From: Arenicola marina
Lineage: Eukaryota; Annelida; Polychaeta; Arenicolidae
Direction: 5' to 3'
NCBI GenBank assembly: GCA_964019135.1
Contig: OZ025255.1
Span: 40,020,811-40,084,810, forward strand
Length of the DNA: 64,000 bases
The notes below the pieces were generated by a model, which searched no databases, was not told the DNA's origin, and saw only the letters and a program-made list of their open reading frames with translations. Below, one piece after another: positions 1 through 64,000 of the stretch. The stretch's first letter is position 1. Each line of letters starts with the position of its first letter. Made by a program: the position numbers and the translations under genes.

Positions 1-1218
1 ACTTTATCTGCCATCTATCAGACGCTTTATTCACAGGACAAAATTTATACGTATTAAATAGAGATGTAAAGTATTCAAACGCGTCATAAAAAGGAAGTTC
101 AGAAATTAGCATCAGTGATATATTAATCACTTGATTGATTAAAATTGTTTTAACCGACGTATCCTTGAGCAGCAAAAGTAAGAAAAGTAACAGTGGACAA
201 TAGGCAATAGATACATCAAAATTTTATTAGAACATCGCATTTTCAGGCTTGCACAGAGCTGCAATCACATCCCGGCCCTCCTGCTTAAAGTAGATTTTGT
301 CTGGAAGCATGGCTACGGCTCTTCGACATGCACCTCACTGCCATGCGCGTGGAAAGCAGGCGGACGCGGTTTAGTTGTGGCTGCAAGTAAAATATCAGAC
401 ATGGAATGGAAAGCTCCACATGCTCAACGACTGGGTATGTTTGGTATCACCAAACCATATTTACTAGTTAAGATATTAGAGCTGAAAATGGGAAAAGCTT
501 CACCTTGATAGTCATCTGACAAACATGTGAACGTAAACCTAACATTATACTATACAAACTTATCTAGTGGTACCGGTATAAACAGCGCCTTTGCCCTTTT
601 TGTATCAAACAGATCAGCAGAATTTGATGATCTTCTGACCAAGCTAAAGAAGGTAACCGGAACAATACAGGTCAACATTAAAATGAATGCATCCTATTCC
701 TACACCGTTAAATTCAATGGCTTGGAATGCTTTGGCTATATATACTGCATTCAATTCTACCAAGTTGAACTATCCTACGTCATTCATACACAGATTCAAG
801 TGCTTATACTCTCTATACGCATATTGCGTTATGTATAGTCCTTCACAGCTAAGGTGAACTTTACAGGGTTTATACTGTCTCCAAGAGACCCCACAAGGTG
901 GCAGCACTTCCCAAATCAAGAACCCCAGTTGGGGTCTTCTAGAATTGGGCTGGCTGGTTCCGCGATCAAATGTTATACATGTCAATACGGAAGCAATATA
1001 AGTATGTTTTATTTGCAAGCAGGTATCATATACCATCATATAGGCATTGCCAGATAGTGTGATCTGAAGTTAAACATAAAATTCAAATTAAACTGCCGCC
1101 GCTTCGGGAGAAGTTTGAGTCAGTCGGCTTACAGGAACCAGGCCGCTGTGACGACGGCGCTGCAAATGCCCAAGCACCATCAGCAACTGTCTGCGAATCC
1201 GCTGGATTAACTGCAACT
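1..1218. other. Non-coding stretch, no recognised gene
   Basis: Open frames here are short (103 residues at 527-838 on the plus strand is the longest) and have no recognisable domain, splice pattern or compositional bias. I see no terminal inverted repeats or tandem arrays. It may be intergenic or intronic. Confidence 0.5.
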
Positions 1219-1797
1219 GTGGTGAGACCTGTCTCTGCTATTCCACAGATATGTTCCGCCGTGCCGAAAAAAAGTGTGAAGTCTGAGGTTTCAGAAGAGC
1301 AGCCAGCCGTACCGAAGAAGCCTCGTAGAAGTCATACAAATTGCTCTCCGGTTTACTTGTTCCATGCTTGCCAAAGAAAGGTCGTTGACGCAGAAAAAGT
1401 GTCTTCAAATGAGGACCAGTCTATTGGTTGTGACACTATTCCTGGTGTAATATACTCCAGCCTTGCACGGAGCCCTAGCGGAGTGGAGCTAAGCAGAGAG
1501 TGACGCCACCTGGCGAATGATTGTGAGATGACCAAGATAGGTAAGATGGCTGAGTAAACGTGTGGTTTGTTGTCAACCAGTTGTTCGGAGTTATCTTTCC
1601 GTTTGTAGGTCTCATGAGACACTACATAATGGCGACGAGGATGCACATCCAAACATAAAAGCCATCTCTAACGCCAGCGGCCGCCGCTGGGTCCTGAAAT
1701 CCCATATTTCATGCGATACAGCCGCCGAAAGTCCGCCGAAATCGCCGCCGGTTCGACAACCACGTGAGTGAGCCCGCCAGTGTCAAACAGGATCATG

Positions 1798-2397
1798 GCA
1801 ACTGCCATTCACGTCACCCCAGTGCCTCCCTTCGATCCGTCCGGGAATCCATCCAACACAGCCCAGCGGTGGGAAAGATGGGTCCGTGGCTTCGAAATGT
1901 TTGCTGCTGCCTCGGGGTGCACGTGCAAGAAGCAAAAGCGACAATTACTATTGCACTGCGCTGGTCCAGACGTTCAGGACGTTTTTTTTACGTTGCCTGA
2001 AGGGTTAGATTCCGCAGATTCCGAGTACAGTACTGCCGTAGATGCCCCGAACAGACATTTTGCCCCCCTCACCAACACCAGTTACAGCAGGCACATGTTC
2101 CGTCAAGGGAAGCAAAAAGATGGGGATACCGTCCAGCAGTTCTCCACCCGACTCCGTGCGCTTGCCAAGCACTGTGTTTATGCCGCAGACCAGGTCGATG
2201 AATTCATCCGTGACCAGTTCATCGACAACTGCAAGTCACAGAAGCTTCGCACGAAACTCCTGGCTGCCCGAGATCTCACGCTTGATAATAAAACTCTCGA
2301 CATCGCGCAAGCCATGGAAGCCTCCGAACGTCAGGTCGCCGAAATCTCCTCCGACCGCCAACCCGACAAGGCTTACCACGCTACTGATCACCGCTAA
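1798..2397 (+). pseudogene. gag-like region of the LTR fossil
   Basis: An open stretch of about 200 residues begins MATAIHVTPVPPFDP and contains the WERWVRGFEMF and QFSTRLRALAKHC segments typical of Ty3/gypsy capsid regions. The family role is the particle protein of the retrotransposon. It is part of a broken copy and is not expected to act. Confidence 0.75.
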
Positions 2398-2479
2398 AGT
2401 AAACACTATGATTGTTCGAGCACACGTTATAATGAAAGCTACAGTCGATTCCCTACTAACGTCGACGGATTTTAACATT

Positions 2480-2935
2480 GTTACCGTTGTGCCCCTAGAG
2501 AAGCGGGCTTGCCTGGGGGCACTTGCGCCAACAGGGTATCCAAAAACCAAGTCCCTGATCCGCAGCAAGGTCTGGTTTCCAGGAATTGATGCCCGAACAG
2601 AAGATGCTGTCAGCCGCTGTATTCCATGTTAAGCGAACACAAACCGGGCAAGTCACGAACCGCTGCAGATGTCGCCACTTCCACGAGACGCCTGGCTCAA
2701 CCTGAGCATGGATTTCTGTGGTCCGTTGCCGACTGGTGAATATCTCCTTGTCATCGTAGACGAATTCTCCCGCTACCCGGTCGTAGAAGTAGTCCGTTTG
2801 ACAAGTGCCGACACCGTAATCCCCGTCATGGAACGCATATGTGGCATGTTCAGTATGCCCGAAACTGTCAAGACTGACAATGGTCCTCCATTCTCTGGAC
2901 TGAGATGGCAAAACTTCCTTCGTCAAACACCGTAA
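2480..2935 (+). pseudogene. integrase zinc-binding and core region of the LTR fossil
   Basis: Readable segments include a KVWFPGIDARTEDAV stretch resembling the integrase H2C2 region, followed by LSMDFCGPLPTGEYLLVIVD and VKTDNGPPF, which match the first and second acidic blocks of an rve integrase core. The remainder of the integrase is found past nested insertions at 3792-4322. This is a fossil. Confidence 0.75.
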
Positions 2936-3006
2936 AACGACGCCGCTGTGACCGCAGGCCAATGCACAAGCCGAGGCTTTTAACAAGCCTCTGGTGAAAG
3001 CTATCC

Positions 3007-3330
3007 GTGCCGCTCATGTCCGCGCAAGCCATTGAAGACGAGTATCATTTCATCTGTATCTGTCCCCATTACGATCATATTAGAAATGCGTTTTTAAGCA
3101 GGACTGTATTGTATCCATCGCGGGCCCAATTTATTGTAATGCTATCCTCTCAAAATTCTTCTGAACTTCGGAATATAGCTGCTTATACGTATAATGCTTT
3201 CAAGTTTCGCAAATTGAGTTTATAAATGTACCAACACACTCATATGTACTGCACTTGGCACTGAACTGATACCATGGGCCCATGGCCTGAAAGGTATGCA
3301 ATAAACGTTCTTACATTGTATGTCCAGTGC
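3007..3330 (+). mobile_element. 3' tail of a CR1/L2-like LINE, nested in the LTR fossil
   Basis: The frame 3007-3225 reads EDEYHFICICPHYDHIR and ends FKFRKLSL, like the C-terminal zinc-knuckle end of a non-LTR ORF2. The 3' UTR contains ACCATGGGC, GGCCTGAAAG and AATAAACGTT. A second LINE at 36480-38030 (minus strand) has a matching EDEYHF segment and the same 3' UTR landmarks, so both belong to one family. This copy is strongly 5' truncated, as expected for target-primed insertion. Confidence 0.7.
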
Positions 3331-3348
3331 CACCCATGGAAGCAGGAG

Positions 3349-3726
3349 TTAAAGCAATATATTCCGTATTTTTTTGTATTACCAACCTCTTCTCCGTGTC
3401 AAATAAGTAAATTCTGTCTTGAATTTAAATCCTGAAAGCCTGCGGTCTGTCAGGAGAAAAGCATTTTGGTCAACGAAGCAGAAGTTGGTGGCCCGCTTTA
3501 TATCCCTGCGCGCCTATTCGCAGTTCGCTATTTTATGTGTGATGTCGACCGCGGCTCGCTATCACGTCCGCGCGATATAAATAAACCGCGCAGCTGTATG
3601 TTGAAATGTTTGTGATACAGACTCAAAGAGATATAAAACATATGCATCATAAATTTTGAGATACTTTTGGTCTTGATTCTAAAATGTAAAAAATCTAAGA
3701 TGGCGCATGTAAGCATATTGCTTTAA
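3349..3726 (+). mobile_element. TTAA MITE, family A (copy 1)
   Basis: The element starts TTAAAGCAATAT and ends ATATTGCTTTAA, so it has inverted ends and TTAA at both borders, as left by piggyBac-type insertion. A near-identical copy in the same orientation lies at 51727-52099. It has no coding capacity. It is inserted in the LTR fossil and is therefore younger than it. Confidence 0.85.
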
Positions 3727-3791
3727 CGAAATTCCTCCATGCCTACCGCTGCAAACCGCATGTCTCAACTCGGTTCACGCCCCACCGTCTC

Positions 3792-4322
3792 ATGTTTGGT
3801 CGCGATCCCCGCACCAAGCTGCCTGAACAAGCACAGAGTCCAAGCCATTCCGCTGACTGCCGTGTGCAGGACACCGACCGCAGTGCAAAATCCGGCATGA
3901 AAGCGTATTGTGACAAGTATCGCCATGCTAAGCCGGCGAACATTCGCGCCGGAGATGTTGTTCTGGTCAAACAGCGCAAACAAAACAAACTGTCAACTTC
4001 GTATGATCCAGAGCCAATGATTGTCAGTGCCCAGAAGGGTTCTATGATCACCGCTTCCCGCTCGGATGGGTCTCAGGTTACCCGTAACTCATCCATGTTC
4101 TGTTCGCTGCCGAACACAAATCCTGAGGACATTCCCCCGCCGCAAATACCGGACTGTGATCCACTGGAAGAACTCAATTCCCAGGATCCCCCACAGCCGG
4201 ATGAACCGCAGCCGCCCGGCCAGCCATCCGAAGCTCCCATTCGGACTACTACCGGACCGGTAGCTACACGGCGCCCGAGACATAACGTCAAACCCCCTCG
4301 CCGTCTCATCGAAGAGACTTAA
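3792..4322 (+). pseudogene. integrase C-terminal tail of the LTR fossil
   Basis: This 176-residue frame starts MFGRDPRTKLPEQ and includes MKAYCDKYRHAKPANIRAGD and a VLVKQRKQNKLST segment, the usual C-terminal integrase tail of Ty3/gypsy elements. A proline-rich end follows. It is separated from the core by the nested LINE tail and MITE. This is a fossil. Confidence 0.75.
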
Positions 4323-5466
4323 TTTCTCATTTGCTAGGAGGGAGAGACAACAATGACATTGCTGTAAAGTCAAATAAGAATGCAGACTCAATTGTGAATT
4401 GTTTCATATCTTTTATTTCAGATTGAAAAGACACCTTCTTGACTGACATTAATCCGCAAGTTATTGCAAGTTATCCACAAGTGATCCGTATTTCATTTCA
4501 GGGTTCCAGAGACGATTTGAGATTTTGAAGTTTTATATTACCCGGTTAACACATAGACATTCTGATATTGTGAACTCACATTTTATCCGATAATCCATTT
4601 TCCCCTCTGGTAAATCTACATTTCACAAAACACATTTCTCATGTTCAATGCCATGTAAACTGCAATTCTCTTTTTTCCATTTTATAAGATGGCGTGTAAT
4701 GTTGTGACAATAAGGGAATGCACAAATCCTCATATTTTTCAGATATAATTCATACAAAGAACATTCATAACCGCTCAATATATTTTAAACTTTGATTGAA
4801 AGATAATAATAATACACCTAGAAATTTCACCATAAAGAAGGTGCAGATGAGGTATCAAACTAAAGTTGTTTTAATTATACAGGCGCATAGTAAGATTTTG
4901 AGGTTTTCATGACAATATCTGCTGCCACAACTTTATAAATCTCCAGATAATTTTACATGCAACCAAGCTAAGAGATTTTTCATGCACACATATAGATATA
5001 TAACATAATTACATATATAATTGCATAAAACAGGCTTAACATTCACAAAATCTGCCTGATGGCCACTGGGGTATTGACCGAATGTTTACATGGGCGATAA
5101 TAGATGGTTTATGCCATCTATCAGCCTTTAGCGGACGTTTAGCAACAAAAATGTTTCATATATGGTCTCCCTGCACTTTCTAAAGTATGAATGCAGTAAA
5201 AGCAGGTAAACAATTCTGCAATATGTATATACAATAAGCCCACTAAGACTGAAACACAGACGCACTCAACGGTAAGATTTGTTCCCCTCTGGCAGTTCGA
5301 GTTTTAGTCGCTAGGCGTCGCATTGCAGCTCCATGGTAAAATGGGAAAGTCGCGTATTCGGTCAGCGCCAGTCGCGCCATTTACCATTGTCGTAAGTGGG
5401 TAACCTGGTAACAAATGATGTCGTAGAACCCCGATCTCCCGTCAGAGGGCGTTACGCTTGCGCCAT
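4323..5466. other. AT-rich non-coding stretch
   Basis: AT-rich sequence downstream of the LTR fossil. I see no gene, no inverted ends and no second LTR. Confidence 0.5.
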
Positions 5467-5819
5467 AGTGGGCGCATTTCTTTGGTAACCCGGGTGTATC
5501 CCTGCGGTGGACCGAATACGCACATTACGCATCGGTTGACCGCCCGACACTTCTTTCACCTGGGCATGGGTGCACGCGCATCCATTCGGTATGCCGATGT
5601 GCCCGTTCAAAACAGCACGGGACATTCAGGAGAAGATGGCGGCTGATTGAAAGGTGATGAGAGTAGGTTGGTTCCAGTGCTCGTACTTGCACCGGATATG
5701 AACGGTTTGTGTATTTCATTGGAGTAGGCATATCCCTATCGGCCCACCCGGAAGTTCGCTGTCACGTGTTGCGGGTCCCGAGCGGGATACCGAACCTGGC
5801 CCAAAGAAATGCGCCCAGT
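5467..5819. mobile_element. MITE with GGGCGCATTTCTTTGG ends
   Basis: Left end AGTGGGCGCATTTCTTTGG at 5467 is matched by its reverse complement CCAAAGAAATGCGCCCAGT at 5801-5819. The interior is GC-rich and non-coding. The superfamily is unassigned and no clear target duplication is seen. Confidence 0.7.
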
Positions 5820-6366
5820 CCCTCTGCCCCACGTCAAATTTAACCATCAGAATTATCCTTCATACGCGAAAATTTAAATTAATCTAATCGAAGATAAATT
5901 TGCAGTCTGGCATCAAATACACCACTGTTTAACATTTACTGTGCCACTGGTACCATACCTGACGAATGCATTTGATTTTGATTAATTTGAAGCCCTGTTA
6001 CTTTCGAACTATATTTTCGAGTGCGGTCGAGGTCAAGGGCGTGAAGTGTTTTGAACTTTGACCCGTGTTATTTTGAAATAATTTTTCGCTTAGCTATTCC
6101 AATGTGATCATTTGACAACGGAATGTCTATATTTTTCAAATTCTGCATCGAAAATTCAATATTCAATCTAAAAAAAAAACGTCTAAAACCATTCGTGACC
6201 CCAGGACCGTTGGGGTCAACCATGAGGTGTTCGGTGACGTGGGGCAGAGATGATGTGAGGAACGAGCGCCCTCTGCTGGCAGAGTGGTAGAACCCGTAGC
6301 CTGGTTCCACGGCCCCAACTTCACTTGTATGAGTTTGACCGGCGGTACCAGCTTATAGAACCCGTG

Positions 6367-6795
6367 GCTCAAGCTCCCCGCACGGTGGCGCTACGCAAGC
6401 TAGCTTTTACCGCTGCTGTCGCCTGGGGGCACATTTCAAGATTCTTGAAAAACGGTCAAATCAGCTGTAATTTCTCGCAACATTAAAATTGTCAACAATA
6501 AAACATAAAAATAAGGAGCTTTGTGTATTTAATACAGCAAAAAACATCTTGTATCCTTTCGAAAAAGTTATAATTGTGACAGAACTCTTTCTCTTCATCA
6601 CCTGATTTCATGTGTTATTAGGCTTAGGCGGGGTCCCAGCACTAATTTATAGAAATGCGCGACGCATTTTCCCTATCGATTTGCATAGCGCCGCCCTGGC
6701 CAGCGAATGTGAAAATGCATTGAAGACGTAGGCGACAACAGAGATATAATGGAGCCCTAGCGGAGTGAGTCGAAGGCACAGAGTGCCTGTGGTTA
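6367..6795 (+). repeat. Dispersed repeat B, long copy
   Basis: It begins near CTCCCCGCACGGTGGCGC and ends near CCCTAGCGGAGTGAGTCG. The 6525-6795 part recurs in reverse orientation at 43855-44155. The end motifs also recur at 20829-20900 and flank the insertion at 54270. It is non-coding, probably a MITE or SINE-like family. Confidence 0.7.
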
Positions 6796-7522
6796 TTAGA
6801 AATGCAGTAAAGGTATGTTCAAGCTAGTTTACAAAAATAGAGCAGTCTGTGTTAGAAAATAATTCCAAGTATGTTTAAATAGACAAATATAAAAGGACAA
6901 TTATTGAAATGTATAAATATTCTCAATTTCCAATTAAAAATAAAAACACATGGTGACGCATCTCTCGCGTCGTCTGCTTCACGCACTATGTTCTACAGGC
7001 GTGATCGATTCGCCTCTTCCAAAGTCTACCTCTTCCGGAAGAGTGCATGCAGTACGATCGTTTTGCCTCTTCTATTCCAAAAAGACCTCTTCTGCTCTTC
7101 CGCCCAGGTAGGTGAAACAGAAAAGAGGTAGAGGCTATTCCAAGATGGGGGAACCTAATTATGCAATATTCGCTCAATGTGACCAAATAGGTTTCAGGGG
7201 AAATACATGAATGAAACAATGTATAAAATTATGTGAAACATATGTAAGACCTTATATTTTGGTATTTGAAAGGCATGTGTCAGGTATATGAGGGTTCATG
7301 CATATATATGCAGTTAACCCTGTATCTATCTGTTGAAGTTGGGCGATAATATATGGACGTGGGCGATAGATCGTGAGCTATAAGTGAGTTTCCGTTGGCC
7401 ATATTGAAACTACTCTTCTAACTCGTCAGACGCGATCGATTCATCGCTCATATTCTCTGTTCTTGGATGAGCTCTTCACTTTCTGAAAGAGTTGAATCGA
7501 TTAGACTCTAAATGTAGAACAC
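6796..7522. other. Non-coding stretch upstream of the RecQ-like exons
   Basis: No recognised gene. It holds degenerate CTCTTCC-rich segments. It could include 5' exons of the helicase pseudogene that are too short to recognise. Confidence 0.4.
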
Positions 7523-8518
7523 GTGTCAGGGTATTTCAAGCCGACTCGGAGTGTCTTATGCCTTAAAGGAAAAACAGCTGCACGCCTTAAGTCGCCAGAA
7601 GAGGGAAACTCTACGTTTTGTCTTCTTCCAACAGGATATGGGAAGAGCGTTATATTTAGCTATTCTCCATTCATAATGAACGAGGTGAGCGCATTAAATG
7701 TGTTAAAGCTGCTCATGCAACAATTTGTAAACACATTAAAGCTGCTCATACATAAATTTTAGACGGATCTTGAATAGTTTAGAGAGAGCGTAACTTACTG
7801 AGATAAAGACAGTGCCAGATATATGAGAAGTAGTAGTTTAAGTAGTAGGCCTAAATTATCTGTCCACGTTAATATTTACAGAAACAGGGACAAGAAGGCA
7901 ACATAGCCCTCGTAGTGTCGCCATTAATGGCTTTGATGGGGGATTAGGTGGCCTCTTGGAGGAAGAATGGTGTCAAGTGCGCCGCCATCGTCAAGAAAGA
8001 AGAGATAGATGAAGTTGACATTGCAGGTGTATATAGTAGGGAGGGGAGGGGGGTCCAGTGTCCAGCGTCGATTTCATTCATTCTCAAATCAAATGTCGAT
8101 TTTTCACCACTTTTGGTGTCGCCTTTTGGCTAAATTCAGTATCTTATTTTTTTCAAAAATCTGTTTCGATGACGCTTTTTTAGATCCGCAGTGTCGGCAT
8201 TTGGGGGGCAATGTCGACTGTCGATTTTTCAAATATGCCTGCGTCGCGTGTCGCCATTTACACCTGTTTGACCGTTTATGGTGGGGGAAGATGTGGGGGT
8301 CGGGTCCACATTTAAAAGAATTATTTTCTGTCTTCCCAGTTAAAAGATGAATTCCCGGTTCACGAAGAATTAGTTTCCTCATTCTAAGCTCACTGTGAAA
8401 CAAAAAGCCAATCGACGAGGAACGGAAATATCCCTTGCCTCTCTCTCCTATCATATAGGTACCGCAGGTTTTGTTTATTTTTTTGTCTGACGCATGTAAC
8501 CACGAGCGTTTAAAGTTG

Positions 8519-8917
8519 CATGTCGAGCTCTTTCCCGCCAAAACTAAAGAGGTCAAAATACTAATAAGAATCAGTCCTAGAATCATTCAAGACTTCTTTT
8601 GTCTATACTCCACCCATGCCAGACTGCCAAATAGTGTCTCTTAGCCTTGCCCGTTGTATCAATTTACCACAAGTTTTCATTTTAGTGGTAAACGTCATCA
8701 GTTTGTGTGCTTCGCGATGCTTTGGTATAAGTAGCAGTACAGCGACCGAGTTCTATGGTGTCCCGGGATAGACAAGTTTGCCACACCATAGCCGAAACGG
8801 CGATGTTCATCAGATTTTTGAATTCATAGAATGAAACAATCGAGTTTTCTGCAAATTTTGATATAAATTTCGCCTAGGCTTAGTTTTGGCGGGAAAGAAC
8901 TCGACATGCAACTTTAA
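8519..8917. mobile_element. TTAA MITE, family B
   Basis: The left end TTAAAGTTGCATGTCGAG is matched by CTCGACATGCAACTTTAA at 8900-8917, with TTAA at both borders. The inverted repeat extends about 40 bp (through CTTTCCCGCCAAAACTAA). It is non-coding. It lies just left of the large transposon, in the intron of the helicase pseudogene. Confidence 0.8.
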
Positions 8918-8984
8918 CGTCTTCGTTCATTATTAGTCCCCATGCGGTCATCTGCACTAAGCCCCACCTCTCATTGTCTATATA

Positions 8985-9042
8985 TTACGGAGCCCCGCTA
9001 GGGACATTCAGAATTACTTTTTATCTCGTTCGCACGAGATAG
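8985..9042 (+). repeat. Left terminal inverted repeat of the large transposon
   Basis: Starts TTACGGAGCCCCGCTAGG, passes through ACATTCAGAATTAC and enters the first satellite unit. It matches the right end with G/C and C/T differences only. Confidence 0.9.
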
Positions 9043-10335
9043 TATCTCGTTCGCACGACATAGTATCTCGTTCGCACGACATACCATCTCGTTCGCACGA
9101 CATAGTATCTCGTTCGCACGAGATAGTATCTCGTTCGCACGAGAAAGTATCTCGTTCGCACGATATAGCATCTCGTTCTCACGACATAGCATCTCGTTCG
9201 CACGACATAATATCTCGTTCGCACGATATAGCATCTCGTTCGCACGACATAGTATCTCGTTCGCACGAGATAGCATCTCGTTCGCACGACATAGCATCTC
9301 GTTCGCACGACATAGTATCTCGTTCGCACGACTTAGTATCTCGTTCGCACGACATAGTATCTCGTTCGCACGACTTAGTATCTCGTTCGCACGAGATAGT
9401 ATCTCGTTCGCACGACATAGTATCTCGTTCGCACGAGATAGTATCTCGTTCGCACGAGATAGCATCTCGTTCGCACGAGATAGTATCTCGTTCGCACGAC
9501 ATAGCATCTCGTTCGCACGACATAGTATCTCGTTCGCACGACTTAGTATCTCGTTCGCACGAGATATTATCTCGTTCGCACGAGATAGTATCTCGTTCGC
9601 ACGAGATAGTATCTCGTTCGCACGACATAGTATCTCGTTCGCACGACATAGTATTTCGTTCGCGCGAGATAATATCTCGTTCACACGAGATAGTATCTCG
9701 TTCGCACGATATAGCATCTCGTTCTCACGACATAGCATCTCGTTCGCACGACATAGTATCTCGTTCGCACGATATAGCATCTCGTTCGCACGACATAGTA
9801 TCTCGTTCGCACGAGATAGCATCTCGTTCGCACGACATAGCATCTCGTTCGCACGACATAGTATCTCGTTCGCACGACTTAGTATCTCGTTCGCACGACA
9901 TAGTATCTCGTTCGCACGACTTAGTATCTCGTTCGCACGACATAGTATCTCGTTCGCACGAGATAGTATCTCGTTCGCACGAGATAGCATCTCGTTCGCA
10001 CGAGATAGCATCTCGTTCTCACGACATAGCATCTCGTTCGCACGACTTAGCATCTCGTTCGCACGACATAGTATCTCGTTCGCACGAGATAGTATCTCGT
10101 TCGCACGACATAGTATCTCGTTCGCACGAGATAGCATCTCGTTCGCACGAGATAGTATCTCGTTCGCACGACATAGCATCTCGTTCGCACGACATAGTAT
10201 CTCGTTCGCACGACTTAGTATCTCGTTCGCACGAGATAGTATCTCGTTCGCACGAGATAGTATCTCGTTCGCACGAGATAGTATCTCGTTCGCACGACAT
10301 AGTATCTCGTTCGCACGACATAGTATTTCGTTCGC
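9024..10335 (-). repeat. Left subterminal satellite array, 21-bp unit
   Basis: About 62 tandem units of 21 bp. The commonest core is ATCTCGTTCGCACGAGAT, a 7-bp palindrome around a 4-base loop, alternating with an ACGACAT variant that breaks one arm. Because 21 is divisible by three, all minus-strand frames stay open and give heptads such as SRANEIL. I do not regard these as protein genes. A higher-order repeat of 26 units is visible: the rare CGATATAGCA variant recurs 546 bp apart (9161 and 9707) with matching neighbours. Confidence 0.95.
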
Positions 10336-10459
10336 GCTGATCCCCTGCATTGTGCGTAGATGCACCTTCCATGTGAGAGCGGGCAAGTCTTGCCACACGT
10401 GGAAAGGATATTTCTTAATTGTTCATCTGACATCCTGGGACTCAAGGGCTGTTCATAAA

Positions 10460-11921
10460 ATGGCTGATCGAAATACATTAATTAGCCTTTATTTCCACTT
10501 AGGCTTCTCCTACAGCGAAATTGTTGCACTCTTGGCACAAAACCATAAGGTGATACTTTCTGAAAGGCATCTCAAGCGACTGCTGACAAACTTGGCGCTA
10601 TACAGACGCAAGCACTACACCGACGTCTCTGTCGTCGCTGACTTTGTACAGCAACAGTTGCAACAATCTGGAGAACTCCATGAATATCGGTGGATGCACC
10701 TTAAATGTTTACAACATGGATTTACAGTTCGAAAGGAGGACATACGGGCACTCCTGAAAATTCTAGATCCCGAAGGAGTAGAAATCCGAAGCAGGAGAAG
10801 GCTACGAAGACGAAGATATTTTGCAAGGGGTCCCAATTACTTATGGCATCTGGATGGGTATGATAAGTTGGCTCCATTCGGCATTTATATTAGTGGCTGT
10901 ATAGACGGATTTTCACGGAAACTTATCTGGTTAGAGGCAGGCCGTACCAACAAAAACCCGCGTGTAATCGCAGGTTATTATATCAAAGCTGTCACGACAA
11001 ATAAGGGAACACCCCTAAAGATGAAAGGTGATATGGGTACCGAGAACACATCCGTAGCCCAAATGCAAGCATTTCTCAGCGAGACCCGAGGTGATAGAGA
11101 TCAGCCGGCTTTCATCTACGGCACAAGTCAGCATAATCAACGCATCGAAAGTTGGTGGAGCATTTTACGGCGGGAAAATTCGCAGTTCTGGATGTCATTG
11201 TTTCAAGGCCTCAAAGAAGACAATCACTTTTCTGGAGATGCAATTGACAAAGGACTGGTTCAGTTCTGTTTCATGGGCCTTATCAAGGAAGGACTCGCTT
11301 GCTATAAAATTGCATAAGAAAAAGTGGCACAAAGCGGGAACGCTCATTATTTTAGAGATGCAAAACGCTATTAAAAGAGCAAACATTGCCATCGGACGCT
11401 GTAAGGCGAATGCCATATAATAACCCAAAACATGCAACAGACGGCCATTTTCTTATGGAGATGTTACCCCACCCCATTATGCGACGTGTTCAGTATTAAT
11501 AATACCTACGCGAACTACGATGATGACTGTTAAAACATGTTTAAATGTCGTGTAATGCGAGTCACGGAGGCCTACATGGTACATGGTATTATCCAATTAT
11601 TAGGCGGAAGTACACCAGATTCGTCAAGTGTGGGATGCTCATCGAATAAGATCGTCAAACAACGCCATCGGTGGGCGGCCGCAAGTCTTATACAGCATTC
11701 CTCAGATTTGCAACGCTACAAACTTCCTTTGCGATGTCGACGCCGATCGCCTGGCGGTGTGCAGTGAAGAGTGTTTATTTGACGGACAGCACTGCGATCA
11801 AGACGTTCACGATCTAGCCACGTCTTATATGGATGTGCACGACTGGGCCATGCCGAGCGACGCTTACGAGGCAGCTGACCTGTATGTACGAATAAGACGC
11901 TGCTTTTTGGAAGACCTTTGA
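10460..11921 (+). CDS. rve-fold DDE transposase/integrase-like protein
   Basis: The likely start is ATG 10460 (MADRNTLISLYFHLGFSYSE); an earlier in-frame ATG adds unrelated residues. An N-terminal helix-turn-helix-like region (about 1-55) precedes an arginine-rich patch SRRRLRRRR, then the catalytic core. D132 lies in LWHLDGYDKLAPFG, D191 in KGDMGTENTS and E230 in NQRIESWW, a D-58-D-38-E spacing typical of rve/DDE enzymes that cut and join DNA. The first frame closes at 11317. The family's C-terminal domain resumes at 11604 after a TTATTAG acceptor-like site (AEVHQIRQVWDAHRIRSS, then the Cys-bearing CSEECLFDGQHC), ending at 11921. The 11301-11603 gap has no GT donor where one is expected. It may be a non-canonical intron, a small insertion or decay. 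It sits directly inside the left satellite array and faces the SAM-HECT gene. Confidence 0.85.
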
Positions 11922-12048
11922 AGTTATTACATGATAGAATTGGCCTAAATATGGGTATAGGCGTAAAGAGAACAAAAGTGGAAAATCGTGTCTATATTTA
12001 GACTTTCGTTTTTGGTTAATACATGATTTAACCTTTGATCGATTGATC

Positions 12049-12054
12049 AATAAA
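12049..12054 (+). terminator. AATAAA poly-A signal for the transposase gene
   Basis: AATAAA lies 128 bp past the transposase stop, on its strand. It is the only such hexamer close by. Confidence 0.55.
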
Positions 12055-12152
12055 CAATGTATTGTAGGACTATTTGCTTTTATTATTTCAATGCACAGAA
12101 AGCAAGCAAACGCAATGATGTTGAACAAATTGGCCAGCAACATAGAAATCGG

Positions 12153-12158
12153 TTTATT
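12153..12158 (-). terminator. AATAAA poly-A signal for the SAM-HECT gene
   Basis: TTTATT on the plus strand gives AATAAA on the minus strand 94 bp past the SAM-HECT stop. The two poly-A signals of the convergent genes are only about 100 bp apart. Confidence 0.55.
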
Positions 12159-12251
12159 GTCTTCTTTTTCGATAAAGGTAATTTCTTTTAAATTGCTGTA
12201 TTCGGCCAGGAGAACTTAAACGGCTTTGAAAACCTAAACGTAGTCCATACT

Positions 12252-15200
12252 TCAAACAGAACTTGGCAGTATTCTGTTCATGTCCGACCTAAAGTCCGGA
12301 TAATTTCCGTACGTTGACGATAGATGTAGCATGCTCGTGCATGTATTTGACACTGGTCTTCTCTCGAAATCACTCATTCTCCTAAAGTAGACGCTTATGT
12401 ACTGGCCGAGGAGGCTGTCGGAACCGGTACAAAATCGTAAGAAAGCTTGACGTGTATGAACATTGACATCCTTGATAAATTTTCTCAAGTACTCTGCTAC
12501 AGCTTCTTCATCGGCACTCATCGTATCAGGAAAGACCAGGAACTTGAGTACGTTTTTTGGCGTGCCTCGTCTCTCTTGCAGCAACGCATTCCTCTTATCT
12601 CTTGGCAAGGTGTCAGCAAGACCTCGCAGTACAGGTCTCCATTGCTCGATCACAAAACTGGGCGCTTGAATAATTTCTTTGTGTGCAATTTGCATGACCA
12701 GCTGGTGTAGATTTTCTTTCGAAGGTATGTGCTTGCATTTGTAAGCATCCAGTACCTCCAACAATTCATCATCTTCAACTGTGTCAAAGTCATGCAACGC
12801 CTTCTGCAATATATCTCTCTCAGACGCAGCGACATAGCTAAAGAATGCATCACGCAATCCATCGCCATGTTGTCCGTAGAGAGCTTCGTCTAGAAAGGGA
12901 CCTGCCAATTGCAGTGGAAAGTATTGTACGAACTCCCATCCCTTCCTTAAAATGCGCGCCACTGCCCTCCACTTTTCTGGACCATAGTCATGCCTTATAA
13001 AAGGGACTTTCAGCTCGGCACCAAGTGTACAACGCTCGTCAAATTCACCCCAAAATTCGGTGAGAATGTCCCTCACTGCACTGACGCCATGGCCGTTTTC
13101 TACTTGACCATTTGGTGAAATCAATTCAACATCAAATTCCTTGTTGACAAGTTCAGGTTGGGCAATGAATGCCTCTAGTAGATCATCAAGTGCATATCCT
13201 CTTCTGATTCGGATTTTTTCTGTCGGTGTGCTGGTCAAATCAGGCAACAGTACAGTATCATCTAGATTGTCAACATTCTGCTCAGCTGGTTCGAAGAATA
13301 CCTCGCTCTCATCGGAGAGATCGGGAAAGTCCCAATCTAACACCGCTTGCACCGCACTGGTTGTGGCTTCCTGGTAGTCTTTTTGCAGATGTTTTTGCAA
13401 ATCTAGCACCACGGTTTGATATTCACTGTTAGATGTAAGCAAAGTTGATTGCTGTTCCAGTCTCGACGCTGATGTTACCGTTGCAGATGCACCAGTGTTC
13501 CTTCGGCCCAACAACTTTAGACGACTGTTGACATTGGTCACTTCTATAACCCCACTGGGTTTAAAATCGTCCGACTGCACTTTTGATTGAATATCGCTTG
13601 AAGTGGACTCACCAATAGGCCCCGTGCTACCAACCAGTCGTTTAGTGTACAAGTAAAAACGCAGCATTTTGACTTTCATATGATGGTAGAGGTCGCCTAT
13701 AGTAGATTCTTGCTTGTCTAATGAGGTTTCCCGGAAGTCCATCAGATCGAACGAGAATTCATCAACGGATCCCTTTTTGGACTTTCCTTCGGGAAAGAAC
13801 AGGTCTTTGGCCGTCTGTAGTATAACCTCCATTTTGGTGGTCTTTGTCACAATCAAATGCCTTGTACCGCCACCGCTCTTCATCCTAACTTGTTTGAACG
13901 CCTTCTTGTCAAAGTCGTAGTCCATCCACCCCAGTTCCACGCGACGCCTGTCTTTCTGCGCATTTCGATTGCTGGGGTAGTCGCTTTCAGACTCTTCGCT
14001 GCATGACTTTCTCTTTCGCTGCATTAACTTTCCTCTTAGTCGGTCAATAACACTTTGTCCTGTCTGGGCTCCTAATGGTCCATCGGTTCTTTTGGACGCT
14101 TTCCTGGCAAAGGCAACAGTTGCCAGGCGATCTCCATAAGCGGGGATGTACTTCTCCAGTGCCTCCATGTCCATCAGCGATATAACACTGCAGTCAATCT
14201 GCAGCAAAACAAAAATCTAGACATATCGTAAATCAGCCCCACACATATCGCTTTGGAATACCCTTTAAGACAATTCTAACTTAAAGTCAAAGTCATAAAT
14301 GCCGTAGACACACGTTTCGGCCTATATTTTCCGCGATTGTGCTGCGATCGCTCTACAAATCACTGACATGAGAAAGCAACACTAGACCATTTTAATGATA
14401 CCAAACTTACGTTTGTACTGCGATGTTATCCTTTTTATGACACAAACAATATTTCTCCATGCTGACACTCCATTGGCAGCAGACACACTTTCGCAAATAG
14501 ACTAAATCCCAGACAATGAAAGGCTCTATAGTTGCCATGGCATCCTCGTGGCTTGTATAAATATAGAGCATGTATTGTTCAAAGCACGTTCGGCGCCATG
14601 GCAACCATCATTTTATGACGCGTGTTTTAGTATTTTGGCGACAGAGCGTTTTCTGCCAATGGCGTGTCAGCATGGAGAAATATTCTTTGTGTCATAAAAA
14701 AGGATAACATCGCAGTACAAACGTAAGGTTGGTATCATTAAAATGGTCTAGTCTTGCTTTCTCACGTCATGGATTTTGAGAGTGATCGAGGCAAATTCGC
14801 GGAAAATATGGGCCGAAACGTGTGTCTACGGCATTTATGACTTTGACTTTAATACAACAGTGCTCCCTGGCGAAAGCATTGGAACTAGCGTAAGCTGGTA
14901 CCACCGCTCCTACTCCTATATAAGTATTGCTGAGTGAGCGAAGGTGGGGCCGCAGAACCAGGCTAGAACTGGCGTTGCAATGCGTCTCCGCGTTGTTTCC
15001 CCATTGTCAGTGAAACGTCTGCATGAACCCAAGACTCTCAATGCATTTTAAGTGTGTCAGCATATCAAAAGATGGCACCAATCTACTTAAAGAATAACTC
15101 AGAGTACCAACAATTTTCTAAGGGTCTTGCTAAGCTCGTATGTTTTTTCTTTGGTTATTTTCGCTAAGTTCAAGACAAGTAGCGCTAAATTGATCTCGGC

Positions 15201-15823
15201 GACCCCCCCCCCCCCCCCCCTCTTTTTAGCCTATTTTGCTACATCATAATCCAGTCACATGGTATAAAAACATCAGAAACATGTAATGACTTTTTAACAT
15301 TGTAGCAGAAAGTTGCTAAAATAATACCTCTCTAACCACAAGGTTTCCGGTATCACCATATATATTAACATATATTCCCCTCGTTTTACGTATAAATATT
15401 ACATAATGTAGATTTATTCATATAACTTATATGTTATACTGGTATGATCCTAAATGTAAAGACATACATATTGACAACTTCCGCAACTGTTTGTGAACAC
15501 TATAATGAATAGATTTTGGTAGATTTGAGAAATGATATTTACAAATAAGGAATGAGAAAAGAGGTTTGATTACGGGTTGAACCTTACGCCCTGGCGAGCT
15601 GGCCTCAAGGCTCCTGTGAGTGTGTGACTGTGACTTGTGAGTGCGAGCGTGAGTGATGACCATTGAAGTGTTGACCCCTGATTCAGCACAATAGTACTGC
15701 TAAGCATATGTCTGAACGAGGCTAGGCCTGGTGCATACTCACTTTGTGGTCTTTAATTCTCTGCAAATGTTCATCGTCGACATCGCGATCCTGTAAAAAC
15801 TTGATAAGCTGGTCCTCTGCCAT
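12252..15823 (-). CDS. SAM-like plus HECT-like (G2E3-like) ubiquitin-ligase-type protein
   Basis: Two exons. Exon 1 is 15823-15743 (MAEDQLIKFLQDRDVDD...), ending at GTGAGT. Exon 2 is 14198-12252, after a TTGCTGCAG acceptor, in phase, giving about 675 residues. Residues 1-60 form a small helical SAM-like domain (RIKDHK joined to IDCSVISLMDMEALEKYIP). A middle domain holds GGGTRHLIVTKTTKMEV and DLFFPEGKSKKG. The C-terminal third resembles the HECT lobes of G2E3-like proteins (KVPFIRHDYGPEKW, FLRFCTGSD). SNTCTSMLHLSSTYGNYPDF near the end keeps the Cys (about C647) that in HECT ligases takes ubiquitin. The frame has no stops or frameshifts, so it may be active. An upstream in-frame ATG (15913) would add 30 residues. 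Its place within the transposon, opposite the transposase, suggests a partner or host-interaction role; this is inference. Confidence 0.85.
14281..14852. mobile_element. TTAA MITE, family C, in the SAM-HECT intron
   Basis: It starts TTAAAGTCAAAGTC and ends GACTTTGACTTTAA. The arms stay complementary for well over 150 bp (GCCGTAGACACACGTTTCGG, and ATCGCAGTACAAACGTAAG near 14710 paired with about 14403-14430). It is a fold-back element with TTAA borders. It lies within the only intron of the SAM-HECT gene, so it postdates that gene. Confidence 0.85.
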
Positions 15824-15913
15824 GATACCGAATTTGGTGAATGATGACCGAGTGAACTGAAACCCCCTGGGTTCTGTTTTTTTGCGAGGCCTATGGAGCG
15901 CCGTGGCGGACAT

Positions 15914-17432
15914 ATATCCCGCTATAACATTTGGTGACTTTAAGGCCAGCTTCTGGGGAAATTAATTGGTAAAATTAATATAACTTACCCATAGAAGAGT
16001 AAATATTGAAGCAATGTGGGTGATTGCATAAGATATATGACTCACAGTTTGGCAAGTGTGGCATTGTTTAGTCCCTCAATTCTGAACGAGCAATGCTGCA
16101 GTTTTCGCGCAAAGTGGCGTAGATGAAGGTTCCGGTTTCATTGTTTATTACTACGCGAATTATATGCAGGGTTTGGGGTTTGTCTAGATATTCAGTTGAA
16201 TTAGTGTTTTTTGAGAAAGGGTGGAGCAGAACGGGTTACAAGTGTTCAATTTATAATATCTAATATCAACGTGTACATGCTTTTTTCATGCTTTGCGTGC
16301 CATAGTTTCCACAGCACTGTGACGTAATGCCTTACTGTTTGCGCGCGTGCACGTGTCGCCATATCAACAAAACGTTTGAAAATGGTTGGGGGGTGGGGTG
16401 GTGGGGGGCACCCTAGCCGATTCCGTGATGGAGGTTATTGCATAGGCGGCAGAACAGATAATATATGAGAGAAGAGGGGTGGGGGGGGGGGGGGGTACGT
16501 TGCTTTTTTCATTTCACTTGTAAACAGTTTTCATTTGTTAAATTACACTTTTTCGCAGTCTATGTAGGTCTATTCCAGCATTTATGGTAGAGACGGGGAG
16601 GGAGTAGTTTGGAGTTTGTATTACTAAAATCTACTTAAACATTTTTGTGTTTGTTGTTAATTTCTATGTCCAGTCGTTTGATCCAAGAACCTTCCTTATA
16701 GTTATTGCTTCTTTCCAATTCTCTATAACTCCACATGCATGATAAACCAAGATTGATGGATACAGAGTCAACAGCACACTATTTAGCCTGGCCGTTAGCT
16801 ACTGAAAAGCAAACTTTTATCAATTATTTGATTACAAACATCAATTATTTACTACAAACACCAAGATTGAAGGATACACAGTCAACAGCACATTTTTTGT
16901 CCTGGCCGTAACTATTGCAAAACAAACACTCATCAATTATGTAATTAGTAGTTATAGTGATGTTTCAAGCCCGTCAGAATGTGATATAGATGGAATCCGG
17001 TCGTTAGTTGAGCTATCTCCGGGTTGGTTGGTTGGTTGTATATTCAGGACGCTTTAAGCACTTTTCTAACTCCGGGAACCGCGGTCTTGTACGTTAAGCA
17101 ATACACGAAGGAGGCCCCCATTTTCAGTTCCGACCCCACGGGCGCGGGGGGGGGGGGCAAACCTATGGTTAGCTATACACACATGTGCCGCCCAAATGAC
17201 AACAAACAAATTCTCTCTCGAGGACCACGAAATCTCGCACTTTCTCTAGTTCTCCATATATGCCCACTATGGCACGGGCGGCACAACCCCACCACTATAG
17301 ACATGTCGTGCTTACTATGTAGTCTCCCCTCCCACGCCCCCGGTTTCCGACCGGTCACTGGTTTTTAGCAAAGCATATAGGATATCCGCACTCATGTGAC
17401 CCTTCCTTCTCCTGGCGCTAAATCTACCAAAG
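15914..17432. other. Non-coding right part of the large transposon
   Basis: Upstream of the SAM-HECT gene; it should hold its promoter, but no TATA box can be chosen with confidence. Poly-G runs lie near 16390, 16485 and 17145. A tandem duplication of about 112 bp is visible, with CAAGATTGATGGATACAGAG at 16749 and a diverged copy at 16861. Confidence 0.5.
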
Positions 17433-17439
17433 ATACTAT

Positions 17440-17687
17440 GTCGTGCGAACGAGATACTATCTCGTGCGAACGAGATACTATGTCGTGCGAACGAGATACT
17501 ATCTCGTGCGAACGAGATACTATGTCGTTCGAACGAGATGCTATCTCGTGCGAACGAGATACTATGTCGTGCGAACGAGATACTATCTCGTGCGAACGAG
17601 ATACTATGTCGTGCGAACGAGATGCTATGTCGTGCGAACGAGATGCTATGTCGTGCGAACGAGATGCTATCTCGTGCGAACGAGATA
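17440..17687 (+). repeat. Right subterminal satellite array, 21-bp unit
   Basis: About 12 units of the same 21-bp satellite as at 9024-10335, in inverted orientation (ATCTCGTGCGAACGAGAT). It is much shorter than the left array. Confidence 0.95.
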
Positions 17688-17724
17688 AAAAATAATTCTG
17701 AATGTCGCTAGCGGGGCTCCGTAA
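17667..17724 (-). repeat. Right terminal inverted repeat of the large transposon
   Basis: On the minus strand it reads TTACGGAGCCCCGCTAGC, then GACATTCAGAATTAT, then the first satellite unit. It matches the left end except at two positions. Confidence 0.9.
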
Positions 17725-18870
17725 AATCGGCTGGTTGTGTGACCCTTGCATGTCTTCGCCTCTCCAAAAGCCATTACAGAGAAGTATTGGTTCACCGTAA
17801 TGAAGGCGCTGAAATCGAGGATCTGCTTGCTTGCTGTAGATGAGGCTCACTGCGTTATCACATGGTTATGTGACTTTAGATACAGAGCTATTTAAGCAAT
17901 GAATAAAGAACGAATATTTGGTTGCCAGCGCGCATGAATGAGTCGGAGCACAAATGACACATTCCATTTATTCGAGCCGTTGTTTCAGAAAACGGCATTT
18001 GCACAACCAGTTCGCAACACTCAATTCACAGCACCCAATTCACTACTTTACTACGGTCTTGCCGTAACAGCGGTGGCTGACACATAACAATAAACATACA
18101 ACATTTGTGCAAGTTTGAAATACCAGAGGCGACTCAGGGCAGTACGTTTACTATCTTCTATTGTGCTACTTCTTCAACTACAGGGGTGACAGCTTCCGGG
18201 ACCAAAATAAACGGACCAGGGAATTGCGTTCCCTCATGGGCCATATATAACATTTCATCTATGTATAAGTAGATCGTACGCGGACAGGTACATATATGTT
18301 TCTGGAATAATCGTCTACGCGCTCACAAGCTTTTTAAATACATTAAATGTACCAGCCATTCAGCTCGATATTTAAACCATAAATGACTATAAACGACTAT
18401 TCACAGTTAATTCTGTCCAAGACATGCATGACATTTATAAAACAAAGGGTTGCCTATGACCTTTGTCCCCACCACAGACCCATTGATGCCGTGTCGCGGA
18501 CGTTCGACCAGCTTTCCATCCCCTTGGAAGAAGTCAATCTCGACCATTTCATCGACATGTTCCACGGGTAACTGGACCAGGTGAACGAGGTGGAGATACC
18601 TGCCGCATTCTGTCGTGGCGGACCCGCAGTGCCTTGCTTGGTGTCCACTGTGGCATTCGGGCTTGGGATGTACGTGCCGGAAGTCCGCTCCGTGATACAC
18701 TGGGGACCACCCAAGAATCTGTTGGACTGTTGGCAGGAGGTAGGGAGGTGTGCGCGGGATGATGCAGAGGGAAAAGCCATCTGGTACACCCCAGCTGGGG
18801 GCTTCGGATACCCCCCCCCCACCCCCCCGCCCTCCCCTTGTGTCATAGTAAGTCACGCCACGGGTCTGAT

Positions 18871-20828
18871 ACAGTCAGCTTACGAAATAATCTTCTGTCA
18901 TCGGGTTTTAGGTTTGGTTGTGCACAAAGGCCAATGAGCGCAACCTATTGAGTGTGACTGGAGTGTTTTGCCTAGAGGGTGGGTGACAATTTCGCCGGGG
19001 GGAGGGGGGGCAATATCAGAACTAAGCTATAAAAGTTAATGGGGGGGGGGACTGAAGAATATACTCCATTTTCTTGTTTCACAGAGATAGGGTTTACGAT
19101 CATGTTATCGTGTTTGAAGTTTTATATATGGAGAAAGGTCAATACATGCAACCTGTTGGTGGTTAGTGCGAGAAGTGAGAGTGAGAGGAGATGAAATATG
19201 TGACATACATACATTATACAAAGAACTAAATAGGCCTCGCATAACCTTTGCCTGATTTTTCGAATATGTCGTTGCAAATGAAAGATGTTTGGGCCGCCGT
19301 TCTGCCCAACTGCAAAAGGCGCACGCCGCAGCACGCGCGTTGTACAGACGACGCACAACGATATATTTGCACCCGATATGCGTTTGTTCGTCATTTCCTT
19401 CGAGCGGTGATCGTATCCACTTACGACATTGGGCGTATTCGATTGAACCGATTCTGCTGCTCTAGAATCTAGAAAAGCCACTCAGCGCGTTCGATTGGTA
19501 CCTGCTCCAGTTCTGGAACTACCAGAACTTACTCCTCCCCCGAAACAGATCAGTAAACAAGAACACGGAAAAATGGCGGCAGAGTATCCTGTGATATGCA
19601 CTAACCGGGTCTATGGTATCGCGCAGGGATCAGCCTTGCAAGCAAAAGGAGCCGGGGTCCAGAACCGGGGCGGGAGGGGGGCGGGGGGGGGTAGATACAT
19701 ATTAAATACATTATTTTAGGCATACTGATAAGCTGAACTACGCTAAATAGAATTTATATCTTAAGAGACTATTGTCAGTTGATTTTAGTGATGTTTTTTT
19801 TTCACTTAAACATCATGTCTTTTCTGAGGTTCCCCTGAAAGGGATGCCATCAAGCATGTACGTCACCTCTAACAAAAAGCTAAAACATATTTCCACACAA
19901 ACCTGACGTTGCATACAAAAAAACGGAATTAAACAAAAAAACAAATTAAAGATATATGTATGTGACTCTTGACGTGTAAACAGTTATTCACATGTGAGAG
20001 GGAGATTAACATCTATTGGATGCCACAATATAGTCCTGTACAAAACCAAAAAACATTTCGTTGTCGCCGAACGACAAATCAGAGCACTCCTAAAGGGTAA
20101 GGCATGTTCCAAAATAAACTTTGTGTCAGTCTGCATGGATAACCGCGATATATTCTGAAGCAAGGCAACTCTGTCGATGCTGAACATTTTATGTTATATT
20201 CATTGTAGAATATAATACATTTAATACACATAATACTGCAAAGCAACAGCTGGTTGCTGATTCAATTGTTTGCTGGTGCCCCCGAGAACGTCAACCAAGA
20301 GATCATCGCGAAGTCTTTTAAAGTCCCAAAATACGGCAACTCAACGTGTCCGAAAACATACATATGCGGGGAAAAATACCAGTTTTTTGTTTTCTCTCTC
20401 GTGGTTTTATAGGGGCGTTCGAAAATATGCGTGAAAGACGATACATGCAATCTTGCAACATGCAAGAGCCTTTTCTCCAACGCCATTCTTGGCTGGTGTG
20501 GGTGTAACCACAGACTGGCTGGTTCCCGGCGAATCACCGTCCGCCATTATTGTTCCGAAAACAGAACACAGCGCATTCGATTGGTCACGCTGTTCTCACA
20601 ACCATCTACGCATTTCGATGTTCCTGTTCTCGAACGCTCCCAATCGCTGATCGAATGAATTTGAGCAGAGAAAGCTCTGACATTGCAAGATAAGGCAATA
20701 AATGAAAGTATTTTCTTTCCGCCAGGTCAGTAAATGGCATAAGGATTCTGGAAAGGTACAGGTACTGTCGGATAGTAAAGAAATATGCGCAGCAAGACCG
20801 CAAAGACAGCAAATGCTGCCTGGCTCTA
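18871..20828. other. Non-coding stretch with G-rich runs
   Basis: No recognised gene. It holds G-runs near 18995, 19040 and 19675. A short motif (CAGCGCGTTCGATTGG near 19485; CAGCGCATTCGATTGG near 20570) occurs twice and suggests a decayed dispersed repeat. Confidence 0.45.
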
Positions 20829-20900
20829 ACCAAGCTCCCCGCACGGTGGCGCTACGCAAGATGGGGCCCTAGCAGTGTGAGTCGAATGCAGAGGGTAAGC
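20829..20900 (+). repeat. Dispersed repeat B, short copy
   Basis: Contains CTCCCCGCACGGTGGCGC followed at once by the far-end motif GCCCTAGCAGTGTGAGTCG. It is an internally deleted version of the 6367-6795 repeat. Confidence 0.65.
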
Positions 20901-20996
20901 TCTAACGACACCCTGTGACCATAGAGACAGGCCCTTCTAACGGCAGACACATGCTGCTTAGAGGCAGGCCTGGTAAGTTCAACAGTATGGTTATCA

Positions 20997-21151
20997 TAGC
21001 TTTGTCAACAAAACCTTCTGTTCCAGGGTTTGTTGACAAAGCTATCGTTATCGGAAGTTGGAATCCAGAAAGACAGAACGACAGAAAAACGAAAAATTGT
21101 GAAATTGGAAACCAGCTTTTTTGTCGTTCTGTCTTTCTGGTTTCCAACTTC
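20997..21151. repeat. Two adjacent hairpins
   Basis: The first hairpin pairs GCTTTGTCAACAAA (near 21000) with TTTGTTGACAAAGC (near 21030). The second pairs 21053-21081 with 21123-21151 (GAAGTTGGAA and TTCCAACTTC outermost, CAGAACGAC and GTCGTTCTG innermost). It is probably a compact fold-back MITE. Confidence 0.7.
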
Positions 21152-21895
21152 ACTCCGCCGTTAGAAAGATATCCTGTTTTTGCTGTTCTTTTTTGCACTT
21201 GAATTGTTACAGCGAACAGCTGAACAGTACACCATTTTCTTCTAAAGGCATCGATGTTTTAAATTTATGAGTCAAATTCGCTTGTCACTATTCATGAGGT
21301 GTTAGGACGAGAGCTTGTTCCAAAGACGCACCGCTCGCATGTAAACAAAGTTTTGGTTCACCGGTAGGTAGTCGTCAGTGACGTCAACGCCTTGCGTTTG
21401 ATTGGCTAACTCTGGTCATGTGTTCAGAACATGTCGACACCCGCCTGACAGTTTTATTTTTATATAACATTGCAGCCCCCCGGTATTTTCTCTTATTGTG
21501 GAAGACGGGTTCAAAGGTTCAAACGCAAATGAGTTCTACTACATTATATCTATTTCAAAGGAGATGAACGGGAATGATTATTTAAGTTCATACTAAACTA
21601 TATTGATAAGGTGTACAATCCCATTTTTGACTTGAAAAAAAATTATGGTCCTTTCTCTTTAAATCTTCGCTCTATGATAAACGGTATTGTTGTCACAACG
21701 GAACAGTGTGCTGGTTTGCAAGCAGTGGTTGTTGTTACGCGAGAAAATGTTTTCGACGGAGTAAAAAATACAAAAATATAGTCGCCGTATGTGCAAAGCT
21801 CAATTCAAAGGTATTAAAGAGGAGCAACTTAAACACAGCGACCTTCACCATAGTGCTGGTTCACTGGCTGATCGGCAGTAGTGGATCCTCTCCTA

Positions 21896-24800
21896 TTAAT
21901 GGATGGGCCTACATGAGCGTACAATGTACACTGGCGGCGGGAGCGGCGCGGGTCCATTGGGAGGCGGTAGAGCGAAGTAAGGGTACACGGGTGCCCAGTT
22001 CGTATCGCCACGCATGTGTTCGTCATCTCCCGCGTCTAGTAGGTTTACTTTGCCCAGCACACATTGCGCGTAGGATGGGGGAGCTGAAGGTGAAAACAAA
22101 TATTGTATAGATTTAACTTTAGCCTAGGTAGGCTGTGTTTCTGCATATAACTTGAGAATTGGTATTTAGTTATTCAACGACTTTCAGTTTGTGTGGTAGT
22201 ATGTTACAAGCGTCAGAAAACATATTTCTACATGCAAACTTGGATAACTTTGGTAAATGAAAAATATGTTACACAAACTCACGAGGAAATGCTTCAACAC
22301 CGCAAGCCCCCGCGTCTGGCGCTGTTGGCTGACTTGGCGGAGGGAGGGGCATGCCGGGCGGAAGGGCAGGTGGAAAGGCCGGCGCCGAAGGCTTCGGTTC
22401 AAATCGGCCATACTTGTTTCTCAGGGGTATCGTTCCAATAGTAATGTTCAAGGGTAACTCGAGGTCGAACGAGGGTCCGCACGGGTCTACAATCAACTGA
22501 AACAAAAACAATAGATGATAGCAGTCGTGACGGGTATATACAAGTCAACTGGCTCAATGTATATTTAACCAAGAAAATAGACGCATACAGATACCGACCG
22601 TTTTTAACATACATTTGTTACGATTCCTCAGTAGCGGCGCATGCGAGCAAATACGTAGATATAGAGTATCCAGACAGACATTGGTTAATGCTAAATTAAA
22701 CTGGAAACTCGAACTAAAAACATATCACATACTAAAATAACTATTATTTATATTTTTGTGATTTGATTGGCGTTGAATGGCAATATCAGTTTGAGCAGCT
22801 ATATCGTGCCACACTAGTTCGACCGCGAGTCACGCTAGATCTACGGTCAAGTCCGTCAAGACAGGCAAAATTATGTTCAGGAGCAATAGCCAGTAGCAAT
22901 AAAACCCTGAAAGTAAGTAATCAAGTGCAAGCAGGTTGATCAAACATTCCAAAAAAGTTTTGTCATGACATGAACACTGACCCTGACACTGTACTGGATA
23001 TCAATGATGCGGCAATGAATCAACACCGATGGCGGCAGAGGCGGGATCTGGAGTCGCTCTCCGGCCCAAATCTCAGACTCTCCCGGCGGGATCTCTCCCT
23101 TCCGGATCTCCGCCACGGTTTGAGTAGCGAACAGATTCCTTGTCGTAGCGTGATATGTTATCATCTGTCGACATACGATGGCGACATGTATTAAAAACGT
23201 GGCTTAGGCCATCAATGGCTGGTTTAGCCCATTGGTGGTTTAGGCCATTTTTGTGCACATAAGGGCTAAACTGAACCCAGGAACCCACCGCGACAATGAA
23301 AGATGAATGGATGAGAAATTCCCCAGATAAGTTACCCGGGCTCCAATTCCAAACCAGGATCTATTGATCTACGGTCTAGTGCGTTAACCACCACAACAGG
23401 GAGGCCCACCCGTATTAGAAGCGCTACAGCTGTTGTTTTGGAAAACCCACTGATTCTGAAGCTATGAAAAACGGCGTTTGCATTTTCATATCATATATCT
23501 ACTTGGTCAACGGATAAACTGACTAGATTAATATACGTAATTGGTTGTGTGACAACAGAACATATGCGAAAGTATAAAGTTGGCCGACAACGGATATTGA
23601 CATGAGGCTTATTATATCAACGTGTATTCACAGGAAAATAACTTACCATAGAAAGTATCACTTTGGAGCACACCATGGTCCTGTTGCTCTTGTTGTCCAC
23701 TTCGCCATTTAGTATGATGTATTCCCCCGGGACAAAACCACCCTTGTCGATTCGAAACACGGCCGATATGGAGCCGCTCTCACAACACAGACAGCACAAC
23801 GTCTTGGATTTCTGTCCCTGCCTTGGAGTCTGGAATATAAAAGGCTACTCGATGCGTTATAAGACTCTAGAATACCAGAGGTAAGAAAACATGGCACCCC
23901 CCAACTGTCGTATAACATTATCTAGTTTGTACAACGTTTTACCAAAAGTAATTACCGGTTTAATTGATGGGTGCAATTGCGTCTTAGGCTACCTTTGGGC
24001 ATTTATTTGCTTTACACTGGGCCAAGAACCACGGAGGTAATGAACAGCAACAGCTTTCTCTAGAGGTCGTAACTAAGTAAAAAAGCTCTTATTTCGGTTG
24101 CCTTAAATGGCCCGTCATGTGTTTCTTGAGCAATTTTTACTTTTACATCGACCATTAGTTCCAATTTCACATACCAAAGTATCTGGTTCCAGGTTGAGAT
24201 CCAAGATGCTGAGCACAGTGAAGGCCTTCTTAAAGGTGTAGTCAAACTTCCATGGCTTGTCAATGGTACCCTTCAGCCAGTACCGGACTCGACCCATGTA
24301 ACCCTCTAAGGACGTGGGCAGGTTGGGGGGCAGGGTGAACTGGAAGGGGTACATATGGCGCCCCATTTGGTGGTAGGGGTGGTCCCCGGCGGAAGCTGTT
24401 GACAAAACCTTACGTCATTGACTATATATGTGTCACTTATTTACTGCCATCTTGTCACTTTAAATTAAAATTGAAATTAACATGATCACAAACATTTGTC
24501 ACAGTAATAGTTTCCAGTTTGAAGGTTGCTTCAACGAATGAAACAGTCCATCTATCAATTTGCGCACATGGTATACCAACCATATCCATATAGAGTTATT
24601 TCGAAGTTGAAGTAGGTCTCGTCGGCACTGTAGTGATGTACGACATTCGGCGAGCTTGTTCCCCTTTTATATGTTGTGTGCATCTCTCTCCAATGGACGT
24701 TGGCTGCCCCGTAAAACAAAAGCCTTATCCCTAGGGTAAAAACAGTGTAAGTATTTCAGTACATGATGCATGGAGGTATCAGTGAAATACATACTAAGCA

Positions 24801-25964
24801 AAAAGAACACACAAACTATCAGGGTCTGATCCAGATATGCTGGAAAAATGGTGGCCGGTTTCGAGTAATGGCCTAGCGTTTTTTGTTTTCACGTGTTTAA
24901 TGGTATACATTTCGGCCCTAAAAGGGGGGCCGGGGCCTGGTCCGCCCCCACCCGGATCTGTCCCTGACTATTACCGTATGAACCCACAGTATGTTAAAGG
25001 AAAAGCCCAGATCAGCGATGAATGATTTTTTATTAAAACTATGAAACCAAAAATCCCAGTACATATTTTTTATGAATCTCATAGAGTAATCATCGATTGC
25101 CCCAGTCATAGAGGTAGCGCATTGCAGCTGATGATGACGTCATGGTAGCAGTCCGAAATTCCTCACCTCGCCTGCCCGCTGATGCAGCCCGTCACCAGGC
25201 CTCCATTATTTGACTTGTGAGTTCAAAAACAACTCCCCTGCCATCAATCGTATTGGCTGCCAGAATTTTAGGATATATGGTTTATCGCGATTAAGCGCAT
25301 GGGCTGGATCGTGTAGCGTGAGGTTTTCGTCAACCGGTGACTACCCCGGCTCGGCACCCCGGTCTAATCCCCCCCCCCCCCAAACACCCCCCCCCCCACA
25401 CACACACACACACTATCCTCAACCCACCCCAACCCAGTTAATAGTTCTATGTTCCTAACGTTTAGATGGTTAGTCAGTCGACACTCCAGACGTCGTTACA
25501 GAGTGTTCATGGCCAGGGGGGAATTATGTAAATGTCTCCGCCCACCGAAAGTACACTTATTTCGCGACAGTAGAGGTTTTTAAGTCTAAACTAGATTTTT
25601 TTTCCGCGAATTCGTAACTACAATTTTGTTCTTTCATGAAACGTATCTTTAGACTGTATTCTCTCATTGGCATTGCTATTAAGGCCGAACTTGGCTTTCC
25701 CTTTAATTTGCAGTTGAGTAAGCTACCTCTCTAGTCTATATCTAAGGATGTTGTATAAATTCTGTCCATAGCAAATGCACAGCAGGATTTAGAGGCATTT
25801 CAAGGATTGCTATTATGAGCAGGATAATGTAAATAAAACAGCTTACCTCGAACTTTCATAGGCTCGTTCATGTCAACAACAACATGGCCAGTCAAATTCT
25901 GGCCTGCTTGGAAAACTCCAACTGGATTATCCAGGTTTATGGTGAACTCCTGAAGTTTACCCAT
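21896..25964 (-). CDS. ARRDC: Arrestin domain-containing protein, ARRDC2/3/4-like
   Basis: Seven exons: 25964-25847, 24730-24581, 24395-24175, 23829-23647, 23164-22982, 22496-22283 and 22083-21896. All junctions keep phase and the total is 1257 nt, 418 residues, the usual ARRDC length. The N-terminal arrestin domain starts MGKLQEFTINLDNPVGVFQA, with IRLLFYGAANVHWREM and SADETYFNFEITLYGY in exon 2. The C-terminal arrestin domain runs from about residue 180 (SGSISAVFRIDKGGFVPGEY) to ITIGTIPLRNKYG. The tail has two PPxY motifs, PPSY (near APPSYAQCV) and PPVY (LPPPVY), which in this family bind WW domains of NEDD4-type ligases. Family role: adaptor on plasma membrane and endosomes that recruits ubiquitin ligases to receptors. 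The exon 2 donor (G|GTTGGT) is weak. SINE copies lie in the intron at 23203-23403 and upstream at 26147. Confidence 0.92.
23203..23403 (-). mobile_element. tRNA-derived SINE, minus strand
   Basis: The reverse complement has GCCTCCCTG...GTGGTTAACGCACTAGACC near 23400, with a degraded B box, and the shared 3' part (gggaggttcc-like, CAAAAATGGCCTAAACCACC). It matches the SINE at 26147-26338 along its length. It lies in intron 4 of the ARRDC gene. Confidence 0.7.
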
Positions 25965-26146
25965 GGTAGATTCTGCATGGAAACAACAATATAAGACATT
26001 AAAGTACTGTTATGACATCATCCTTTTGTCTAAACTGTACAATAATTTATAAGAATGTACTGTTTTAGCGAGCACATAAATTGCGATTGACTCAAGGAGA
26101 CCAAACTTTTCCTGTTGAACAATCTTTCTTTTCTGTTGTGAAATCG

Positions 26147-26338
26147 GGGGGCCTCCCTGGTGTAGTGGTTAGCGCACTAGACCGCAGATCAATAGGTCCT
26201 GGGTTCGAATCCGGGCTCGGGCACCTAATCTGGGGCATGTTTCATTCCTTCATCCTTCATCGTCTCGGGAGGTTCCTTGGCCCAATTTAGCCTGTATGTG
26301 CACAAAAGTGGCCTAAACACCAACATTCCATTCCATTC
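26147..26338 (+). mobile_element. tRNA-derived SINE with perfect target duplication
   Basis: The head resembles a tRNA, with A-box TGGTGTAGTGG and B-box GGTTCGAATCC, the internal RNA polymerase III promoter. A tRNA-unrelated body of about 110 bp follows. CTGTTGTGAAATCG occurs at 26133-26146 and 26339-26352, a perfect 14-bp target duplication, so this copy is fairly young. It is not a functional tRNA gene: the head does not fold into a full cloverleaf by eye. Confidence 0.88.
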
Positions 26339-26352
26339 CTGTTGTGAAATCG

Positions 26353-27116
26353 ACAATCGCAGTCAATGTCAATCATGAGCAATAAGTGAGCGTGTCTGAA
26401 ACAGGTCACAACCACAATGGATGGTGAACTGGAAGCTTGACGCCCCATGGAAAGCCTCAGCAGAAAGAGATACAAATTTCTCATCAAAGCAAGCGTAGAT
26501 CACAAAATCCAATTTTAAAAACTGAATTTGAGATCATATGTAATTCATATGCAAAATACATACCGACATTTCCTTATATCCTATAATCACGCTAGAAATT
26601 ATTTTGTTTCTTGTGAATCCCACGAAACTCAGTTTGCAAAGCGTATATCCTATCCATCAACGCCGTACTGGGTGTTACTTGTTTCGAACACAATCGCAAC
26701 ATCGCTGTGTATCATATCCTTTCAGTATCCAATAATTTGAACGATTGTATCATATTCCACATTCAAATGACCATTATCGTCTGTATAATGACACATAATC
26801 CATGCGAAGTAGCCTACGCGCCTTGATGCGAAACACGACTTCATTCTTGCAATCTGAAAATGAACTGAACTGACTTGCGGTTGCAGCGTCCGACGTTCTT
26901 CCATGTCAGGGCGAACCACTGTTGCAGCTTAGCTCACGTATGACTCAAGTTTACCATTCCTACAACAATACATTTGGTAGGTTCTCTGATAGAATATGGA
27001 CTGACTTCAGTGAGCGATTTGATTGGTTTCGGAAGCGAGAGATGCAATGTACATCTTCTAAGTACTCTTATTCACGCTACATTCACCAGGTGAGGCTCAC
27101 AGAGCGTACTTTAAGT
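26353..27116. other. Non-coding stretch upstream of the ARRDC gene
   Basis: Contains no recognised gene. It may include the ARRDC promoter and 5' UTR exons; no TATA box or CpG cluster stands out. Confidence 0.4.
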
Positions 27117-27195
27117 GAGAGAATACCCGTGTTAACAGTTCATTCTTAAAAAAGATATGTACTTTTTCAAGAATGTACTGTTACACGGGCATTCT
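27117..27195. repeat. Hairpin, probable MITE remnant
   Basis: GAGAATACCCGTGTTAACAG at 27117 is nearly the reverse complement of CTGTTACACGGGCATTCTC at 27177-27195; the arms extend inward through AAGAATG. Non-coding. Confidence 0.6.
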
Positions 27196-27467
27196 CCTTT
27201 CCCTAATTATAAACACTTAATATACACCCAAGTATATGCATTGAGTAATTGAAGCAAACTTATTTGGTCTGATCAAGCAAGTAAGTTGATGGCCATACAA
27301 ATCACTAAAATTTTTAGAATAAAATTATTAACACGCAGTCACTCAAACAATAATCTCTGTTATACTTAAAGGTTTAAATTGTTTCAGTCAAAATATATTC
27401 ACTCATGAATAAGCAATACATTTCATGCAGATACTACCAAAAACATATATTGAACTGGTGACAAAAA

Positions 27468-27880
27468 GTGAGGATCCAGCAATTTGACAATGGAGGGGTG
27501 GGGGGTCGTTTCTTCCGTTTATTTCTTTTTTTCCGGCAATATATGAACGCCCATTTTCACAGCATCACCCCCCCCCCCCCCCGTCCCGGTCGCAAGTCTC
27601 CGAGCCGCCCCCATCCTCCCCCGGTCGCAAGTCTGCGAGCCGCTCCCCCCCCCAGGTTCGCTATCTGATGCGTGGATTCCCGAGCAAGTTTCCAGCGCAC
27701 CACCACCCCCCCCCCCCACTGGTCGTCACAAAACTGGTGGACCCCCGTTCCCCAAATTTTGTTCAGAGCCCCCCGCCTCGCCCTCCAACCCCGGTCGCAA
27801 GTGTCCATGGTCCCCCCCCCCCCCCCACCCACCCTCCCGCCTTTTTGAAATACCTAGATCCGCTCCTGCAACCCCATACT
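27468..27880. repeat. C-rich repeat related to the GGCGGATC MITE family
   Basis: GGATCC near the left border and TAGATCCGCTCCTG at the right, with repeated CCGGTCGCAAGT units and long C-runs between. This resembles the better-preserved element at 49944-50299, whose interior has CTTGCGACCGGG. It is probably a degenerate copy. Confidence 0.5.
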
Positions 27881-28540
27881 TAACAATATTCGTAACAAAA
27901 TTTACTTTCGTGCAAGCGTAACATTCGCAAAACATCCTCGTCCGTTACGCCCGTAGCGTAAGGCCCACGTGACACAGTAATAACACTGAGCGAATATTAC
28001 GAGAATGTTCGTACGTAACCTTCTGCGAATATTACGGGAATGTTTGTCCGTAACATAAGATGAAAATTACAATGAGCGAATATTACGCGAATGTTATCTG
28101 TTTGCTGGGACTGTAGTTATACTATATAGTAAGTAATATATACAGAGGTACTACTGCAGTTATACTATAGTATATAGTTATACTATATAGTTGATCATAT
28201 GATAGTATAAGTATACCATAGTTCTATGATTTCTTGAAATAATATTATAGCAATGCTATAGTAGTCAGATAGTGACTATAGTCATATTATAATCATGTTA
28301 TGCTGACTACAGTAATACTATAGATGCTGTAGTGATATCATGGTAGCAGTGCGATAAAAATTGTTTTACTATAGTACTATGTAATTTCCCGACATAATAT
28401 TATAATAATACTATAGTAGTCAGACAGTGACTATAGTCCGATTATAGTAATATTATACTGACCATAGTATTACTATAGTTTTTTTAGTATCATAATATTA
28501 TGGTATAACTATAATATTACTATAGTGAATTTTCTTAACT
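27881..28540. repeat. Degenerate short-unit repeats, AT-rich
   Basis: 27960-28100 has three copies of GCGAATATTACG followed by GAATGTT. 28110-28520 is built of TATAGT steps, with a segment near 28225-28330 (CTATAGTAGTCAGATAGTG) repeated near 28390-28490. Non-coding. Confidence 0.65.
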
Positions 28541-28761
28541 GCCCCCTTTACAGTTATGCTCCTGGACCACAGATTACTATTTTAAGACAATGAAGCTCAA
28601 ATCAAATGCTACAAGTCATATCTCATCTCGCCAGGCTAGCGACGCCAAAGTTCATAGAGATTAGCTGAAACAGATATAAGCTTACCACTTATAGCCATTC
28701 AATATATTTCCTATTCCAAATATGCATCTACACATAAGTTCATTGGATGCATGTATACCTT

Positions 28762-28878
28762 GCCTGAAAATTCAGATGTTACAGCTTATCAGTCAGATAA
28801 TAGACTGTAATAGTCAGATAATGCACTGTAATAGTACATTATTCTGACTGTCCAACTGTAACATCTGAATTTTCAGGC
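28762..28878. mobile_element. 117-bp MITE with perfect 23-bp inverted ends
   Basis: GCCTGAAAATTCAGATGTT at 28762 and its exact reverse complement ending at 28878. The first bases resemble those of the palindrome at 55674-55761 (GCCTGAAAATCAGACG), so they may be relatives. Confidence 0.8.
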
Positions 28879-30699
28879 TAATTGGATATCAAATCTGTTG
28901 TGCATTGTCTTTGACACCAGTTACCCGAAGCAGAGTACCACATGTCTGATTCTATGTAAGTATGTAGTATGTCAGTACTGGTCATGCGCGATATAAATTA
29001 CCAGACCAAACACAACAGGATTATCCCTTTAGAGCATCGCGTTTGATGTTTCGAAATATTAATCGTATACATATGCCGTAGGACTCCTCTCGCCTTTCCG
29101 CAACATTTTTCAAACTTCGCGCATGCGCCTTGCGATCTCCGCTGCACTTCTCCGCTAGGTGGCAGCTGTCACTTGGTGGCGCACTACTCACTTTGTGGGC
29201 TATTAGTCTATGTAGTTGGTGTTTTAGGGCAGGGTAAAGCCAGCCCTACTTCACCGCCAAAATATGCTCGTAAGGGGCATTTCACCTTGAAAATCGGCTC
29301 GAACGTTAGAACGCGAAAATAGGCACTCGGAAGGGAAATTCACCTTGGACCCGCTCGCTTTATTATTTTCCCCGGCAAACCCCGCCTATGAAAGCACATT
29401 TTCAGAAGCCCGAGACCGAGTTTGGTGGTGCAAAAGTGGGGCGGCCGGGGGGGCCCCCGGGGGGGGGGGCATTACTGCGAACGCCCCTCAAAACCCGGCA
29501 ATAAGCCCTCCCCCCCGCCGGGGATATTGCATAGTCGGTACGCCAGCGTTCCTACTTATTTTCGTAGTCGTATTCCCGTGTTGATTGATTCCCCTAATTT
29601 GGAATAATAGAATGACAGTGTTTACATTGATGTATCATGATAATTCGATTAATTCTGACCGCGCTCAACGGTTGACTGTTGAGTAGCACGACCGAAAAAA
29701 ATGAAATTTCCAGTATTCAACCAGTGCTCAACAGCATACTTAGTTTTCAATTATTCTTTCAATTGTGCGTCTGGTTCAGCAGTTGGGAACTATATATCAC
29801 TGCATAGTGAGTTTTTAGTTGAGTCTCGATCAGTTCACGCTTATCGAATATTAAAATTCCCAGTTCACAATTAATAAAAATGCTTGATCACGACTGTCGG
29901 CTAATAAACATCATTCCCAGTTTACGAGAATTATTTTCCTCATTTCCAGTTCACGGTGAAATGAAAAGCCTGAACTCGAGGAACGGAAATACGCCCCCCC
30001 ACCCCCACCTCATATGTTCACCAAGATTCTGTTAAGTCCTTAATTTCAACCCATTACTAACTACGAATAATTCTAAGTTCCGATTTCAACCAACTTTCAA
30101 CCAATAGTGTCACGCTTTTTACCTAGATTATGTTAAGTCCTTGCTTTCAACTAATTTCTAACTACGAATACTTCTAAGTTCCTGATTTCAACTAGCTTTC
30201 AACTATTAGTTGCATGAGAACCTAGATTTCAACTCTTTTCTAACTGAAGGGTAATTTACATATCCAAGGGCCAGGTGAAAACTAGTTGAAAAATAACTGT
30301 TCAGTTAGCTTTCAGCTGAGGACTTCCTGTAATTCAACTTAAAGCTAACTTTTCTTTTTCGTACGGGTCGCTCCGAAATGCGAAATACGGTAGGTCAGTG
30401 TTTCGTATCAGACCCATGGTGGGTAAAAAAAACCTTCTGGGTCATTTTGTGACCCTTGACGCCTTTATACAGGGGTATGTTCTAGGAGGGGTCCGTGGGG
30501 GGTCGGGCCGAGTCATATCACAAGTATAACGGCAACCTGCACAGATCAGTCTAATCCATATAGATCTATAAGTTGATCCTAAAGATTTAGAGCTAAAACT
30601 ATTAGTCAACATTTTCATCGGCCTGTATGTGTAATCCAATCCTGAACTCTGGCACTGGGCGTATGATGAAATCCTATGGAAAGGGTATTTATACAATTC
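28879..30699. other. Non-coding stretch with a diverged tandem repeat
   Basis: No gene recognised. G/C runs lie near 29445-29470. 30020-30235 carries about two copies of a roughly 103-bp unit (TGTTAAGTCCTT, then AACTACGAATA, then CTAAGTTCC, then CAACTTTC-like). A segment near 29905-29990 resembles 8345-8440 (CACGGTGAAA/CACTGTGAAA, GAGGAACGGAAATA), another dispersed repeat. Confidence 0.5.
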
Positions 30700-30810
30700 C
30701 GGAATATACCGTTCACATTTTGCGAAACAGAAAATTGAAAAAGTAAAAATTCGGCTTTGTAATGTTCGGAAGCAAAAGGAAAAACAAACAAGAACTCACT
30801 AGGACACCGA
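30700..30810 (-). repeat. Fragment of the 42308 fold-back element family
   Basis: GAAACAGAAAATTGAAAAAG and GGAAGCAAAAGGAAAAAC match the outer parts of the two arms of the 42308-43738 element, joined without its interior. Confidence 0.6.
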
Positions 30811-32034
30811 TGGTGACGAAAATCATTTTTGGCTCACAGAGCATGTCTTTTTGAACATGTTGATTCAGACCACAACGTTGTTCTTTGATTATTAAATAAG
30901 GGTCATTTCTTGATTCCAGTACCTTGACTATGGTATATGCCGAGTTGCCTGGCTTAAGCTTTAAATTGAAAACAAAAGCGTCGTTTTGACGTTAAGGCCG
31001 GGGCTTAGGAAATAGCGGCATGGGTGAATGGTATTACTCATGGCCCTTTCTGTTTCATTATACCTACTTATGAAGTCATCGCGATGGTAGCATTGCCTGG
31101 GTAGGTGAACAGGAACCAGCTACATTATGTGCTTCAGTCACGTTAACAATTTCGACGTAATTTGACGCACACATACCCCTGCGCAAAAAAGGTACGCACG
31201 CCAGTTTTCGTTTGATATACCGTACAACGTCAAATGAATCGGAAGTCACTCTAACGTATAATAACAGAGCAATAGCCTACGCAAAACTGGGATGTCATAC
31301 ATTGCGCCATCAGCGGGCAAGATGCACGCTTTAGGCGCTAGTTAAGGCTATGGTTAGGTTATGGTTAGGACTAGCTAGAGTTAGGTAGGGTTAGGGTTAG
31401 GGTTAAGGGGTATGCGGCCCTATTTTAAGCAATTGCACACTGCATGCACCGATATTAACGGAATTAGAGGTCAACCCGTGGTTTGGGACCGCTGACGTCA
31501 CGATGACCTCACGTGACGCATTTGCCACCGGTCAATCTAATGTCAGAGTAGAGCCTAAATGAACGTGCATTTTTGAAGTCAAGAGCGATTCTCTTGACTC
31601 AATATTAATGGCGTTATTAATTTTACGTTTCATTGAATAAGACGTAATCGTGACGTCACATGACGTCACTTGTCGGTCAGGATAATGCCCAAGATGCCGT
31701 TTATTACTTTATTATATGTACTTATGAATTCAGGTAACTCAAATTGGAGCAAGCCCCAAATTTTGTAGGACCCGGTTAGCTATGACGTCATTTTTGACGC
31801 ATACTTATCCCTTGCGCCAAAAATTTTACACACAGCACAAGCTGTCCCTGAAAACGACCTGTGACGTCAAACAAACCGGAAGTCTCCATATCTTGTAATA
31901 GCTGCATAATAGGCTACGTAAGATGGTCACGTAATGATGTGACAAGCAGCATTGCGCCAATGTTTACTGTCACAAGTCATTGGATTAAAGCTATGGCTTG
32001 ACCAAATGGCCAAAAGTTGCATAGTTAGGTATAG
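30811..32034. other. Non-coding stretch with TGACGTCA sites
   Basis: No gene. Several TGACGTCA or TGACGTCAC motifs occur (near 31494, 31655, 31862), with a short TTAGGGTTAGGGTTAGGG run near 31387. The 31200 and 31815-31960 parts look like diverged copies of one repeat (GGAAGTC, CATTGCGCCA). The CRE-like sites may simply be part of that repeat. Confidence 0.4.
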
Positions 32035-32049
32035 GTATAGTATAGTATA

Positions 32050-35000
32050 TATAGTATATATCCAATCCAAGACAATACCGACGTTTCCCCGGACACCACC
32101 CAGGATACGGCCTGCCAAAGTGGGCAAATTGCGGATCCAGAGACCTCCCAAGTCTCCGAACGGGCAAGCAGACCGCGCAAGAGAGACGAGCAGCCCCCTA
32201 TGCGGACCCACAGCAAATCAAAGGTCCGCAACGTAAAGGACAACTCTGCACGATGTCACAGCCAGGGATGCTCGCCAACCACGCGAAACTTCAGTATGGC
32301 CGACTGGTGCACGCCGTCAAACAAACGGAAGACCTTAGCCGGTACCCCGCCAGCCGAATCTGAACGTAAACTCGCCAGAGGGAGCAACGACGACGGCTGA
32401 GTTCACAGCGACCGTGGTCTTACATGGTCTAAAACGGTAACGACACCCCTCCATCCCTGCGGACCTACCTCTATGAACACTGGATTAATGGACAAAAACA
32501 ATGTGAAACCTAGGATGAATTTGATATTTCATGACAAAAGATAAATCAATGGGTGAAAATCTAAAAGGTGATATCGTGACTTGTACCAGTCTTAATGTAA
32601 GAGGTTCACGGAAAAGAGTAAAACGTGAAAAGGTCTTCATGTTCCTTAAAAATAAGGGTGTTGATATCGCGTTTCTGCAGGAAACATTCGTCACGGATAG
32701 TTTCGTTGGTAAATTTAATAGAGAGTGGGAAGGAAAGGCATTTCATTCAGTAAGTGATTCTTCTCACAGTAGAGGCACAGCCATTCTAGTCAGCACTAAG
32801 CTAGATTTTGAGTCGATTAGTGCACATATTGGTAATGAAGGTAGATCACTGTTAGTAAACTGTGTGATAAAGGGAACAGAATATTGTTTGGTAAATGTGT
32901 ATGCACCAAATGACGGCAAAGCTAGAGTTGACTTTCTTCAAGCATGTACGTAATTGGATTCTCCAGAACTCATGCAATGCCTCTCAAACAGTGGTTGGGG
33001 GGATTTTAACACCGTGGATGCCAGTATTGACAGAAAATCTGGTCATCTTGACCATAGCTCATCTGAATTTACTGTCTTTAAGAAAGTGCTAAATCTGGGG
33101 GATGCTTACCGTTGTTTGAATCCTTTGAAAAGGGAATACACGTATATAGACCCTTCTCCTAGAGGTAATTCCAGTCGAATTGATTATATACTTGTATCCG
33201 CAGATCTAATGGAAAAAGCTAGGGCGGCATATATTGTTCACGCGCCCACACCAGACCATAAGTCGATGCTTTTCAAGATCCGCATCTCGTCTAGCACCCG
33301 TGGGAGAGGATACTGGAAACTCAACAATTCTCTATTAACAAATGAATCTTATACAACTGGGATTATTGATATTTTAAATGAAACGACAGAAGAGTATCAG
33401 GATTATTGCTGTAAAAGAGATCTATGGGACTTGTGCAAAATTAAACTTAAGGAGCTTTCCATACATTATGGTATAATCCAAAGTAGAGTACGTAAAAATG
33501 CTGTGGAAAAGGTCGAGGAAGAGTTGAAAGTTATCGAGAGAGCCATAGACCTTCATAGCTCTACTGACTTGATAGTCAAAAGAACCACACTAAAAGCAGA
33601 ATACGATATGTTGATGTGTGATACCGCAAAAGGAGCTCAGATACGTGCTAGGGCAGAATGGATAGAGCAAGGGGAAAAAATACGTCTTATTTTCTCAATT
33701 TAGAAAAGTCTCGTCAATCTTATAATAGTATAGACATGTTAGAATCACCGGACGGAACCCGTATCACAAACAAAGATTGTATCCTGAAGGAATTGCATCA
33801 ATACTATGATAGCCTCTACAAAAGCAGGTCTCCTGACATTAACCATGTAAACAGTTATATTGACGCCGTAAAGGTTACAAATGTATTGTCAAAGGAAGAT
33901 CGCGATCTCTGTGAAGGATATGTGTCAGTGCAGGAATGTTCAAATGCACTTATGGCAATGAAACTAAACAAGTCTCCGGGAAACGACGGGCTCACCGTGG
34001 AGTTTTATCAAGCATTATGGCCATACATAAAAGATTTGTTAGTTGAATCATACAAGGAATGCTATGACGAGGAAATGTTGTCGGTTTCACAACGCACGTC
34101 GCTTTTAACGCTCATTCATAAAGGCAACTCTCGTGGATTACTTAAAAGCTACAGACCAATCACGCTATCTAATGTTGATTATAAGATCCTGGCACAAGCG
34201 CTGGCCCGGCGTCTTAAATCAGTCATATCTAGTATCATAAGCCCAGATCAAACTGGTTATATACCAAAACGGTTTATAGGTTGCAATGTCCGTATGATGC
34301 AAGACGTTATAGATTATGCAAATCGTAAACATGTCAGTGGTATTCTTCTATTTTTGGACTTCGAGAAAGCTTTTGACAGTTTAGAATGGGATTTTCTACA
34401 CCAGTCGCTAAAAAAATTTGGGTTTGGAAAATCATTCATTCAATGGGTCCGACTGTTATATAAAGATTCATCTGCACGGGTAAAAAACAACGGTCACTTT
34501 TCAAATCCTGTTAACTTGTCTCGCGGTATAAAGCAGGGCTGTCCACTCTCGGCGATGCTGTTCGTCATAGCTATTGAATTGCTGGCCATTAATTTAAAAA
34601 ACAATAAGGGTATAAAGGGTTTCAAGGTTTGAATCAGACAGCAAGAGCACGAGCTAAAGGTATCCCAATATGCTGACGACTTGACACTACTCCTACAAAA
34701 CGCCGGACAAATTACAGGGGTGCTCGATGAATTAAATGAATTTGAAAAAGTGGCAGGACTAAAACTAAACCTAGCAAAAACCATGTGTATGAATGTCGGT
34801 CACAGCGGGAATAAAAAAGAGGTAACCCCCCACGGTATAGCAATATTGGAAGAGCCTGTGAAGTGTCTCGGCGTGTATATCGGAAATGATAATGAAGAGT
34901 GTAATAATCTAAACTGGACTAACAAACTACTATCCATAGAGAAAGTCTTAAGTACCTGGAAAAAAAGAAAGTTAACACTCTTTGGCAAGCTAACTGTAAT

Positions 35001-36472
35001 AAAAGCCTTAATTATCCCAAAGATATCGTTTATTGCAACCTGCGTTATAGTGCCAACCCGACATAGTTAAGAAACTTAACAAGCTAGTGTATAATTTTAT
35101 CTGGAATAGAACGGAACGTATTAAACATAATGTATTGATGTCACCAAAAGCGTATGGCGGAGTGGCAATGATAGTATTAGACTCGTATATTGACTCCCTG
35201 AACGCCAAGTGGCTGATACGACTACTTGCAGATGAAAATAATGCAAATTGGGCTGTCCTAGGTAAAGGATATTGCTAGCAGTTTCAAACACCAATCGTTG
35301 ACATGTGAAAAAAGTGCATTGCCTGAGTTATCCAAGTTGCCCACCTTCTATTCAAATATCATAAGTGCGTACGCGAAAGCAAATTTTCGACCGAAGCCAC
35401 AAGATATCGAGAGTTTACTTGCTGAGTCTTTATGGGGAAACCAAAACGTAAGCGTAATGTTAGGTAACAGGAATGTAAAAACATGCCTACTCTTTAATTC
35501 GTTTATTAAGGTTGGTATCACTAAAGTACACCATATGAAATTCACAAATGGAAGTGTCGATGAAACCTACCTGTACCATAGGATAAATGACCAGAGAGAT
35601 GTACTGCGTCAAATCAAGTTACTAAAGAAAGCTCTATATCCATATAGAGATATAATGTTAAAGCTACGCGATGTCATGACTATTTTACCTTGTGTAACTA
35701 CAGGCTCTATTACATGTTTAAACAATAATATCAAATCTAAAGACATATATAAAGCGTTAGTAAGCTGTAAGTACGAGGTTAAAAAACCTCTGAAGGCGTT
35801 AGGCAATTGGTGTCTGCTACCTGCTGAGGAAGATACATTGGCAGCTTTTAGTCGAAAAGTGATTGACATCACAGACTCTAAATTGTCAGAATTTAACTAT
35901 AAGATTTTGCACAATATTTTAACTTGTAACTACAATCTGAAGAAAATGAAACTAAGAGAAAATGACTATTGTCCTTACTGTCGCGATTCTCATACCATAC
36001 CTCACATGTTATTCTGGTGTGATTATATCAATAACATTTGAAAAGCTGTTTCATTCGTAATGTGTAGAACTGTTACACCAGCCGACATCGTAACTGGTTG
36101 CAACAGCTATGTAGATAACTTTGGAATAACTGTATGCAGCTATATAATATACAAAATCTACCTGATACTTAAACAAAGAGAAACTAGATGTGTTCACTCC
36201 GATATCAATAAATTATTTCTGGCTGAATTAACACAAAAAATTAACATATACAGGGTAACCAGGGTAACAAAAATTAAAAATATATATAACTGGCTTGAGA
36301 AACTAAATATTGCATTGACGTAAACAATGTCTTTTCTTTCTTCATCATGTTTTATTGTTGTTGTGAATAAGTCAATTGGACTTGATGTACCTATGTACCG
36401 CACTTTTATTTTGAAATAATAAAAAAAAAAAAAAAAAAAAAATTACAAGAAAAAAAATATATATATATATGT
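32050..36472 (+). mobile_element. L1/Tx1-like LINE with 15-bp target duplication
   Basis: GTATAGTATAGTATA occurs at 32035-32049 and again at 36473-36487, bracketing the element. It ends in a poly-A of about 24 bases near 36419, then an AT tail. The 5' part (32050-32400) is a proline/arginine-rich remnant, probably the end of ORF1, so the copy is slightly 5' truncated. ORF2 occupies 32531-36323. It inserted at the 3' border of another LINE (36480-38030). Confidence 0.88.
32531..36323 (+). pseudogene. LINE ORF2: endonuclease, reverse transcriptase, zinc knuckle
   Basis: An AP endonuclease domain comes first (SLNVRGSRKRVKREK, LQETFV, GDFNTVDASIDRKSG, SRIDYILVS). Then the reverse transcriptase: NKSPGNDGLTVEFYQALW, LKSYRPITLSNVDYKI, FLDFEKAFDSLEWDFL, GIKQGCPLSAMLF and QYADDLTLLL with the YADD active site. 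Near the C-terminus is a CPYC...H...C knuckle (NDYCPYCRDSHTIPHMLFWC). Stops in the same frame lie at 32951 (TAA), 34630 (TGA) and 36039 (TGA). Frame changes occur near 33676 (in an A-run), 35065 and 35275. It is dead but recent enough for every domain to be legible. The RT best fits the L1/Tx1 group. Confidence 0.88.
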
Positions 36473-36479
36473 GTATAGT

Positions 36480-38030
36480 ATAGTATAATGTTTATTAAGT
36501 ACTTTAGGCACAACGCCCATGGTACATATATACAATTTTCGGTACAAAATTCATATAGATAACGTCCAAATACAAATATACACAAATATCAACTACAGCG
36601 ATGCTAAAAATGACTCTCTTATGGTGAATGCTTCGTAAACAAAACTGGCTAAAGTCATAACAACGTTGTCGTTTTTACTGCTAAAGAGTCTGTTAACATT
36701 TTCGGAAGAGTGATACCGTGTGTATACTTTTGGCAGTCTCTTATTCCGACTTGAGGCATATAATGGGCACATGATATTACAATAAAATGATATTCGTCTT
36801 CTACAAGATCCCCATGTTTGAAACAGAATTTGCAATAAATATCTTGTGGATCTATATTACAATGCCGACCTCTTTCAATTACTAAGCTATGAGCCGAGCA
36901 CCTCAACCTGGCTAGTGCCCTTCTCTAACTGATAACGTTAACACACCTCAAATATAATTCTAGCTCTAGTAAAGACTATCCATATCAGATTGCCATTCTT
37001 GTTGGGAAGTGTCTCTTAACCTCTGTTATACTTCATTCGTGAAAACATTTACATTTCCAACATCTTGAGATATCTAAGTAATACCAAATCCTAACTTAAA
37101 CAATATGTCTCTAACATGTGTAGCCCAAGTCGATCTGCCGACTCTATCAAGGTTGTAAATCGCGATATAACAGGACCTGAGTAGTCTAGATTCATCCATG
37201 TATATACGTTTGCACCAGTATTTCAATAATCTTTCTACACATACTACTCTAATTGGATGTATCCCACACTCGCTCCTTACAGCCACGCTAGTAATTAAGA
37301 GGTGTTACTCGGGAGCTGCAGAACTCTCCAACAAAAATTATTCTGAACATTTTCTATACACCAATGAGTACAGTATCCCCATACTTCGCTACCATAGGTT
37401 AGGATTGGGACAACCATTTTGTCAAAAAACATCCAGAGCATATCTATATAAAAAAGATTGGTACATTTTGACACGTGTAATATAACCGATACTGCTTTGG
37501 TTGCCTGAGTAGCAATATTCTGCTGAGCTTTAGTCCAACATAGCTGACTAGAGAAAATAATGCCCAGGTATTTGTAATATGATATGACCTCAATTTTCTT
37601 TCCATGGAAATACCACTTTTCGTTTGATTTTAAGACTCCCCATTTCGAAAGACCATTATTTTGGTTTTAGATAGGTTAACCGGTCGACCCCATAGTTGAC
37701 AAAATTCTAACAAACAATCAATAACCTTTTGCAAGTGGCCAATGGTATCGCTCATTTCGTTCATATCATCAGCATAGAATAGTGCAGAGACATTATCAAA
37801 ATACTCATCCAGACAAATAATATTATGTCCGGGTTTGGCACAATTTTCAAGAACTGTAATAACATAAATAATAAACAGTACTGGACTGATGAGACATCCG
37901 TGACGCGTACCAACCAACATTGCAAAGTACTCTGAAATCCCTTCACTTGTCGCTACCGCAGATAACAGTTTGGAGTACATGGAGCGCAATACATGTAGAA
38001 ATTGGCCATGCAATCCTGAGCTTACTAGCT
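36480..38030 (-). mobile_element. CR1/L2-like LINE, 5' truncated, minus strand
   Basis: Read from 38013 downward: GTRHGCLISPVLFIIYV, then SALFYADDMNEMSD with a YADD active site, VNLSKTKIMVFRNG, AVRSECGIHPIRVVC, and a C-terminal knuckle (CKFCFKHGDLVEDEYHF) with the end RESFLASL at 36593. The 3' UTR has ACCATGGGC and AATAAACATT, like the fragment at 3007-3330. Frames are interrupted at several points, so it is not active. The clade is judged by eye. Confidence 0.8.
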
Positions 38031-38965
38031 TGTATCAAAGTACAAGCTTGCATTAAAGTTGTATTAGTTCATCATTGGGGAGGCACAAAGACCGAGGACA
38101 TGGACGAAGAACACGGCGGGCAAAGTGATCTATCAACTAAGTAGTTTCTATTACTAGTTATCTGAAGATGAAGGTTCCCTGCCATCTCGCGCAAAGGTCA
38201 CAGCTCTAGCATGTTTTTTTCTGATTTTTGACGATTTTTTTAAGATGGACACAATCTCCATTGGCTAATCATTGGCGGCCCCACAAAGGTGTCGAGCGCT
38301 CTAACTAGGCGTGATCCGCCTAATTGAAGCATCAAGAAATCTGCAGATGCTTATTGATGACTAGTAGGCGAAAAGATTGCAATTTGAGAATTGTTATCTG
38401 ATTTTTGATGATTTTTCGTTAAAGGTTACACATCAATAGAAACCATCTCCATGATAAGCAATGGAAAACCCCAAACTTTCAAACCCATGCCAGAGAAAAA
38501 TCGGTAACCATGTTTGACTATGTGGGCCATAGGAAATTATAGAGCAATTATCCAATTTTATTTTAAAAACAAGCAGAACATAGGTTGACGTGCGATATTT
38601 TTTGCTACAGCCCATAGTATGACACCCCCCCTCCCACCCCCCCTAGCGCAACCCGCCGAAAATGAGAGACCCTGCGAATCAGCATGTGATTAGGTCGACC
38701 GAACCACGCACCCGTAACATCCGCATGTATGATTAAATACGCCACAGATTAATTGAATAGGCATTATCCTGGTCAAACATTAGTAAAAGAAACAATATCT
38801 GCCAAGACAAAAATAATTAGTAACCACATAACACTGACATACGACCATATTTTACTTGATAGTATATACTTTCCTACGCACGACCTATTGGTGTGTAACC
38901 TTAAATGGCAAGAATCTATATGTTTATCTTTAAAGCGGGTGGCCAATCTAATTTAATCGTGATCT
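38031..38965. other. Non-coding stretch
   Basis: No gene recognised. It includes a C-run near 38630 and an AT-rich interval. Confidence 0.45.
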
Positions 38966-39600
38966 GCACCGAAAGTGTACATCTTAAAATTAAATTGGCC
39001 AGTGTTAACGCTTCGTTTCGGCCGACTGGTAAGGAGAAAAAAATTAAGGCGAGCCGCCCCCATCAATGTCGAGCAGCGCACCATTTTGCCGGAGCAAGTG
39101 ACGCATATTGTGACTATGCATATGGCGCCGCCTTACGTTACAGCTTGCGAAGAGAGAGATCAGGGCCGCGATTTCTAGATGAACAGCGGCAGTTCCAAGC
39201 TGTGCAGTAGCGCAAGATCTTAGCCTTTCATGGAAAAGTGCCGTTTAAACAAATTGATATACGTCTTGCGACGATTGAATCCGCAACAATGCCATGATAG
39301 GAGTTAGAATCGCAACTATTTATACCAGCGATGATCATGCGCTCTTGTTTTGCTCACACAATAGGCGCAATTTCCGGTTTTAATAAATTAGAGTATCGCC
39401 TCCTGATTGGTCAATCGCGGACACGCCTCCAAAAAGGGCTGCCGCCTGGGTAGGCGGCCAAATCGTGCCTGGCGGTCACTTCTAAATGCTATGGTGAGCT
39501 ACAGATAGAACGGAAAATTCTGTAATTTGGAGGATAGACAATTGAGTATTATACGAATCGGTAAAGCAGCGTTAGAGGCCAGGCTGGCGATTCCCTTTAA
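38966..39600 (+). repeat. Repeat D with embedded frame, copy 1
   Basis: Matches 49034-49665 in inverted orientation over about 630 bp. The right border is CCCTTTAA. It carries the frame SVNASFRPTGKEKKIKASRP...GPRFLDEQRQFQAVQ, closed by TAG at 39208 where the other copy has CAG. No known domain. The left border has no inverted partner. Confidence 0.75.
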
Positions 39601-42307
39601 GCCAATTGCTTCGCTTCCGTGGAAACGAAAAATAGTATTGTGATCGTCGTGTTTATCTTGTAAATTGCTTTACCATGATAGTATTTCAATGTGTGGTGAA
39701 GGCTACTGAAATAGCTCGAACGAAAGTAGGTCATATTCACTCAATTTAATTTTTCTCCATAGGATCCAATGTTAAAGGAAATAAAAATATTAGCCCTTGT
39801 AGCTGACCCAAGCGTGTATTTGCTATCCATGCGTCAACCCTACATTTTTGTGACGCCCCAGTTGGTCGCAATACATTGTCAAGAAAGCGCAGGTTTCCCG
39901 GGTGCAGCCTTCTTGGTGGGCGTGGCTGGCGCTAGCCACTCAGAGAGCGAGACCCAAACCGGAAATAACGAAACAGGCGATGTTTACCTAACTTCGTTCA
40001 TATTCAACACACTATAAAAAACCGCAGTTTGTAGTCTAAGCACTCATATTAGACGGATACTGTCCGCGGATGAGACCGCGGTATATCTTTTCACGCGTTT
40101 CCGCTTGCCCCTGGACAAGCGAGATAAACCCAAATTCAACCGCTTGTGGGCGCCCCATGTATGATCATCCATGACGTCACGCTCTGTGGCAAAATGGCGC
40201 GGCGCTTGAATTTACTGTGGACAGGATTGCAAATTTATTTCTTTGAACCCGTTGTTCTCTAAGACGTGTCGTGTTGTGCTCAGTTAATTTCAGGACCAAA
40301 ACATTACTAAGGCCTCACGCTTACATTAACGTGTTTACCCGCTTTAAACGTGTTTGATTATAAACCGAAAAGTAATAAGTTTGTGTCACCATGTTTACAG
40401 ACGATGGCTCAGCTCAGTTGTATCCAACGACGACTGCAAGCATAGAGTAATTGTTTGAATATGACGCCCGTGTGAGCCCCTACTAGCACCAACAATCTTT
40501 CACCATGGTGCAAATTTCGAAACATTCCTGTGACGTCATTTCTTGCTCGAATTAAATATTGTGGCTGCAAAGTGTAATGTTTGTCAGAGAAAACACCCCG
40601 GTATTGTTTGACGAAGGCACTTGTGAAATAAGAGACAAAGCATTTTTCCCAGCATGAGAGATTGGCGGCTTTAACATGGAAAGTCCCAGAGAGAATTACC
40701 ATCACCCCTGGAACCGGAAGTAAGATAGGAACGTATTGTTTTATTGTCTAGTCATGCGGGGAGCTACTTTCTCTACAAAATGAACCCACTTTCTGATATT
40801 TAGGTTTTTTGCCCGATTTTTAATGATTTTTTATATGTACCAAAAGTGACGTCATCGTGACGTCACGTGACGCACTAAGAAACTGAAAGATTTGACACTA
40901 TTCATCCCTATATATATTTCTATGACGTATTACAACATCTTAGTGATAGCTTAAAAATAAGTGCGTCAAAAAGCGAAAAGACTGACAGAGGTCATTTACT
41001 GCGTTTCTACAAAAACCTGTGACATTTGGCTCGAAAATAAGTGTTACGCATCAAAAACAAAACATAACCTTAAGGGTAGCACATTCTGAAACTTACCCCG
41101 GATCTTTAGGTTTAATATTAACGGAGATATATGCGTTTTTCTTCGAAAAAGCGCTGTGACCTTGACTTTTGACTTTTTGAAATGGCTGATGAGTACGGTG
41201 TAGCCATTTTGTGTGGTAATCAGATGCTATGGAATGCAATCCGATGTATGCGGCCGTTACGATGCAAGGAGACTTCTACTTCTGGACTGAAACAGACATA
41301 CAAACAAGCGAACAAACAAACACGTGCGACCGACATATAACGAAAATGTTCGTCATAATAAACGGTATATCCCGAGATTCTTGAAGCGATTCTGAAGGCG
41401 TGTTTAGGTGGTACCGAAGGCGTATCTCAGGCGTATCCCCCGGAGCTCACCAGACTTGGGGCTACAGGCAGTCTCCTGAGGCAAAGGCGTCAATTTAGTC
41501 ATCGCACGGTACGCCTAACGAACTTTATATGTACGTCAAATATTACAAAAAATGCTAGTTTGTAGGTATACAGTGTTTGTCTTGGTTTGTCTTCCTCGCC
41601 TGACTAGCTTTAAAACCCGATAACAAGATAAGTAGGCCTAGCGCTAGCTTTGAGAACCGAGCCCCCAACACTAGGGCCTCACCCACCCTAGTGTTGGGGG
41701 CTTGGTTGTCAAAGCTAGCCCAGCGCTAGTCTCATATGAGACAGTTTTTGCTACTCACAACGTTGCGTGAAACCAATGACATCACATTGGGCTAGCGCAT
41801 GAACTTGATGAAGGCTCAAACGCTTACACCCATTGATCTCTTGTACTCGTAGACTGGCAGCCGCCAATTGATGTCAATGACATAATCAGATAATAAAATG
41901 ATTTATTTGAGCGCTCATGCTTCCGCCTAGCCCCAAGAGAACCCAGGAACAGTTTCTCTAGATAGGTACCAATCGGGGTGACGGGGTCTCTCGGGGCTAG
42001 CTTCCGCCTGCCTACTTTCTGTCTTTCATCCACAGGTGCTCTGTTTATGAAACGGAAGTCTTACACTAGGCTATGGCTTGTGTATAATATATTTTACATC
42101 CATCCCATGAACTAAGTGCTGTTCAGTCTATACAAATAACATGGCAACAACTGAACAGGTCGCAGTTTAAGCTTGCAATTGATACTTTAATAAATAGCAG
42201 CCTTAGTTCTCATTGTCAGAAAAAAATGTGAGTGCCATGATTTCTTCTAGATATATAGTGAACAGACGGCCCCTTTTACCCGCCTGCCTGAAAAACTGCC
42301 TACCTAT
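39601..42307. other. Non-coding stretch with a strong hairpin at 41637-41730
   Basis: No gene. Several TGACGTCA sites lie near 40850. The hairpin pairs GAGCCCCCAACACTAGGG (near 41659) with CCCTAGTGTTGGGGGCTTGG (near 41687), the arms continuing outward through AGCTTTG and AGCGCTAG. A 30-bp stretch near 41360 (AAACGGTATATCCCGAGATT) matches the end of the 42308 fold-back family. Confidence 0.55.
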
Positions 42308-43738
42308 AAAATCCCGGGAATTACCGTTTATTTGTTTTTCCTTTTGCTTCTGAACATTATGAAAGCCGAATTTTTCACAAGAGGTAAAGCAGAACAGAAT
42401 TTGTTTCTATCTGGCTATATATGGCTCCCGGCTATGGCTCTGGGCTTAGGCTCCGGGCTATGGCTCTCGGTGCCGGGCTATGGCTCCGAGCTATGTCTCC
42501 GAGCTATGGCTCTCGGTGCCGGGCTATGGCTCCGGCCTATGGCGTTAGGCGTCGGGCCATAGCTTCGCGCGCGGGCTATGGCTCAGTGCGCTGGACTATG
42601 GCTCCGTGCGCTGCACTGAAATGAGGATAGTGAGAGCGAGATCGCGAGGGTGAGATTTCAAGGGCGAGATCGCAAGAACGCGAGGGCGAGATCGCAAGAA
42701 CGCGAGGGCGAGATCGCGAGGGTAAAATCGCGAGATCAGGAGAATGCGACAATGCGAAGGCGAGATCAATCTCGTGTTCTCGCCTTCGCGATCTCGCTCT
42801 CTCGTTTTCGCGATCTCGCATTCTGGCTCTCGCGTTATCGCCCTCGCGTTCTTGATTTAAACGCGGTGCACAGAGCCATAGTCCAGCGCATGGGGCCATA
42901 GCTCGCACACGGAGCCATAACCCGACGCCTAGACCAATAGCCCGGAGCCATAGCCCGGCACCGAGAGTCATAGCCCGACGCCCAGAGCCATAGCCTGACA
43001 CTCGGAGCCATAGCTCGGAGCCAGGGGCCATAGCCCGAACCCTGACCCACGGGCCATAGCACGAAGCCATAGCCCGGAGCTCGAAGCCATAGCGTCGGGA
43101 ATTTCAGATACCGAATCCATAGCCCAAAGCCCTGAGCCATAGCCCAGAGCCATAGCCCTGTGCCAAGAGACATAGCCCGGAGCCATAGCCCAGTGCCAAG
43201 AGACATAGGCCGGAGCCATAGCACAGACCCATAGCCCGGCGCCAAGAGCCATGGCCCGGAGCCATAGCCCGGTGCCAAGAGCCATAGCCCGGAGCCATAG
43301 CCCGGTGCCAAGAGCCATAGCCCGGAGCCTGAGCCCGGGGCCATAGCCCGGAGCCTGAGTCCGGAGCCATAGCCTGGAGCTCGAAACAGATTCGCTCGAG
43401 TGTTATTCATTTTCGCGAAAAGCGTAAAACGGTATCGCTCGAGTGTTACCTATTTCCGTTTTGTACTTTACAAAAGAGTAAAAGATATTGCGCGAGTGTT
43501 ACCTTTTTCCCTTTTGTACTTTACAAAAGGGTAAAAGGTATCACGCAAGTGTTACCTATTTTCGTTTTGCCCCTTTTAAATAGGGCAAACGGTTTCTGAT
43601 GACTTTTACCTGTTTTGCTTTTTCATTTTTCAAAACGGTAATGGGGAAAATAATTGCCAAAACCCTTTTCCGCTTTACCTTTTGTGAAACAGAAAATTGA
43701 AAAAGGGAAAACGAATAAATGGTATATCCCGGGATTTT
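42308..43738. mobile_element. Fold-back element with inverted tandem arrays
   Basis: The outer ends are AAAATCCCGGGAATTACC at 42308 and GGTATATCCCGGGATTTT ending at 43738; their similarity extends over about 90 bp. Inside, 42415-42620 repeats GGCTATGGCTCCG-type units and 42870-43385 repeats the reverse form CGGAGCCATAGCC. The centre (42630-42850) has GCGAGATCGC-type repeats that switch strand half-way. 43390-43600 has about three 65-bp units (CTCGAGTGTTACCTATTT). Frames giving GYGSGLWLRAM-like runs are by-products of the repeats. Non-autonomous. Confidence 0.85.
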
Positions 43739-43854
43739 CAAGCCTGCTCTCTTTACTTGTAAACGGCTTGACGCAAGTCTACAGGTTGTTCCCGGGCTCG
43801 CCAGCGTTAGCTACTTCCTACTTCCTGTACTGCTCCCCCTAGCGAGTGCCCTTC

Positions 43855-44155
43855 TAGTTGTTAAGATAGATCTTAACTACGCACCCTATGCCTTCGATTC
43901 ACTCCCCTATGGCTCTATTATATCTCTGTTGTCGCCTACTGCCTCAATACGTTTTCACACTCACTCGCCAGGGTGGGACTGCGCAAATTTTTAGGAAAAA
44001 TGCGCCGCGCATTTCTACAAATTAGTGCCGGGGTCCAGCCTAAGCCTAATAACACACGGTATCAGGTGATAAAAAGAAAGAGTTCTGTCACAATTATAAC
44101 TTTTTCGAAAGGTTACAAGAGGTTTTTTGCTGTATTTAATATACACGTTCAAGAA
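43855..44155 (-). repeat. Dispersed repeat B, inverted copy
   Basis: Reverse complement of the 6525-6795 part of repeat B: GTCGCCTAC, GCGCCGCGCATTTCT, CCTAAGCCTAATAACACA and TCACAATTATAACTTTTTCG all recur in order. Confidence 0.75.
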
Positions 44156-44703
44156 GAACCCCGGGAAATGCGGAAATCTAAAATTTCAGAAAAACTGGTT
44201 TACATTGACCATTGAATGCATTGATTTTTTAAATGTAGCAACATTCAGAATTCAGAATGAACAATAAAGTCCATGTTGTAATAAATTAAATTAGCAAAAT
44301 GTCATACTTGTTCTGCACCTGGCCATATGTTATCTATGTACATGCTAAAAGGTAAAATCAGGTAATAGTAGGTTCTGATTATCTGTTTCTTTAATACAAT
44401 GTCCTTATTATATTTATATCACTTAATCACAAATCATTGTGGTAATTGGATGTTTTCGTAACAAATAGATTTTTTTTTAGAAATGTCATAAGAAATAAAT
44501 GGCCCAACACCCGTTCACTTCAGGCAATAGTAAATTGACTTAATGCATTATTAGATAAATAAACATCATTATTTTACTATTACATCAATATTAATACTAA
44601 AAATATACAGACTGAACATTAAGATATTTAAAATGAGCATTCGTAACAACAGAATTTCATCCATTGGTCTTTTCACCTTGATTGTGATTTACCCGAATAT
44701 CTA

Positions 44704-45323
44704 CAGGGTGGTCCATAAAAAACGACCTATTTTACTTTCCATCTTAATTTTGATACAATTAAGATATTTGCAACTTTCTGTCACCAATTGTTCTATAAGG
44801 TTGATCATTTTATCTTTGCAAATTCTGCAGAAATTGGAAACCTTCAAGGTAGGCAAATTCCAATATTTGATCATGTGCTCTATCCACGCTATCCACGCTC
44901 CACGAAAGTCAGCGTGTTGACTTTCGTGGAGATTCCCGGAGACGGTCACGCAACGTCTCAATCCTGTTTGGAGTACGAACTGAAAATGGTCGACCACTGT
45001 GACCTTTATTATTGTTTCCAACACTCCCAGTCTCCTTTTAAACTTAGCTATCAGGCGCTCAATAGTCCGTCTGGTCCGCACATGTCCCCTTCCAAAATCT
45101 CCTGCATACTGTCCTTGCGTCTGAACCCCCGATTTTGTCGCAAAGTAGGCCTTAACGAGTTGTATCCGCTGCTGCATCGTATACTGCCTGTTCAGATCCA
45201 TATAGATATCAGAAGAATTTTCTGGGCCTCTACTCTATATCACGTGAAAATAATGGAGCAATATCATTAGAAACATTTTTTTAGAGGGAAAACAAAAATA
45301 GGTCGTTTTTTATGGACCACCCT
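44704..45323 (-). mobile_element. Mariner/Tc1-like deletion derivative with transposase remnant
   Basis: The ends are CAGGGTGGTCCATAAAAAAC (44704) and GTTTTTTATGGACCACCCT (to 45323), the terminal style of IS630/Tc1/mariner elements, with TA at the left border. A minus-strand frame from 45201 reads MQQRIQLVKAYFATKSGVQT and FGRGHVRTRRTIERLIAKF, resembling the N-terminal helix-turn-helix of mariner-type transposases. The DDE catalytic part is absent. A small perfect hairpin (CCACGAAAGTCA and TGACTTTCGTGG, 44909-44938) lies inside. Confidence 0.8.
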
Positions 45324-45808
45324 ATATATACAGAGTTGCTTATTTAGACACATGAGCAGTTTTTTGTTGCACATTTTTCTTTTCCTTAAGAGTCTAATAA
45401 AGTAAGACATATACAGATGCATTATACAAAACACATGTAAAAGCCTCTTTATTATGTATAACCTATATTTAAAAGCAATACGCCAGAACAGGAACGAAGA
45501 AGTTCGGGAGAAAGAAGATTTAGAGGATTCGAGTATTTATCGCCAGTATACTTATGAATGGTTTATGTATCTTTTTATGCAAGTTGTTAAGCAAGTTTCC
45601 CCACAAGTCTAAAGGATAATGATGAGCATTTTGGCCCTATTTTTAAGTATATAAATACAGTTGCTTTCATTATCGTTCATTGGTTAGTTTAGCGGGTAGC
45701 GTCACTAGAGTTAGTGTCCCTATGATGAGGGTGTAAAAGGCCCTGCATCACAGCCAGAAAGTCAGTTGGAGTGGGGGGACAGCGCAGCGCCAATGCACCT
45801 CTCTTCTT

Positions 45809-45985
45809 AGCGCAGCATCCGCGCACATCTTTGCCCTCTCCCCTTAGCGCAGCATCCGCGCACATCTTTACCCTCTCCCCTTAGCGCAGCATCCGCGCAC
45901 TCTTTACCCTCTTCCTTTAGCGCAGCATCCGCGCACTCTTTACCCTCTCTCCTTAGCGCAGCATCCGCGCACCTCTTTACTCTTT
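45809..45985 (+). repeat. 36-37-bp tandem repeat, five units
   Basis: Units start at 45809, 45846, 45883, 45919 and 45955, each AGCGCAGCATCCGCGCAC followed by a CTTTACCCTC-type tail. Non-coding. Confidence 0.9.
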
Positions 45986-48059
45986 TATTTGTCTTTGCTA
46001 TTTACTTTTATAAGTATTTATGTAGTATCAGGAAGGTGAAATATGGGGATAAGCTTGTCTCGGAGGTCTGGATCAGAGGGCTGTATTTTGGAGATATATT
46101 GAGAGGAATCAGCAATGGTATGTAAAGAATTAGCTTGGGGGTAAGCGAAATACTGTGATTGATGCGACCAGCAATTAGGCCACGAGAGGATACATTCAAC
46201 GTGAAGAGAGAATTTATGCAGCCAGTACAGTGATACTTCAGTTTAATGGTGGTTCTTTGTAATATAGTTATCAGTATTTACCGAGAGGTTGATGCCATGT
46301 AAATATTCCAGTGATATTGATACTTTGATCATGCATTTATATGTGGTGGCAGCGATTGATCAAGTTAGCCCAGAATAAATCACTTGAATTATAATCACGT
46401 TCTTATTATCTGATTGCTGGGTTATTTAAGCTAAGTTTAACTGATGCAACCGAGAATACTTAATTATATCGCGGCTTAAAACGCCCCCTTCTTGACATAA
46501 CACCACAAACATACACCTCCGGCACGCTACAGTTTTGGTGGCAGCGATACGAATTGGACATTTACACCCGCGGCACGCTACAGTTCGGTAGCAGCGGTGG
46601 GATTTGGCCACACACACACTCGGCACGCCACATACATATCATGTGGCAATAAATTAATCATTGTAGAAACGCTTGAGAAAGTTTAATAGGGTGTGTTTAG
46701 GGATAGTTGTAGAATGTAATAATGTGACGACGGCGCGTAAGCCATAGTCAGTCAGAACGAAGGTGTATAATATGTATTGTATTATGTATTACATATCGAT
46801 AATAAATAATGTCTACGGTGATTCGACCTTTAGTTCGCCATCGTCGTAACGCATCAATAACGCATTTTGAAATTAACGTAGTTCTCTGTCGATGACATTG
46901 GCGATATTGAAAATGTTCTTACGACTCATCGTTTTCGGGAACCGATTGCACAATCACATCCTCACCTGTCGTCCGTTCTAGCACTAGTACATTCTCCATA
47001 TTTGCAATCACTCATCAGTATTGTGTAAAGAGATGACGCCAGTGTTATGAATATTACAGGACTCTAGCCCCAGTTCTGTGGCTGTACGACGGGCAAAAAC
47101 CTGACAGGGCCCGTCTACAGCCACAGTGCCAAGCAAGCCTGTGACCGCGGAACGCCTTGGGTTGCCGTCTAACCGCATCTCTGTGAAACAAACTAAGCAA
47201 CACTCACCGCCAAATCCAGTATTTTTTAACTCCATAGATGCTATGTTACTGGGTAGCAATTTTTCGCTACGAAATCTAAATATTAATACAATGTACATAA
47301 CAGGAAATAATATAAACTAAAAATATCAATAGATTTGGCCAATGCTGAGTTTCCATACGGGGTTCAGGTGGGACGGTTCAAGCTCACATTGCAAAAAAAC
47401 TAGCCTGAAAACATATCAATATTATTGTAATATTCTTCTAAGTACATAACAAAGTACTCCTTGTGCAAAAATCCGGATGTTTTACCGTGTTGTTTTGTTT
47501 TTACAATAAAAAATAAGTGAAAAAATATCTGAAACTCCCATAGGCCGCCATGTTAAATTATAATAGGGGGGTGGGGTGCTTCCACTTCACTTTTTGGACA
47601 AAGTAGCCTGAAAACTTTTTTTTATCACTGCGTTGTTATATAAGCTTATAAAGCATATATAAAGATGTATCTGGTGAAAAATTCACAATCTTTTACCGTA
47701 AGTTTTGAAATGTAGCATGCTACCTTAAGCCGCCAAACTTCGCCACATGAACTAATTTCTGGGTTTTTGACGGAACTGGTGTCAACATTGGCCACTGACA
47801 ACAGAGTGCGAGAACTATTGTAGCGTACCAAAGAACTTGTATGAAAAAGAAGCGAAAGCCGTATCTATAACCCGGTAACAGGATCGTGGTGACGCCCCCA
47901 AGCGGTGAGGGTTATTACATCGCTCTAGCCAGGTGTGCACGGGCGTGTCCTGCTGCTTAAACGAAGGCCGCTGGCGAACCCTCCAGGGTGCGCACCGAAT
48001 TTTGTTCTGAGCTGCTTGGTTCCACAGATCTGTACCGTAGTACTGCACTCCCAGGGTGC
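45986..48059. other. Non-coding stretch with possible LTR-like pieces
   Basis: No gene recognised. GTGGTGGCAGCGATTGATC near 46335 and two CGGCACGCTACAGTT...GGCAGCG copies near 46510-46600 resemble sequence at an LTR/primer-binding border, but no LTR pair was found. A hairpin lies at 47076-47126 (CTGTGGCTGTACGACGGGC with GCCCGTCTACAGCCACAG). Confidence 0.4.
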
Positions 48060-49010
48060 GCTGGGGTTACGCGTGTGTTGGGGGGGGGGGGGGGGGTGTC
48101 GTGGGGGTTAGGAGAAACTTATTTGATCCGATTTTGTTTAACTATTTTTTTAACGATATATTTTTGCTTGTGGTTTATTTCAGCCTAAACGTTTTTTGAC
48201 ATCACCCACCGCTAAGGGCCATGGGGGGTGGTTGGGGGGGGGGGGGTAGGGCCGTAGGGGGAGGTGGCACATTTTGAGGAATTGTTTAGAGCAATTTTTT
48301 TTACCGATTCTTTAGTCTTGTGGGTTATTTTAGTCTACAGGTTCGCTTGTTTGACATCACCCACCCCCTAGGGGGCGTGGGAGGAGGGGGGTTTGGGCGT
48401 GGGGGGGGGAGGGGTAGGGCCGCGTAGGGGGGCGGGTGGCATTCTGAGGAATTGTTTAGAGCAATTTTTTTTACCGATTCTTTTGGCTTGTGGGTTACTT
48501 TAGTCTACAGGTTCGCTTGTTTGACATCACCCACCCACTCCCTAGGGGGCGTGGGAGGAGGGGGGAGGGGTGGGGGGTTAGGATACAGAGGGATTTTTTA
48601 TTTTATTTTAATGAAATTTTTTTTTTACGACTTCTTGTGCTTAATATTGTTTTTTGAGTGAAAATGTTTGCTTCATTGACACCACCCGACCGCTAAGAGG
48701 CGTGGGATGGGGGCGGTAGCCAGGGGAGGGGGGGGGGGTAGGGCCTTAGGGGGGGGGGCATGTTTTGGCTTCTGGGGTATTTTAGTCTACAGGTTCGCTT
48801 GTTTGACATCACCCACCCCCTAGCTTTTTTCTCAAATTTTATTAATATTTTTTGTTACAATTTCTTGTACTTAATATTGTTTTTTGAATGTAAAAGTTTG
48901 TTTCATTGACACCACCCAACCGCTAAGATGCGTGGGATGGGGGCGGGTAACGGCGGAGGGGTAGGGGGAGTAGGGACGTAGAGGGGAGGGGGTATGGCAG
49001 GCTGAGGTTT
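48060..49010 (+). repeat. G-rich minisatellite, about six diverged units
   Basis: Units of roughly 110-175 bp, each with a TTGACATCACCCACC or TTGACACCACCC segment (near 48197, 48350, 48522, 48677, 48804, 48910), then a G-rich part with GGGGTAGGGCCGTAGGGGG and a T-rich part (TTTAGTCTACAGGTTCGC). Several G4-type tracts are visible. Confidence 0.8.
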
Positions 49011-49033
49011 TTTTTCTCGATAAAGCTATTTTG

Positions 49034-49665
49034 TTAAAGGGAACCGACAGCCTGGCCTCTAACGCTGCTTTACCGATTCATATAATACTCAATTGTCTAT
49101 CCTCCAAATTACAGAATTGTTCGTCCTATCTATAGCTCACAATAAAATTTAGAAGTGACCGCCGGGCACGATTTCGTCGCCTACCCAGGCGGCAGCCCTT
49201 TTGGAGGTGTGTCCGCGCTTGACCAATCAGAAGGCGATACTCTAATTTATTCAAACCGGAAATTGCGCCTATTGTGTGAGCAAAACAAGAGAGCGTGATC
49301 ATCGCTAATCTAAATAGCTGCGATTCTAACTCCAATCATGGCATTGTTGCGGATTCAATCGTCGCAAGACGTATATCAATTTGTTTGGACGGTACTTCTC
49401 TATGAAACACTGAGATCTTGCGCTGCTGCGAGGCTTGGAACTGCCGCTGCTCATCTGTAAATCGCGGCCCTGATCTCTCTATCTGCGAGTGACAACGCAA
49501 GGCGGTGCCACATGAATAGTCACAATACGAGTCGCTGCTCCCGGCAAAATGGCGCTCTGCTTGACATTGCTGGGGGCGGGTTGCCTTAATTTTTTTCTCC
49601 TTACCAGTCGGCCGAAACAAAGCGTTAACACTCGCCAATTGAATTTAAAGATGTAAACTAAGAAG
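49034..49665 (-). repeat. Repeat D with 100-residue frame, copy 2
   Basis: Begins TTAAAGGGAACCGACAG at 49034. On the minus strand 49638-49336 is an open frame MASVNALFRPTGKEKKIKAT...IDIRLATIESATMP (100 residues) with no recognised domain. Copy 1 (38966-39600) shares the frame through the same final IDIRLATIESATMP. The TTAA at this border suggests a piggyBac-like derivative, but the other border is unclear. Confidence 0.75.
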
Positions 49666-49943
49666 CGTAGACACTAAAAATGGATGCATTTTTAGGTTGC
49701 ATGCCATAGCCTAGGCATAGCCATGGAAAATAGTGTTAAAAGTGGGATGACACAGTTGAACAGTAATTTAACGGAGATACTCTAAGCATTAATGAAAATA
49801 TCTTTGGCTACATTCCACATCCATGAGTCTGATCAGACTAACAATGCCTAATTTACAGATCTTCACACACGCAGTTGACACTGGTTGAGCTGTCAACTGT
49901 CAGTTGATAATGACAGTTCGCCCGTCAAAACATAAACAAACAT

Positions 49944-50299
49944 CAGGGGCGGATCTAGGAATTTACCAAGGGGGGGGGGGGGGGGGTTGCTCCCTGAAAC
50001 TTCCGACCGAGGAGTGTGCTCTAAAAAAACTTGCGACCGGGGGGGGGGAGAAAGGGGCGTGCTCGGAGAAGCCGACTTTAACAGTGTATGTTCAGGTTCT
50101 CTGACAACTTGAGCCCGAGTGGGGGGGGGGGCTTAGAGAATCCAACTGTAACAGTGTATGTTCAGGTTCTAAAGGGTGGGGGTTGCTCTCTAAAGACTTG
50201 GGACTTTAACATGTTTGTCAACATGTATGTTGTATGTTCTGGCTCCCAAGGGGGGGGGGGTTGCAACCCCCCTACCCCCCCCCCCTGGATCCGCCACTG
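49944..50299. mobile_element. MITE with CAGGGGCGGATC ends and 5-bp target duplication
   Basis: The left end CAGGGGCGGATCTAGG and the right end CCTGGATCCGCCACTG are inverted copies. AACAT flanks both sides (49939-49943, 50300-50304). The interior is G-rich, with two copies of ACAGTGTATGTTCAGGTTCT. Non-coding. Confidence 0.8.
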
Positions 50300-51726
50300 A
50301 ACATGGTCATGGACTAATCTCAATTGTTCGCCGACACCTCATAGAAAAGACACTTACCTCTCTTTGTCCCTGGGGAATTAAAAGAAGGAAATATCTCCTC
50401 TTGTCCCTTTAAAATTGTGGCAATTCCATGCCGCACAAATTGTGCCACGACCGGACTTCCAGCGGCTACAACCTGCGTCCATTTTGCCGTCTGCACCGAG
50501 TTGACCGAGCGCTGATTTAACCCTCCCCGCTAGGCGGCGCGCGCATGTCGTGTTACCGTTTTACGTCGCGCTTTCGCTTCTTGTTCTATGAATTATTTGA
50601 GCGTACCGACGGTTCAGTTCTCTGTCAGTCTCTGTGGTGCAGCAACAAACCAATTAAGTCCTGAATGTATAAATGCAGCTCTATTATACGGCACTGTCAC
50701 GAAGGTACTTACAGCTGTTTTTTTCCCGGAAATGAAGTCAAACTGCCAATCCCGCCTTTATTTATACCCAATTCAAGTCACACAAATCATAACATTAAGT
50801 TTCTTACCTGTATGACAGGCATGTGACGACATAAATAATAACGTAACCTAGCACGCATGCCCTAGCAACGCACGCTCTAGCAACGTCATAATTAGATGAC
50901 TTCAACTGTTTATAACCACCTAGAACTGACAACAGTGACATGCTGCTTTGCTTGTCCGACTTGTTTGTCCGACCTAACGCGCGTGTAAGACCATTTTGCA
51001 CCACATGATTGGATAAAAGCAACCGTGACGTCAGTGAACAATAGACCGATCCAAGCTGTCAATCATCCGATGACGTCACACGCATTTCAGCCAATCACGT
51101 GCGCGACAAGTCAGAAACAGGCCTCGATAATAACAAACACGGTGGCGCGACGAATTTACAAGCGAAATCTTGCACCGATGCAAGTCATACACTAACGCAA
51201 AGTAGCGACAATCGCATGTATGTAAATACGGCAGAACAATGTGCGAAGTACATATATCTATGCCTTCTACATGTTCAATAATTCATTAGGTCCAAGGCGG
51301 GTCAAATTCCGTTCCGTTAGAAGCTAGTAAAATTAGATGGGATATTATACAAGTCTTACTCTCCAAGGTTTCAGACTAAGATTATGCCCAAACTGTCGCT
51401 TTGATTTAGCTAAATTTTTATCACATGATAACAATTGTTATAGTCAATCAAATTCCAAATATAGCAGAAATTGAATGAGCAGTTGTCTTCTTGCATATCC
51501 CGCAAACATATTTGAGGCACTACAACGCCGCAAACACCCATCGCTTCGACAAGCCATAGGATTCCAACAATAAGGCCAAAACGGTCGCTTCGACTATATT
51601 GAGTTTTTAGCATTGTGTAGAGATTCCCATGGAGAATAGAGGCGATAAATATTATACATGTAGTTATCGAATGAGCAGTCGTTTTTCCCTACAAAGCGTT
51701 GCTTACTTTGGTTTAGTCGTCCGTGG
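50300..51726. other. Non-coding stretch
   Basis: No gene with recognisable domains. It includes TGACGTCA sites near 51028 and 51070. Confidence 0.4.
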
Positions 51727-52099
51727 TTAAAGCAATATATTCCGTAATTTTTTGTATTACCAACCTCTTCTCCATGTCAAATAAGTACATTATGTCTTAA
51801 AGTTAAATCCTGAAAGCCTGCGGGCCATACGGAGATAAGAATTTTGGTCAACGGAGCAGAAGTTGGTGGCCGGCTTTATATCCCTACGCGCCTGTTCGCT
51901 GTTAGCTATTTTGTGTGTGATGTCGACCGCGGCTCGCTATCACGTCCGCGCGCGATATAAATAGACCGCGCAGTTTTATGTTGAAATGTTTGTTTTACAG
52001 ACTCAAAGAGATATAAAAACATATGCATCATAAATTTTTAGATACTTCTAGTCATGATTCTAACATGTAAAAAATCTAAGATGGCGCATGTTGCTTTAA
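51727..52099 (+). mobile_element. TTAA MITE, family A (copy 2)
   Basis: TTAAAGCAATATATTCCG start and GTTGCTTTAA end. Near-identical to 3349-3726 throughout, including the GATGTCGACCGCGGCTCGCT stretch. TTAA borders. Confidence 0.85.
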
Positions 52100-54269
52100 G
52101 GTTGCTCTTCTGTACGTGAACTAAACTCGGTCCTTTCTTCATTGACGTCATTAGTCATGGATACACACACTGACGGTGGCGAGCGAGCACACTGTATCCT
52201 TTGCTATCCTCAGTTTTGTACTATTTTGTTGAAGTAGACATATAACCTGATATTGGCAAGTTCAACGCGGTATCCCAGCGAAACGATTAACCAAGCCCTG
52301 AAATTTGGCCGTCATATTTGTCAGAAATTGCCCGGTTACAGGCGACAAAGGCTTAATAGATCGATCTACACCTCCAGATGCGAACTGGTTACCATGGATT
52401 AAATCGGCAAATGTAAGTCGAACTAACTTTTATAAAACGCACACATTCATATAAGCGTTACGTAATGACTAATATTGTTTCGAAACCGGACAGGTAAGAC
52501 GTGGACGCCCCCCCCCCCCCCCCCCCACCACCACCACCACCCGGGTCGTATTTAAGATGCGTGTTGTACATACCCTATCACAGCATGATCGCGCGTGGCT
52601 CCTGAAGTTATAAACAAGAGGTTCTGATAAGCCCCGGTTATTTAACTAACACCGTGCAGAAGGGCAGGGCGAGCACAGGCTTGCAAAGTGCTTGAATTTT
52701 GACTGATGCCTGGAAAATGTCATAAAAACAGAAATGGGCCTTGAGGTCGATCAAATGTACTTGAATTTGCTTGAAACTAGGGCACTTACAATGCAAAGTG
52801 CTTGATTTCAGACTGGACCGGGCACTGGCAAAGACCCACGAAAAAAATCGAACAAAAGCTGGGTAAATTGAAGAAGTAGTCTGGGAATTAATACAAGTAA
52901 AGTGATTAACTCCAATAAATGCTGTTGGTTGGTAACGTGGACACTGCATTCTTGTTGTCATTCCTTATTTCCGCATACCAAAGATTGTATGTATGAAATT
53001 TAGTCCCAAGTTTTGCAATTTGTGTGCTTAAAATAGATCAGAGAAGGTAAAAATTGTCCTTGAGAAGTCCTTGAATTTCTAGTGCTTGCCTTAAAAAGGC
53101 TTGAATTGGATGGAACCTTGCCTGTATGAACGCTCGAAGGGACATTTTGTATCTTAAATTAATAATGAACTTACTTTCTGTGTCCATCGTTTTAGTTGTT
53201 ATGCTCTATTTATGGCTTTGCGAGACGAGACAAAACTAGGTGAATGAGACCATTGCGACGCAATGATACGCCTATGCGTGCAATGACCGAGGTGTCGTCA
53301 GTGGGCGGGGCCCAGAGCGGAGCCTGGGTCAGTCTAATCGTGTCGCCATCTGAGTGCTAACAACGCCATGGAACGTCTATAGAAACATTTAGTTAAAGAG
53401 CATTAATGGTACCAATTTACATGAGTCATTTATTCAATCACTGAACCGAAGTTATGACCTAATACCAACAACACTGTTGCTTATGTAGAAGGCGTGAAAA
53501 TGCCTGTGTGAGTGATGTGTGAGCTTTATGGTCGCGTTCTTTGCGGGCCGCTGTTCGCCGGTCCAGATTTTGTGAGTTTCGTGTATATTTCTTGCTGCGG
53601 TCAGTTCCGACACGTTCGATTTCACTATAGCGGACCCCATCCCCTTCTTGATCATTCTCGTATCTGTTGTCGATATCTCTTTCTATCCCCCCCCCCCCCC
53701 CCCCCTTTATCTCGCTGTACTTATTTCTCATTGGTCCAATGTTCCACTCCTGTGCCACTCCTGTGCCGAGTATGTCCATCCCATTTCTTCATGGGTAATA
53801 TAAAGCGCTGCTCTTGGGTGGTCAACACATACCCTTCACAGCCAGCCTCCAGACCGGAGCTGTTATTGTCATCTGTATTTTACAGCAATAAAGCCATTAA
53901 TACAAACCCGGTGGTGTTCAGCGACTACACTTAAAATGGTGTACGTCCCAAAAAGGCAAAATTCGGAGGGTGTGTGTGTGGGGGGCCGGGGGGCTCTGAA
54001 ATGTGGTCGTTCTTCCATGAAAGATGCGTTGCGTTACAGACAGGGACACGCACAAAGAAACCGTACACACTGACTTATATAAGACGAATATGACAACCCC
54101 AAGCTAGTAAGCTTACTAAGCTAGTAAACTTGTGACAGAGTCATCGTCACCGCGCAGCTGCTCGAACGCCGCGTAGCGGTAGGTCCTAAAATAGGCCTAT
54201 ACGTCAGCGCTCCCTACTTGAAGAATGCAACGGTGTGTTTACCAAGCTCCCCGCACGGTGGCGCTACGC
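52100..54269. other. Non-coding stretch with CTTGAATTT repeats and C-runs
   Basis: No gene recognised. 52670-53110 repeats CTTGAATTTTGACT/CTTGATTTCAGACT/CTTGAATTTCTAG-type segments, probably a dispersed repeat. C-runs lie near 52510 and 53690. 54241-54269 is the left half of a repeat B copy interrupted by the element at 54270. Confidence 0.45.
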
Positions 54270-55194
54270 CGGTACATAGTTATACCGAAACCGACCAAAA
54301 CCGACCGAAACCGACCGAAACCGGCCTAATTATACCAAAACCAAGCCGCTAGCATGTTGAAGACACATATGCTCTGGATGTAGCATTAGTCCAGATAGAG
54401 ATAAGTCTAATATTAATTGTATTTATTGCCAGTAATAGCAGATATGCCTGTCTTCTGTCTGCGGAAGTGGCTCTAACTGCGAATGCCTGCGCTATCTTGT
54501 TTGTTAACAAATGGCCACCAGGCGCCCCCAGCTGCCAGCACCTGTTATGTATACACAACTGCATAAACTGTAGCGCTGTTCTCCTGATGTCCACCAAATA
54601 ATTAGAGGACAAAGTATTCCCCTTGTTTAAAATACATGATATTGAGATTGTTCCATGTGAGTTTATACATCAGATTGACATGTTTCCATGCGCGTGTACG
54701 GGGCCGTTATGATAGATAGATAGGACAACGAAAGAGGAAGAGGACTGCGAAGACAACCACTTTGACACAAAAGAAAGTTAGAGTAGTATATATGCAACCA
54801 GAGTGTCGCTAACGTTATATGTATGTATAATTTATATGCCGGTCGATCTGCTTTGATTTTAAAAATAATAAATTGTCACGTCAAGATACACTTAGACGTT
54901 TTGCCTTCTGTGTTTAGTCGTATTCTACAAGGGGCGCCGCCTCGCGGCGAATGATACAGCAAACGTGATAAACAACATGGCGCATCTATTTGACCGTTAT
55001 TTTATGGCTTATTCCGTCCTTTTATGCTTCTACCTTATAGCAGTCTTCTATATAAGTATACGTGTGACCAGATCCCAACCGTAATCGATCTTCTGTAAAG
55101 TTAAACTGTTCTATGCAACTCGGTTTTGGTATATTCAGGCCGGTTTCGGTCGGTTTTGGTCGGTTTCGGTATAACTATGTACCCGCGCTACGCA
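54270..55194. mobile_element. DNA transposon/MITE with ACCGAAACCGACC ends and 9-bp duplication
   Basis: GGTACATAGTTATACCGAAA at the left and TTTCGGTATAACTATGTACC at the right are inverted copies. The arms go on through tandem ACCGAAACCG hexamer-like steps to about 70 bp. GCGCTACGC flanks both sides (54261-54269, 55195-55203), a 9-bp target duplication. It sits inside repeat B, whose two halves lie outside. No transposase frame. Confidence 0.85.
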
Positions 55195-55673
55195 ATCTCC
55201 GCTTTTAGTCTCTTACGCAGACTGCCGCTGCGCGGCGCTACTGCGGCTCCGCGTATACAGGCTCTCCTCGGGGACAGACGGGGAGTTCGTGGAGCAGACT
55301 TATCTCCGCTTTTACGCCCTAGCGGTTTGAGTCGAAGGCAGAGAGTGTGTGTTTACAAAAAAAGACGTTGAGATTTGGTAGGTTATGTTATTTTCGATTA
55401 TGAAGCACAATTAGTCATTAACAACATCATATTTTAATCAAGCCACTTAAGCAAATGTTATGAGATAGGTAGGAATTCTAAACATGACATGTTCAATCTG
55501 CAAATGGTAGTTGGTGTACACATTTCCCTATTATCGCCGATTGGACACTCCTGCAGACTGCACAGTGTCAGGGTAGCCCAGAACTCTAGGCTGTGTGGGC
55601 TGAAACACATTTAATATGATTCTTCAACCATAGCCCTGGCTAGTGTCAGTGCAGTGGCCAGTGCTAGCCCCAT
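55195..55673. other. Right half of a repeat B copy, then non-coding sequence
   Basis: CGCTACGC to GCCCTAGCGGTTTGAGTCG (near 55316) completes the repeat B copy begun at 54241. The rest has no recognised feature. Confidence 0.5.
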
Positions 55674-55761
55674 TAGCCTTAAAATCAGACGTTAATGTCG
55701 TGACAGTCTGAAGGATCGATCCTTCAGACTGTCATGACATTAACGTCTGATTTTCAGGCTA
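55674..55761. repeat. 88-bp near-perfect palindrome
   Basis: Centred on ATCGAT at 55715-55720. The 44-bp arms differ at two positions (outer ends TAGCCTTAAAATC and GATTTTCAGGCTA). There is almost no loop. Confidence 0.85.
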
Positions 55762-57135
55762 TAGCCCCATGTGACGTTGTTGGGAAACCACGCCACATGT
55801 CCTGACCATCAAATCCTGTATGGCATTTTACAAACATTGTGGTGAGAAGTGATGCTGATGGCGGGAACTTTTTGGGGGATGGCAATACTTTCTAAAAGTA
55901 TATATCTTACAACTGATCTTGTTATTTTGGTTGAAGTGCCCGTAATTACAACGATATCCTCTTTTGATTTTTCGAAGCAGCAGACAACTCCATTCTTTCT
56001 ACCACCTTGCCTAGCCAGTGGAAAAACTGCACATACGTATATGTCGTTAAAACCACACCATTCATTTGGTGGCACTTCATGCACCTAGTCATTGACAGGT
56101 AATAAGCGAAACACCACCTGGCAAAAGCCACTGGTGAAGAATGACCAAATACGAAATGGTGCGATAAACAATAAGAAAGTCTGATTTCAACTGACTTGAT
56201 CGTAATGCGATACTTTATTAGTTTATATACATATAGGTTTTATAGTAAATATGAAGTTTAGGTATCAGAGTACAAAATTATAAGGGTTTGATGGATCATG
56301 TAGTTAACAACACTTAGTCGCCCACAAAAACAAATCTTTCACCCTCATTTTCTACATGAGGATGGGATTAGTGCTGGCCTGGCTCAGTGGTTATCTTCTA
56401 ACTTATTCATATGTACAATTAGCTCTGAAATCAAAACCACCACCAAGGTGAAGGATTTGAATAGCACAACACTTTTCAATATAGAAAGCATAGCAGTGTA
56501 TGCAAACTGAACTCTTAAATGGTTTATGTTTCCGTCCTTATTATCTTTCACATATTATTATTAGTAAGTTATATATTTTGCTGGCATTCAACTTAAGAAA
56601 AGGGTGCTCGGAGTAAATATTTAAAATTGCGCCTTGAGATTTTGGAAAGGGATTTTATATCAAAAAGTATTATGCTGTTCAACACTTTCACCCTGACTAG
56701 CCCCGAGGAACATAGGAGTTACAAGTTCCTGTTTAGGGTCCTGAAGCAGCGCATTGACGCTGCAGCCAAAATTAAACAGATTATTAAAAATAAATAAATT
56801 TAAATTACTTTCTGGGAGTATCATGCATATATCTTAATATTTACTTATTCTATGGAATTAAATCTATTACTTAACCTTCTAGTTGATGTCTTTACTCATA
56901 TTATAAAGGTATCCGAGGCGATTTAGTCCACTGCTTCAACTTTCAAGCTGGGTGCAATCATAAACAAATATGGAGGTTCACTCATATGCGAGTGTACTTA
57001 TTTTATATGACATCGTGAGCAAACATCAATACGCTTGAAAATAGTGCCTAAATACTGATTGTTTGACAACCTAAGAAGGGAATGAGCACCAAGGCATGTA
57101 TGCATAATGTAGCTTTTTGAAGCTGCAGCTACTAT
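55762..57135. other. AT-rich non-coding stretch
   Basis: No gene, no clear repeat borders. Confidence 0.45.
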
Positions 57136-57911
57136 TACCGTAAACTGCCTATTTGAAGCCGCATACATATTAGAAGCCGCACCCCAACTTTGGCTTAAAA
57201 ACTGGGTTGGCCGGCACCCAGAACCATTTCCGGAAAACTACATATTATAAGTTGCACCCCGAGTTTGGCCTTCCGACCCCCCCCTCCCCCCCCCCATCCC
57301 GCCCTGTATTCCTGCTTAATCCATCTGGCCAACCAAGCCACTAAACTGTTTATACAGGCAGTCGCGACCACTTACAGCATTCACCTCTCCCTCTCTGATC
57401 GCACCTCTTATCAAGTGTCACACCAATGGCTGGCTCTCCTGGACCTTACCAAACCAATTAATTGTTTATACAAGCAGTCGTGACTACTAACAACATTGAC
57501 CTCTCCCTCTCCGATCGCAGGTGTTATCAAGTGTCACACCAGTGGCTGGCTCCTACTGCAGGTTTATGAATCACTGTCTTACCTATCCAGTATCAAGTTT
57601 CTGTCTGGCACAATTAAGTTATTGCATTTGGTGCAAGACCGGCGGCAGCCGTATCAATTTACACCACCTGAAACCTGGCCTCTGATCATTGGTCTACAAT
57701 AGTTGTGGGGGGAATAAATTATTTTAGCAACATCGGTAATTTTCATATTACCCCCCCCCCCCCCCCCCCCCCCCACTTGTCCTGCTACGCTCACTTGAAA
57801 TCAGCAAAAGGCCCTATTTAAAGCCGCACCCTGACTTGCGACTAAAACCCGGGAATTTGAACCTCCAACTTCCTAATATAAGCCGCGGCTTCAAATAGGC
57901 AGTTTACGGTA
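57136..57911. mobile_element. MITE with TACCGTAAACTGCC ends
   Basis: TACCGTAAACTGCCTATTTG at 57136 and CAAATAGGCAGTTTACGGTA ending 57911. An internal tandem duplication of about 115 bp (CTCTCCCTCTCTGATCGCA near 57388; CTCTCCCTCTCCGATCGCA near 57500), and a C-run near 57752. Ends are TAC/GTA. Non-coding. Confidence 0.85.
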
Positions 57912-58174
57912 GGAAGTTGCATGATGCACTTTCCGGGTTTGCCCGCAAAGTTGTGGTGCAGCTTTAAATACAGCATTTTGACAATTTCAAGTGAGCTTGG
58001 TGAGGAGGGGAGGTAACATATGGAAATTGACGTATAAACAATTGACACCTGAGTAATTGGCATGGTTTGCTGGATAGGATTATGATAAGCAGGGATACAG
58101 GAAAGGGCACTGGATAGAAGGAAGGGGAGGGTGACGTAGCAGGGGCGAGAGTGGTGAGGGGTCAAGAGAGTCCA

Positions 58175-58430
58175 GGGCCCGTAAGTATAAAAGTGCCTCG
58201 CCGAAAAAAATGGCCCCAAACCCTTTTATCTTAACTGACCATTTGGGGTGAAAAAGCCGAGCAGGGCGAAATTGGGGCAAAATCAGCGGTAATTTACCGG
58301 TTTGGGGCAGTTTTTATCGCCCTGCGGCTTTATACTTACAGCCAGGGCAGAAAAATGTCCCTGGCTGAGGCATTTTTTTCGCCATGAAATCGCCCTGTTT
58401 TGGTCCTGTTATACCGGTATTTACGGGCCC
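58175..58430. mobile_element. Short MITE with GGGCCCGTAA ends
   Basis: GGGCCCGTAAGTATAAAAG at 58175 against TATTTACGGGCCC ending 58430, with a second inner pair (GTAAGTATAAAG-type near 58181 and CTTTATACTTAC near 58330). Non-coding. Confidence 0.65.
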
Positions 58431-59075
58431 ATAGCTTTATATAGCTAATAGCTTTATAGGCAAAAAGAGCATTAAAGGAAAATATTTTTTAATGGTTATA
58501 GGTGCAGGAATATATTTTCTTTTAACAAATCTTTGGTTAATGCAAACAAACTGGACTACCGGTAGTGGTAATTTGTTTTTACTGTATATAAATATACCTC
58601 CTTTTTCTAGGTGTCCTACTGCTTGATATGTGATATGGTTGAGGATTTATCCAGCATATCTATACCAAGATATGTAAGGCAGATACGGTTATATATTTCA
58701 TTGGTTGTTATTGATAATATTAGTTGCCAATGTTTGAGGGGTAGAAAGGTGCTACATTGCACAACAATATTCGATTGGAATAGCCCTTGCATATCACACA
58801 GGAATAGTCTTTGAAAAACACTTTGAAATAAGTACCTTCCCAAATTTAGTGCACATCATAGATGAATAAAAGCAAAGCACAATGTCACAAAGTCATTTAC
58901 AGTTTCCTTGTCAGGTGATAGGCCTAATAATGCCTTATTGAATTATTCTGTACCTTTATTTGCTTGTGTTTGTCCACATTAAGGCGGGAATAAAGAAAAA
59001 AGCATATAAAATGCTAATGGATGAATTATTTGGTCCTGGACTTCTGGATGTCTGGTGCTTATTGTTCTGTTTCTC
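58431..59075. other. Non-coding stretch
   Basis: AT-rich, no gene recognised. Confidence 0.4.
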
Positions 59076-59893
59076 ATAGACCGTTCCAGATACCACAGGC
59101 GACAGTTATCGTCAAATATATACACTGTGGGTTTCGGGTTAGAAACCCGATTCTCACATACATTTAGCTTGCATGCCTATAGAGTTAGTTCAGGTACCCA
59201 GCTTCAACGTTTCTTTTGTCAGGGCTAGGTTGGTTCCATGGCATTGTTATTCACAGAACAAACACACAAGATGTCTCTACAAACTTTCCTCTAAATATTA
59301 TATTATATAATGGAATCACAGCTTAGATTTCACTAGGTTAAGAGCAGCTTAATAGTTCTAGCTGTTAGACTCCCCGTTTGACATTCCTGGTTGCTATGCA
59401 ACAAGGCCGATCGAGTACACTCAGATTCATATTGAAAAGACAGTGTATACCGGTCCATATCATCGCTTCATAGCAAGTTATAAAATCGGTACACATCTGG
59501 TACCAAGTTATGAATTCTGTACATCAGATATATTCCTGGATCAGATTTGTAATATATCTAGACAAAATAGACGCCAGAACAGTGGTCATGGCTGGTTTCC
59601 CGCCACGTGCAGCATAGTTACAGTCTTTACATTCGCCGGTTGCCTTTATATCCGCTGTTGTCTCGGCTTTTATGCCTCCATCTCTTTCTTAACATGGTAT
59701 TATTTGATGTTCAAGATATTTATCGGTGCAAAGTGGGTGTTTGTTTTTAGAAAACACCCTGCTAACCTAAGATAAACAGTCGAAAATTATGCAGCTATTA
59801 GCCAGTACTCGCCTTTACATGCTATGCAGCGCAGAGCGAGCTACAGTTCACCCGAAACATGCGCCTGCCAGAATTTCCCCTGGAACGGTCTAT
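59076..59893. mobile_element. Possible MITE with ATAGACCGTTCCAG ends
   Basis: ATAGACCGTTCCAG at 59076 is exactly inverted at 59880-59893 (CTGGAACGGTCTAT). The 110-residue frame inside has no recognised domain. The perfect 14-bp pair 800 bp apart is suggestive but the target duplication is unclear. Confidence 0.55.
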
Positions 59894-60200
59894 TGGGCCT
59901 TCCTTTTTATCTGTTCCATATATCAACATTGACCTAGTGCTTGTGACTATGGTAAATTTATTGATTTACTTGCATTCCATCTCAAATTCTGTGCTCCTGA
60001 AGTGGCTGCTGTTTCCGGATGTATGAATTTGACAGAAAATTATATTTGAAAGTAAATTACTGTTGTGAAGTCTTCAAACATTAAAAATTGTTTAGTTGCA
60101 CTTTTGAGTATGAAAACATATTTAATTAACTGGTTGTTTATTTTCTTTAAGATGATGGTATACTACACCTGAACAGACTGCATATCAACATCATACTGAA

Positions 60201-63200
60201 ATGGAGGACGAAGATAGAAAACACAGCTCTTCTCAAATCAAGATAGTAAAGAAGAAAAGGCATAAGAAACGAAGAGAGCGAGAGGACGTTAAGGTAGCCT
60301 GCCAAAAATCCGGTTACCAATCTAAGACTTCTCATGCGAAGTTTTCATCGATGGTGAGAGATGAGAGTTCTAACAGCAAGAATGAATCCCGAGACGAGAG
60401 TTCTGACCCAAAAACGGCATCCCGAACTCAAAGTTTTGATCGGAAGAAGAAATCTCGAGATGAGAGTTCTAAACGAAAGAAATATTCGCGAAATGAGAGT
60501 TCTGATCACAAGAATCATTCGCAAGATCAGAGTTCTAAACGCAACAAACGTTCACGAGATGGGAGTTCTGACGATGAGAGATCTGATCGCAAGAAACATT
60601 CGCAAGATCAGAGTTGTAAACGAAAAAAACATTCGCGAGATGAGAGTTCTGATCGCAAGAGACAATCGCGAGATGAGAATGAGGAGAAGCAGCACGCGAG
60701 AACGAAGGCGAGACCTGATAGACGCGATCGCCATGGATCCTCGGAGTCGTCGGGATCCGAAGAGGACATCGGAATGAAAAAGCAGCATAGCTCATCGGAC
60801 AAAACACGTCACCGTGGCGACGAGAGGGTGAGACGTGAACCCGCAGAGGACATCAGTCAGACCTCTAAACGCATGTCAAAGCCTCGCAGTAAACATCGGC
60901 GTGAAGAAGAACGACATCACTCCCATAGAGAAGACTGCCAAAGGGAGATTGATAACGAGCGTGACAGGGAACTCAGTGAAGATAATCAGGATAGAATGGG
61001 CGATAATGGGGAAACATCTGGTAGTCACCACAAAGAGGCAGTGATCGAGAAACATGAACCAGTAAAGTGGGAGGACTATAAACATGATCTTGATGGCATG
61101 TTCTTTAACCAACACGACTTAATCCGAAGGTAGGATATAATTATTATTTTGTTTTCAGGTTTTAATTTTACAGAATTTTTGTTCTAAGGTCTTAATTGTA
61201 CGGAAGTGTTCCTCTTAGACTACGGAATATCTCGTGCGTGTAATAAATTTGTCGCATCATTGTTTAGCAATTGCTAAATGAAAAGCTGGTTCACTGTTCA
61301 TATTCCTCGATTGCACACAGCTTAATGGATTCGTTTCTAAATTGTGTATGAATTCATTTAGTTTTGGTAAGCGAGGTAGTAGAGAGGAAAAAGTGGGATT
61401 TGGGGATTTCTACTTTTATCTTCGTGAACCTTTTATGTCTTTGTCTTGCAGAAATACACCAGAATATGAAGACTTCTGGAAGTTTTTAGCAAGATACGAA
61501 AGCTTCCATGCAAAGAAAGCGTCACAAAAACAGACACGTATGAATTTCCTGGCTTTAAAAAAATATTGTATTGTAAAAGAAAATATCATAATATTTAAAC
61601 CGCTAAATTCATTTTGAAAGAGAAAATATGGTTGGCTCATACTGATAATATACATGGTAATAATGTCCTCCCGCAGCTCCTGTTGATGACACACTCAGTG
61701 CTTCCGGCGGAAGTCCGCCATTTGATTTGCCGATGATCTATGACAGACGCTACCGGATCAACATAAAGTTATCCACAAAAGGTCATTCGAGACAGGGCGG
61801 AAGCCATATGGGAAAAAACAAAAGCGGAATAACGGATGCAATGATAACACGCTTCCGAAGTATCTTATTGCATTATGTAGATTTTCTTCAGAAACAAAAG
61901 GTAAGCAATATAGGTACTTTTTCTCTCCTTTGTAATATTCATAATAAACTTGATATGTATTGGTGCTTTCGTTTACAGATGAGGTAATACACATTAGCAA
62001 GACATGTTGAAGGAGAATTATGTTACTTGTTACGTTCATGTTCACACGTGCTCGTTTTCCTTTACGGAACCGTTTGGGTTTTTTTCCTGTGCAAAATTAT
62101 TTTAGTTTGCCAAACTGAAGAAGATCAAGGAAGATCAGCATCACCTGCCTATATATCAATACAAGGAGAAGATCGTGGAGGCAGTGAATGGAAACCAAGC
62201 AGTGGTGGTGGCCGGGGACACCGGGTGCGGCAAGTCCACACAGGTGCGTCTCACTATCCAGTGGGCTTAGATTTGCTTTTGTCCTGCCTTTATTGTTTGT
62301 TATATTGTGTATACGTGCCGCCATGTATCTGTAACAATGCTAAAAGTTATTCTTTTAGCACCAATTAGAACGTGGAAATTATTATAAACTCTCGTTCTCG
62401 TTCCTGTTCTTGTCGAATATAAGAACAACGTTGTAGCGCCCCATCGCTTGATACCGGGCACTCTCACTAACATCTCACCCTCCACACTGGGCGTTATCCT
62501 CACTTTGTTCTTCTTCTATGTCTGTCCTGTTAGGTTCCTCAGTACTTACTGGAGGCTGGCTTCACCAACATCGCCTGCACACAGCCACGCCGTATCGCTT
62601 GTATCTCTCTGGCCAAGCGGGTCTCCTACGAGACGCTCAACGAGTACGGCTCGGATGTGGCATACCAAGTGCGCTTCGAAAAGACCCGAACTCAGTCCAG
62701 TCGCATCATATTTCTAACTGAAGGTCTGGTCATATTTTGTGCATGTGTGTTTGTCCAATAGGCTATATTTTCGTTTCACCTATACTGTAATTTCGCATGT
62801 ATAATTTCTGACGTTTTTGGTGCCATTTCATATAAACTTCTTGAGTAATACTTTATACTTTTGTTTCTCCTATATAATTTCGCATGTATAATTTCTGACG
62901 TTTTGCGTACTATTTAATGTAAACTTCTTGACTGTTTGTCTTTCAGGGCTGCTGCTGCGACAAATAGGTCTGGATTCTCTCCTTGAGCAGTACAGTGTCA
63001 TTGTTATTGACGAGGTAAGAATATATCCAAGTCGGCCAATTTCAGGCTTCTTCTGTATATTAGTAGACGATTAAAAGACTAGGGTCAAGACAAGTTATAT
63101 AGGTTATAAGTGTCATTATATTTTGTCAAAGTACCAATGACTATGCCATTATATGTATGTTAGGGCAAGCCTGTTGTACCCACAGTCAACACCTGACTTC

Positions 63201-64000
63201 CTGGTGGGCGTACTGAAGGCTGTGGTGATGATACGTGTATGTTGTAACCAGAGGTTCACGAGCGTCACATTAACACTGACTTCCTGCTGGGCGTGCTGAA
63301 GGCTCTGGTGATGATACGTGTATGTTGTAACCAGAGGTTCACGAGCGTCACATTAACACTGACTGTCTGCTGGGCGTGCTGAAGGCTCTGGTGATGATAC
63401 GTGTATGTTGTAACCAGAGGTTCCCGAGCGTCACATTAACACTGACTGTCTGCTGGGCGAGCTGAAGGCTGTGGTGATGATACGTGTATGTTGTAACCAC
63501 AGGTTCACGAGCGTCACATTAACACTGAGTGTCTGCTGGGCGTGCTGAAGGCTGTGGTGATGATACGTGTATGTTGTAACCACAGGTTCACGAGCGTCAC
63601 ATTAACACTGACTTCCCGCTCGGTGTGCTGAAGGCTGTGGTGATGATACGTGTATATTGTTGTAACCACAGGTTCACGAGCGTCACATTAACACTGACTG
63701 TCTGCTGAGCGTGCTGAAGGCTGTGGTGATGATACGTGTATGTTGTAACCAGAGGTTCACGAGCGTCACGTTAACACTGACTGTCTGCTGGGCGTGCTGA
63801 AGGCTCTGGTGATGATACGTGTATGTTGTAACCAGAGGTTCACGAGCGTCACATTAACACTGACTGTCTGCTGGGCGTGCTGAAGGCTCTGGTGATGATA
63901 CGTGTATGTTGTAACTAGAGGTTCACGAGCGTCACATTAACACTGACTTCCTGCTCGGCGTACTGAAGGCTCTGGTGATGATACGTGTATGTTGTTGTAA
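60201..64000 (+). CDS. DHX34: DHX34, DEAH-box RNA helicase (5' half, runs off the window)
   Basis: Exons 60201-61129, 61452-61537, 61677-61900, 62106-62243, 62534-62723 and 62947-63014 join in phase (545 codons); a seventh lies in the array from 63254. The start is the ATG of [12 protein letters not shown]; a TTTCTTTAAG acceptor at about 60150 suggests an upstream 5' UTR exon. Residues 1-265 are RS-like (SRDESS-type decapeptide repeats). The DHX34-specific pre-helicase region follows: [54 protein letters not shown]. Helicase motif [12 protein letters not shown] is at about 449-459, motif Ia TQPRRIA at about 475, FLTEGLLLRQ follows, and motif II DEVH spans the exon 6/7 junction. In animals DHX34 is an ATP-driven helicase that promotes UPF1 phosphorylation in nonsense-mediated decay. 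The human N-terminus is much shorter than this RS-like tail. The remaining C-terminal half lies beyond the window. Confidence 0.95.
63180..64000 (+). repeat. 83-bp tandem array of DHX34 exon 7
   Basis: After a partial first unit, copies begin (GTTCACGAGC) at 63254, 63337, 63420, 63503, 63586, 63672, 63755, 63838 and 63921, and the array reaches the window end. Each unit is a 64-bp exon-like part coding [20 protein letters not shown] plus IR, followed by 19 bp (GTGTATGTTGTAACCAGAG or ...CCACAG) that begins with a donor-like GTGTAT and ends with an AG acceptor. One spacing is 86 bp. Copies differ: D-F-L-L versus D-C-L-L, and a few others. Confidence 0.93.

Follow-up and report, generated by a model that had tools for sequence, protein, structure and literature searches.

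An IS3EU-like DNA transposon with a convergent gene for a HECT ubiquitin-ligase-like protein

Cargo genes are a known feature of eukaryotic DNA transposons, and KolobokP is described with a homing endonuclease. Other cargo includes a TET/JBP dioxygenase together with an alpha-kinase (PMC12730594) and a helicase (PMC10045372). IS3EU transposases are distinguished by the absence of an HHCC motif ahead of the catalytic core. The IS3EU superfamily is described as having TA..TA termini (PMC10045372), with a TAYGG..CCRTA signature in fungal families (PMC12730594), a target-site duplication that is usually 6 bp, and terminal inverted repeats (TIRs) longer than 30 bp in the fungal families (PMC10045372, PMC12730594). 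In the fungal IS3EU families that bear TET, an alpha-kinase gene lies opposite the transposase gene with TET/JBP in between, and the author proposes that TET/JBP serves escape from host silencing (PMC12730594). Our literature searches returned no paper joining IS3EU and HECT, although Repbase, which they did not cover, may have an entry for the pair. They also gave none that brings HECT together with DNA transposons and transposases plus either terminal inverted repeats or ubiquitin ligase; broader searches gave no paper on such a pair among the matches listed, as judged from titles and abstract openings.

Here we describe an 8.7-kb unit (8986-17723) in a 64-kb window, this being the whole stretch of DNA analysed, that is built like a DNA transposon: its ends fit TAYGG..CCRTA, and it holds a gene for a DDE transposase facing a convergent one of HECT type. 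Taken as a whole it is probably best explained as a member of an IS3EU-like transposon lineage with its own accessory, co-inherited HECT ubiquitin-ligase-like gene.

Termini, satellite arrays and transposase gene

The unit is bounded by near-perfect TIRs with the termini TACGG..CCGTA, and its features are listed in Table 1. The terminal pattern TTACGGAGCCCCGCTAGNGACATTCAGAATTA, with up to 3 mismatches allowed, occurs at two sites in the 64 kb, 8985-9016 (+) and 17693-17724 (-), and in none of 100 shuffles. When the ends are compared inward from positions 8986 and 17723 they differ at 2 positions over the first 57 bp with a third mismatch at base 58, and the count in the initial annotation (2 mismatches in about 58 bp) is thus right to within one base. 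The TIR itself accounts for about 34-36 bp, with 2 mismatches, and the satellite fills the rest of the 57-bp matching stretch. Just inside the TIRs are the oppositely oriented arrays of a 21-bp satellite that had been noted earlier, which are mirrored and have identical consensus units; a DNA hairpin is predicted from two adjacent units (z -3.7).

Table 1. Features of the element (window coordinates).
Feature	Position	Strand	Evidence or remark
Left terminal inverted repeat, TACGG...	8986..9021	+	2 mismatches vs right end over 57 bp
Subterminal array, 21-bp satellite, 62.6 copies	9022..10335	+	93% matches; 95% of bases agree with consensus
Transposase exon 1, 276 codons, D132, D191, E230	10460..11287	+	PF24764 rva_4 1.1e-26
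Transposase exon 2, 105 codons + stop, acceptor ..TTATTAG	11604..11921	+	limits placed by visual comparison with L001 (FCFGDLLRQDLDEFVTDWNAHPIR)
HECT-gene exon 2, 648 codons + stop, C-terminal HECT C-lobe, motif RRPVSNTCTSML	12252..14198	-	PF00632 3.6e-5
Nested palindromic element, TTAA at both ends, 572 bp, in HECT-gene intron	14281..14852	.	82% self-inverted
HECT-gene exon 1, 27 codons from ATG, donor GTGAGT	15743..15823	-	exon picked by eye, splice signals
Subterminal array, same 21-bp satellite inverted, 12.2 copies	17431..17687	-	93% matches
Right terminal inverted repeat, ...CCGTA	17688..17723	-	pairs with left end

The rightwards gene codes for an rve/IS3-like transposase whose D, D and E residues are all present in exon 1, and which matches the NCBIfam IS3 transposase at 1.5e-5 with 24.5 bits, under the cut-off of 160. 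The reading frame is open across the joined exons 1 and 2, the second of which has no Pfam match when searched alone, and the splice donor after exon 1 is GA instead of GT. A 771-codon frame running across the satellite was considered as the transposase N-terminus and rejected, the first ATG being at 10460. With this transposase type and the end signature, IS3EU is the closest named kin of the element, in keeping with the earlier suggestion of IS3EU-like relatives, and sequence comparison gives good support for kinship with that superfamily. Because the ends match IS3EU and the 6-bp duplication is missing, we term the element IS3EU-like.

The sequences flanking the one copy read are ATATAT and AAATCG, and a 6-bp target-site duplication is absent. 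One explanation is that the duplication is missing because two copies have recombined or because of an assembly artefact, and satellite arrays, here with 62 and 12 units, are prone to both recombination and assembly error. However, the left and right ends are 94% alike across 297 bp, and the gene arrangement is seen again on a separate contig (L020, see below), and we consider this the most improbable of the alternatives.

The HECT-type gene

The leftwards gene is convergent with that of the transposase, the two stop codons being 330 bp apart. Its product scores 24.0 bits with PF00632, for which the cut-off is 23.9, and the match is to the C-lobe only, spanning profile positions 211-281 of 306, with the N-lobe unmatched by Pfam; the Cys of the motif aligns with the catalytic Cys of E6AP (phmmer, E 0.46). 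The frame is 654 codons from stop to stop, whereas 200 rounds of Markov shuffling of 10341-17430 gave longest frames of at most 200 codons (median 134). Single-sequence AlphaFold models had mean pLDDT values of 38 and 40 and were useless. Of the two genes proposed in the initial annotation, a DDE transposase and a SAM-HECT protein, the transposase is borne out and the HECT assignment holds for the C-lobe, but the SAM domain is not recovered: the joined N-terminus (exons 1 and 2) matches no Pfam family at E <=1, no SAM is among the 5 PDB sequences listed at E <=10, and the stretch in question would straddle the two exons. RecQ-like pieces at 7505-7762, 17743-17895 and 18572-18934 lie outside the TIRs and were rejected as a third gene of the element.

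Both genes are contained within the single TIR-bounded unit, where the initial annotation had also placed them. It is improbable that the HECT gene came from another mobile element, or from the host, and was caught by chance within a transposon unrelated to it, with L020 a second coincidence. The TTAA-ended palindrome in the HECT intron shows that nested elements are present, and there is neither a target-site duplication nor a second copy to prove movement of the 8.7-kb unit as a whole. However, a blastn self-comparison (E <=1e-3, satellite rows removed) revealed no inverted repeat pair framing the HECT gene alone, and the convergent pair recurs. The copy in the window is itself probably inactive, given that it has no target-site duplication, that the transposase splice donor is other than GT, and that the HECT intron is interrupted by another element.

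Recurrence of the gene pair

The pairing was examined indirectly in six rva_4 contigs from two bacterial genome bins (G001 and G161), one of which, L020, carries a HECT gene. The profile matches on L020 are 1.4e-75 for rva_4 and 1.5e-6 (28.5 bits) for HECT, and its transposase gene, which has a GT..AG intron, is again tail-to-tail with the HECT gene, the stop codons being 185 bp apart. The L020 and window HECT proteins are 27% identical over 322 aa (E 2e-25), similar to the 26% identity of the transposases, and both retain the Cys motif; by BLASTP, the N-terminal portion of the HECT protein from the window (13500-14198) shows no similarity to the L020 frame 3-341. An end-like TATGGCACGCCACTAGTAACA reads inward at 5903 of L020, from a pattern composed after seeing the sequence and with 0.6 occurrences of a looser version expected by chance. 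Palindromic repeats lie inside it, and the other end is off the contig; location of this HECT gene inside TIRs is thus a candidate arrangement.

No HECT gene was found on the other five contigs, most of which are short or broken. L017 is a fair negative, with 1031 bp past the transposase stop and no HECT gene, and it groups with L020 (85/90) in a 10-row transposase tree in which five eukaryote-like sequences are apart from five prokaryotic ones (100/100). The pairing therefore recurs yet is not universal. Use of the L020 HECT protein as query gave no second HECT gene in G161 beyond L020 itself; none was found in G001, where contig C236 has a weak match (E 0.0099).

The finding of the same pair, again convergent, on a separate and strongly diverged fragment supports the gene pairing proposed at the outset and points to the ligase as a part of transposons of this type. 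Co-inheritance of the HECT gene as an accessory, as opposed to chance neighbourhood, has good support from these sequence comparisons. The initial annotation had named two outcomes that would count against it, termini lacking either gene in every other copy, or a conserved host locus of the two genes free of such ends, and neither was seen in the one copy of the window element and the six contigs covered. Alternatively, an IS3EU-like element could have passively acquired a host HECT gene, or a fragment of one, of no use to it, as host gene pieces are common in transposons, five of the six rva_4 contigs are without HECT, and the window copy appears damaged. This is unlikely, as the homologous HECT gene on L020 is likewise convergent with its neighbouring transposase, which is only 26% identical, and two captures of similar genes into the same arrangement would be needed; the long open HECT frame and the retained catalytic-Cys motif also argue against it.

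Wider searches were made for relatives of the element. The viral_contigs set was scanned with the TIR, the satellite, two transposase patterns, both proteins and both alignments and gave no relative; in two of these scans 59 and 40 stretches fit the pattern and 0 were confirmed by tblastn. Plasmids searched with the HECT protein and phages searched with the transposase gave none. In the order to which G001 belongs, 44 of 201 genomes match rva_4 at E <=1e-4, but G001 and G161 alone are far above the prokaryotic background (~1e-9 and weaker), and among 398 genomes of the phylum only G001 stands out, at 1e-15. Alignment A2 matched G001 and G161 at 1e-12 among 311 genomes of the order, and G001 among 369 of the class, and since A2 holds sequences of both and the order, class and phylum sets overlap, no new genome was gained. 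HECT alignment A1 matched 1 of the 311 genomes of the order, G161, whose own sequence A1 includes, and it thus gave no new HECT gene.

Proposed role and comparison with known systems

If the IS3EU-like lineage with its own HECT accessory is correct, then by analogy the transposase would bind the element ends, with the mirrored 21-bp arrays perhaps serving it as multiple binding sites, and would excise the element and insert it elsewhere. We infer that the HECT protein, via its C-terminal Cys, may put ubiquitin on a protein limiting transposition. A host silencing or repair factor is our tentative choice of target; less likely is the transposase itself, through its turnover or the clearing of a post-integration complex, and other targets or a dead gene take the remainder. 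The role offered in the initial annotation, tuning of transposase stability, host repair or chromatin, is likewise speculative. A broader and rather doubtful reading is that an ancient animal IS3EU-like branch has kept its own HECT ligase through deep divergence, with ubiquitination part of the transposition cycle, either tagging the transposase so that it is cleared once integration is complete or removing a blocking host factor. A mobile HECT ligase, if true, would extend to ubiquitin signalling the means that transposons have of handling their own transposase or the host, and host genomes could acquire lineage-specific HECT genes from it; the transposase and ligase form a concrete pair for biochemical testing.

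Compared with the available descriptions of IS3EU (GingerRoot, a Repbase superfamily), the element shares TA..TA ends, with TACGG..CCGTA fitting TAYGG..CCRTA, TIRs longer than 30 bp, an IS3-like rve-type DDE transposase, and an extra gene opposite the transposase, as in the TET-bearing fungal families. It differs in that the extra gene is HECT-like, in its long mirrored 21-bp subterminal arrays, and in the missing 6-bp target-site duplication of the copy read. The TET/JBP-bearing elements likewise join a transposase to a modifying-enzyme gene, but they are fungal and, in the parts of the account available, have a dioxygenase beside a kinase gene and no ubiquitin ligase (PMC12730594). With HECT E3 ligases such as E6AP/UBE3A (PDB 6tgk) the window protein shares the C-lobe and the ..TC.. 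catalytic Cys motif, although the similarity is very weak (E 0.46), the N-lobe is unrecognised by Pfam, and the gene is transposon-borne. KolobokP and AcademH (PMC10045372) are, from their partial descriptions, also DNA transposons in which a further enzyme is encoded, but they belong to other transposase superfamilies and have a helicase or homing endonuclease in the place of HECT.

Structure of the transposon and its insertion site

The window element is bounded by near-perfect terminal inverted repeats (TIRs), its left and right ends differing by 2 mismatches over the first 57 bp, and arrays of one 21-bp satellite (consensus TATCTCGTTCGCACGACATAG on either side) lie directly inside both ends in mirror orientation, the left array holding 62.6 copies and the right one 12.2; both features had been described in the initial annotation. 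The end sequence TACGGAGCCCCGCTAG[G/C]GACATTCAGAATTA occurs twice in the 64 kb, inverted to each other, and in none of 100 shuffles. The 21-bp unit is in part a palindrome (80% over 20 bp), and single-stranded DNA of adjoining units folds back on itself better than its shuffled versions do (z -3.7 and -3.5). At 9002–11317 the unit equals 7 codons and several frames are open; a 771-codon stop-free frame runs from the array into the transposase, but was rejected as the transposase N-terminus, as it has no ATG upstream of 10460.

Coordinates of the window element, its exons and the flanking helicase-like pieces
Feature	Position	Strand	Remarks
Window element	8986–17723		8738 bp
Transposase exon 1	10460–11287	+	joined reading frame
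Transposase exon 2	11604–11921	+	joined reading frame
HECT-gene exon 2	12252–14198	-	acceptor TGCAG
HECT-gene exon 1	15743–15823	-	donor GTGAGT
RecQ-like piece with LPTGYGKS	7505–7762	+	Pfam DEAD, only 0.054
RecQ-like piece with VDEAHC	17743–17895	+	by eye; no Pfam match
RecQ-like piece, Helicase_C	18572–18934	+	Pfam 2.2e-7

The transposase exons together comprise 381 codons; the gene matches the Pfam integrase core domain rva_4 (1.1e-26) and the NCBIfam IS3 transposase model (1.5e-5, far below the model's own cut-off), and D132, D191 and E230 are invariant in a four-member alignment. The exon border was placed by eye against the homologous contig L001 (see below), and the intron so delimited begins with GA instead of GT, which suggests that this copy is not spliced normally. 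Within the 64-kb window neither gene was found a second time.

The C-terminus of the HECT-gene product matches Pfam HECT at profile positions 211–281 of 306 with 24.0 bits (cut-off 23.9), and in an alignment with E6AP (E 0.46) the Cys of its SNTC motif falls on that of E6AP SHTC. A profile of this region and its counterpart on contig L020 matches six PDB sequences at E values of 1 or lower, each of them a HECT ligase (E3C, HERC6, three of E6AP, and HECTD3; best E 0.016). The SAM domain initially assigned to this protein was not recovered, the joined N-terminus matching no Pfam family up to E 1. Nested in the HECT-gene intron is a palindromic element of 572 bp, both ends of which carry TTAA.

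The RecQ-like pieces resemble parts of a single helicase and are collinear on both sides of the element, and the left flank adjoining the TIR has no RecQ reading. The pieces are probably a broken gene or an older element, and given their presence on both flanks the transposon may occupy an old, broken RecQ-like gene. There is no target-site duplication (6-bp flanks ATATAT and AAATCG). A 408-bp element (8510–8917), bordered by TTAA on either side and having inverted ends of 38 bp (97%), lies ~70 bp from the transposon.

Elsewhere in the window, 54241–55187 has inverted arms with ACCGAAACCG repeats and may be a further small element of the mirrored-repeat kind; 27–30 bp on its left side (AAGCTCCCCGCACGGTGGCGCTACGC) recur near 6370 and 20830. 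The 42308–43738 segment is element-like: its ends form an inverted repeat (87% over 38 bp), and it has CCATAGCCCGG-type arrays in both orientations. There are also a LINE-type retroelement (32525–36038; endonuclease 7.1e-6, reverse transcriptase 1.5e-25), part of a second on the opposite strand (37633–38034; 8e-12), and a minus-strand open frame with a DUF4817 helix-turn-helix (44704–45231; 1.8e-9), possibly a mobile-element protein.

Related contigs in bacterial genome bins

The pattern WHxDGYDKL matched a single contig, L001, in bin G001, which is labelled a sponge-associated Cycloclasticus symbiont. By eye, the L001 transposase can be divided into several exons bordered by GT..AG, and L001 is therefore most likely sponge DNA within that bin; not all of these exons could be joined into one open frame. 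Mirrored arrays of a 17–18-bp CGACGATC repeat (51–152 and 381–573) lie near this transposase, in an architectural style like that of the window element. Further rva_4 contigs are L017, L018 and L019 in the same bin and L020 and L021 in G161, a bin of the same order. Matches to rva_4 are 1e-50 or better for L017–L020 and split or partial for L001 (1.7e-7) and L021 (3.5e-6); prokaryotic transposases match weakly, at about 1e-9 and weaker. The L020 transposase has a GT..AG intron (402 open codons when joined), which points to a eukaryote. All six are eukaryote-like transposon contigs contaminating bacterial bins, at least two of them (L001 and L020) with GT..AG introns, and such contigs can offer a view of unsequenced hosts.

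The transposase-HECT pair recurs once, on the 8233-bp L020 (rva_4 1.4e-75, HECT 1.5e-6). The HECT frame there is 27% identical to that of the window over 322 aa (2e-25; BLASTP 2e-28), and in both sequences the genes lie tail to tail, with stop codons 185 bp (L020) and 330 bp (window) apart. On the far side of the L020 transposase are palindromic repeats (5662–5855; 5760–5860 folds with z -4.5) and beyond them TATGGCACGCCACTAGTAACA, reading inward from 5903. This resembles the window end in TA-GG, CC, CTAG and ACA, a pattern written after the sequence was seen, of which a looser version is expected 0.6 times by chance on this contig. The HECT side runs off the contig, and any second end would lie beyond it.

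With both HECT proteins as queries, one of the six rva_4 contigs has a HECT match below 1e-3. The clearest negative is L017, with no HECT in the 1031 bp past the transposase stop. Weaker negatives, also without a HECT match, are L018 (retroelement-like frames after the transposase, by eye), L019 (which ends 57 bp past the rva_4 match), L001 (last transposase exon not located) and L021 (only a transposase fragment). A transposase tree of 10 rows, including five of the six prokaryotic transposase loci (L011–L016) and leaving out L019 and L021, pairs the window with L001 (92/91), and L017, L018 and L020 form a second group (85/90). The only starred split is the one that sets off the prokaryotic rows. 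Because a HECT gene occurs in both eukaryote-like branches, the distribution fits either an old association followed by losses or acquisition on two occasions.

Proposed mechanism and comparison with IS3EU

By analogy, the DDE protein would cut and paste the element at its ends, with the mirrored 21-bp arrays as its putative landing zone. The HECT protein may act in trans on a limiting protein. This might be a host protein or, somewhat less probably, the transposase itself; we lean to a host factor by analogy with the escape from silencing proposed for TET/JBP in IS3EU (PMC12730594).

IS3EU families have TA..TA ends and target-site duplications usually of 6 bp (PMC10045372). TET-bearing members in rust fungi have TAYGG..CCRTA ends and TIRs of more than 30 bp; they also carry TET/JBP and an alpha-kinase gene that is oriented opposite to the transposase (PMC12730594). 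No HECT gene in this position in an IS3EU-type element was found in print, Repbase lying outside the search. The window element agrees with these descriptions in its ends, TIR and transposase but lacks the 6-bp duplication, and it is therefore classed as IS3EU-like, in keeping with the kinship initially suggested. Given the fungal kinase placement, IS3EU-type elements are already known to carry an additional enzyme gene running against the transposase.
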